Of a DNA stretch of 45,256 nucleotides, positions 1 to 45,256 are shown piece after piece. The stretch's first letter is position 1; each line of letters starts with the position of its first letter. The notes under the pieces are model-generated. The model ran no database searches. It was not told the DNA's origin and saw nothing but the letters and a program-made list of their open reading frames with translations. This DNA comes from an uncultured Prevotellaceae bacterium (GTDB lineage Bacteria > Bacteroidota > Bacteroidia > Bacteroidales > Bacteroidaceae). The stretch covers positions 1 through 45,256 of the forward strand of contig CAMHIM010000004.1 of assembly GCA_946185225.1 (NCBI GenBank), read 5' to 3'. The position numbers were made by a program, and so were the translations under genes.

Positions 1-1100
<1,100 letters not shown>

Positions 1101-1121
1101 GTGGTGGGAACTGTTGGGTGA

Positions 1122-1970
1122 TTAAACGGTGTCCATGAAGCGCTGCTCCGTCCGGTTGAAGAGGATGACGGCCAGGAACATGGTGATGCAAAGGAAGACG
1201 GCGCTGTAGATGAGTCCGCCGATGGAGAAGGTGCCGACGCCTAACCAGCCGTACTTAAAGGCCTCGAAGACGGGCGACAGCGGGTTCAGGTTGATGAGCG
1301 TCTGATATTTTGCAGGAGCAAAACTCAGGGGGTAGATGACGGGCGTGGCGTACATCAGCAGTTGGACGCCGAAGCCGATGAGCATCGTCAGGTCACGGTA
1401 CTTGGTGGTCAGGGAGGTGATGATGAGGCCCCACGACATGGCGTGAAGGCCTGTCATGAGAATAAAGACGGGAATGAACACCGCCGTCCACGTCAGCGAC
1501 CACTCGAACCTGCCCGTCCACACGTAGAAGACATAGAGGATGACGAACATCAGCAACTGGATGAGTGTGTGTAACAGGTTGCTGGTGATGTTGCTCAAGG
1601 GTACGACGAGACGGGGGAAGTAAACCTTGCCGAAGACGCCCTGGTTGGCCGTGAAGATGTTGCTGCAGTTGGTGAAGCAGCCGCTGAAGTAGTTCCACAG
1701 GGCGATGCCGGCCATGTAGAACAGCGGCTGCGGGATGCCGTCGGTGCTGATGCCGGCCAGGCCGCCGAAGACGAACATGTACATGACGGTGGTCATGAGC
1801 GGCTTGATCATGTACCACAGGGGACCGAGGATGGTCTGCTTGTACTGCGTGACGAAGTCGCGGAGAATGTACATGCGGTACAGGTCGCGGTACTTCCACA
1901 GTCCTTTGATGTCGACGTCAAGCCACTTCTTCTTGGGCTTGATATGGTTGATGGTTTCGCTTGGCTTCAT
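1122..1970 (-). CDS. wzm: ABC-2 type polysaccharide export permease (Wzm-like)
   Basis: Start chosen at internal Met (MKPSETINHIKPKKKWLDVDIKGLWKYRDLYRMYILRDFVTQYKQTILGPLWYMIKPL...), typical of Wzm/TagG; the 40 upstream residues of the listed ORF are antisense to the wzc Gly-Tyr repeat region. Confidence 0.9.
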   Translation of the reverse strand: MKPSETINHIKPKKKWLDVDIKGLWKYRDLYRMYILRDFVTQYKQTILGPLWYMIKPLMTTVMYMFVFGGLAGISTDGIPQPLFYMAGIALWNYFSGCFTNCSNIFTANQGVFGKVYFPRLVVPLSNITSNLLHTLIQLLMFVILYVFYVWTGRFEWSLTWTAVFIPVFILMTGLHAMSWGLIITSLTTKYRDLTMLIGFGVQLLMYATPVIYPLSFAPAKYQTLINLNPLSPVFEAFKYGWLGVGTFSIGGLIYSAVFLCITMFLAVILFNRTEQRFMDTV

Positions 1971-1983
1971 ATATAATGGTTGG

Positions 1984-4389
1984 TTATTTCTCTTCCTTGC
2001 TGCTTCCGTAGTAGCCGTAGCCGTGGCCCTTGCCGTAGCCGTAGCGGCCGTAGCCGTAGCCGTAGCGGCCGCCGTAGTGATGCTCGGCATCGGTACCGTT
2101 CAGCAGGACAGCCATGCTGTTGTACTTCTTCTCCTGGTAGTTCTTGTCCAACTCGGGCAGCATGGCGCGCTCCAGCAGTCCGGCGCGGACGACGAAGATG
2201 GTGATGTCGGCCTCCTTGTTGATGATGGTGGCGTCGGCCACAATCTCCACGGGCGGACAGTCAATGAAGATGTAGTCGTACTGCTGGCGCAGCTCCTCGA
2301 GCATGGGCTTGAGCCTCGGGGAATACAGCAGCTCGGTGGGGTTGGGTGGTATCTTTCCCATCGGCAGGAAGTCGACGGCGGCCTCCTCGTTGCGGACGAT
2401 GAGCGACTTGTAGTCGTCGGTCTGTCCGCCAAGGTAGTTGGTGAGACCGTGGTGGGGAGAGTCTACGAACTCCGACAGGGAGCCTCGGCGCAGGTCGAGG
2501 TCGATGCAGATGGTCTTGCTCCCGCGGATGCCGAAGGAGGCTCCGAGGTTGCCGCAGATGAACGTCTTGCCGGAGCCGGGGTTGAAGGAGGTGAACATGA
2601 TGACACGGCACTTCTTCTCCCTATTGGTCATGAACTCCAGGTTGGTGCGCACCACGCGGAACGCCTCGTTGAGAATGTCACGCTTGTGCTGGGCTACCAC
2701 AATCTGGTAGCCGTGCCTCTGGGTCTCTTCGTCCTTGGAGTGCTTCCACATGGGCAGCTCACCGACGAAGGGAACCGAGAGGTTCTCCAGGTCGCGGCGG
2801 CCGCGTACCTTGGTGTTCATGTTCTCGCGGACGATGAAGAACGTTGCGGGCAGGGCCAGGGCAATGGCCAGTGCCATCAGCAGAATCTTGTTGCGCTCCG
2901 GCGAGGTGGGCTTGCTGCTGCCGTAGGGCTCGGCGATGATGCGGGTGTTGTAGGCGGTGAAGGCCTGTGACAGCTCGTTCTCCTCACGCTTCTGCAGGAG
3001 GAAGAGGTAGAGGCTCTCCTTGACCTTCTGCTGGCGCTCTATGGAGAGCAGGTGGTTGGCCTGGTTAGGATTGGCCGACAGCTTGCCGATGGCTTGGCTG
3101 TGGATGGACTGCACGGTGCTCAATTGCGCACTCAGCGTTGCCTGGATATTGTCCAGGGAGTTGAGGATGGCACCCTTGAGGTTGGCCAGCGTCACGTCCA
3201 GGTCGTTGACGAGCGGGTTCTGGTCGCTGGAGTTGGCCACGAGGTTGTTGCGCTGGAGCAGCTTCTCGTTGTAGGCGGCAATCTGTGCCTCCACGGCGGC
3301 GTTGCCAATGCCGGAGCCGGCGGGCAGCAGCTGCTGGGTGCGGGTAGGGTCGGTGACGTAGCTGCGGACATAGCGCACCATGTAGAGCTGGTTGCTCAGG
3401 AGCTGACGCTGCTGGTCGGCGGCGTTCTCCTGGCCCATGGCCTGGGCGGCGGCAGCCTCTACGCTGGGCATGGCGTTTGCACTCTTGTAACCGGCGATGT
3501 TCTTGTCGACGTCGCCCAGCTCGTTCTCGATGATGGCCAGACGCTCCTTGATGAACTCGTTGGTGGAGATGCTGATCTGGTTGCGGTTCTGGACCCAGTT
3601 CTCGTTGTAGATGTTGATGATGGTCTTCAGGATGTTCTCGGCACGGGGGATGGACTTGTCGACGCACACCAGGTCGATGATGTTGCGGGTCTCCGGCTGC
3701 AGCTCTGCCGTGATAAGGCCTCCGTACTGCTGGGAGGCGGCGAGGTAGCCGATGCGCTCTATCAGGATTTCCTCGCGTGAGTCGTCGTTGTAGTACAGGG
3801 ACGGCTTGACGGTGATGCTTCCGAAGGGCAGCTTGGCTTTCTTCCCTATTTTCACGTTGTAGGTGCCGTCCACGGCCTCGCCCTTCAGCACGATGTCCTT
3901 GACGGTTGCCGTGTGCTTGCCTTCCAGTGCCAGGCGGAATGTCACCTGGGTCCTGTCGTCAATCCCGGGGAAGTCGACTTCGACGGGAAGGGTCTCTGCA
4001 TATAACGGCTCGTCACGGAAGAAGCCGGGGCGGTAGTAGTTGACGTCCAGGTGAAGGCGCTTCACCATGTCGTAGATGGCGGCCGGGGAGTGGATGGCAA
4101 CAATCTCGTCGGAGATGTTCGAGGAGAGGTTGTTGACTCCCAGGTCCTCAATCACCTTAATGTCGCTCGACTTCTCGCCGCTGTTCTTGACGAGGATGGA
4201 GGTGATGCGCGTATAGGTCTTCGGCGTGGAGAGCAGATAGAGCGTGGCCAGCCCCATGCAGACGGCAAGGGAAAGGACGAACCAGGGCCAGTGGCGGAGG
4301 CATACCGTGAGCATCTCACTGATGCTGAGCGACTCCTCGTCCTGTGTACGGCGGTTTGCCGTGGTTGTTTTTGTCTGTGCCATAACCAT
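1984..4389 (-). CDS. wzc: Wzc-like polysaccharide co-polymerase / bacterial tyrosine kinase
   Basis: 801 aa; N-terminal Wzz domain, C-terminal BY-kinase with Walker A FNPGSGKTFICGNLG, A' ICIDLDLRRG, B YIFIDCPP, and a Tyr-rich tail HHYGGRYGYGYGRYGYGKGHGYGYYGSSKEEK. Alternative start at 4383. Confidence 0.93.
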   Translation of the reverse strand: MVMAQTKTTTANRRTQDEESLSISEMLTVCLRHWPWFVLSLAVCMGLATLYLLSTPKTYTRITSILVKNSGEKSSDIKVIEDLGVNNLSSNISDEIVAIHSPAAIYDMVKRLHLDVNYYRPGFFRDEPLYAETLPVEVDFPGIDDRTQVTFRLALEGKHTATVKDIVLKGEAVDGTYNVKIGKKAKLPFGSITVKPSLYYNDDSREEILIERIGYLAASQQYGGLITAELQPETRNIIDLVCVDKSIPRAENILKTIINIYNENWVQNRNQISISTNEFIKERLAIIENELGDVDKNIAGYKSANAMPSVEAAAAQAMGQENAADQQRQLLSNQLYMVRYVRSYVTDPTRTQQLLPAGSGIGNAAVEAQIAAYNEKLLQRNNLVANSSDQNPLVNDLDVTLANLKGAILNSLDNIQATLSAQLSTVQSIHSQAIGKLSANPNQANHLLSIERQQKVKESLYLFLLQKREENELSQAFTAYNTRIIAEPYGSSKPTSPERNKILLMALAIALALPATFFIVRENMNTKVRGRRDLENLSVPFVGELPMWKHSKDEETQRHGYQIVVAQHKRDILNEAFRVVRTNLEFMTNREKKCRVIMFTSFNPGSGKTFICGNLGASFGIRGSKTICIDLDLRRGSLSEFVDSPHHGLTNYLGGQTDDYKSLIVRNEEAAVDFLPMGKIPPNPTELLYSPRLKPMLEELRQQYDYIFIDCPPVEIVADATIINKEADITIFVVRAGLLERAMLPELDKNYQEKKYNSMAVLLNGTDAEHHYGGRYGYGYGRYGYGKGHGYGYYGSSKEEK

Positions 4390-5171
4390 TATTTGATAAA
4401 GATGAGTGCCATGGTGGTCAGGAAGGAAGCCAGTGACATCCAGAACGTAGGCTGGTAGGCGCTGGACCCCATGACGGTGCTGTTGCGTTTGTACTTGTTG
4501 TTGGGTTCTACGTAGATGACGTCGTTCTGACGGATGTAGTAGACCGGCGAGTTGTAGACGCTCTGGCTGCTGGTCAGGTCGACACGGTAGGGCACCTGCT
4601 TGTCGCCTTCCTGGCGCATGACCAGTACGTTCTTGCGCAGACCGTCAATCTGCAGGTCGCTGGCCATGGCAATCGCCTCGAACAGCGTGATGCGGTCCTT
4701 GCTGATTTGCTTGACACCGGTTCCTGCGTTGCCCAGCACGGAGAAACTCATGTCATAGAAGGCAACGTTGACTATCGGGTCCTTGCACAGGCTGTTGCTG
4801 ATGAGCTGTTCCTTGATGGTCTTGGCCACCTGGTCGCGCGTGAGTCCTTCTATCTTGATACTGCCCAGGACGGGGAAGTCTATCTCGCCGTTGCTGTCAA
4901 CGGTGTAAGGGGCGTAGTTCTGTCCGCCGCCCTGCATGTTGTACGACCCGCCGTTTCTTCCAGAGATGTTGAACAGGTCCCTGAGCTGTTCGTCACGGCT
5001 GTGTACGAAAATGCTGAGTTTATCACCCGGCTGAAAGCGGATGTATCCGTCGCTTGGCGTCTGAATGGACTGTTGTGTGCTGACGTCCTGCAGGTAGGCG
5101 ATGTCCTGAGGCGTCTTACACGAGGTGAGCAGCGTGATGCTCGTCAAGACAAGAAAAATCCATTTCTTCAT
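4389..5171 (-). CDS. wza: polysaccharide biosynthesis/export outer-membrane lipoprotein (Wza-like, SLBB)
   Basis: 260 aa, lipoprotein signal LTSCKTPQDIAYLQD, FQPGDKLSIFVHSRDEQL..., FPVLGSIKIEGLTRDQVAKTIKEQL. Confidence 0.93.
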   Translation of the reverse strand: MKKWIFLVLTSITLLTSCKTPQDIAYLQDVSTQQSIQTPSDGYIRFQPGDKLSIFVHSRDEQLRDLFNISGRNGGSYNMQGGGQNYAPYTVDSNGEIDFPVLGSIKIEGLTRDQVAKTIKEQLISNSLCKDPIVNVAFYDMSFSVLGNAGTGVKQISKDRITLFEAIAMASDLQIDGLRKNVLVMRQEGDKQVPYRVDLTSSQSVYNSPVYYIRQNDVIYVEPNNKYKRNSTVMGSSAYQPTFWMSLASFLTTMALIFIK

Positions 5172-5220
5172 GTTCTGTAATTCTTTTTATGTGTGATTGT
5201 TATTTGTTCGTTTCTGTTTC

Positions 5221-5826
5221 TTATGGCTCGTCCGAAGCACTCTCTATCTCTTCCATTTCTTCATCGGAGAGGTAGCGCAGGTGCTTGCGCGGAAGGTCCA
5301 GAATGGCTACCGCTGCCGTGTCCCTGATGGGAATGACGACGCACTTGTTCCCGTGAATACGCTTGACGCGGCCTACCACACCCGAGAACTGTCCCTCGGT
5401 AATCTGTACTCCCTGACTGGGCTTGCAGGCATATTCCAGGTTGTCAAGGAAGATGACTTTCTCGTTGGCCTGTGCGGTGACGAGCATGAAGTCGTTCATC
5501 TTCTTGTCCGGGACATAGAGCACTTCGTCATGGCGCTCGTACTTCTCGTTGTAGGCAGGGTGCATGACAAAGCGGAGGGGCTCGTAGAGTTCCAGGTTCG
5601 ACTTCATGGCCTTCAGCTTCTCAAAAGTAGAGTGGACAAAGATGTAGTTCAGTATTGACGGGCTGAAGTCCATCTTGTCCGATTTTAATTTCATGTATTC
5701 GAGGGGGACGTAGGTGGCGTCCACGTTCTCGTCTTTGTCAAGACGCTCTTTGAGCTTCTGCAGCCGCGCAAGGCTGGAGTTTCTTATCCGCATGGGAAAC
5801 CAGTGAGGTGCTCGTTGCTTGAACAT
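5221..5826 (-). CDS. UpxY-family (NusG-like) transcription antiterminator
   Basis: 201 aa; NusG N-terminal-like start (HWFPMRIRNSSLARLQKLKERLD...), KOW-like tail (QITEGQFSGVVGRVKRIHGNKCVVIPI), first gene of a capsule operon as is usual for UpxY. Confidence 0.85.
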   Translation of the reverse strand: MFKQRAPHWFPMRIRNSSLARLQKLKERLDKDENVDATYVPLEYMKLKSDKMDFSPSILNYIFVHSTFEKLKAMKSNLELYEPLRFVMHPAYNEKYERHDEVLYVPDKKMNDFMLVTAQANEKVIFLDNLEYACKPSQGVQITEGQFSGVVGRVKRIHGNKCVVIPIRDTAAVAILDLPRKHLRYLSDEEMEEIESASDEP

Positions 5827-5997
5827 GGCTGCTGTAATACGGGAGTATTAAGATAAAACAAAGGGGTCACCACAAAAAGTAATGTGGCGGCTACGGGGTC
5901 TCCCGTCTGGTGTTGTGGTCTGTAATGTACTGACTGTCAGTGACATCATGAGACAACTCGGACTCCTTCTCCTTAAAAAGGAGCTTGTCTTCGGCTG

Positions 5998-6005
5998 CAA
6001 AGGTA
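5998..6005 (-). promoter_or_regulatory. candidate Bacteroidetes -7 element TACCTTTG for the capsule-export operon
   Basis: Forward CAAAGGTA = TACCTTTG on minus, consensus TAnnTTTG; leaves a leader of roughly 165 nt before the UpxY start. Confidence 0.65.
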
Positions 6006-6063
6006 CAAAAAAAATATGGAACAAGGGTAATAAAAACACGAAAAAGACAATAAAATAGTATGC

Positions 6064-7020
6064 ATGCGCGTTACTGATAACGTGTTCAGACGAGTATTAC
6101 TCTTTTTCGTCGTGCTGCTGGCCGCCCTGACAGAGGCTTATGCACAGTACGATCCATCGTTCAGCCACTATTGGGCGATGGAACCTTCGTATAACCCTGC
6201 CGCAGTGGGCAAGGAGGCCAAGCTGAACGTAGTGGCTGCCTATAATATGACGATGGCCGGTTTCAAGCGGAACCCCCGTACAATGTATGCTGCCGCCGAC
6301 CTGCCCTTCTACTTCGTCAGGTCCTATCATGGCGTGGGCGCCCAGTTCGTCAACGACCAGATAGGTCTCTTCTCCCATAAGAAGCTTGCCTTGCAGTATG
6401 CCTATAGGTTCCGTCTGCTGGGCGGTTCGCTGGCTGTGGGTGTGCAGGGAGGACTGCTGACGGAGGACCTGGACGGCTCCAAGCTGGACCTGGCTGACAA
6501 GGGTGACCCGGCGTTCAGTACCTCGTCGGTTACGGGAAATGCGCTGGACTTGGGCGCCGGACTGTATTATCTCCATCGTAACTGGTACGTGGGAGCCTCT
6601 GTACAGCATCTTACGGCACCGAAGGTGGAACTCGGGGAGACCAATGAAATGAACATAGACAGGACGTATTATTTAACGGGCGGATACAATATAAGACTCA
6701 GAAATCCGTTCTTATCAATACATCCTTCCGTGCTCGGTCGGTATGATGGCGTGGGCTATCGTGCTGATGCGACGGTGCGGCTGGATTATGTCAACGACAA
6801 GAAAGTGATGTATGTCGGCGTGGGCTACAGCCCGACAAACTCCGTGACGGTGTTTGTGGGCGGGATGTTCCACGGCATTATGCTGGGCTACAGCTACGAG
6901 GCATATACCTCGGGCATCAGCCTCGGCAACGGAAGCCACGAACTGCTGATGCGCTACCAGACTGATGTTAACCTGTTCAAGAAAGGGCGTAACAGGCACC
7001 AGAGCGTGAGAATTCTGTAA
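6064..7020 (+). CDS. porP: PorP/SprF family type IX secretion system outer-membrane protein
   Basis: 318 aa; YDPSFSHYWAMEPSYNPAAVGKEAKLNVVAAYNMTMAGFKRNPRTMYAAADLPF..., immediately upstream of gldK. Confidence 0.92.
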   Translation: MRVTDNVFRRVLLFFVVLLAALTEAYAQYDPSFSHYWAMEPSYNPAAVGKEAKLNVVAAYNMTMAGFKRNPRTMYAAADLPFYFVRSYHGVGAQFVNDQIGLFSHKKLALQYAYRFRLLGGSLAVGVQGGLLTEDLDGSKLDLADKGDPAFSTSSVTGNALDLGAGLYYLHRNWYVGASVQHLTAPKVELGETNEMNIDRTYYLTGGYNIRLRNPFLSIHPSVLGRYDGVGYRADATVRLDYVNDKKVMYVGVGYSPTNSVTVFVGGMFHGIMLGYSYEAYTSGISLGNGSHELLMRYQTDVNLFKKGRNRHQSVRIL

Positions 7021-7066
7021 AAAGAGAGTAACCATAAAAACGGAAAGACAATAACGTGCAATAAAT

Positions 7067-8569
7067 ATGAGAAAGATAGTGGATATGAAGAAACTGACAG
7101 GTAAGCGGGCGCAGTCTGTGCTGCCCTTCTGCCTTTTTGCTATTTTGCTGTTCTCGCTGACGGGCTGCTTTGGCAGCAAGACGGCCACTGCCAGTGGCGG
7201 TGAGGTGACGGGAACCAGCGGCAAGGCGTTCTCGGAACCGGCTCCTTACGGCATGGTGCTCGTCAAGCGTGGACATCTGCGTATGGGTATTGACAAGCAG
7301 GACTCCCTGTGGGGTAAGCAGACTCCCGTTCGGGACATCTCCATCGAGGGCTTCTGGATGGATGACACTGAAATTACCAACTCCGAATACCGCCAGTTTG
7401 TCAACTATGTGCGCGACTCTATCCTCCGTGAGCGTCTGGCCGATCCGAACTATGGCGGTGACGAGACCTACAAGATAGAGGAAGACAAGAACGGTGACCC
7501 CGTGAAACCCTATCTGAACTGGAAGAAGGCCTTGCCGCGCAAACCTAATGAGGACGAGCTGCGGGCCATGGAGAGCCTGTATGTCACCAATCCCGTGACG
7601 GGCGAGAAGATGCTGGACGCCTCCCAGATGAACTACCGCTACGAGGTATACGACTATACGGCAGCTGCCCTGCGCCGCAACCGTCTGAACCCTGAGGAGC
7701 GTAACCTGAACACAGATGTCCAGGTGCGTCCTGACGAGCAGGTGATGATTTCCAAGGATACGGCTTATATTGACGATGAGGGGCGCATCGTACGGGAGAC
7801 CATCAACCGCCCCCTGAGCGGACCCTGGGACTTCCTCAATACGTACATCGTCAACATCTACCCTGATACGACATGCTGGGTGAACGACTTCCCTAACGCC
7901 GACAATGAGGTGTACATGCGTAACTACTTCTCCAATCCCGCCTATAACGACTATCCCGTAGTGGGCGTTACGTGGGAACAGGCCAACGCTTTCTGTGCCT
8001 GGCGTACGGACTACCTGCTGAAGGGCCTTGGACCGGCAGCACGTTATGTACAGCGCTATCGTCTGCCGACGGAGGCCGAATGGGAGTATGCCGCCCGTGG
8101 CAAGGACCAGAACGAGTTCCCGTGGGAGAACGACAACGTCGCCAGTGGCAAGGGGTGTTTCTATGCCAACTTCAAACCCGACAACGGTAACTACACGAAG
8201 GACGGTAATCTCATCACTTCCAAGGTGGGCATCTACAGCGCCAATACGAATGGCTTGTATGACATGGCCGGCAATGTTGCCGAGTGGACCTCTACCATCT
8301 ATACAGAAGCAGGTGTGGAGGCCATGAACGACATCAACCCCCAGTTGAGCTATAATGCAGCCAAGGAAGACCCCTACCGACTGAAGAAGAAGAGTGTGCG
8401 CGGCGGCTCGTGGAAGGACCCTGAGAGCTACATACGCTCGGCATGGCGCTCGTCGGAGTACCAGAACCAGCCGCGTTCCTACATCGGCTTCCGGTGCGTC
8501 CGTAGCCTGGCCAATACCACCAGTGAGAAAGCAAAGAGCGTGAAAACCTCGACGAAGAAGAAAAAATAA
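7067..8569 (+). CDS. gldK: GldK/PorK type IX secretion lipoprotein (SUMF1/FGE-like fold)
   Basis: 500 aa; lipobox LTGCFGSK; FGE-family motifs GFWMDDTEITNSEYRQFV, RLPTEAEWEYAARG, VRGGSWKD, YIGFRCVRS. Alternative start at 7085 (MKKLTGK). Confidence 0.95.
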   Translation: MRKIVDMKKLTGKRAQSVLPFCLFAILLFSLTGCFGSKTATASGGEVTGTSGKAFSEPAPYGMVLVKRGHLRMGIDKQDSLWGKQTPVRDISIEGFWMDDTEITNSEYRQFVNYVRDSILRERLADPNYGGDETYKIEEDKNGDPVKPYLNWKKALPRKPNEDELRAMESLYVTNPVTGEKMLDASQMNYRYEVYDYTAAALRRNRLNPEERNLNTDVQVRPDEQVMISKDTAYIDDEGRIVRETINRPLSGPWDFLNTYIVNIYPDTTCWVNDFPNADNEVYMRNYFSNPAYNDYPVVGVTWEQANAFCAWRTDYLLKGLGPAARYVQRYRLPTEAEWEYAARGKDQNEFPWENDNVASGKGCFYANFKPDNGNYTKDGNLITSKVGIYSANTNGLYDMAGNVAEWTSTIYTEAGVEAMNDINPQLSYNAAKEDPYRLKKKSVRGGSWKDPESYIRSAWRSSEYQNQPRSYIGFRCVRSLANTTSEKAKSVKTSTKKKK

Positions 8570-8572
8570 TAG

Positions 8573-8644
8573 CGAGACCTCGAGATCTCGAAATCTCGGA
8601 ATCTCGAAACCTCGGAATATTGAAATAACGAAACAACGAAATAA
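8573..8644 (+). repeat. nine degenerate 8-bp tandem units (consensus about CGAAATCT) filling the gldK-gldL spacer
   Basis: cgagacct cgagatct cgaaatct cggaatct cgaaacct cggaatat tgaaataa cgaaacaa cgaaataa. Confidence 0.92.
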
Positions 8645-8655
8645 CACTCATTGAA

Positions 8656-9483
8656 ATGACAAACTATAGCAAATACAACGTCATTTACCGTCTGCAGAAG
8701 TGGCTGGACAGCGTGCCGGGCCAGACGTTCATGAACTATGCCTACAGCTGGGGTGCCTCCATCGTTATCCTGGGTACGCTCTTCAAGCTGACCCATCTGC
8801 CGGGAGCCAACTTCATGCTGTTCCTGGGTATGGGTACAGAGGTGGTGGTATTCTTTATTGCTGCCTTCGACCGTCCGTTTGACAAGACTGCCGACGGCAT
8901 GGAACTGCCAACGCATGTGGGTGAACTGACGGAAGAAGAAACTGCTTCCGAGTCCATTGAAGTAGCGGGCGCACAGGGCTATCAAGGCCCTGCCGTTGTC
9001 GGCGGTGGAGGAACCATCGTCATCGGTGGAGGCTCTCCTGTTGCCGGTGAGCAGACGGTGCAGGGACATGAGCCTGTCAACGATACCGAGGCCATTGCTC
9101 AGGTGGCAACATCTGTGGCTGCCATGTCGGGAGGCATCGTACTGCCTCAGCAGGGGGCTGTCAGCCCGGAGATGGAGGAAGCCACCAATAATTATGTGGA
9201 AGAGCTGAAGCGGCTTACCGAGATGCTCTCCCGCGTGTCAGACCAGAGTCAGCGCCTGGCCCGTGACTCGGAGGAGATGGAGAACCTCAACCGGACACTG
9301 ACTGGCATCTGCAAAGTGTATGAGATGCAGCTGAAGGGCGCCAGCCAGCAGATAGGTACGATTGACGAAATCAATGAGCAGACCCGCAAGATGGCCGACC
9401 AGATTGTGGAACTGAACAAAATTTACACACGTATGATTGACGCTATGACAGTCAACATGCCAAAGGCCGTGCCGCAGTCGTAA
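8656..9483 (+). CDS. gldL: GldL/PorL type IX secretion motor inner-membrane protein
   Basis: 275 aa; N-terminal two-TM segment WGASIVILGTLFKLTHLPGANFMLFLGMGTEVVVFFIAAFDRPF, operon position. Confidence 0.95.
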   Translation: MTNYSKYNVIYRLQKWLDSVPGQTFMNYAYSWGASIVILGTLFKLTHLPGANFMLFLGMGTEVVVFFIAAFDRPFDKTADGMELPTHVGELTEEETASESIEVAGAQGYQGPAVVGGGGTIVIGGGSPVAGEQTVQGHEPVNDTEAIAQVATSVAAMSGGIVLPQQGAVSPEMEEATNNYVEELKRLTEMLSRVSDQSQRLARDSEEMENLNRTLTGICKVYEMQLKGASQQIGTIDEINEQTRKMADQIVELNKIYTRMIDAMTVNMPKAVPQS

Positions 9484-9486
9484 CAA

Positions 9487-9549
9487 CTAGAGTCTCCAGC
9501 CAGCCTAGCCCGACTAGAAGGACTAGCCAGGCTAGAAAAACTAGAAAAA
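9487..9549 (+). repeat. seven degenerate 9-bp tandem units (CTAGnnnnn) filling the gldL-gldM spacer
   Basis: ctagagtct ccagccagc ctagcccga ctagaagga ctagccagg ctagaaaaa ctagaaaaa; CTAG at 9487, 9505, 9514, 9523, 9532, 9541 and CCAG at 9496. Confidence 0.9.
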
Positions 9550-9564
9550 AGAAAGAAGAAAGAA

Positions 9565-11124
9565 ATGGCAATCAAGAAAAGACCAGTCTCTCCGCGTCAG
9601 AAGATGATCAACCTCATGTATGTGGTGTTGATGGCTATGCTGGCCTTGAACGTCTCTAACGAGGTGCTCAACGGATTCTCCATCGTGGAGGAGAGCCTGA
9701 ATCGTACAACGTCGAACGCCATGAAGGAGACGTCAGGTATGTACGAGGACTTCGAAGACCAGATGAAGGCCAATCCGCAGAAGGTGAAGGAGTGGTACGC
9801 CAAGGCGCAGCGTGTCCGTCAGGCCAGCGACTCCCTCTATACCCTTGCCAGCGACCTGAAGAAGGCCATCGCAGTGGAAGCAGACGGCAAGGACGGCAAT
9901 CCGCAGGAATTACGTAACAAAGAGGACCTGGAGGCAGCCAACCAGGTGATGCTTGCTCCCGGCCGTGGCCGTGGCGAGATGCTGAAGAAGGCGATAGACA
10001 CCTATAGGGAGTCCATGCTCCGCATGGTGACCGACCCTGCCCAGAAGAAGATTATTGCCAGCGACCTGACCACCGACGTCCCCTCTACCGGCCTGGGAAA
10101 GAACTGGCAGGAGTACATGTTCGAGTCTATGCCGGCTGCCGCCGCCGTAACGCTACTGTCGAAGTTGCAGAGTGACGTGCGCAACGCCGAGAAAGAAGTG
10201 CTGCATACCCTGGCGCAGAACATCGACGTCAAGGACATCCGTGTCAATGCCCTGGAAGCCTTCGTCATTCCCAACTCGCAGACGATTGTCCGCGGTGACA
10301 GGTTCTCCGCACACATTGTCATGGCCGCAGTGGATACTACCCAGGTGCCGGACATCTATATTGGCAGTCAGAAGGTGAGCCTGAAGAACAACGTCTATGA
10401 GACGGTCTGTGGGCGTACCGGAGACTTCACCCTTACCGGACATATCGAGACGGTCAATGGCAACGGTGACAAGATACGCCGTGACTTCTCCCAGAAATAT
10501 ACGGTTGTGGACCCCAGTGCCACGGTGTCGGCCGACCTCATGAACATGCTCTATGCCGGCTACAACAACCCCATCAGCATTTCTGTTCCCGGCGTTCCTG
10601 TCAACAAGATACAGGCAACGATGACGGGCGGCACCCTCCAGCCTACCGGTCCGGGCCGCTACATCGCCCGTCCGGCAGCAGTAGGCAAGGATGCAGTCAT
10701 CACTGTCACTTCCACCAATACCGGCCGTCCCCAGCAGATGGGACAGTTCACCTTCCGTGTACGTAAGCTTCCCGACCCCACGCCCTATATCCCGTTCAAG
10801 GATGCCCAGGGTAATGGTGACCGCTTCCGTGGCGGTGCCATGACCAAGCAGCAGCTGATGACGGCCGATGGTATCGGTGCGGCCATTGACGACGGTATCC
10901 TTGACATCGGCTTCAGGGTGTTGTCCTTCGAGACGGTGTTCTACGACAGCCGTGGCAATGCAGTGCCTCTGGCTGGCGAAGGCTCCCACTTCTCGGAGCG
11001 TCAGAAGGATACCTTCCGCAAGCTGCAGCGTAACCGCCGGTTCTACATCTCGCGTGTAGTTGCCGTAGGACCTGACGGCATCCAGCGGCAGCTGAATACA
11101 ACGCTGGAGGTGATTGTGAGATAA
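9565..11124 (+). CDS. gldM: GldM/PorM type IX secretion motor protein
   Basis: 519 aa; N-terminal RQKMINLMYVVLMAMLALNVSNEVLNGF is diagnostic of GldM. Confidence 0.96.
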   Translation: MAIKKRPVSPRQKMINLMYVVLMAMLALNVSNEVLNGFSIVEESLNRTTSNAMKETSGMYEDFEDQMKANPQKVKEWYAKAQRVRQASDSLYTLASDLKKAIAVEADGKDGNPQELRNKEDLEAANQVMLAPGRGRGEMLKKAIDTYRESMLRMVTDPAQKKIIASDLTTDVPSTGLGKNWQEYMFESMPAAAAVTLLSKLQSDVRNAEKEVLHTLAQNIDVKDIRVNALEAFVIPNSQTIVRGDRFSAHIVMAAVDTTQVPDIYIGSQKVSLKNNVYETVCGRTGDFTLTGHIETVNGNGDKIRRDFSQKYTVVDPSATVSADLMNMLYAGYNNPISISVPGVPVNKIQATMTGGTLQPTGPGRYIARPAAVGKDAVITVTSTNTGRPQQMGQFTFRVRKLPDPTPYIPFKDAQGNGDRFRGGAMTKQQLMTADGIGAAIDDGILDIGFRVLSFETVFYDSRGNAVPLAGEGSHFSERQKDTFRKLQRNRRFYISRVVAVGPDGIQRQLNTTLEVIVR

Positions 11125-11128
11125 ATCT

Positions 11129-11208
11129 CGAGACATCGAAATCCCGAAACATCGAGATATCGAGATCTCGAAATGACGAAACAACGAAACATTGAAATAA
11201 CGAAAAGA
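11129..11208 (+). repeat. ten degenerate 8-bp tandem units (consensus about CGAAAYMT) filling the gldM-gldN spacer
   Basis: cgagacat cgaaatcc cgaaacat cgagatat cgagatct cgaaatga cgaaacaa cgaaacat tgaaataa cgaaaaga. Confidence 0.92.
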
Positions 11209-11210
11209 TA

Positions 11211-12257
11211 ATGATAATGAAGAAGATCATTGCACTTATAGCCATCGCCCTGTTCCCGGCAGGAACGATGACGGCCCAGCCTAAGAAGAGCCGTGTGCAG
11301 ACAGCACAGCAGCAGAAGAAACAGACCACCACCAAGGGCGGTGTGACCCAGCGCATGCAGATAGCGTTCCCCACGGCCATTGACATGCCGGAGGACGTGG
11401 TGTGGCGTCGTGACATCTACCGAGAGGTGGAACTGACGGAGGGTACCAATGCCGGACTCTATTATCCCGTCATGCCGCAGGGTAAGCAGATGAACCTGTT
11501 TACCTATATCTTCAAGCTGGCGCAGAACGGATACATCCCTATCTATGAATATAGCCCGACGGAGAGCGAGGAGCGCTTCACGGACGATGCCAGGCGTCCC
11601 TTCAAGGAGATGCTGGAAGACCAGGGCGTCTACTACGAAGAGAAGGACGGGAAGTTGACGGTGATGAACAGCGACATTCCCTCGGAGGAGGTCAAGCGTT
11701 ACTTCCTGAAGGAGAGTGCTTACTACGACCAGGCTAATTCCACCTTCCACCGTAAGGTGCTGGCTCTCTGTCCTGTACGCGTCATGTCCGGCGAGTTCGG
11801 CGAAGAGCCGCCCCGCCCGATGTTCTGGGTGAAGTTCAGTGACCTGGCTCCCTTCCTGAACCGTCAGACGGTGATGACCAGTGACCGTAATAATGCGGCC
11901 ACGATGAGCATGGAGGACTTTTTTACGCTCAACCGCTACAGCGGAAAGATATACAAGACAACCAACATGCTGGGTCGCAACCTGGCTGACTACTGTCCCG
12001 ATGACTCTACGCTGGCCAAGGAGCAGCGACGCATTGAGTCAGAACTGGAGGCTTTCCGTAATAACATCTTCGGCGACCAGGCCAAGAAAGACTCGCTCGA
12101 CAGTATTGCCGCTGCCGACCCGAAAGCGGCCAAGGCTGCCAAGACAAAGACGCGCCGGACGCGTTCTTCCAAGACCGTCAAGTCCGGCAGCAAGTCCGGC
12201 TCGTCGGGTGGCGGGAGCGCTGCACCTCGTGTGTCGGTGCGGAGACAGAGACATTGA
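11211..12257 (+). CDS. gldN: GldN/PorN type IX secretion protein
   Basis: 348 aa; DVVWRRDIYREVELTEGTNAGLYYPVMP..., operon position directly after gldM. Possible start at 11217. Confidence 0.93.
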   Translation: MIMKKIIALIAIALFPAGTMTAQPKKSRVQTAQQQKKQTTTKGGVTQRMQIAFPTAIDMPEDVVWRRDIYREVELTEGTNAGLYYPVMPQGKQMNLFTYIFKLAQNGYIPIYEYSPTESEERFTDDARRPFKEMLEDQGVYYEEKDGKLTVMNSDIPSEEVKRYFLKESAYYDQANSTFHRKVLALCPVRVMSGEFGEEPPRPMFWVKFSDLAPFLNRQTVMTSDRNNAATMSMEDFFTLNRYSGKIYKTTNMLGRNLADYCPDDSTLAKEQRRIESELEAFRNNIFGDQAKKDSLDSIAAADPKAAKAAKTKTRRTRSSKTVKSGSKSGSSGGGSAAPRVSVRRQRH

Positions 12258-12269
12258 CCATCGTAAGGG

Positions 12270-12911
12270 ATGAGGAGGATACTGAGAGAAGCCGTTCTTG
12301 TCCTGGCATTGCTGCCGGTGCTACCGTTGCATGCGCAGGATGATACGTTCCGCCTGACTTTCGGTGTGAAGGGCGGCGTGGACATCATCAGCATGGACTT
12401 CAGCGGCGAGGCGCTGAAGTCGAACAACCGTGCGGGCTTCTTCATCGGTCCTGTCCTGAAGTTCAGAACCCCTGTGGCCGGTCTCAACATTGACCTCTCT
12501 GCCCTTTACGACCAGCGTCACCTGAAGGTAGGCGGCAAGAGCGTCTGCCAGCAGACGCTGCTCATTCCTGCCCATGTCCGGCTGGGCGTCGATGTGGCCT
12601 CGCTCATGGGTATCTTCATCACCGCCGGTCCTCAGATGGGGCTCAACGTGGGCGAGGATACGTTCCAGTGGCGGGACGTTGAGGACAATCCCAAGCAGTA
12701 TATTTTACAGCAGACCACGCTCAGCCTGAATCTGGGCGGCGGTGTCACTATAGGCAAGAGCCTGGAGGCTGGTGTCTATTACAACATCCCTTTAGGCAAG
12801 ACGGGAGACTTCTCCTGGGCCAGCCTGGAAGGCCAACTGAGCCAGCAGACCATGCATCTTGCCAAGTCCAAGGCCGATGCCTGGCGGCTGGCCGTATCCT
12901 ATTATTTCTGA
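12270..12911 (+). CDS. outer-membrane beta-barrel protein, PorT-like family
   Basis: 213 aa; signal peptide LPLHAQDD, FGVKGGVDIISMDFSGEALKSNNRAGFFIGPVLKF..., terminal aromatic RLAVSYYF; 12 bp after gldN. Confidence 0.75.
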   Translation: MRRILREAVLVLALLPVLPLHAQDDTFRLTFGVKGGVDIISMDFSGEALKSNNRAGFFIGPVLKFRTPVAGLNIDLSALYDQRHLKVGGKSVCQQTLLIPAHVRLGVDVASLMGIFITAGPQMGLNVGEDTFQWRDVEDNPKQYILQQTTLSLNLGGGVTIGKSLEAGVYYNIPLGKTGDFSWASLEGQLSQQTMHLAKSKADAWRLAVSYYF

Positions 12912-12920
12912 CGGTAGCCT

Positions 12921-15149
12921 ATGTTTGCCGACGTCATCCTGCCTTTGCCGCTGGACGGTATGTTCACCTATTCCGTGCCTCTTCCGATGGAGGGACAGGT
13001 TGTGGAGGGCGTGCGTGTCCGTGTTCCCTTCGGCCGGGGCAAGACCTATGTGGGTGTCGTCGCCTGTCTGCACGACCGCAAGCCGGAGGGCTATACGCTG
13101 AAACCGCTGCAGGAGGTGCTTGACGACCGGCCCGTGGTGTTGCCGGACCAGTTCCGCCTGTGGCAGTGGATAGCCGACTACTATATGTCGCCCATTGGTG
13201 AAGTCTACAAGGCGGCACTGCCTTCGGGACTGAAGGCAGAGGAAGGCTACCGGCCTAAGACCGAGACCTTTGTCCGACCAACGCCCCAGTTCAGCACGGA
13301 AGAGGCCCGGCACCTTGCTCTGGACATCCTCCGGCGAGCTCCTAAGCAGCAGAAGATGTTCATTGAGTTCCTGGCTTTCGAGGGCGAGGTGGCCCGTGAC
13401 GAGTTGCTGAACGCCAGTCAGGGCACTGCCGAGACGCTGAAGGCGCTTGTCACCCGTGGTTTCCTGGAGACCTACGAGGTGGAGGTGGGCCGCCTGAACC
13501 ATGGCGGAGAGCCTCATCCGGAGAACGTCAAGCGGCTGAACGAGGCCCAGCAGAAGGCCTACAACGACATCCTTTTCTCTTTCCTTCAGAAGCCCGTCAC
13601 GCTGTTGCATGGCGTTACTTCCAGCGGAAAGACAGAGCTTTACATCCATCTCATCCAGCGTGAACTGGACCAGCACCGCCAGGTGCTTTACCTGTTGCCC
13701 GAGATAGCGCTGACGGTACAGATGATGGACCGTCTGCGCCACGTCTTCGGCAACCGGCTGGGCATCTACCATTCCAAGTACAGCGATGCCGAGCGCGTGG
13801 AGATATGGCAGAAGCAGCTGTCGTCCAATCCCTATGATGTCATCCTCGGTGCCCGCTCTGCTGTGCTGCTGCCCTTCCAGCGACTGGGGCTGGTCATTGT
13901 CGACGAGGAGCACGAGACCAGTTACAAGCAGCAGGACCCGGCCCCGCGCTACCATGCTCGCAGTGCTGCCATCATGCTGGCCGGCATGGCCGGCGCCCGG
14001 ACGCTGCTTGGCACGGCAACGCCCTGCATGGAGTCTTACTACAATGCCAGAAGCGGGAAGTACGGACTGGTGGAGCTGAAGGAACGTTACCAGGGCATCG
14101 AACTGCCCGAGATACAGGTGGTTGACATCAAGGACCTGCAGCACCGTAAGATGATGAACGGCCCGTTCTCGCCATTGCTGCTCCTGCGCTGTCGGGAGGC
14201 TCTGGAGCGCGGCGAACAGGTCATTCTGTTCCAGAACCGCCGCGGTTATGCGCCGATGCTGGAGTGTCGCCAGTGCGGTTGGGTGCCTCGCTGCCAGCAC
14301 TGTGATGTCTCGCTGACGCTGCACCGTCACCTGAACGTGCTGACGTGTCACTATTGTGGTGCCGTCTACCAGGTGCCTCCGGCCTGTCCTTCCTGTGAGG
14401 GGAGGGAGCTGAAGGGCCGTGGCTATGGTACGGAGAAGATAGAAGACCAGGTGCGTGAGCTGTTCCCTGAGGCCCGTGTGGCGCGCATGGACCTGGACAC
14501 GACGCGTTCGCGCCATGCCTACGAGCGCATCATCGGCGACTTCGCTGCCGGCCGTACCAACATACTCATCGGTACGCAGATGATTTCCAAGGGGCTTGAC
14601 TTCGACCGTGTCTCCGTCGTGGGCATCCTCAATGCCGACACCATGCTGAACTACCCTGACTTCCGGGCCTACGAGCATGCCTTCATGATGTTGGCGCAGG
14701 TCAGCGGGCGTGCCGGCAGGAAGGGACGGCGCGGTCTGGTGGTGCTGCAGACGAAGAGCCCTGACGTGCCCGTCATTGCCCAGGTGGTGCGCAACGACTA
14801 CGACGCACTGTACTGCTCGTTGCTGACCGAGCGCCGTGCCTTCCACTATCCACCTTTCTACCGGCTGGTATACGTCTTTCTGAAGCATACGCACGAGTCG
14901 GTTGTCGACCAGGCCAGCCAGCAGCTTGCCCTGCAGCTGCGTCAGTGGTTCGGCACACGCGTGCTGGGGCCGGACAAGCCCAGCGTGGCGCGGGTGAAGA
15001 CGCTGGACATCCGGAAGATTGTGCTGAAGCTGGAGCCGCAGCTCAACATGGCTGACGTCCGCAAATATTTAGCGCTTGCCCAGCAGCAGTTGCTACAGGA
15101 CAAGCGCTATGCCTCGCTGCAGGTCTACTACGACGTAGACCCGCTGTAA
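12921..15149 (+). CDS. priA: primosomal protein N' (replication restart helicase PriA)
   Basis: 742 aa; LLHGVTSSGKTELY Walker A, IVDEEHETSYKQ, zinc-binding CRQCGWVPRCQHCDVSL...CHYCG...CPSC, GTQMISKGLDF. Confidence 0.97.
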   Translation: MFADVILPLPLDGMFTYSVPLPMEGQVVEGVRVRVPFGRGKTYVGVVACLHDRKPEGYTLKPLQEVLDDRPVVLPDQFRLWQWIADYYMSPIGEVYKAALPSGLKAEEGYRPKTETFVRPTPQFSTEEARHLALDILRRAPKQQKMFIEFLAFEGEVARDELLNASQGTAETLKALVTRGFLETYEVEVGRLNHGGEPHPENVKRLNEAQQKAYNDILFSFLQKPVTLLHGVTSSGKTELYIHLIQRELDQHRQVLYLLPEIALTVQMMDRLRHVFGNRLGIYHSKYSDAERVEIWQKQLSSNPYDVILGARSAVLLPFQRLGLVIVDEEHETSYKQQDPAPRYHARSAAIMLAGMAGARTLLGTATPCMESYYNARSGKYGLVELKERYQGIELPEIQVVDIKDLQHRKMMNGPFSPLLLLRCREALERGEQVILFQNRRGYAPMLECRQCGWVPRCQHCDVSLTLHRHLNVLTCHYCGAVYQVPPACPSCEGRELKGRGYGTEKIEDQVRELFPEARVARMDLDTTRSRHAYERIIGDFAAGRTNILIGTQMISKGLDFDRVSVVGILNADTMLNYPDFRAYEHAFMMLAQVSGRAGRKGRRGLVVLQTKSPDVPVIAQVVRNDYDALYCSLLTERRAFHYPPFYRLVYVFLKHTHESVVDQASQQLALQLRQWFGTRVLGPDKPSVARVKTLDIRKIVLKLEPQLNMADVRKYLALAQQQLLQDKRYASLQVYYDVDPL

Positions 15150-15157
15150 TACGTCTT

Positions 15158-16474
15158 TTAGAACTTGTAGTCCAGGCCCAGGCCGATGACGTGGTTGGTG
15201 CGTGAGAAGGTTTCTGCGCCGAACTCTGCCTGCTTGGTGTAGTCGCTGTAGATGGAGCAGAAGTAGCCGGCGTTCAGCCGCATCTTCTCTGTCAGGTTGA
15301 CGGCGACGCCGGCACCGACGGAGTAGCTGTCGCAGGCGAAGGAGGTGTCCTGCTGGTAGCCGTCGGCCAGTCCGTAGTCGGTGCGCTGTCCGCCGAGGCT
15401 GACGGTCCAGCGGTCGTTGATGTCGTACTCTGCGCCCAGCAGGAACTCATGGGTGCCGCGCTCCAGTTGCTTCTGGCGGTCGTCGGCCATCTGGGCGTTC
15501 TTGTCGTCGAAGAAGTGGTACTCGGCGGTGGCGCGCAGCTTGGGGGTTATCTCATAACCCACGGCCAGCGAGAGCAGGGCGGGCATGTCGTAGCGGGTCT
15601 TGACGCCCTCCTGGTAGGGCTTGGTCTTGGCGTCGAGGGCTGCTGCTATCTGTTGCAGGGCAGCGGGGTTGGCTGTGCCGATGTAGGTCTGCAGGTTGTC
15701 TCCAAGTCCGGCCTCCAGTTGGTTGACGGTGTTGGGGATGTTGAGCTTGGTGCGGAACTCGTAGCGGGCGGCCACGGTGAGCGGTCCCTGGTGGAAGTCG
15801 ACGCTGACGAGCGGGGCAACGCCCCATCCGCGCTGGTCGACGTCGAGCTGCAGCTTGGCGAGGTCGCCGAACATGGGGTGTTTGTCGGCAATGACATATC
15901 CCTGGTAGTAGCCGTCGTAGTAGTTGGCGCGCACGCCGACGGCGGCCGAGAGGCAGTCCAGCAGACGGTAGGTGAAGTTCAGCTGTCCGCCGAAGATGTA
16001 CTGCTTGCCCTTCATCTGCGAACTGAGCTGGTACTGGTCGGGGGTGATGTTCATGGCGCCCAGCATGGATGCTACGGCCACGTTGAAGGAGGGCACGCCC
16101 TGCTTGTACTCGACGAAGCCGCCGCTGCCGACGATGCCTATCATGGCGGACAGGGCCCAGCGGTCGTGCCTGTAGCTGCCGAAGAGGGCGGGTACGATGG
16201 GTGCCGAGGCCTTGCCCTCGTACGTCTGCTGGCCGAACTTGATGTCGCGGTTCTGCCAGGGCTTCTGGAAGTTCAGCGACAGCTGCAGCCCCTCATGGCC
16301 CCAGGCCAGTCCGGCGGGGTTCGAGTAGGCGGCGTCGATGTCGAAGGAGGCTCCGCGGGCCATCATCCGGTCGAAGGCTATGTGGTAGTTTGTGTTGGTC
16401 ATCAGACCGCCGGCGACGGCCTGTGTGGTAAGGGTTGTCAGCAGGGCTGACGCGAATAGGATTTTCTTGATCAT
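15158..16474 (-). CDS. OmpP1/FadL-family outer-membrane transporter (copy A)
   Basis: Start at internal Met MIKKILFASALLTTLTTQAVAGGLMTNTNYHIAFDRMMARGASFDIDAAYSNPAGLAWG..., FadL-type AYSNPAG motif; ends GLGLDYKF. Confidence 0.88.
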   Translation of the reverse strand: MIKKILFASALLTTLTTQAVAGGLMTNTNYHIAFDRMMARGASFDIDAAYSNPAGLAWGHEGLQLSLNFQKPWQNRDIKFGQQTYEGKASAPIVPALFGSYRHDRWALSAMIGIVGSGGFVEYKQGVPSFNVAVASMLGAMNITPDQYQLSSQMKGKQYIFGGQLNFTYRLLDCLSAAVGVRANYYDGYYQGYVIADKHPMFGDLAKLQLDVDQRGWGVAPLVSVDFHQGPLTVAARYEFRTKLNIPNTVNQLEAGLGDNLQTYIGTANPAALQQIAAALDAKTKPYQEGVKTRYDMPALLSLAVGYEITPKLRATAEYHFFDDKNAQMADDRQKQLERGTHEFLLGAEYDINDRWTVSLGGQRTDYGLADGYQQDTSFACDSYSVGAGVAVNLTEKMRLNAGYFCSIYSDYTKQAEFGAETFSRTNHVIGLGLDYKF

Positions 16475-16501
16475 GGTTGACGGTTTGTTGTAATTCGGCT
16501 G

Positions 16502-16509
16502 CAAAGGTA
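16502..16509 (-). promoter_or_regulatory. candidate -7 element TACCTTTG for FadL copy A
   Basis: Forward CAAAGGTA, 28 bp upstream of the start codon at 16474. Confidence 0.65.
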
Positions 16510-16591
16510 CGCAGAAAAAACGGAACGGCAGAATTTTTGGCGAGAAAAATACCGAAAAAGGACAATGCGTCGGCGTTCTCCGGTACTTGTC

Positions 16592-16680
16592 AGAAAACAA
16601 AAGCCGGTTTTGCGCCTTGCAAAACCGGCTTTTGAAGCCTTCAACATCCCGTTTTGCGGCCTTCAAAAGCCGACTTTGTC
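16592..16680. repeat. four degenerate ~22-bp units, including a perfect 16-bp inverted repeat with 5-nt loop (16598-16613 / 16619-16634)
   Basis: CAAAAGCCGGTTTTGC-gcctt-GCAAAACCGGCTTTTG, then GCCTTCAACATCCCGTTTTGCG and GCCTTCAAAAGCCGACTTTGTC. On the minus strand the hairpin is followed by TTTTCTG, so it could terminate the 16714..18273 gene. Confidence 0.8.
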
Positions 16681-16713
16681 GGGGTGAGGAAGGGATGCCT
16701 GACTGTCAGTGAG

Positions 16714-18273
16714 TTACAGCGACAGCTCACAACCCACGCCCAGCACGCGGTTGGTGCGGGTGAAGGTGTCGCTGACACCCTCCGTCGGGTAGTCCTTGCG
16801 CTCGTAGTTGCCGTAGTTGGTCTGGAAGTAGCCGGCCTTCACCGTCACGACGTTGCTGAGCTTGTAGTTGAAGCCCATGCCCAGGCTGTAGCTGTTGACG
16901 ACGAACGAAATGTCGTTCATGTACTCGTCGCTCAGTCCGTAGCGGGTCAGCTGTGCGCCTCCCGAGACGGTCAGCCGGTCGGTGACGTCCCACTCGGCAC
17001 CGAGCAGCAGCTCGTACGAGTTGTGCTTCAGCTTCTCCTGGGCGTTGTCGTACCAGTTGACGTCCTTGTCGAAGTAGTAGTGCCATCCGGCGTTCACACG
17101 GACGCCGTTGACGGGCTCCCACTGGGCACCCACGGTGAGCATGGCGGGAGCGTCCTCGTTGACCTCCTCGCTGTCCTTGAACTTGTTGACGGCGGCTATC
17201 TCGCTGGCCTTGAACACCGTCGACTCGTTCTTCATGCGTATCTGGGTCTTGAACTCATACTTGGTGGCGAAGTTGAAGCGCCCCCAGCGGTAGTCGACAC
17301 CCACAATCGGTGCAATGCCCACGCTCGACTGGTTACAGAGCAAGTTGACACCCTCGGAGTACTTGGACAGGCTGTTCAGTGAGCCGTTCTGCTGGGAGGC
17401 TGACAAGCCCTCGATGCTCTGCTTGAGTAGCGCCTCGTCCGCGGTCAGCTCCATGCCGGCAGCCTCCTTCATGGCCAGCTGGGTATAGACCTGCGTGGCA
17501 ACGGGAGCCATCTCGCTCACCTGCTGGCTGAGGTGTGGCAGGAAGGTGCCGAAGTCAATGTCGCCATTCTCCGTGCGCACCTGAATGTTGCTGATGCGCG
17601 CCTTGTAGGTGGCTGTGCCGTAGAGCAGCCGCAGACCGCCGTAGATGGACAGGTTCTTGTTAATCTTGTAGGCAGTGCCCAGCTGCACGCCGAAGTAGTA
17701 CTGGCGTCCCTGCATGTAGCCGTTCATGTCGTAGCCCGTCACGCGGTTGTCAGTGATATTGGCTCCCGTAACGCCGTTCAGGGCCCTTGCCAGACGGTCC
17801 AGCCCCATGAAGCTGCCGGCAATCTCGCCCACCTTGCTCTCGAACGAGCCCAGGCCGTCGGCAAACTCACAACTGCCGCCGCCAGCAGGCACCGAGAGGT
17901 TAGCCTGCCAGCTCCAGTTGCCCTTGTTATAGGCTGCCTGCAGCGAGGGGATGAACGGAGCGTCAGCCACACCCTGGAACTCCTTCGTCGTGGAACCGCC
18001 GTTCTTCTTGCCCAGGGCAAAGACGGGATTCGTAGAGTTAATAGTACGCGTCTGGTGAGCGTACTGCCAGTTGAAGCCGATGTGTACACCTTCAGGAAGG
18101 AAGGCCACGCCGGCCGGGTTCGAGTAGACGCCGTCGAGCCCGATGGCTGCATCGCGCGCTGGGTTGCGGAGAAAATCTATACTCTGGTTCGTGTTGGTTA
18201 AGATTCCGCCGGCATGGGCGGTCATGGTTGTCATCAGCATCACGCCGAGGCAAGTCTTGTTCAAAAAATTCAT
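16714..18273 (-). CDS. OmpP1/FadL-family outer-membrane transporter (copy B)
   Basis: 519 aa; MNFLNKTCLGVMLMTTMTAHAGGILTNTNQSIDFLRNPARDAAIGLDGVYSNPAGVAFL..., paralogue of the adjacent gene. Confidence 0.88.
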   Translation of the reverse strand: MNFLNKTCLGVMLMTTMTAHAGGILTNTNQSIDFLRNPARDAAIGLDGVYSNPAGVAFLPEGVHIGFNWQYAHQTRTINSTNPVFALGKKNGGSTTKEFQGVADAPFIPSLQAAYNKGNWSWQANLSVPAGGGSCEFADGLGSFESKVGEIAGSFMGLDRLARALNGVTGANITDNRVTGYDMNGYMQGRQYYFGVQLGTAYKINKNLSIYGGLRLLYGTATYKARISNIQVRTENGDIDFGTFLPHLSQQVSEMAPVATQVYTQLAMKEAAGMELTADEALLKQSIEGLSASQQNGSLNSLSKYSEGVNLLCNQSSVGIAPIVGVDYRWGRFNFATKYEFKTQIRMKNESTVFKASEIAAVNKFKDSEEVNEDAPAMLTVGAQWEPVNGVRVNAGWHYYFDKDVNWYDNAQEKLKHNSYELLLGAEWDVTDRLTVSGGAQLTRYGLSDEYMNDISFVVNSYSLGMGFNYKLSNVVTVKAGYFQTNYGNYERKDYPTEGVSDTFTRTNRVLGVGCELSL

Positions 18274-18304
18274 ATCCTTTATACAACTTGGTTGAAATTG
18301 GCTG

Positions 18305-18312
18305 CAAAGGTA
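18305..18312 (-). promoter_or_regulatory. candidate -7 element TACCTTTG for FadL copy B
   Basis: Forward CAAAGGTA, ~32 bp upstream of start 18273. Confidence 0.65.
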
Positions 18313-18366
18313 TGTTGATTGGCCGAAAAGTCATTGTTAAGGCACACAAAGTTAACGAATATTAAC

Positions 18367-18426
18367 GGAAACTGCACACTTTTCGGCACAAATGTGCAAT
18401 TTTGTGCAAAAAAGTGTGCAGTTTCC
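18367..18426. repeat. long nested inverted repeat (17-bp perfect outer stem, 7-bp inner stem); possible terminator for the HD-phosphohydrolase gene
   Basis: GGAAACTGCACACTTTT (18367-18383) vs AAAAGTGTGCAGTTTCC (18410-18426); inner GCACAAA (18386-18392) / TTTGTGC (18401-18407); 8 bp beyond the stop at 18435. Confidence 0.85.
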
Positions 18427-18434
18427 CGCTCGGA

Positions 18435-20486
18435 TTATTGTTTCAGTTCCGGATAGCTGAGGCGGGTGTGATGGATGGTCTTCAGCTTCTCGATGAGCAC
18501 CGTCTTGGCGTACTGGATGTCACGGAAGGTGATGGGGCACTCCCTGAAGTAGCCGTCGGCCACCTGTGAGTCAATGAGGCGGTTGACCAGTTCCTTGATG
18601 GACTTCTCGCTGTAGTCGGCCAGCGACCGGGAGGCCGCCTCCACGGTGTCGGCCATCATGAGCACGGCCTGCTCCTTGGTGAACGGGTTCGGACCGGGGT
18701 AGGTGAAAAGCAGCTCGTCGACAGGCTCGTCAGGATGCTCGTTCTTGTACTTGACGTAGAAGTACTTTGTCTTGCCCTGGCCGTGGTGAGTCTGGATGAA
18801 CTCCTTGATGACCTGCGGCAGACCGTACTTGTCGGCCAGCTTTACGCCTTCAGTCACGTGGCTGATAATCATGGACGCACTCTCGATGCAGGTCAGCGTC
18901 TCGTGGGGGTTGAAGCCTGACTGGTTCTCGGTGAAGTAGATGGGGTTCTGCGTCTTGCCGATGTCATGGTAGAGTGCCCCGGTGCGTACCAGCTGCGCAT
19001 TGCCGCCAATCTTGCGGGCAATCTCCGCCGCCAGGTTGCCTACCTGGATGGAGTGCTGGAACGTGCCGGGAGCCACCTCGCTCATGAGGCGAAGCAGTTT
19101 CTTGTTCATGTCGCTCAACTCGATGAGGGTAATGTCAGAGGTGAAGCCGAAGAGCTTCTCGATGATGTACAGCAGGGGGTAGGTGCAGAAGAGCAGGATG
19201 CCGTTGACCAGCAGGAAGTTGTACTCGCTGCTGTCAATGGCGTTCAGCTGGCTGCTGTTCATCCAGTCGAGTGCGAGGTTGGTGGCCATGCTGGCAGCGG
19301 TGACGGCGGCCGCCGTCCAGAACAGCTGGGAACGGCTGCTCAGTTCGCGCAGACTGTAGATGGCAGTCATGCCCGCTACCATCTCGACGACAATGAATTC
19401 GAAGGGACGCTGCAGCAGGGCGGCGCACAGCAGCACCAGCACGGTGTGGGTGACAAAGGCTGTGCGGGAGTCCATGAAGATGCGGATGATGATGGGGACG
19501 ACGGCAAAGGGCACGATGAAGATGTGAAGAATGGTGTGCCCCACCATCAGCGCTGCCAGTACGGCAAAGATGACGATAAGCGTGTAGGGCATCATCATGC
19601 TGCGCGTCTTGTCAAAGTAGTCGTCCCTGAACAGCAGAAGGTACAGGGTGAAGCACACCATGAGTATCAGCACGAAGGCACTCTCGCCCAGGATGGTGGC
19701 GCTCAGCTGGCGGTTGTCATGGTGACGGCGGTCCAGCTCCCGGAAGAGCGAGGTCAGTATGTTCTTTGTCTGCTCGTCGACGATGTCGCCGCGGTCGATA
19801 ATCTTCTGGCCCCGCTGGACGACCCCGCTGGCCAGCGGAATGCTGTTCGTGAGGTCAGCCTTGCTGGCCTCGCTGCGCTGCTTGTCGAAAATGAGGTTCG
19901 GCACGATGTAGCTGTTCAGGTTGCACTGCCTCAGCTGCTCCTGGTGGCTCTTGAGGACAGGGTCTTCCAGCAGCTGCTCATAGGCGATGACAGGCGAACA
20001 GACCTTGGTGATGACGGTGCTGACGGCCGTCTTCCCGTTGACGATGCGGATGGTGCACAGCGTGTCCTTGCTCAGTTCGCTGAACTCCGTCGAGTTCATG
20101 ATGCCTTGCAGGTACAGGCGGTGGAGCCGGTTGGCAATGATGCTGATGTAGTCCTTCGAGAGGCCGGGGATGCCTTCCTTGAAGTCGTTGGCAAACTTCC
20201 TGACCTGCTGGCCGCCCACTTCCTTCTGGTAGCTGTAGTAAGGCTCGTATTCCTTCAGCGCGCTGTCACGCTCGGCTTTGATAGTCGCCTCGCTTTTATA
20301 GACGGGGAAGTCGAAGGGTGCCGTCAGCGTGCCGTAGTGCCAGGGGCGTCCTTGCTCTATCTTCTGGTAGTGGTTACCCTCGCGCGGCAGCGACCAGACG
20401 ATGATGGCCGTTGTGCCAAGTACGAGTATCAGTAGTGTCAGCACGTCGCGCAATGCGATGCTGATTTTCGATTTTCTGTCTCTCAT
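18435..20486 (-). CDS. 7TM receptor-type HD-domain phosphohydrolase (PgpH-like; family includes c-di-AMP phosphodiesterases)
   Basis: 683 aa; multiple TM helices, HD motif ALYHDIGKTQNPIYFTENQ, HHGQGKTKYFY. Confidence 0.88.
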   Translation of the reverse strand: MRDRKSKISIALRDVLTLLILVLGTTAIIVWSLPREGNHYQKIEQGRPWHYGTLTAPFDFPVYKSEATIKAERDSALKEYEPYYSYQKEVGGQQVRKFANDFKEGIPGLSKDYISIIANRLHRLYLQGIMNSTEFSELSKDTLCTIRIVNGKTAVSTVITKVCSPVIAYEQLLEDPVLKSHQEQLRQCNLNSYIVPNLIFDKQRSEASKADLTNSIPLASGVVQRGQKIIDRGDIVDEQTKNILTSLFRELDRRHHDNRQLSATILGESAFVLILMVCFTLYLLLFRDDYFDKTRSMMMPYTLIVIFAVLAALMVGHTILHIFIVPFAVVPIIIRIFMDSRTAFVTHTVLVLLCAALLQRPFEFIVVEMVAGMTAIYSLRELSSRSQLFWTAAAVTAASMATNLALDWMNSSQLNAIDSSEYNFLLVNGILLFCTYPLLYIIEKLFGFTSDITLIELSDMNKKLLRLMSEVAPGTFQHSIQVGNLAAEIARKIGGNAQLVRTGALYHDIGKTQNPIYFTENQSGFNPHETLTCIESASMIISHVTEGVKLADKYGLPQVIKEFIQTHHGQGKTKYFYVKYKNEHPDEPVDELLFTYPGPNPFTKEQAVLMMADTVEAASRSLADYSEKSIKELVNRLIDSQVADGYFRECPITFRDIQYAKTVLIEKLKTIHHTRLSYPELKQ

Positions 20487-20517
20487 TGCTGTGTGTCGAA
20501 TATCATGATTGGTAGTG

Positions 20518-20525
20518 CAAATGTA
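20518..20525 (-). promoter_or_regulatory. candidate -7 element TACATTTG for the HD-phosphohydrolase gene
   Basis: Forward CAAATGTA, ~32 bp upstream of start 20486. Confidence 0.55.
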
Positions 20526-20630
20526 ATCAATAAGTTTAAGTTGAACAAATTATAAGGCGGAAAAGACGGTTTTTTACACCTTTCTTAATAAAAAGCACGC
20601 AAGAACCTGCGTACTCTGACAGAAAAGTTG

Positions 20631-20638
20631 TACCTTTG
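20631..20638 (+). promoter_or_regulatory. candidate -7 element TACCTTTG for gltX and the downstream LPS operon
   Basis: TACCTTTG, 21 bp before the gltX ATG at 20660. Confidence 0.65.
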
Positions 20639-20659
20639 CACACAAAAACATAAAGTATC

Positions 20660-22180
20660 ATGTCAGAGAGAAAAGTCAGGGTGCGCTTCGCACCAAGTCC
20701 TACGGGACCCTTGCATATCGGCGGTGTGCGTACCGCCTTGTATAACTACCTTTTTGCCCGCCAGCACGGCGGTGACTTCGTGTTCCGTATAGAGGATACG
20801 GACACGACGCGCTTTGTTCCCGGAGCAGAGGAGTATATCATAGAGTCATTCAAGTGGCTGGGTCTGCACTTCGACGAGGGCGTCAGTTTCGGAGGTGACA
20901 AAGGACCCTACCGCCAGAGTGAGCGTCGCGACATCTACAAGAAGTATGTGCAGCAACTGGTCGACGAGGGAAAGGCCTACATCGCCTTTGACACACCGGA
21001 GGAGCTGAGTGCCAAGCGCGAGGAGATACAGAACTTCCAGTATGACGCCAAGACGCGTCAGCAGATGCGTAACTCGCTCACCATGCCGAAGGAGGAGGTG
21101 GAAGGCCTGGTGAATGGCGGTACCCAGTATGTGGTGCGCTTCAAGATTGAGCCGGGACAGGAAATCCTGGTCAACGACCTGATACGCGGCGAGGTACGTG
21201 TGAAGAGCGACATCCTGGACGACAAGGTGCTCTATAAGAGTGCCGACGAGCTGCCCACCTATCACCTGGCCAATATCGTCGACGACCATCTCATGGAGAT
21301 TACCCATGTCATCCGCGGTGAGGAGTGGTTGCCGTCGGCTCCTCTGCACGTGTTGCTGTACCGTGCCTTCGGGTGGGAAGACACAATGCCTCGCTTTGCC
21401 CACCTGCCGCTGCTGCTGAAACCCGACGGAAAGGGAAAACTGTCAAAGCGCGACGGCGACCGCCTGGGATTCCCCGTGTTCCCTCTGGCCTGGCGTGACC
21501 AGCAGACGGGAGAGGTGACGGCTCGTGGCTACCGTGAGGACGGCTACTTCCCCGAGGCCGTCATCAACTTTCTCGCTCTGCTCGGCTGGAACCCCGGTAC
21601 GGAGCAGGAGATGTTTACGCTGGAGGAGCTGGTAGAGCAGTTCGACATCTCAAAATGCTCGAAGGCCGGTGCGAAGTTTGCCTACGAGAAAGGCATCTGG
21701 TTTAATCATGAGTATATCCTGAAGAAGTCGAACGAGGAAATTACCGACCTCTTTGAGCCGATAGTCCGTGAACACGGCGTTACCGAGCCGAAGGAGCGCA
21801 TCCTGCAGGTGGTCAGCATGATGAAGGACCGCGTGTCGTTCGTCAAGGAACTGTGGCCCCTGTGCTCGTTCTTCTTCGAGGCTCCTGCGGCATACGACGA
21901 GAAAACGGCGAAGAAACGCTGGAAAGAAGACTCGGCCAGCCAGCTGACGGAACTGATGGAAGTGCTGGAAGCTATTGAGGACTTCTCGCTGGAAAATCAG
22001 GAGAAGATTGTCCACCAGTGGATAGAACAGAAAGGGTATAAGCTTGGCAATATCATGAACGCCTGGCGACTGACGCTTGTCGGCGAGGGCAAGGGCCCCG
22101 GCATGTTCGACATATCGGCCTTCCTCGGCAAGGAGGAGACGCTTGCCCGCATGAAGAAAGCCATCGAAATCCTCGGATAA
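20660..22180 (+). CDS. gltX: glutamyl-tRNA synthetase
   Basis: 506 aa; [27 protein letters not shown] (HIGH), KLSKRDGD (KMSKS-type). Confidence 0.98.
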
Positions 22181-22192
22181 CCCCCAGCCGCA

Positions 22193-23461
22193 ATGATGCG
22201 CTACGTGTACAGCATAGTCATGAAGTGCTTCCAGTGGCTGCTGCCCCTGTTGGCACTGACGACACGGAAGGAGAGCAAACTGCATCGCTTTGCCGTGGGA
22301 CACCGCCATGCGCTGGCCACCATCGAGGCGGCTCGCAAGGCTCATCCCGACATCAGCGTCTGCTGGGTACATGCGGCATCGCTGGGTGAGTATAATGTCG
22401 TGCGTCCGCTGATAGAACGGCTGAAGCAGCGCACGGGCTGTGTCATCGTGATGACCTTCTTCTCGCCGACGGGCGTGGAGGCCCTGACAGGGCGTGAGAC
22501 GTTGCCACCCTTTATTGACGCCGTATTCTACTTACCCCTTGACACGCGCAGCAACGTGCGACGCTTCTTGGACGTCGTGCGGCCGGAAAAGGCCATCTTT
22601 GCCGTCTCGGAATACTGGGTCAACTACCTGCTGGAGCTGAAACGGCGCGGCATCCCTGCCTTCCTCATCTCCGGAGTCGTGTCGGAACGGTCGGCCTTGC
22701 TGAAATGGTATGGACGCCTGTTCTATGCCGATGCACTGAAGGCCTACCGCGCCATGATGGTGCTGGACGAGGATTCGCAGCACCGGCTGCAGGAACTGGG
22801 CGTTGAGAACGCCGTCGTGGTCAGCGACCCGCTGTTCGACGCTGCCGTCAGCGTGGCGAAGATGCCCTACTCGGACGAGACCATCGAGCGGTTCTGTAAC
22901 GGCGACAGGGTGTTTGTTGCTGGAAGCATCCACGACGACAACGACCTGAAACTGGTTTGTACACTGGCCAACCGCTACCGGAACGTGAAATTCATCTTCG
23001 TGCCGCATGAGGTGACCAGGGAACGTCTGCGGCAGATTGCCGACGGTCTCAAGGGGGCTGCTATGACCTACTCTGACTACCGGACGGCGACGTCGCCCTC
23101 CGACATCCAGGTGCTGATCATCGACTTTGTCGGGGCACTGGCACGCATCTACCGCTATGGCACGTGGGCCTATGTCGGAGGAGGATTCACCCCTTACCTG
23201 CATAGCGTCATTGAGGCAACGGCCTATGGACTGCCAGTCGCCTTCGGACCTAAGATTCACCGCAAGCCCATGCTGCGTAAGATGATGGCTCTTGGCATCG
23301 GACAGAGTGTAAAGACGGCCGATGAACTGGATGACTGGTTCATTCCCTTGAGGAAGAATACCGAACTGCTTGCCAATATCCGCCAGAAGGCAATCGCTTT
23401 CATGCAGCAGAACAGCGGAGTGGCGGAGAAGGTGGTAAACATAATCCTAAGCAAGTCATAG
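22193..23461 (+). CDS. waaA: 3-deoxy-D-manno-octulosonic acid (Kdo) transferase
   Basis: 422 aa; VCWVHAASLGEYNVVRPLIERLK, VMTFFSPTGVE, YVGGGFTPYLHSVIEATAYGLPVAFGP. Confidence 0.95.
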   Translation: MMRYVYSIVMKCFQWLLPLLALTTRKESKLHRFAVGHRHALATIEAARKAHPDISVCWVHAASLGEYNVVRPLIERLKQRTGCVIVMTFFSPTGVEALTGRETLPPFIDAVFYLPLDTRSNVRRFLDVVRPEKAIFAVSEYWVNYLLELKRRGIPAFLISGVVSERSALLKWYGRLFYADALKAYRAMMVLDEDSQHRLQELGVENAVVVSDPLFDAAVSVAKMPYSDETIERFCNGDRVFVAGSIHDDNDLKLVCTLANRYRNVKFIFVPHEVTRERLRQIADGLKGAAMTYSDYRTATSPSDIQVLIIDFVGALARIYRYGTWAYVGGGFTPYLHSVIEATAYGLPVAFGPKIHRKPMLRKMMALGIGQSVKTADELDDWFIPLRKNTELLANIRQKAIAFMQQNSGVAEKVVNIILSKS

Positions 23462-23465
23462 GCCT

Positions 23466-24365
23466 ATGGAGAAGCTGACTTACCATATTGTTTACGCCCT
23501 GCTGTTCCTCCTGGCCCTGTTGCCGTTATGGGCACTTTACGTACTGAGCGACGTCATCCGATTCTTTGTATACCATGTAGGCCATTACCAGTTGGAGACG
23601 GTGCGGCGAAACCTGAGACGCTCGTTCCCGGAGAAGGACGAAGAGGAACTGCTGACGATTGAACGACAGTTTTATCACCAGTTGTGCGACAACATCGTGG
23701 AAAGTGTCAAACTGCTCCATGTCAGCGACAGAACCATGAGACGCCATGTGGACGTCCGTGGTGGAGAATTGATAGAACAGGCGGCCGACGACCACAGACC
23801 CGTATTTATGCTCCTTGGACATATGGGAAACTGGGAATGGGTACAGGAGGTGTCAAAGCGCGTCAGCCGGCCATCGGTACAGGGAGAGATATACCATCCG
23901 CTTCGTAGCCCGCTGGCAGAGAGGATTATGCGTGCTGTACGCTCCCGCTACCACACCATGCTGATACCTCAGAAGGAGGCTGTCAGGACGATTATCGGTA
24001 TGAAGCAGCAGCACGACTCCTACCTGATAGGATTTATTGCTGACCAGCGCCCGAGACGGATGAGCCTGACTCACTGGATGGACTTCCTGAACCAGGACAC
24101 TCCCTATATGGTGGGTGCCGAGGGAATAGGCCGTCGGGTGAATGCGAAGTATGTTTATCTGCATGTTGCCAAACCTCGCCGCGGGCATTACGTCATGACA
24201 TTAACAGACATGGTCCTGCCTGCCTCGGCCGATTCCTGCGGAAGGAACGAACATCCCTATACGGAACTCTACATGAGGATGCTGGAGCAGAACATCCGGG
24301 AGTATCCCGCCCAATGGCTCTGGTCGCACAAGAGGTGGAAGCACCAAAGAGAAGTTAAGAATTAA
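23466..24365 (+). CDS. lipid A biosynthesis acyltransferase (LpxL/HtrB-like)
   Basis: 299 aa; RRNLRRSFPEK, LLGHMGNWEWVQ (HxxxxE/D-type acyltransferase motif), YPAQWLWSHKRWK. Confidence 0.92.
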   Translation: MEKLTYHIVYALLFLLALLPLWALYVLSDVIRFFVYHVGHYQLETVRRNLRRSFPEKDEEELLTIERQFYHQLCDNIVESVKLLHVSDRTMRRHVDVRGGELIEQAADDHRPVFMLLGHMGNWEWVQEVSKRVSRPSVQGEIYHPLRSPLAERIMRAVRSRYHTMLIPQKEAVRTIIGMKQQHDSYLIGFIADQRPRRMSLTHWMDFLNQDTPYMVGAEGIGRRVNAKYVYLHVAKPRRGHYVMTLTDMVLPASADSCGRNEHPYTELYMRMLEQNIREYPAQWLWSHKRWKHQREVKN

Positions 24366-24377
24366 ATAGTTATATAA

Positions 24378-25103
24378 ATGAACATTATCTGTGTTATTCC
24401 GGCACGCGCCGAGTCGACGCGTTTCTTTGAGAAGCCTCTGGCTCTCATTCTGGGTAAGCCCATGATACAGTGGGTCTACGAGCACTGTAAGGAAGTGCCT
24501 GAGTTTAGTGAGGTCTATGTCGCCACCGACAGCGAGAAGATACAGAGGGCAGCCGAGGCCTTCGGTGCCAAGGTCGTCATGACCCGCAGCGACCACGACA
24601 CAGCTACGGAGCGCCTGTACGAGGTGTCAACAAAGATTGAGGCTGACCTGTACGTCATGGTCAACGGCGACGAACCTCTGCTTACCCGTGAGTCTATCAT
24701 CCAGTGCATCCCGCAGAAGATTGAGGAGGAACAGCTGTATGTGTCGAACTTGATGACCGACTTTTCCAACCCCGTAGAGGTGGTGGATGCCACGAACCTG
24801 AAGATTGTCACCGACCAGCACAGCCGCTGTCTCTTCATCTCGCGCAGCCCCATTCCCTATCCCAAGGGCAACATGGACTATGTGTACCACAAGTTCGTGG
24901 GGGTGGGCGCCTTCAACCGCAAGGCCCTCGACTTCTATCACAACACCCCTCGCGGTCCCATTGAGAAGATTGAGGAGAACGACTCCTTCCGTTTCATAGA
25001 GAACAACGTACCCATCTATTACTATAACTGCCATTGCAAGTCACTCTCCGTGGACAACCGCAAGGACATTGAGGGCGTGGAGGCATATCTGAAAAGTAAG
25101 TAA
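24378..25103 (+). CDS. kdsB: 3-deoxy-manno-octulosonate cytidylyltransferase
   Basis: 241 aa; IPARAESTRFFEKPLALILGKPMIQWVYE, VNGDEPLL; near waaA. Confidence 0.95.
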   Translation: MNIICVIPARAESTRFFEKPLALILGKPMIQWVYEHCKEVPEFSEVYVATDSEKIQRAAEAFGAKVVMTRSDHDTATERLYEVSTKIEADLYVMVNGDEPLLTRESIIQCIPQKIEEEQLYVSNLMTDFSNPVEVVDATNLKIVTDQHSRCLFISRSPIPYPKGNMDYVYHKFVGVGAFNRKALDFYHNTPRGPIEKIEENDSFRFIENNVPIYYYNCHCKSLSVDNRKDIEGVEAYLKSK

Positions 25104-25111
25104 CTCAAGGA

Positions 25112-26242
25112 ATGAAGATAGGTTTCGATGCCAAGAAAGCTGTTAGAAACCTTACTGGTATAGGAAACTACAGCCGCCGGTGTGTCAATGCCCTGCTCAG
25201 ATACGGGGGGGACGTTGTGCCCATGCTGTATACTGCCGTTCCAGGAAAGCCGGAGGCGCTGGCTCAATTGGAAACGGGCTGTCGCGTGGTGCTTCCCTCG
25301 CCACTATGGAGAAAAGGCCTGTTGGGTGAATGGTGGCGTTGCCGTCGTGTATGCCGTGACATTCGGCGGCAGCAGCTCGACATCTATCACGGACTGAGTA
25401 ACGAACTCCCGTTTGGCATCCAAAAGACAGGATGCAAGAGCGTGGTAACTATCCACGACCTTATCTTTCTTAAACGGCCTGATACCTACGGCTTCTGGGC
25501 ACGTCACATCTTGCAATGGAAGACCCGCTATGCCTGTCGGGTTGCCGACCGTATCGTTGCCATCAGCGAAACTACAAAGCGGGACGTGATGGCACTGTAT
25601 GGCATTAGTGAGGACCGGATTGCGTTAGTGTATCAAAGCATTAGCCCTGTATTCTCGCAGGAAGTTGATGAGGCACAGCGGAAACAGGTGAGGGAGAAAT
25701 ACCATCTTCCTCCATGCTACATCCTTTGCGTGGGAACCATAGAGAAACGCAAGAACCAGTTGTGCCTGGTCCGTGCCTTAGCGGAACTGGCGGATGAGGT
25801 TCATCTGGTGTTAGTGGGACGCAGGACACCCTATCTTGACGAAGTTCTAGCCGAAGCGGCGCGGCTGCATGTGGCCGAAAGGGTTCATGTGCTTCATTCC
25901 GTGAGTAGTCAGGACCTGCCCGTTGTCTACCGATTGGCGTCGGTCTTCAGTCTGATGTCGGTCTACGAAGGCTTCGGACTGCCTGTCGCCGAGGCTCTGG
26001 CCAGCGGTATCCCTGTCGTGGCAGCCACAGGCTCTTGTCTGGAAGAGGCAGGGGGACCAGACAGTGTCTACCTGGCTCCACACGACGTACAGGGCGTGTC
26101 GGCAGCCATCCGCAGCATCCTGAGCAATCAGGACTATGCGGAAAAGATGGTCAGACAGGGCAGGGAGTATGTCAAGCGGTTCAGCGACCAGACGATGGCT
26201 GAGGGGCTGTTGGAACTGTATCGTTCACTGATTAACGCGTAG
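25112..26242 (+). CDS. glycosyltransferase family 4
   Basis: 376 aa; KIGFDAKKAVRNLTGIGNYSRR, SVYEGFGLPVAEALASGIPVVA. Confidence 0.9.
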   Translation: MKIGFDAKKAVRNLTGIGNYSRRCVNALLRYGGDVVPMLYTAVPGKPEALAQLETGCRVVLPSPLWRKGLLGEWWRCRRVCRDIRRQQLDIYHGLSNELPFGIQKTGCKSVVTIHDLIFLKRPDTYGFWARHILQWKTRYACRVADRIVAISETTKRDVMALYGISEDRIALVYQSISPVFSQEVDEAQRKQVREKYHLPPCYILCVGTIEKRKNQLCLVRALAELADEVHLVLVGRRTPYLDEVLAEAARLHVAERVHVLHSVSSQDLPVVYRLASVFSLMSVYEGFGLPVAEALASGIPVVAATGSCLEEAGGPDSVYLAPHDVQGVSAAIRSILSNQDYAEKMVRQGREYVKRFSDQTMAEGLLELYRSLINA

Positions 26243-26245
26243 CCC

Positions 26246-27232
26246 ATGAAGAATATATCCTATTGGACGCAGTTTGGAAAAGGCTTCTCACGCTGGTGGC
26301 TCTACATCCGTAGTTTCGGTAACTACTTCCTGGTGCCACGCTTCCTGTATCGTCTCAGACTGAACTCGCTGCTCCGTTCCTTGTCAGAGGAGGACCGCGA
26401 CTACGTACAGCGGCGTGTGGAGTATTATAACCGCCTCACGCAACCCATGCGCCTGAGTGATGCCTGTCAGGTGCGTGATTACCATTTCCCCTTCGGTCAG
26501 AAGAAGAAACTGACCAAGTACTTCTTCGACCTGTACGAGGTGGTCCGTTACTTCTCGCCTCGTGCTGCTTTCTGTTACCTTTTCGGTGATGTGACGACAG
26601 TTCCCGCCCAGCCAACGTTTGTCAAAAGCCGTCCGATACATGGGGAAAACGCCAACGCTGTGTTGCTGAAGCTGAATAAGTGGCGTCACTTCCGTTTCGT
26701 GAACGACAAAATGTCCTTTGCGGAAAAGAAGGACATGCTGGTAAACCGAACCACCTGGGCTAATGCAAACCCGCTGCGCAGAACCCTGAACGAAAAGTTC
26801 TGCCAACATCCGATGTGCAACGTCGGAAAGACGCGAATGGAGGAGGGCGAGCAGTTGCCGGAAAGCGTAAAGGGCTTCTTGAATATCCCCCAGCAGTTGG
26901 AGTATAAGTTTATTGCCTGTATCGAGGGTAACGATGTGGCTACGAGCCTGAAGTGGGTCATGTCGTCAAACTCCATCGCCGTTTCGCCTCCCCTGAACTA
27001 TGAGACGTGGTTCATGGAAGGGACGCTCATTCCCGACTATCATTTTATTGAAGTGAAGCCAGATTACTCTGATTTGATTGATAAGATGAACTACTACATC
27101 GCTCACCCGAAGGAGGCGGAGGCTATTGTACGGCATGCTCACGAGTATGTGCAGCAGTTCCTGGACAAACGCCGTGAGCGCATCATCCAGCTGATGGTGG
27201 CAGACAAGTATTTCAAGATGACCCAATGCTGA
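26246..27232 (+). CDS. glycosyltransferase family 90 (CAP10/LpsA-like)
   Basis: 328 aa; YKFIACIEGNDVATSLKWVMSSNSIAVSPPLNYETWFMEGTLIPDYHFIEVKPDYSDL is typical of GT90. Confidence 0.88.
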   Translation: MKNISYWTQFGKGFSRWWLYIRSFGNYFLVPRFLYRLRLNSLLRSLSEEDRDYVQRRVEYYNRLTQPMRLSDACQVRDYHFPFGQKKKLTKYFFDLYEVVRYFSPRAAFCYLFGDVTTVPAQPTFVKSRPIHGENANAVLLKLNKWRHFRFVNDKMSFAEKKDMLVNRTTWANANPLRRTLNEKFCQHPMCNVGKTRMEEGEQLPESVKGFLNIPQQLEYKFIACIEGNDVATSLKWVMSSNSIAVSPPLNYETWFMEGTLIPDYHFIEVKPDYSDLIDKMNYYIAHPKEAEAIVRHAHEYVQQFLDKRRERIIQLMVADKYFKMTQC

Positions 27233-27240
27233 AAGAGCCT

Positions 27241-28002
27241 ATGGCGCAGAAGACGATATATATTAACAGCCGTTTTCAGGACAGTTCTCCTTTCCTGGAG
27301 CAGATTCCTTCCCTGCTGACAACACAAGGGCGGGTGGTTCAAGATGGTCGTAATCTCATCAAGGTGCTTACGTTGCCTGATGGGACAGAGGTCAATGTGA
27401 AACGTTATCACAAGCCTCACGGAATCAATACAATGGTTTACTCTCTTGGCCTAAGAAAACCTAAGGGGGCACGCGCCTATCTTCATGCTGTCCGTCTGAT
27501 GGAGCATGGCTTTGAGACCCCGGAGCCAGTAGCATATATTGAGGAACGGAAACGTGGATTGCTGGAGTATTCCTACTTCGTGAGTCTGCAGTGTCCCTAT
27601 CGGCACAAAATGTATGAATGGGGCAATGCCGAAGAGGGGACCTACGAGGATTTTGCCAAGGCCTTTGGACGGTATAGTGCCCGACTGCATGAGGCCGGCA
27701 TCCTGCACCGCGACTATACGCCGGGCAATGTGCTGTGGGAACAGTGCGGTGAAGAGTACCGCTTCTCTTTGGTAGACATCAACCAGATGGACTTCGGTCC
27801 TGTCTCCTGGCGTAAGGGATGCCGGAATATCTGCAAGTTCTGGGGCCCCAAGCGTTTTGTCGCTTTGGTGGCAGAGGCCTATGCCGATGCAAGAGGCTTC
27901 GATGTTGAAAAGACTGTAAAAAACGTCATGCAGCATCGCCAGGCCTTTTGGAAACGATATGCGCGAAAGCACTCCGTCATAACGTTTAATCTGGAAATGT
28001 AA
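27241..28002 (+). CDS. lipopolysaccharide kinase (KdkA/InaA-like)
   Basis: Start at MAQKTIYINSRFQD; kinase-like catalytic loop LHRDYTPGNVLW and VDINQMDF; VKRYHKPHGINTMVYSLGLRKPKGARAY. Confidence 0.85.
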   Translation: MAQKTIYINSRFQDSSPFLEQIPSLLTTQGRVVQDGRNLIKVLTLPDGTEVNVKRYHKPHGINTMVYSLGLRKPKGARAYLHAVRLMEHGFETPEPVAYIEERKRGLLEYSYFVSLQCPYRHKMYEWGNAEEGTYEDFAKAFGRYSARLHEAGILHRDYTPGNVLWEQCGEEYRFSLVDINQMDFGPVSWRKGCRNICKFWGPKRFVALVAEAYADARGFDVEKTVKNVMQHRQAFWKRYARKHSVITFNLEM

Positions 28003-28008
28003 GTTATT

Positions 28009-29052
28009 ATGCTGGTATTTGACTGTGAGAAACTTCGGCATCCTCATACGGGACTCTATCACTTCTGTGACCAGTTAGCGAGAGCACTCCAGAGGCAGCA
28101 GGTGGTACAAAAACTGAACCATCAGTTTGCCTTGTATCTGCCCGCAGGGATGTCAGAGGAATACGCTCCTTGTCCTGACCTCCGATTCCGCTCCTATCAT
28201 AAGTACTGGCTCCGTTCCTCCAAGATAACCTTATGGCATTCGGCATATCAGCTTACCCACTACTTTCCTGCGGGTGTTCCTGTCTTGCAGACGGTTCATG
28301 ACTTGAATTACCTGTATGAGCCTCTTTCCGAGTACAAGCGGAGAGCATATAGCCGTCGGCTGAAAAGTCATCTGCGGCAAGTAAGACACCTGGTGGCCAT
28401 TTCTGACTATACGCGTCGCCAGCTTCTGGAGCACTTTGACGTAGTAGATTGTCCTGTAGATGTAATATATAATGGATGTAACACATACAAAGGCGCCGTC
28501 TGTCCTCCGGAGACGCCACCTTCGGCACCTTTCTTCTTTGCCGTAGCTACCATCCTTCCCAAAAAGAACTTCCATGTGCTTCCCTGCCTGTTGCAGGGAA
28601 ACCACTTCCATCTTTATCTGGCAGGCAATCCGTCTTCCTATGTGGAGCGGATTCTTGCCGAGGCACGCCGCTGGGGAGTGACGGAACGTGTCCATATCCT
28701 GGGCCCAATCTGCGAGGAAGAAAAGCACTGGTATCTGAGGCATTGCGAGGCATTCCTTTTCCCGTCTGTCGCAGAGGGATTCGGGCTGCCTGTACTGGAG
28801 GCCATGCAGTATGGACGTCCTGTTTTCCTGTCTGACCATACTTGTCTGCCTGAGATAGGTGGGACGCATGCATATTATTTTAACCATGACTTCGACTGTC
28901 GTGCCATGCAGCAGGAATTGGAAAAAGGGTTATCAGACTTTTCCGCCCACCCGCAGAAGGCAGAGCAGATGAAGAAGTACGCGTGCTCTTTCTCTTGGGA
29001 CGAGGCAGCACGGAAGTATATTGAGATTTACCAGCAAATGTTACAAAAGTGA
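28009..29052 (+). CDS. glycosyltransferase family 4
   Basis: 347 aa; FPSVAEGFGLPVLEAMQYGRPVFLS. Confidence 0.88.
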   Translation: MLVFDCEKLRHPHTGLYHFCDQLARALQRQQVVQKLNHQFALYLPAGMSEEYAPCPDLRFRSYHKYWLRSSKITLWHSAYQLTHYFPAGVPVLQTVHDLNYLYEPLSEYKRRAYSRRLKSHLRQVRHLVAISDYTRRQLLEHFDVVDCPVDVIYNGCNTYKGAVCPPETPPSAPFFFAVATILPKKNFHVLPCLLQGNHFHLYLAGNPSSYVERILAEARRWGVTERVHILGPICEEEKHWYLRHCEAFLFPSVAEGFGLPVLEAMQYGRPVFLSDHTCLPEIGGTHAYYFNHDFDCRAMQQELEKGLSDFSAHPQKAEQMKKYACSFSWDEAARKYIEIYQQMLQK

Positions 29053-30059
29053 AGCGGAAAGTATATAAGAACATCCTTGTCGTACGGCTGTCGGCTCTTG
29101 GAGACGTTGCGATGACCATACCGGCCATCTACAGCGTAGCGACGGCTTATCCGGAGGTGACGCTGCACGTGGTAACCACACCCTTCTGTGCACAACTGTT
29201 CGTCAACGTCCCGTCAAATGTGAAGTTACATCCCGTCAAACGTAGCGACAGCTTCCTTCAAACTGTCAGTTTGCTCCGAGCAGACTCCGTGGACGCTGTA
29301 GCTGACCTGCACAACGTGCTGCGTTCATGGCTCATTGACGCTTATGCGCTGCTGCGGGGAAAACGGGTCTGTATGCTGGATAAGCGGCGCAGTGAGCGTA
29401 AGGCGGTGCTTGGCGGCAGACAGTCCGCCCGTCCCTTCACCCAGCGTTACTTCGACGTCTTTTCACGGTTGGGGTTAACGTGCCGGCCTCAGTTTACGTC
29501 GGTTTTCCCGACACTGCCTCCTTGTCCTCTGAGCCTTCCGAAGGGTGACGAGCGTTGGGTGGGTGTGGCTCCTTTTGCCCGTTACAAGAACAAGACGTAC
29601 CCGACGGAGCAGATGCGTCAGGTAGTTGCACTACTCGTGGCAGAGCCGTCGGTGCGTGTGTTCCTCTTCGGCAGCCGCGGCGACGAGGCAACAGTGCTGC
29701 AGCAATGGGAAGGATTGTCATCGCAGGCAATGTCGGTTGCCGGCCGCTTCACCTTGCAGGAAGAACTGGCACTCATGGCCCACATGGATGTGATGATAAC
29801 CATGGACTCTGCCAATATGCATCTGGCTTCGCTGGTTGGGACGCGCGTCGTCTCTGTTTGGGGTAGCACGACGCCTGCCTGTGGCTTTATGGGCTATGGA
29901 CAGAAACCTGACGACGTGCTCTGTCTTCAGCTGGAATGCCAGCCTTGTACCATTGCTGGTAGCAAGGACTGCCCCCGCGGCACGCTTGACTGCCTGAGGA
30001 AGCTTCAGCCCAGACAACTTGTACGGAAGATTCTTGACGCTACTAATGAAACACACTAA
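29049..30059 (+). CDS. glycosyltransferase family 9 (heptosyltransferase-like)
   Basis: GTG start in a 4-bp GTGA overlap with the previous stop; RLSALGDVAMTIPAIYSV, ITMDSANMHLASLVGTRVVSVWGSTTP. Confidence 0.93.
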   Translation: MKRKVYKNILVVRLSALGDVAMTIPAIYSVATAYPEVTLHVVTTPFCAQLFVNVPSNVKLHPVKRSDSFLQTVSLLRADSVDAVADLHNVLRSWLIDAYALLRGKRVCMLDKRRSERKAVLGGRQSARPFTQRYFDVFSRLGLTCRPQFTSVFPTLPPCPLSLPKGDERWVGVAPFARYKNKTYPTEQMRQVVALLVAEPSVRVFLFGSRGDEATVLQQWEGLSSQAMSVAGRFTLQEELALMAHMDVMITMDSANMHLASLVGTRVVSVWGSTTPACGFMGYGQKPDDVLCLQLECQPCTIAGSKDCPRGTLDCLRKLQPRQLVRKILDATNETH

Positions 30060-30070
30060 CTATCGAGAAG

Positions 30071-31063
30071 ATGAAGATTCTGATTAAAATAAGCGGAACC
30101 TTTCCTGCTACGCTTTATGGAGGAACGCAGCGGGTCATGTGGGGGCTGGGCAAGCAGTTGGCACTCATGGGACATAAGGTGTGCTATCTGGTCGACAAGG
30201 TCGTCAGCGACTGCCCGTTTGCCGAGTTGCGTGTCTGGAATCCGGAACTCCCCTTGGCTCTTCAGGTGCCGGAGAGTACGGACGTTGTCCACCTGAACGA
30301 GTACTACGAGGGTATGGAGACCTTGTCCAAACCGCATGTGATAACTATTCACGGCAACCGGCCCCCCGAGTCATTAGACTCCAACGTAATCTTCGTCTCC
30401 GAGAATCATGCCCGTCGCTATGGTTCCAGTTCATTCGTCCTCAACGGCATTGACTGGGACGAACTCCCTGTGCTGGATCTGGCACAGACGCGTCGTGACT
30501 TCCACTTCCTGGGTAAGACGACCCACCGCTCCAAGAATATCTATGGTGCCATCGATGTCGTGCTGCGGCTGCCCCATCAGCGGCTGCACGTGCTGGGGGG
30601 CCACCGCTTCTATATCAGTCATGGCATCCATGCCACTTTCTCCCCGCGCATCCGTTTCCACGGCATGGTGGACGATGCAGGGAAATATGCCTGTATGACC
30701 CATTCCAAGGGACTGGTGTTTCCCGTGACGTGGCACGAGCCGTTCGGCCTTGCCGTCATCGAGAGCCTGTATGCGGGATGCCCTGTCTTTGCAACACCTT
30801 ACGGAGCATTGCCGGAGATAATCAAGGACCCCTCGTTGGGCTTCCTGACAACCTCAGCCGCGGCGATGGCAGAGCATATGAAGGACCTCTCAGCCTTTTC
30901 TCCGCAGCATTGTCATGAATATGCCCGTGAGATGTTCAGCGCTCGTCGTATGGCCAAGGACTACGTGGAGAAATACGAGCAGGTGCTCAACGGTCGTCCA
31001 TTGAACGGACATTTCGGTCCACGAACAGACAAATACCGTGCCTTGGCATGGGAAAAAGAGTAA
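30071..31063 (+). CDS. glycosyltransferase (GT4-like)
   Basis: 330 aa; FPVTWHEPFGLAVIESLYAGCPVFATPYGALPEII. Confidence 0.88.
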   Translation: MKILIKISGTFPATLYGGTQRVMWGLGKQLALMGHKVCYLVDKVVSDCPFAELRVWNPELPLALQVPESTDVVHLNEYYEGMETLSKPHVITIHGNRPPESLDSNVIFVSENHARRYGSSSFVLNGIDWDELPVLDLAQTRRDFHFLGKTTHRSKNIYGAIDVVLRLPHQRLHVLGGHRFYISHGIHATFSPRIRFHGMVDDAGKYACMTHSKGLVFPVTWHEPFGLAVIESLYAGCPVFATPYGALPEIIKDPSLGFLTTSAAAMAEHMKDLSAFSPQHCHEYAREMFSARRMAKDYVEKYEQVLNGRPLNGHFGPRTDKYRALAWEKE

Positions 31064-31075
31064 AAATCATTCAGT

Positions 31076-31888
31076 ATGAAAATAGCACTTGTCCCCTTTT
31101 GCGGGCTGGGTAACCGGCTGAACGTTATTTCCAGTGCGGTAGCCCTGAAGAAAAGGATGCCTCAGTACGACATCACCGTCTATTGGCATAATACCCCAGA
31201 CTGCCGTTGCGACTTCAGCGACCTGTTCCTGCCGATAGACCAGTTGCCCGTTGTCCCCTTAAAGAAGTTCTACCTGATACGTCGTGGCAAGCAATTCCTG
31301 CGTCTGCCCATGCTGTTGCGTCTGTTCAAGTTCGACAAGTGCTTCAAGGCACGCAAGATATGGAATGACGACTTCCTGCTCCAGCCAGACCTTCCGTACA
31401 CGCGTATATATATAGAAGGTAATAAACGTTTCTGCCCCGTGGAAGAAACGCAGATGCTTTCCCGCTATTATCGGCTGACCCCTGAACTGGAGCAGCGCGT
31501 AGAGGCTGTCACCAGGCAATTTGCTGACTTTACCATTGGTGTCCATATCCGTCGCACTGACCATCGAGCCGTCATCCGTGAGAACCCGTTGGACGGTTTC
31601 CTGCGTCTCATGCGTGAGCAACAGGATGCTCATCCTGGGTGTAAGTTCTATATTGCCTCCGATGACGAGGAAGTCAAGAACCAACTGCGTACTGCCTTCC
31701 CTGGACTTATTGTCACGCAGCCCTCTGTCGTGTTGCGACGCGATGATGTACAGGGAATGAAGGATGCCGTTGTCGAGTTGTTCACGCTGGCCCGTACGCA
31801 ACTCATCATCGGATCCAAGGGAAGTACTTATTCCGACTTGGCCTCTAAGTTGTACGACACGCCGCTTCTATTTACTCACCAGGGCTGA
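31076..31888 (+). CDS. putative GT-B glycosyltransferase resembling the NodZ/O-fucosyltransferase superfamily
   Basis: 270 aa; FCGLGNRLNVISSAVALKKR and IGVHIRRTDHRAVIRENPLDGF (HxRRTD), FYIASDDEEVKNQL, IIGSKGSTYSDLA. Confidence 0.6.
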   Translation: MKIALVPFCGLGNRLNVISSAVALKKRMPQYDITVYWHNTPDCRCDFSDLFLPIDQLPVVPLKKFYLIRRGKQFLRLPMLLRLFKFDKCFKARKIWNDDFLLQPDLPYTRIYIEGNKRFCPVEETQMLSRYYRLTPELEQRVEAVTRQFADFTIGVHIRRTDHRAVIRENPLDGFLRLMREQQDAHPGCKFYIASDDEEVKNQLRTAFPGLIVTQPSVVLRRDDVQGMKDAVVELFTLARTQLIIGSKGSTYSDLASKLYDTPLLFTHQG

Positions 31889-31892
31889 TACG

Positions 31893-33158
31893 ATGGACAG
31901 GAAGATAAGAATATTGTATCTCGGCGTTGACGATAACCCGACCCCTGGCCATGTTCTCCATGCCTTTCAGCGCGTATTACCAGAATACGAGGCTCATCTG
32001 ATTATCAAGAGTTCTCATCACGGCAACGACCAGTATGTGCTGTACCCCAATCGTTTTATCCGTAACCTGAAGAAGATGACGCGGCGTAACCTGTGGACGC
32101 GGTTGCAGTGGTGGTTCCGCTATGGCATTTTCCCTAAGGTGGACAAGTCGTGCCCTGAGTATCACTTCAAGGGAAACGAACTCTTGGGATATAGTGCGAA
32201 AGACATCCTGCGCCGTTGTCCGGAAGGCTTTGTGCCTGACGTGATTGCCGTCTATTGGTCCTCGGGCTTTGTGTCGGCCCGCATGCTCCGTGAACTTCAC
32301 GACCTGACAGGAGCAAGGATTGTCTATTTCTGTGTTGACGAGGCTCCTTTGACAGGTGGCTGCCACTATCCGTTCGAGTGCAAGGGCTTTCTGCAGGACT
32401 GTCGTGACTGTCCTGCTCTGCTGCGCGGCAAGCGGTTAGCTACTATTCAGCTGGAGCTGAAACGCCGTTATCTCTCCGGCATTCCTTTATATGTTGTCTG
32501 CAGTCCTTACGATGCCATGCTGGCACCTCAATCGACCGTATTCCGTCATGCGAAGGCCTTAACGACAGTGGGACGTCCTCCCGTCACTTTCACCCCTCGT
32601 GCTGAGGCGCGCCGTCGTTTCTCGTTGTATGACGGTGCCTTTGTGGTAATGATGGGAGCCATGGGTACGCAGGAAAAACGTAAAGGGTTCTCCTATGCTG
32701 CTGATGCGCTGAACGAGGCGGCACGGCAGATACCTAACCTTGTTGTCCTGATAGCAGGCAATGCTAATGAACAATTCAAGCAACGGCTTCTGTCAGTCAA
32801 CTGCCACTATGTGGGAGTCCTGTCCTTGGACGACCTGTACAAGGCGTTCTGTGCGGCAGATGCGTTCCTTAGTCCGACGATTGCCGACAGTGGCCCGATG
32901 ATGGTCAATATGGCATCTGCCTTGGGCACGCCGACCATCTCGTTTCCCATCGGGGTTGCAGTCGCTTTGGTACGTCACAAGGAAACGGGCTATGTGGCCC
33001 GCTACAAAGACTCCAAAGACTTGTCAGAGGGACTGTGTTATCTGCATTCACTCTCTGACGACGAGCGTGCAACCATGTCGCGCCGTTGCCAACAAGTGCT
33101 TGACGAGGAGGCAGGACGCGGTACCTCACTCCAACAGCTGCTGAAGGAGTTCCGTTAA
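31893..33158 (+). CDS. glycosyltransferase family 4
   Basis: Start at MDRKIRILYLGVDDNPTPGHVLHAFQRVLP (4 bp after the previous stop); C-terminal LSPTIADSGPMMVNMASALGTPTISFPIGVAVALV. Confidence 0.85.
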   Translation: MDRKIRILYLGVDDNPTPGHVLHAFQRVLPEYEAHLIIKSSHHGNDQYVLYPNRFIRNLKKMTRRNLWTRLQWWFRYGIFPKVDKSCPEYHFKGNELLGYSAKDILRRCPEGFVPDVIAVYWSSGFVSARMLRELHDLTGARIVYFCVDEAPLTGGCHYPFECKGFLQDCRDCPALLRGKRLATIQLELKRRYLSGIPLYVVCSPYDAMLAPQSTVFRHAKALTTVGRPPVTFTPRAEARRRFSLYDGAFVVMMGAMGTQEKRKGFSYAADALNEAARQIPNLVVLIAGNANEQFKQRLLSVNCHYVGVLSLDDLYKAFCAADAFLSPTIADSGPMMVNMASALGTPTISFPIGVAVALVRHKETGYVARYKDSKDLSEGLCYLHSLSDDERATMSRRCQQVLDEEAGRGTSLQQLLKEFR

Positions 33159-33161
33159 TTG

Positions 33162-34295
33162 TCAGACACCATAGAATGTCAGTATGTGCCCGATAATCTC
33201 CTTGACTTCTTCGTCCTTTAGCTCGTAGTACATGGGAAGCCTTACCAGCGTGTCGGCGTATCGGTCACACTCTGGAAGGGTGGGGATGTCCTCGTTGTGC
33301 TTCCGGTAGTAGTCGCTCAGGTGTAGGCTGAGGTAGTGGAATACTGCGGTAATGTGCCGTTCCTTCAGGTATGCAATGAGTCGGGTCCGTTCTTCCAAAG
33401 AGCGACACAGCAGGTAGAACATGTGTCCGTTGTTGGTGGCATTCTTGCCGATGACAGGGAGTGTCGCCAGTCCCTTCGCCTCCAGTACGGCCAGCCTCTG
33501 CCGGTAGCATTCCCAGATGTGTTTCCTTCGCTGCTGTATGACGTCCAGATTCTCCAGTTGTGCCAGCAGGAAGGCACTGTTGATTTCTGACGGCAGGAAT
33601 GACGAGCCCGTATCCACCCATCCATATTTGTTCACCATGCCGCGGAAGAATTCCGCGCGATTGGTGCCTTTCTCCCAGATAATCTCTGCCCGACGGACGA
33701 ACTGCTCTTCGTTGACGACCAGCAGTCCTCCCTCTCCGCCTGCCGTGACGTTCTTCGTCTCGTGGAAGGAGAAACAGCCGAGGTGTCCTATACTTCCCAG
33801 CGGACGTCCCTTGTAGTAGGAGTCGATGGCCTGTGCGGCATCCTCGACCACCAGCAGGTGGTGCCGATGTGCGATGTCCATGATGCGGTCCATGTCACAT
33901 GCTACACCGGCATAGTGTACTGGTACGATGACGCGTGTCCGTTCGGTGATAAGGCTCTCTATCTTGCCGGCGTCAATGTTGGGGTTGTCCGTACAACTGT
34001 CGGCAAAGACAATCTTTGCCCCTTGCCGTACAAAGGCCAGGGCTGACGATACGAAGGTGTAGGAGGGAACAATGACTTCGTCGCCCGGCTGGATGTCGCA
34101 GAGGATGGCAGCCATCTCCAGCGCATCGGTTCCTGATGTTGTCAGGAGACACTTGCGGAAGCCGTATCTTTTCTCGAAAAACTCTTGGCACTTCTTGGTA
34201 AAGGCTCCGTTGCCCGACAGCTTACCCGTGTAGACTGCCTGGTACATGTAGTGTGCCTCTTTGCCGGTGAGGAAGGGTTTGTTGAATGGTATCAT
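33162..34295 (-). CDS. wecE: dTDP-4-amino-4,6-dideoxygalactose transaminase-like (WecE/RffA; DegT/DnrJ/EryC1/StrS family)
   Basis: 377 aa; MIPFNKPFLTGKEAHYMYQAVYTGKLSGNGAFTKKCQEFFEKRYGFRKCLLTTSGTDALEMAAIL, PLP lysine region CFSFHETKNVTAGGEGG. Confidence 0.92.
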   Translation of the reverse strand: MIPFNKPFLTGKEAHYMYQAVYTGKLSGNGAFTKKCQEFFEKRYGFRKCLLTTSGTDALEMAAILCDIQPGDEVIVPSYTFVSSALAFVRQGAKIVFADSCTDNPNIDAGKIESLITERTRVIVPVHYAGVACDMDRIMDIAHRHHLLVVEDAAQAIDSYYKGRPLGSIGHLGCFSFHETKNVTAGGEGGLLVVNEEQFVRRAEIIWEKGTNRAEFFRGMVNKYGWVDTGSSFLPSEINSAFLLAQLENLDVIQQRRKHIWECYRQRLAVLEAKGLATLPVIGKNATNNGHMFYLLCRSLEERTRLIAYLKERHITAVFHYLSLHLSDYYRKHNEDIPTLPECDRYADTLVRLPMYYELKDEEVKEIIGHILTFYGV

Positions 34296-35434
34296 GATAT
34301 GTACTTATAGTATTCGTCAATAAGATTTATAATGCGCGGTTTGATGGGACGTTGAAGCGGTGCCTGAAAGGAGTGGTGTCCACCTACATCGTTGCCTTCA
34401 ATCATTAGCCATCCTTTTGTTGAGAAGGCCAGGTCCCATGCTATCATTATTGCTCCCTCGACGGTGAGGGCCATTTCCTTTGTAAGTTCCACAGCTTTTT
34501 CCCATTGCGGGATGGTAAATCCCCGAAACATTATTTGGCTGTCGGGGTGTTTTGTATAGAGTCTTCCAGTATCGTCGCATCCGTCGGAGATGACAGTCCC
34601 GTTCTGTTCATCAACTGTAGCATAAACTCCTCCAGTTCCGGCGTTGTCAACATTTGATGTACCCTGTCCGGTACGTAGTGATGCTCCGAAGATGGTGACA
34701 TTCCCGTTGACGGTGAAGGTGGCCAGCCGCAGGGTATTGATACTTTCAGGATGTAGCTTTTTCATCTCGTCTGCCTGACTGATGAGTTCCTCTACGACGA
34801 ACTTCCAGTTGACATTCCGGGCGATGGCAGCCAACGTGTCGGAGTCCTCATGCCGGATGTCGTGATATATCCGGATGCCCTGTCCTGAGTGTCCCTGTGT
34901 CGGCTTGCAGATGAAGGACGGATGTTTTTTGACGAACTCCCGGAAGGTCTCTATGTCGCTTTCCCCGTTTATCTCCATGAGGTCGCGCTTGTAGAAGCGT
35001 TGGAAGGTCTTGTAGCATGCTCCCTTGTCTTCAAAGAGCTGCCGTATGTTAGGGGAGTTTACCAGTTCGCAGTAGCCGTATTGCATCTTCAGCGTATTGA
35101 ACTGAACTCGCTCCTCTGCATTGCGTTCGTAGAAGCGGTAGAGGAAATAGTCTTCAAAGGTAGCCCCGAAGCGGTGCAGACTGTAGGTCATGTCCTTCCG
35201 TAACTGTTTCTTGTTGAGTCTGCATTCCTTGTTGTCGGCATGTTTCGCTATCTCCCGATTCATGAGCGGCAGCCCTTTTCGATAGTATGCCGTGTCAAGG
35301 AGGCGGTAGTAGAGTACATACAGACTTTTCCACCAATCGCTATGGTCGGCCCGTTGTGCAAGCCAGTTCTCCAGCGGGGAGTCTATCTTCCAGCGGCTGA
35401 TGGACTTTGCTATGGTAAAGTATTTTTCTTTCAT
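34292..35434 (-). CDS. sugar-transfer-associated ATP-grasp protein
   Basis: 380 aa; FICKPTQGHSGQGIRIY, FVVEELISQADEMKKLHPESINTLRLATF, AWDLAFSTKGWLMIEGNDVGGHHSFQ; 4-bp ATGA overlap with wecE-like gene. Confidence 0.83.
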   Translation of the reverse strand: MKEKYFTIAKSISRWKIDSPLENWLAQRADHSDWWKSLYVLYYRLLDTAYYRKGLPLMNREIAKHADNKECRLNKKQLRKDMTYSLHRFGATFEDYFLYRFYERNAEERVQFNTLKMQYGYCELVNSPNIRQLFEDKGACYKTFQRFYKRDLMEINGESDIETFREFVKKHPSFICKPTQGHSGQGIRIYHDIRHEDSDTLAAIARNVNWKFVVEELISQADEMKKLHPESINTLRLATFTVNGNVTIFGASLRTGQGTSNVDNAGTGGVYATVDEQNGTVISDGCDDTGRLYTKHPDSQIMFRGFTIPQWEKAVELTKEMALTVEGAIMIAWDLAFSTKGWLMIEGNDVGGHHSFQAPLQRPIKPRIINLIDEYYKYIS

Positions 35435-35440
35435 GTTCGT

Positions 35441-36676
35441 TCACTCCCAGACGATGCCCTTGGCTGTTTCTGTCCCGTCGGTTACCTCAGCTTGTAGTAT
35501 CTGCTGGACGAGATGTATGTTGTTTTCCAGTTCTTCTCTATCTTTGCCGGAAACCAGGATAGGTCCCTTTCGTGCTCCCTTATAAGTAGGTGGTTCCGTC
35601 CCCTTTCCAATTACGACGTCTTCTATATATGCTGCCTTGACGAAGGGGAAACTCTTCAGGAGGTCAATGTCCGAGACGTTCCTGATGATACCTTCTGGCA
35701 GGTAGAAGCAGACGTAGGCAGCAGCCCTGTCTGTTCTCTTTGCCAGCATCGCCTCCATGTCAGATTCTATTCCTAATGCCCTGTCTAACAGGAATCCCGT
35801 GACGTCAATGCCGGTGGCCATAGGGACGATATCTGAGGAAATATAAACGCCGCCGCCTCGGAGGGCACTTTCCACAATACAGATGTCGCCCGTAGCCTCG
35901 TTGACAAGGTATTCGGAATGTACGATGGCGAAAGCGGGACGGCTGGCTGCGGTCAGTGCCTGTTCGTAGCCGATGATACGTTCCAGAAACTGTTCGTTGA
36001 GTGTTGAGGGGAAGAGTGTCTGACTGGGTATCATGACGTTCGGCAGGTCGAAGTAGCGTCGGTCGCCCAATAGGAGCGGATAGTAGCGCCCGTGGTCAAT
36101 GAGCCCCTCACATACAACTTCTTTGCCACTGACGTATTCCTCAACGATGGCCGTGTGGGTGGGTGATTTTGCCAATGCCTCATGGACGGCCGTCATTGCC
36201 TGTTCCGCTGTCTCCACCTTCTTTACTCCGATGCTTGACTGCGAGTCGGCTGGCTTTACCATCCAGGGCAGTGGGGCATTAAAGAACGTTACGTCACCGG
36301 CTGTCCCTATGTGGGCGTGTCGCGGACCAGGAACCCCCGTTCTGTCGCAGAGGTCGCGAAAGCGGTTCTTGTCGCAATAGGTCATTACGGTGTCGAAACT
36401 GTTCCCCGGTAGCCCGAGCTTTTCGGCCACGTAAGCCACCGTCGGCATCATCAGGTCGTTCTGGTCGGACGTTACGGCGGTAATGCCTCGCCGTCGGGCC
36501 TCCTCAACGATGGCGTCGCGGTCGTAGATATTGGTATAGATGACATCGTCTGCCAGCTGGAAGCATGGGTAAGGGCCTGGTATGGACGCCACGGTGACAT
36601 GTATGCCCCGTTGCTGTGCTTTCTTGAGTAAGGGTACTTGGCCTATTCCAGCCCCGATGATGAGTAGTTTCTTCAT
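35441..36676 (-). CDS. ATP-grasp (carboxylate-amine ligase / CPSase-like) protein
   Basis: 411 aa; GAGIGQVPLLKKAQQRGIHVTVASIPGPYPCFQLAD, MVKPADSQSSIGVKKV, IVEEYVSGKEVVCEG, ICIVESALRGGGVYISSDIVP. Confidence 0.85.
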   Translation of the reverse strand: MKKLLIIGAGIGQVPLLKKAQQRGIHVTVASIPGPYPCFQLADDVIYTNIYDRDAIVEEARRRGITAVTSDQNDLMMPTVAYVAEKLGLPGNSFDTVMTYCDKNRFRDLCDRTGVPGPRHAHIGTAGDVTFFNAPLPWMVKPADSQSSIGVKKVETAEQAMTAVHEALAKSPTHTAIVEEYVSGKEVVCEGLIDHGRYYPLLLGDRRYFDLPNVMIPSQTLFPSTLNEQFLERIIGYEQALTAASRPAFAIVHSEYLVNEATGDICIVESALRGGGVYISSDIVPMATGIDVTGFLLDRALGIESDMEAMLAKRTDRAAAYVCFYLPEGIIRNVSDIDLLKSFPFVKAAYIEDVVIGKGTEPPTYKGARKGPILVSGKDREELENNIHLVQQILQAEVTDGTETAKGIVWE

Positions 36677-36681
36677 GCTGG

Positions 36682-37806
36682 CTATGGTAGGACGAGTTTG
36701 TGGTCAGACTGATAGATGAGGTATCCGCTGCGGTCGGCGCTACAGGTGATGTTTCTCAGCTGGTCGTCGGTGATGGCGGCTTCAACGATGGAAGGATAGT
36801 CTTTCCATCGTTCGATGACGGCTTTCAAGTGTCGTGTCTCTTCGGCGAGGAAATAGACGCCGGAATAGCGGTGTGTGGTAAGGACAGGCTCATGGAACTC
36901 TCCCAGTGCAACCTCGATGACACCGCGCAGGAAGTCGTACCCTGTGGACAGCCGGACGAGGTCGGAGCCAATGAAGTCTCCTCCCATGCGGGCACCGATT
37001 TCAATGATACGAATTTCGCCTTCTTGGGTGATTTTCAGTTCCGAGTGCGATGCGCCGAACTCAATGTGCAGTGCCTTTAGGGCCTTTCTTACGATGTCGC
37101 GTATGCGCTGTTGTACGTCGGCGGGCAGTGAGGATGGCTGATGGTGCTCCAGTTCCACGAAGAAGGGTGCCCCGGTGGTTACCTTGTCGGTTATCTGGAG
37201 AATGTGGTGTTGTCCCTGGAAGGAGATGGCTTCTACGCTGACCTCGCAGCCCTCGACGAACTCTTCGACGATGGCTGTGTGTTCGAACGACTCCCCTTGG
37301 GCTCTTTTTATGGCATCGGGCATTCGCTCCGGCAGCAGCACCTTCTCCACTCCCCGGCTTCCGGAGCGGTCGGTAGGCTTCACGATGACTGGCATCCGCA
37401 TTCCGTCCAGGTTATAATGGTCCCCTTGGGCAACGCGCAGGAAGCGGGGGGAGGGAATGTCATTGTCGGCAAAGCAGCGGCGCATGAGGAACTTGTTGGT
37501 AGTAACGGCCGTGTAGTTGTCGGGATTGGCAGTCAGTCCCATGCGTGTTGCGACGTAGTTGACGGTAACCACGGCGGTGTCGGAGGCGATGGTGGTAATG
37601 CCGTCGATGTGCTCCTCGCGGCAACGTTCCAGAATCAGTTCTTTCTCGATGATGGAGATGGGGTAGAAACGGTCGACGTAGTCGGCACAGACGGCACCGT
37701 CCCTCCAGGCGAAGCAGATGACCTCTAGTCCCATCTCCTTGGCCTTCCTGACGACGGGTAGCTGCAGATAGCTTCCGCCGATGACAGCGAGTTTCTTATG
37801 GTTCAT
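36682..37806 (-). CDS. ATP-grasp (carboxylate-amine ligase / CPSase-like) protein
   Basis: Start at MNHKKLAVIGGSYLQLPVVRKAKEMGLEVICFAW, giving a 4-bp ATGA overlap with the upstream gene; VIVKPTDRSGSRGVEKV, IVEEFVEGCEVSVEAISFQG, IIEIGARMGGDFIGSDLV. Confidence 0.85.
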   Translation of the reverse strand: MNHKKLAVIGGSYLQLPVVRKAKEMGLEVICFAWRDGAVCADYVDRFYPISIIEKELILERCREEHIDGITTIASDTAVVTVNYVATRMGLTANPDNYTAVTTNKFLMRRCFADNDIPSPRFLRVAQGDHYNLDGMRMPVIVKPTDRSGSRGVEKVLLPERMPDAIKRAQGESFEHTAIVEEFVEGCEVSVEAISFQGQHHILQITDKVTTGAPFFVELEHHQPSSLPADVQQRIRDIVRKALKALHIEFGASHSELKITQEGEIRIIEIGARMGGDFIGSDLVRLSTGYDFLRGVIEVALGEFHEPVLTTHRYSGVYFLAEETRHLKAVIERWKDYPSIVEAAITDDQLRNITCSADRSGYLIYQSDHKLVLP

Positions 37807-38636
37807 CCCTCCAGCCATTTGTAGTATGCCTTTTTGTAGCGTTTCAGGTAGTGCTTGACAGGGCGCTTCTTCTCGTGTCTGCAACGCTGTATGTTGCGTA
37901 TCCGCTGTACCTCCTCGTCCGAGTAGCGTCCGCGGAGCTTCAGGTATTCAGCGATGAACTGCTCCACGGTGCCCATCTTCGGGTTCATGAGGATGAGGTC
38001 GGGCAGTACTGTCTCCATGTCCAGCACTTGGTGCTCGTCATAGAAGCGTGCGCGGTTGGTGTCAATCATGCAGAACTGCCAGGGCCCGTCGGGCGTCTCC
38101 TGTCGGCAGAGCACATTGCCGCAGTTCATGTCGCGGTACAGGATGCCGTGCTCATGCATGCTTTTCAGGTGTGCGGCAAACTGGTGGATGAGCGGGTCGA
38201 TGATGTCTTTCCGTCCCTCCTCCTGCAAGCGTATGACGAGATGGTCCAGCCGTTCGCCGCGTCCCACCTCCGAGACAAAGAAGGCATACTGATAGAAGCC
38301 GTGGTTCCACACTTCCACATAGGCCAGCTCTTCAGCCGCCTCGAAGCCGCGTCGGCGCAGCTCTTCCGTATTCTCGAAGGCCTTGCGGCATTTGGGACGC
38401 CGGATGTAGGTGTAGTCAAACTTCTGGAAGAAGAAGAGACCGTGGTAGCGTTTTACCATCACCTCGCTGAGTCCTTCGACACCCATCGTGCTGACATCCA
38501 TGATGCGCAGCCGGTTGCGTGCCGTGTGTATCTCGTTGCCCGTGGTGTTGAACGTGTCGGGCAGCCCGTTCAGGAATCGGTCGAAGGTTTCGTTGCCTTC
38601 TATGCGTTTGCTCTTGACAATCCTCAGTGTTAGCAT
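37803..38636 (-). CDS. lipopolysaccharide kinase-like protein (InaA/KdkA family)
   Basis: 277 aa; catalytic loop LYRDMNCGNVLC, MIDTNRARF; resembles the 27241..28002 product (VKRYHGLFFFQKFDYTYIRRPKCRKAFENT vs VKRYHKPHGINTMVYSLGLRKPKGARAYLHA). Confidence 0.82.
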   Translation of the reverse strand: MLTLRIVKSKRIEGNETFDRFLNGLPDTFNTTGNEIHTARNRLRIMDVSTMGVEGLSEVMVKRYHGLFFFQKFDYTYIRRPKCRKAFENTEELRRRGFEAAEELAYVEVWNHGFYQYAFFVSEVGRGERLDHLVIRLQEEGRKDIIDPLIHQFAAHLKSMHEHGILYRDMNCGNVLCRQETPDGPWQFCMIDTNRARFYDEHQVLDMETVLPDLILMNPKMGTVEQFIAEYLKLRGRYSDEEVQRIRNIQRCRHEKKRPVKHYLKRYKKAYYKWLEG

Positions 38637-38648
38637 GATGACAGAATC

Positions 38649-39347
38649 TTAGAGATGTAACAGGTGTGGCAGGTCGTCAATCCGCTGTAGCCTGGTCAGT
38701 CGCTCGTGGTCGAACTCCTCCGTGTGCTCCAGTTGCCACGTGACGTGGAACGGTATGTAGACGGCCCATGCACCTATGGCCAGTGCGGGTGCAATGTCGG
38801 AACGGAAAGAGTTGCCCACCATCAGCAGCTGGGTGGACAAGATGTCCTCCCGCTGGCACAGTTCGCGAAACTCCCGTTGTGTCTTGTCTGACGTGATGAC
38901 GACGTCATCGAAGTACTTGAGCAGACCGGAGCGTTGCAGCTTGTTCTCCTGATCCTGCAGTTCGCCCTTGGTGAAGCACACCAGCCGGTAGGGGCCTTCC
39001 TGCAGTTTGGCGAGAACCTTGACGACGCCCGGCAGTGGTGTGGCGGGCAGATGGAGCAACTGCTTGCTGTGAGCCAGCAGGTCGGCGAGTTCGGCTGCCG
39101 TAAGGTGTTCGCCGCCGACGCGCAGGGCTGTCTCTATGATGGAGATAGTGAATGCCTTACAGCCGTAGCCCAGGTCGTCCATGTTGCCCTTCTCGGTGAC
39201 GAAGAGTTCCCGTGCAGGGTCTTCGCAATAGGGTGCGATGAGACGGTAGAGGTGTTGCTCTACCGCCTCGAAGTGTGACTGACAATCCCATAGGGTATCG
39301 TCGGCATCGAAGGCTATGACACTGATAGGAGTCGCTCTTCCCTGCAT
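38649..39347 (-). CDS. HAD-superfamily hydrolase (YjjG-like)
   Basis: 232 aa; IAFDADDTLWDCQSHFE (motif I), VCFTKGELQDQENKL (motif II), VGNSFRSDIAPALAIG (motif IV region). Confidence 0.9.
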   Translation of the reverse strand: MQGRATPISVIAFDADDTLWDCQSHFEAVEQHLYRLIAPYCEDPARELFVTEKGNMDDLGYGCKAFTISIIETALRVGGEHLTAAELADLLAHSKQLLHLPATPLPGVVKVLAKLQEGPYRLVCFTKGELQDQENKLQRSGLLKYFDDVVITSDKTQREFRELCQREDILSTQLLMVGNSFRSDIAPALAIGAWAVYIPFHVTWQLEHTEEFDHERLTRLQRIDDLPHLLHL

Positions 39348-39354
39348 GCCTGGT

Positions 39355-40686
39355 TTAGAAGAACAAGAGGGTGAGCGTGTAGCTCACGATGGTGCTGACG
39401 CAGACACTGATGAGTCCGGGCATCATGAACGAGTGGTTCAGCAGGTACTTGCCGATGACGGTCGTTCCTGACCGGTCGAAGTTCACCGTAGCAATGTCCG
39501 ATGGGTAGTTCGGAATGAAGAAGTATCCGTAGACGGAGGGAAACACGCCCAGCAGCACGGTGCCGGGGATGTCCAGCGAGTAGGCCAGCGGCAGCATGGA
39601 TACGACGACGGCTCCCTGGGAATTGATGAGTACTGAGACAGCAAAGAACACCAGTGCGATGGACCACGGGTACTCCTTGACGACCTCTTCCAGCATGCCC
39701 TGAATCTCAGGCATATAGTTGGAGAAGTAGGTGTCGGCCATCCATGCGATGCCGTAGATGGCGACGACGGCCACCATGCCCGACTGCCATACGGGTCCTG
39801 CCACGGCTTTCTTGGGTTGCGCCTTGCAGAAGAGAATCATCAGCGCGGCAGCGGCAATCATGACAATCTGGATGACGATGTTCATCTTCAGCGGCTTGCC
39901 GTCCCATGAGGGCAGCATATTCTGGAAGATGGCGAAGAAGACGATGACGGCCAGTGCTCCGAGGAACACGAATACGGCGTTCTTGGCCGACTGCGGAATC
40001 TCCTTGTCGAGCGTAGTGGCCGACGAGCCGTAGATGTACTCGCGCTGCTGCGGGTCCTGCAGCTTCTTCTGGAACTGCGGGTCCTTGTCCAGGTCCAGTC
40101 CGCGGCGATAGCTGGCAGCGGCGGCAGCCATCAGTCCGCACAGACAGGCCGGTATGCTGACCATGAGGACGCCAGGTATGCTGATGGGGAATCCGTTCTC
40201 GTTGGAGATGGTGACGAAAGCCACCACGGCGGCAGCGATGGGTGAGCAGGTGATGCCCACCTGCGAGGCTATGGAGGCCACGCCGCAGGGACGCTCCGGG
40301 CGTATTCCTTTCTTCAGGGCAATGTCACAGATGATGGGCATCAGGGTGTACACCACGTGGCCCGTACCGACGAGCACCGTCAGGAAGAACGTGCAGAGGG
40401 GAGCCAGGAAGGTGATGCGGTCGGGGTGCTTGCGCAGCATCTTCTCGGCTATCTGGATGAGCCAGTCCATGCCGCCCGATGCCTGCATGATGCCCGCGCA
40501 GGTGACGGCGGCGATGATGATGTAGATGACATCTGTCGGAGGCGTACCGGGTTTCAGTCCGAAGCAGAATACGAGAATGGCCAGGCCGATGCCGGAGATG
40601 GCACCGAGAGCCAGTGAGCCGTAGCGTGAGCCCACCCAGAGAGCTCCCAGGACAATGAGGAGCTGCAGAATCATAACGAGTGACAT
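39355..40686 (-). CDS. dcuB: anaerobic C4-dicarboxylate transporter (DcuA/DcuB family)
   Basis: 443 aa polytopic protein; LLIVLGALWVGSRYGSLALGAISGIGLAILVFCFGLKPGTPPTDVIYIIIAAVTCAGIMQASGGMDWLI, GTGHVVYTLMPIICDIALKKGIRPERP. Confidence 0.94.
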   Translation of the reverse strand: MSLVMILQLLIVLGALWVGSRYGSLALGAISGIGLAILVFCFGLKPGTPPTDVIYIIIAAVTCAGIMQASGGMDWLIQIAEKMLRKHPDRITFLAPLCTFFLTVLVGTGHVVYTLMPIICDIALKKGIRPERPCGVASIASQVGITCSPIAAAVVAFVTISNENGFPISIPGVLMVSIPACLCGLMAAAAASYRRGLDLDKDPQFQKKLQDPQQREYIYGSSATTLDKEIPQSAKNAVFVFLGALAVIVFFAIFQNMLPSWDGKPLKMNIVIQIVMIAAAALMILFCKAQPKKAVAGPVWQSGMVAVVAIYGIAWMADTYFSNYMPEIQGMLEEVVKEYPWSIALVFFAVSVLINSQGAVVVSMLPLAYSLDIPGTVLLGVFPSVYGYFFIPNYPSDIATVNFDRSGTTVIGKYLLNHSFMMPGLISVCVSTIVSYTLTLLFF

Positions 40687-40719
40687 AAGCTTTGTTTGGT
40701 TTGTTTTTGAATGACGGTG

Positions 40720-40751
40720 CTAAGTTACTCAATTCTAACGATGCTGCCAAA
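40720..40751 (-). promoter_or_regulatory. candidate Bacteroidetes promoter (TTTG-N20-TAACTTAG) upstream of the dcuB-to-wecE operon
   Basis: Minus strand TTTGGCAGCATCGTTAGAATTGAGTAACTTAG; one mismatch to TAnnTTTG, 20-nt spacing. Confidence 0.5.
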
Positions 40752-40839
40752 CAAAACTTTCTGTTTTTTGCCTTTTCCGTACAACTTTTCCCTAAGACGC
40801 CTCTTCTTTTTCAGTTCCAGCAAGCGGACACGGACGAAA

Positions 40840-40883
40840 TTCCCCTCTGGAGGAAAGGTCGTTTCCCTCCGGAGGGGAGATAT
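40840..40883. repeat. two 22-bp degenerate units each centred on CCTCYGGAGG; together form a hairpin
   Basis: TTCCCCTCTGGAGGAAAGGTCG and TTTCCCTCCGGAGGGGAGATAT (15/22 identical by eye); 12 bp downstream of the GH115 stop. Confidence 0.7.
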
Positions 40884-40895
40884 TTCCTTTGTCGT

Positions 40896-43385
40896 CTATT
40901 GCTTACCGAAGTAGCTGTAACGGTTGTTGTCAGGGTTGACCACAATGTTTTCCACCACGATTTCCGGATCTATCATGATGAGCCTCAGCTTGTGTTTGCC
41001 GGAAGTGACATTATTGAGGTTGACCTCCAGCCAGCGGATATTGTCGAATACCTCGTCGCGGCGGAGCATCTTGCGACCGTCCTTCCAGCCACTGAGCAAC
41101 AGGTTGTTATGGGGTGGCAGGGGCTTCAGTTTTTTCGACTGTGCAAGGTTCTTGGGCGTGTACTCGCCGAACTCGTCGTGCAGTCCCTGACGGGCGTCAA
41201 TGGTCTGCATGGGCTGGTCGTCTATCTGTACACCGAGACGCAGACCACGGGCAGGGTAGATGTCCTGCGTGGGCAGGATGCCGATGGCCACAGTGCCCTT
41301 GCCGTCCACAGGAGACAGGTTGATGTCGTACTCCAGCACAGGGCCGTCGCCATTGGGGTAACTCTTCATCACGTCGGCAGCACCCATGCAGCCTTCATAG
41401 CGACCAAGGTTGGGCAAGAATATCCAGCCCTCGTCGCTATTTGTAAACTCCTTGGCACCGATGGAATACTCCTTCGTATCGTTCGAGGCACCGAGGTCGT
41501 GGCTGACCTTGTAGCCCAGGTCCATCGGATTCGTGTTCTTATCGGGAATGCTCCACTTGGTATAGCCGATGTGGTTGTCGAGCATCATGCCGTCCCACTT
41601 TCCGCCAGCCAGCACTTTGTTGTAATAGTCGGTGAGCCGTTGGTCTTTCTTCATCAGTTCGTTGACGGTCTCACGACTGCCCATGGTGGCAGCGTTGTAC
41701 ATCATTGCCACACCGGCACTGGCCACAGCAGGATAGTAGACCAACTGGTAGAAGGCATCCTGCGCTTCAGCGGGAATCTGCTCTTTTAAGGCTTCGCAAC
41801 GCAACACGATTCTCTGCCACTGATTGTTCAGAAGGAGCATCTCCTCGTAGTTGAAGAGGCCAGGCACCTGCACCTCGGGCTTGCGCAAGAGGTTCAGCTT
41901 CGAGTATTGGGCAATGACGTGGGCACACTCGTTGGTTATTTCGGTGGGCAGACCAGCGAACACGGAATGCGTCCATGCTCTCAACCACTCTTCTTCCTGG
42001 CCTGACTGGGTGCGCTCAGGCTTCCACGCGTAGTCCATGATGAACGAGATGGGCATCTCCTTGGGTTTCAGGTCGCCCACGTTGATGATCCAGATACGGT
42101 CGATGCCGCTCTGATAGGCTTGGTTCAGCTGTTCGCGCAACTTGGGTACGGTGGTGGTGTTTACCCAGCGGTCGTTCCACGGGCCGCCGTTCATGTCGAT
42201 GTGGTAGTAGAGACCCAGTCCGCCCTTGCGCTTGCGCTCGGCTTCGGTGCCCTTGCGGCGTATGTAGCCCCAGTTGTTGTCGCAGAATAGTAATGTCACG
42301 TCGTCGGGCACGGTGAAGCCGGCATCGTAGTAGCGCTGCACTTCGGTGAAGATGGCCCACAGCTGGGGCACGGCATCGGGACGGCCGTAGATGTCTTTGA
42401 TAATCTTGCGCTGTCCCTCGATGACGTTCTTCAGCGTCTGCATGTTCTCCTGGTCGTCGCCCTTGCCCATGGCCACGTCGCCGTCGCCACGCATGCCGAT
42501 GGTCACGAGGTTGTCGTAGGCCTTGTTGCGCTCCATTCCCTCACGGAAGAACTGGTCGACGCGCTCCTTGTTGGTGGCGTAGTCCCACGGGCCAACCTGC
42601 TCTTTGCGGTGCAGGTATTCCTGGTGCGAACGCATCATCGGCTCGTGGTGACTGGTTCCCATGACGATGCCCATCTCGTCGGCCACTCTGGGGCTCTCGG
42701 GGTCATCCTCGTTGAAGGCCGTGGCCCACATGGCCGGCCAGAAGTAGTTGGCTTTCAGGCGCAGCAGCAACTCGAAGATTTTCTCGTAGGCCTTGGAGTT
42801 CACGCCGCCGAAGTGCTTCTGGCACCATGTGCCGAACGAAGGCCACTCGTCGTTGATGAAGATGCCGCGGTACTTCACCGCCGGCCACTCCTCCTGATAG
42901 CTGTCGAAGTACAACTCGTCCTTGTGAGCCACAGGCGCATCGGCCATCCAGTACCAGGGCGAGACGCCTATCTGGCGTGAGACCTCGTAGATGCCGTAGA
43001 TGGTGCCGCGCCTGTCATTGCCGGCGATGACGAGGTTGCCGTCCACGTTGTCGATGACGTAACCTTCCCAGTGACCCTTTATCTTCTTGACGTCGAGTTT
43101 CTTCTGCTTGATGAGCTTGTCGATGAGACGGCTCTGGCCGATGGTGCCGACGATGATGCTGCCGTTAGCGGCATTGGTGCTGCTGACTACGGTGCTGGCA
43201 GTCCCCGTCACTTTCCGTATGTCGTCACTCAGGTTGTTGACTGCCCGCAGCACGCCCTTGCAGTCGTTCTTGTCAACAACGATGGGTGCTGTCGTGCCCT
43301 TGCTGGCAATGCAGAAGCGCTCCTGCTGTGCCGTTGCGGTCAGCACAGCGATGAGGGCAAGGATAAATGTCAGTATCCTTCTCAT
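40896..43385 (-). CDS. glycoside hydrolase family 115 (alpha-glucuronidase, glucuronoxylan-type)
   Basis: 829 aa, signal peptide; VKYRGIFINDEWPSFGTWCQKHFGGVNSKAYEKIFELLLRLKANYFWPAMWATAFNEDDP, GIVMGTSHHEPMMRSHQEY are GH115 hallmarks. Confidence 0.93.
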   Translation of the reverse strand: MRRILTFILALIAVLTATAQQERFCIASKGTTAPIVVDKNDCKGVLRAVNNLSDDIRKVTGTASTVVSSTNAANGSIIVGTIGQSRLIDKLIKQKKLDVKKIKGHWEGYVIDNVDGNLVIAGNDRRGTIYGIYEVSRQIGVSPWYWMADAPVAHKDELYFDSYQEEWPAVKYRGIFINDEWPSFGTWCQKHFGGVNSKAYEKIFELLLRLKANYFWPAMWATAFNEDDPESPRVADEMGIVMGTSHHEPMMRSHQEYLHRKEQVGPWDYATNKERVDQFFREGMERNKAYDNLVTIGMRGDGDVAMGKGDDQENMQTLKNVIEGQRKIIKDIYGRPDAVPQLWAIFTEVQRYYDAGFTVPDDVTLLFCDNNWGYIRRKGTEAERKRKGGLGLYYHIDMNGGPWNDRWVNTTTVPKLREQLNQAYQSGIDRIWIINVGDLKPKEMPISFIMDYAWKPERTQSGQEEEWLRAWTHSVFAGLPTEITNECAHVIAQYSKLNLLRKPEVQVPGLFNYEEMLLLNNQWQRIVLRCEALKEQIPAEAQDAFYQLVYYPAVASAGVAMMYNAATMGSRETVNELMKKDQRLTDYYNKVLAGGKWDGMMLDNHIGYTKWSIPDKNTNPMDLGYKVSHDLGASNDTKEYSIGAKEFTNSDEGWIFLPNLGRYEGCMGAADVMKSYPNGDGPVLEYDINLSPVDGKGTVAIGILPTQDIYPARGLRLGVQIDDQPMQTIDARQGLHDEFGEYTPKNLAQSKKLKPLPPHNNLLLSGWKDGRKMLRRDEVFDNIRWLEVNLNNVTSGKHKLRLIMIDPEIVVENIVVNPDNNRYSYFGKQ

Positions 43386-43398
43386 GGCAAGTGGTTTT

Positions 43399-44919
43399 TT
43401 ATCGTTTCATCATGACAACCCTGGAGTTGCCGTTGGTGTCTCGCTCAATACAGAGTCCGTGGGGCCTGTCCAGCCGCCGGCCCTGCAGGTCGTAGTAGCT
43501 CTTGGCACTGGCGACGTTCGTGCGCCTGGTCTCGCGGAGGGCCGTGCTGCCTTTGTCTATCATGAAGATATACGTGTTCAGGCTGCGGGCGGGCAGGTCA
43601 ACCGTCACGTCCTTCGTCGGCTTGTCAAGGACGATGGGTGCTTCCTGGCAGAGGTTCTTGGTCTCGTTGCCCGTTGACAGCAGGTGTGTTCCGCTCTTCA
43701 CCTCGACGGGCAGGATGATGTTCAGGCTGTGGCCGGTCTTCGTGGTGTCGATAGCCATGACGATGAGCGAGTCGCCCTTGACGTATGCCGAATACTCAAA
43801 ACCGGCTCCCTCGCCGCTGGTCTTGTCGCGCGAGGTAGTCAGACGGGTGGAGCCCGTGACGTGCTTGGCGAAGTGGGACATGACGAAGGCGCGTGGCAGC
43901 AGCTTGTTCTTCGTGTTGGTCATGGTGCCGACGTTATACTTTGTCTCGCCCGTACCCACAAAGCCCCAGTGGGCCCGCATGTACCAGTAGATGTAGCCTG
44001 TGCAGCCGGCCAGCATGCACTCGTTCAGTTCCTCCGCGAAGATGAGCTGCTCGTGCCAGTTGGGCAGGTGGTCAATGTTGTCGGTGCAGGAGTGCTCGGT
44101 CATCCATACCTCCTTGCCGTACTTCGCGGCAAGGACGGCTGCACTCTTCATGTTCCCGTCCTTCAGGGGTGCATGGCCGTAGAGGTGTCCTGCCACGATG
44201 TCAATGTGCTTGCGACAGGTCGCGTCCTTCATCAGTGCGTCAGAATAGTTCTGGGTGAAGCCCAAAGGCTCTGCGCTGATGAGCCGCACGCCGGGGTAGG
44301 TCTCGCGGTCCAGCATGGAGGCATAGTTCTTGACGAGTGTCACCTGGTCCTCTGGGTCGTATAGGCAGCCGGAGTAGCTCACCCACCAGTCCGGCTCGTT
44401 CTGTATGGATACGGCATCCACGTTCACGCCCTTGGACTTCATGTACTTCAGGTAGGAGTTCAGCCAGGGGAAGAACTTCTCGTAGCAGTCGGTGCGCAGC
44501 TTGCCCCTTTGGTATCCCTGGCTTTCGCTGTTGCCGCCCTGGGCCACGCCGTTGGTCTTATAGGAGCCAGGGGGTGACCAGGGTGTACCGAAGACGATGC
44601 CGCCCCGTGCTTTCACAATCAGGGCCGACGGCACGCAGCCCTGCCAGTTGTAGTTAGTCCATGATGCATTCTCGTCGCCCTTGAAGCTGGGCGAGATTTC
44701 CATGCGCATGATGTTCAGTCCGATTTTCGACGTTGGGCCGTAGAGCAGTTCCACGGGCTTGGTGTCAGTACCGTAGGGGTACATGGCTCCGTCGCAGCAG
44801 GCGGCGCCGAAGCCGGTGATGGTCTGCATGCGGGTGTTGTACACCTCAAGTGGGATGACTGCTGCGTGACCGGCTGTGGTGGCAGCCAGCAGCATCATGG
44901 AGGCAAGAAACTTTTTCAT
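43399..44919 (-). CDS. glycoside hydrolase family 30 enzyme (likely xylan-active)
   Basis: Start MKKFLASMMLLAATTAGHA; ITGFGAACCDGAMYPYG, LNIMRMEISPSF, VDAVSIQNEPDWW, EVWMTEHSCTDN; adjacent to GH115. Confidence 0.85.
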   Translation of the reverse strand: MKKFLASMMLLAATTAGHAAVIPLEVYNTRMQTITGFGAACCDGAMYPYGTDTKPVELLYGPTSKIGLNIMRMEISPSFKGDENASWTNYNWQGCVPSALIVKARGGIVFGTPWSPPGSYKTNGVAQGGNSESQGYQRGKLRTDCYEKFFPWLNSYLKYMKSKGVNVDAVSIQNEPDWWVSYSGCLYDPEDQVTLVKNYASMLDRETYPGVRLISAEPLGFTQNYSDALMKDATCRKHIDIVAGHLYGHAPLKDGNMKSAAVLAAKYGKEVWMTEHSCTDNIDHLPNWHEQLIFAEELNECMLAGCTGYIYWYMRAHWGFVGTGETKYNVGTMTNTKNKLLPRAFVMSHFAKHVTGSTRLTTSRDKTSGEGAGFEYSAYVKGDSLIVMAIDTTKTGHSLNIILPVEVKSGTHLLSTGNETKNLCQEAPIVLDKPTKDVTVDLPARSLNTYIFMIDKGSTALRETRRTNVASAKSYYDLQGRRLDRPHGLCIERDTNGNSRVVMMKR

Positions 44920-44953
44920 GGATATTGTTATGCTGGGTTGTTCTTTCAGGTTG

Positions 44954-44961
44954 CAAAGATA
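44954..44961 (-). promoter_or_regulatory. candidate -7 element TATCTTTG for the GH30/GH115 operon
   Basis: Forward CAAAGATA, ~35 bp upstream of the GH30 start. Confidence 0.55.
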
Positions 44962-45143
44962 GGTGTCTTTTCCTATGCGTACCATATGAATGGTCCCATC
45001 ATCTTGCCTAAATGTCTCATGTACGTACGACGGTGGTCTGCATGCAACAAAAAGAAATGTTATCGAGACGTTTCCTTTCGCATTGCATGGTGCGCAAGGA
45101 GTGCCGGCATTGCATCTGTTTCACGACCCGTTTTTCCTTGTCG

Positions 45144-45256
45144 CATAAGAAAGTGCCGTTTTAAGGGTCGGAAAACGGCACTTTCAAGCCCACAAAAGCC
45201 GACTTTCAAGCCCACAAAAGCCGACTTTCAAGCCCACAAAAGCCGACTTTCAAGCC
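45144..45256. repeat. 22-bp tandem repeat array (three exact copies plus partial, truncated by window end) preceded by a perfect 14-bp inverted repeat
   Basis: GCCCACAAAAGCCGACTTTCAA at 45188, 45210, 45232; hairpin GAAAGTGCCGTTTT (45149-45162) / AAAACGGCACTTTC (45172-45185). Confidence 0.9.

Follow-up and report, generated by a model that had tools for sequence, protein, structure and literature searches.

A WecE-linked ATP-grasp gene cassette of a Bacteroidales bacterium as a candidate for aminoacylation of a 4-amino-4,6-dideoxy surface sugar

Enzymes of the WecE family yield dTDP-4-amino-4,6-dideoxygalactose (dTDP-Fuc4N), and this chemistry is established. N-acylaminoacyl 4-amino-4,6-dideoxyhexoses, including derivatives of 4-amino-4,6-dideoxyglucose, occur in O-antigens (PMC3210612), and Das et al. 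(2014) predicted from the gene neighbourhoods of clostridial polysaccharide loci that amino sugars there receive peptide or amino-acyl groups (PMC4000134). Because of this prediction and the known chemistry, the idea of an aminoacylated amino sugar is not new. The T9SS linking sugars of P. gingivalis and T. forsythia bear serine or glycine, for which the GNAT-like protein VimA is the proposed transferase, aminoacylating a 2,3-diamino uronic acid after its deacetylation by VimE (PMC7468200). Prevotella intermedia lacks VimA and VimE and has an N-alanyl deoxyhexose as linker, and the pathway that puts the alanine on this deoxyhexose was called unknown in a 2025 paper (PMC11969387). In the literature searched we found no description of an ATP-grasp enzyme with Fuc4N or Qui4N as substrate, or of a ligase linked to WecE, which is in itself weak evidence.

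Gene content of the locus

The window analysed here, a stretch of 45,256 nucleotides, is one contig of a 2.03-Mb metagenome-assembled genome (MAG) that is 67% complete and comes from a gut or rumen Bacteroidales bacterium. An earlier note on this DNA had described a compact operon of a WecE-like aminotransferase, three ATP-grasp proteins and an LPS-kinase-like gene. The tight packing of these five genes proved to be real: all five open reading frames lie on the minus strand at the coordinates of Table 1, with exact ATGA overlaps at the WecE/ATPgrasp_ST junction (34292-34295) and the AG1/kinase junction (37803-37806), a gap of 6 bp between ATPgrasp_ST and AG2 and one of 5 bp between AG2 and AG1. 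The run extends upstream in the same direction: 12 bp separate the kinase gene from a HAD hydrolase gene, and 7 bp the HAD gene from one for a DcuA/B transporter. It thus consists of seven genes (Dcu transporter, HAD, kinase, AG1, AG2, ATPgrasp_ST and WecE). The proper start of AG1, listed as an open reading frame at 36682-37884, is the ATG at 37806, which gives a protein of 374 aa. The gene families were also as previously named, with WecE, two L-amino-acid-ligase (LAL)-like ATP-grasps, one ATPgrasp_ST and one Kdo/WaaP-type kinase. No polymerase or flippase was found next to the cassette in the window. T9SS genes (PorP/SprF, FGE-type, GldL, GldM and GldN) are located at 6.1-12.3 kb of the window, and an LPS-core-like cluster (KdtA, LpxL-like acyltransferase, KdsB-like, GT4s, GT90, kinase and GT9) at 22-33 kb.

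Table 1. Position, strand and supporting matches of the cassette genes and their neighbours in the window.
Gene	Predicted product	Coordinates	Strand	Matches
GT4	Glycosyltransferase, convergent with WecE; start corrected from 31764	31893..33158	+	PF13692/PF00534
WecE	dTDP-4-amino-4,6-dideoxygalactose (Fuc4N) transaminase	33162..34295	-	NF008687, TIGR02379, 4piw/6blg
ATPgrasp_ST	Sugar-transfer-associated ATP-grasp ligase, RimK/ArgX/Ddl-like fold	34292..35434	-	PF14397
AG2	L-amino-acid-ligase-like ATP-grasp, probable second ligation	35441..36676	-	PF07478, PF13535, LAL_C2
AG1	L-amino-acid-ligase-like ATP-grasp, proposed ligase for the 4-amine of the WecE product	36682..37806	-	PF13535, 78.4 bits
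Kinase	Kdo/WaaP-type kinase	37803..38636	-	PF06293, 33.7 bits (cut-off 21.3)
HAD	HAD-family hydrolase	38649..39347	-	PF00702, 51.8 bits
Dcu	DcuA/DcuB anaerobic C4-dicarboxylate transporter, first in the run	39355..40686	-	PF03605, 465.9 bits

WecE scored above both NCBIfam equivalog cut-offs (NF008687, 565.5 versus 375 bits; TIGR02379, 516.5 versus 434.85 bits). The solved dTDP-Fuc4N transaminases 4piw and 6blg aligned with it end to end (E=1.4e-126), and the PLP-binding HETK motif (H178/T180/K181) was kept in 66/66 aligned relatives. Judged by its sequence, the window protein is a true member of the WecE family and was assigned with confidence; the nucleotide sugar of this organism is presumably dTDP-Fuc4N. 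Neither RmlA nor RmlB, the suppliers of the WecE substrate dTDP-4-keto-6-deoxyglucose, was found over the cut-off in the 67%-complete MAG, which was counted as neutral since the genome is incomplete.

Conservation of the unit and linkage of AG1 to WecE

An AG1-alignment scan of named genomes gave the best 80 of 127 loci, on which the counts of AG1 loci rest. These best 80 were nearly all from Bacteroidota, with one Ignavibacteriae MAG and one locus labelled 'uncultured bacterium', and gene calling found AG1 to be present in 76 of them. A WecE partner, counted at an identity of at least 60%, occurred in 63 of these 76 AG1 loci, on the same strand in 63/63 and downstream of AG1 in 62/63. The 13 loci of this set without such a partner were mostly on contigs ending soon after AG1, and four of them (L078, L111, L133 and L135) hold a WecE-like gene with 37-43% identity.

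Among the best 80 of 127 loci, the order AG1-(X)-AG2-ATPgrasp_ST-WecE, where X stands for either an acyltransferase-3 or an M28 peptidase-like protein, was also found in four others, belonging to a Prevotellaceae MAG (L070), Bacteroides caecigallinarum (L073) and two Alistipes MAGs (L098 and L104). X sits between AG2 and ATPgrasp_ST in L098, and L117 has the order AG1-AG2-WecE. As the four-gene order recurs in other loci of several families, the arrangement goes beyond chance. The full unit is rare, since no further four-gene module besides the window was found in 393 genomes of the order at E<=1e-100; AG2 likewise had no further match in these 393 genomes. Five loci (L114, L131, L136, L139 and L145) encode tandem AG1-ATP-grasp fusion proteins, which suggests that two ligations may proceed in series. 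The identities of AG1 and WecE were correlated (Mantel r=0.68, 0/1000 permutations), which is not taken as proof because a shared species history can yield the same result. A NeuD/PglD-type acyltransferase was also seen in several AG1 loci.

The conserved unit comprises AG1, AG2, ATPgrasp_ST and WecE, and probably also the convergent GT4. The closest relatives of this GT4 adjoin WecE or lie within three genes of it (42% identity in L069, 38% in L171, 37% in L157, 34% in L080, 32% in L163 and 31% in L141). With relatives of 31-42% identity near WecE in six loci, GT4 may belong to the unit and be inverted here, and it is a transferase candidate for the modified sugar. In 39 other genomes of the genus it had no match at E<=1e-40. 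The LPS-kinase-like gene of the earlier note belongs to the PF06293 family, carries the DxNxGN and MID motifs and has the ATGA overlap with AG1, but it stayed under the KdkA equivalog cut-off (NF002475, 28.9 versus 142 bits), so that only the wider family assignment stood; its relatives within the genus have only 26-35% identity. Counterparts of the kinase, HAD and Dcu genes were not found in the AG1 loci among the best 80 of 127, and the kinase was therefore ruled out as part of the conserved unit.

In one genome (G141), AG1 and WecE form a single in-frame protein of 756 aa with both halves intact; as this fusion is known from one MAG, it may stem from an error in assembly or sequencing. We also compared 57 loci that have both AG1 and WecE with 16 WecE loci of the same family that had no AG1 in reach. 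One of these 16 (L171, in genome G137) has AG1 on another contig. A WecD- or PseH-like GNAT was present in 8/16 of the AG1-less loci versus 1/57 of the AG1+WecE loci (Fisher p=8e-6), and in 6/14 versus 1/57 when near-duplicate loci were collapsed (p=1.3e-4). The best match of the WecD-related GNATs was NF008212, under its cut-off. No GNAT was found within a few kb in half of the AG1-less WecE loci, and the replacement is therefore statistical and not absolute. The clearest swap is that between L160 and L161, with the order ArnC-like GT2 - GNAT - EamA - EamA - WecE, and L109 and L118, with the order AG1 - GT2 - EamA - EamA - WecE. AG1 thus appears to replace a WecD-type acetyltransferase, and from the fusion, the GNAT contrast and this swap we infer that the WecE product is the amine acylated by AG1.

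Active sites of the ATP-grasp proteins

The nearest profile relatives of AG1 were 4dim, 3vot and BacD/YwfE; 4dim, which is close to both AG1 and AG2, is uncharacterised. Residues E218, H221, E256, E269, R273 and D277 of AG1 were invariant in 77/77 sequences, and the first five coincided in the alignment with residues of the BacD motifs 'FTETSH', 'THTE' and 'ESAAR'. We take these BacD residues to bind the amino acid and Mg, with the E...H pair presumably contacting the amino group. The donor of AG1 is most likely an amino acid, as far as these aligned residues indicate. AG1 scored under every NCBIfam amino-acid-ligase cut-off (49.4 versus 850 bits for the BacD model NF053745). Its invariant Asp277 stands where BacD has Trp332, a residue reported as important for substrate recognition (PMC6920838), and AG1 therefore need not prefer alanine.

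The AF2 model of AG2 had a pLDDT of 90.9, with 4dim and 3vot (L-amino acid ligase BL00235, TM 0.83) as best folds. K141, E255 and R273 of AG2 were invariant and position 269 was E or D. At the positions aligned with the E...H pair of AG1 and BacD, the AG2 orthologs had no E or H, and the donor of AG2 therefore need not be an amino acid. ATPgrasp_ST passed the PF14397 gathering cut-off (176 versus 31.4 bits) and its residues K177, E215, R236, D334, E346 and N348 were invariant, among them the Mg/ATP residues D334, E346 and N348. No sequence relatives of ATPgrasp_ST were found in the PDB; its AF2 model (pLDDT 78) matched Ddl, ArgX, RimK and PsnB in Foldseek with a modest TM of 0.40-0.57. Loss of catalytic residues, which by the earlier note would have spoken against its reading, was not seen in any of the three ATP-grasps.

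Proposed function and comparison with known systems

With moderate confidence, we propose that the cassette is accessory and provides an N-aminoacylated 4-amino-4,6-dideoxy cell-surface sugar (N-aminoacyl-Fuc4N). WecE would make dTDP-Fuc4N, and AG1 would activate an amino acid at its carboxylate, through an acyl phosphate, and move it onto the 4-amine of the sugar, where WecD would place an acetyl group; this step is proposed on account of the fusion, the gene replacement and the conserved residues. AG2 and ATPgrasp_ST would probably go on to add carboxylates or amino acids and so build a short acyl or peptidyl chain, which we put forward less firmly, and the adjacent GT4 would probably attach the completed sugar to LPS or to a different surface glycan. 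The role of GT4, the sequence in which AG2 and ATPgrasp_ST act, the amino acid and the final polymer are presumptive parts of the model. The earlier claim that an ATP-grasp joins a carboxylate to the amine made by WecE was thus strengthened by the linkage, the fusion, the swap and the residues, with the substrate, the amino acid and the final glycan still resting on inference.

The acyl group that AG1 adds to the WecE amino sugar could also come from a carboxylate that has no amino group, such as a hydroxy acid or a dicarboxylate. Such groups are known from Qui4N, which carries 3-hydroxybutyryl and similar acyl groups (PMC3210612), and both the C4-dicarboxylate transporter that leads the gene run and the Asp277 of AG1 would fit; however, the other AG1 loci among the best 80 of 127 showed no Dcu gene, every one of the 77 AG1 sequences keeps the residues that match the amino-acid site of BacD, and we regard this possibility as unlikely. 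A reading in which WecE is a mere neighbour, and the three ATP-grasps form a free peptide or introduce a carboxamide at another site of the glycan, is quite improbable. ATP-grasps are indeed widespread in polysaccharide loci, where their partners vary, and many AG1-like proteins are located near other DegT aminotransferases, but the in-frame AG1-WecE fusion, the almost constant linkage and the exchange with WecD-like GNATs all speak for the WecE product as the target.

The earlier note had further connected the cassette with the T9SS, which was reasonable since the linking sugars of P. gingivalis, T. forsythia and P. intermedia are aminoacylated. PorU would in that case join the C termini of cargo proteins to the alpha-amine of aminoacyl-Fuc4N, as in P. 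intermedia. The chemistry of the predicted product fits, the window genome holds PorU and PorP/K/L/M/N genes, and P. intermedia has its N-alanyl deoxyhexose linker without having VimA or VimE (PMC11969387). However, the cassette is located approximately 21 kb from the T9SS genes in the window, and a linker on which attachment depends would be expected to occur as widely as the sortase. PorU was found in 155/201 family genomes and close AG1 orthologs in 7/201, and one genome with such an ortholog (G191) had no PorU match; AG1 was found in none of the other 12 genomes of the same genus, though PorU was present in all 12. Prevotella intermedia was not among the best 80 of 127 AG1 loci. The T9SS linker role is not supported by this distribution and we consider it very unlikely, though a linker peculiar to this species could still exist; across the genomes compared, the sporadic occurrence is what an accessory surface-glycan cassette would show. 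We give as little credence to a broader version, in which AG1-WecE would be one of several interchangeable T9SS linker routes and a related pair of DegT and ATP-grasp proteins would make the N-alanyl-deoxyhexose of P. intermedia.

As the proposed source of N-aminoacyl-Fuc4N, the AG1-WecE pair is a concrete candidate for aminoacylating dideoxyamino sugars, in that both enzymes are soluble, a single substrate is predicted and the two occur as a natural fusion. If the proposal is true, the pair would supply a biosynthetic step called unknown in the literature (PMC11969387) and offer a genomic marker for surface glycans of gut and rumen Bacteroidota that are aminoacylated and possibly zwitterionic.

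The cassette shares features with several described systems. As in the Arn pathway, which places 4-amino-4-deoxyarabinose on lipid A, an ArnC-like transferase (178.7 bits, under the cut-off of 529) and an ArnE-like small transporter are located near WecE in some AG1 loci, whereas the window has GT4 and no Arn-like genes, and N-aminoacylation is proposed where Arn uses N-formylation. In the Wbp/Vim pathway of P. gingivalis and T. forsythia an amino acid is likewise amide-linked to an LPS amino sugar (N-seryl or N-glycyl), but the window has an ATP-grasp ligase and a predicted dideoxy sugar, and the cassette shows no correlation with the T9SS. The ligases of Das et al. (2014) resemble our case in that amino-acylated amino sugars of surface polysaccharides were predicted from gene neighbourhoods; that prediction was tied to loci of the sialic-acid type and a DUF4910 protein, and involved no WecE, fusion or WecD replacement (PMC4000134). 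With the L-amino acid ligases BacD/YwfE and BL00235, AG1 shares the fold and both the ATP-grasp residues and those that align with the amino-acid donor site, but it falls below the family cut-offs and its proposed acceptor is the amine of a nucleotide sugar instead of a second amino acid; AG2 differs from BacD in having no E...H pair. Finally, as in the WecE/WecD branch of enterobacterial common antigen (ECA), a true WecE supplies the 4-amino-4,6-dideoxygalactose nucleotide sugar and its 4-amine would be N-acylated, whereas in the window the remaining ECA pathway is not adjacent and an ATP-grasp ligase takes the place of WecD.

Fusions and variants of the AG1 cassette

In genome G141, AG1, the L-amino-acid-ligase-like ATP-grasp protein proposed to act on the WecE product, is fused in frame with the WecE transaminase (756 aa), giving a predicted bifunctional enzyme that is ready-made for assay. 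In L136, and also in L114, L131, L139 and L145, AG1 and a second ATP-grasp domain form a single tandem protein about 770 aa long. The cassette AG1-AG2-ATPgrasp_ST-WecE is interrupted by an M28 peptidase-like gene in two loci. A relative of ATPgrasp_ST (PF14397) in L032 has a single in-frame TGA, either a sequence error or a broken gene, and has for neighbours an AG2 (47%), a gene related to AG1 and another DegT gene.

Coordinates of the features
Feature	Location	Positions	Strand
Export set (ABC-2 permease, Wzc-like, Wza-like)	window	1122-5171	
Kdo/WaaP-type kinase	window	27226-28002	
Kdo/WaaP-type kinase	window	37803-38636	
GH115 glucuronidase, GH59/GH30-like hydrolase	window	40896-44985	
AG1-WecE fusion	L038	8322-10592	-
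Tandem ATP-grasp protein	L136	9998-12322	
Arn-like set	L071	11126-12719	
M28 peptidase-like gene	L073 (Bacteroides caecigallinarum)	1315-2271	
M28 peptidase-like gene	L098 (Alistipes MAG)	9792-10673	
ATPgrasp_ST relative	G180:C33 (L032)	13317-14165	

Surroundings of the ATP-grasp run

The polysaccharide export set lies at the opposite end of the window from the ATP-grasp run, which is adjoined by the glycoside hydrolase genes. The two kinases share about 32% identity, one being located in the LPS-core cluster and the other in the run.

Arn-like neighbours of WecE

In L071, L160 and L161, WecE is adjoined by an ArnC-like GT2 and a pair of small EamA proteins, of which one is ArnE-like; this arrangement suggests a lipid-linked, flipped form of the sugar.
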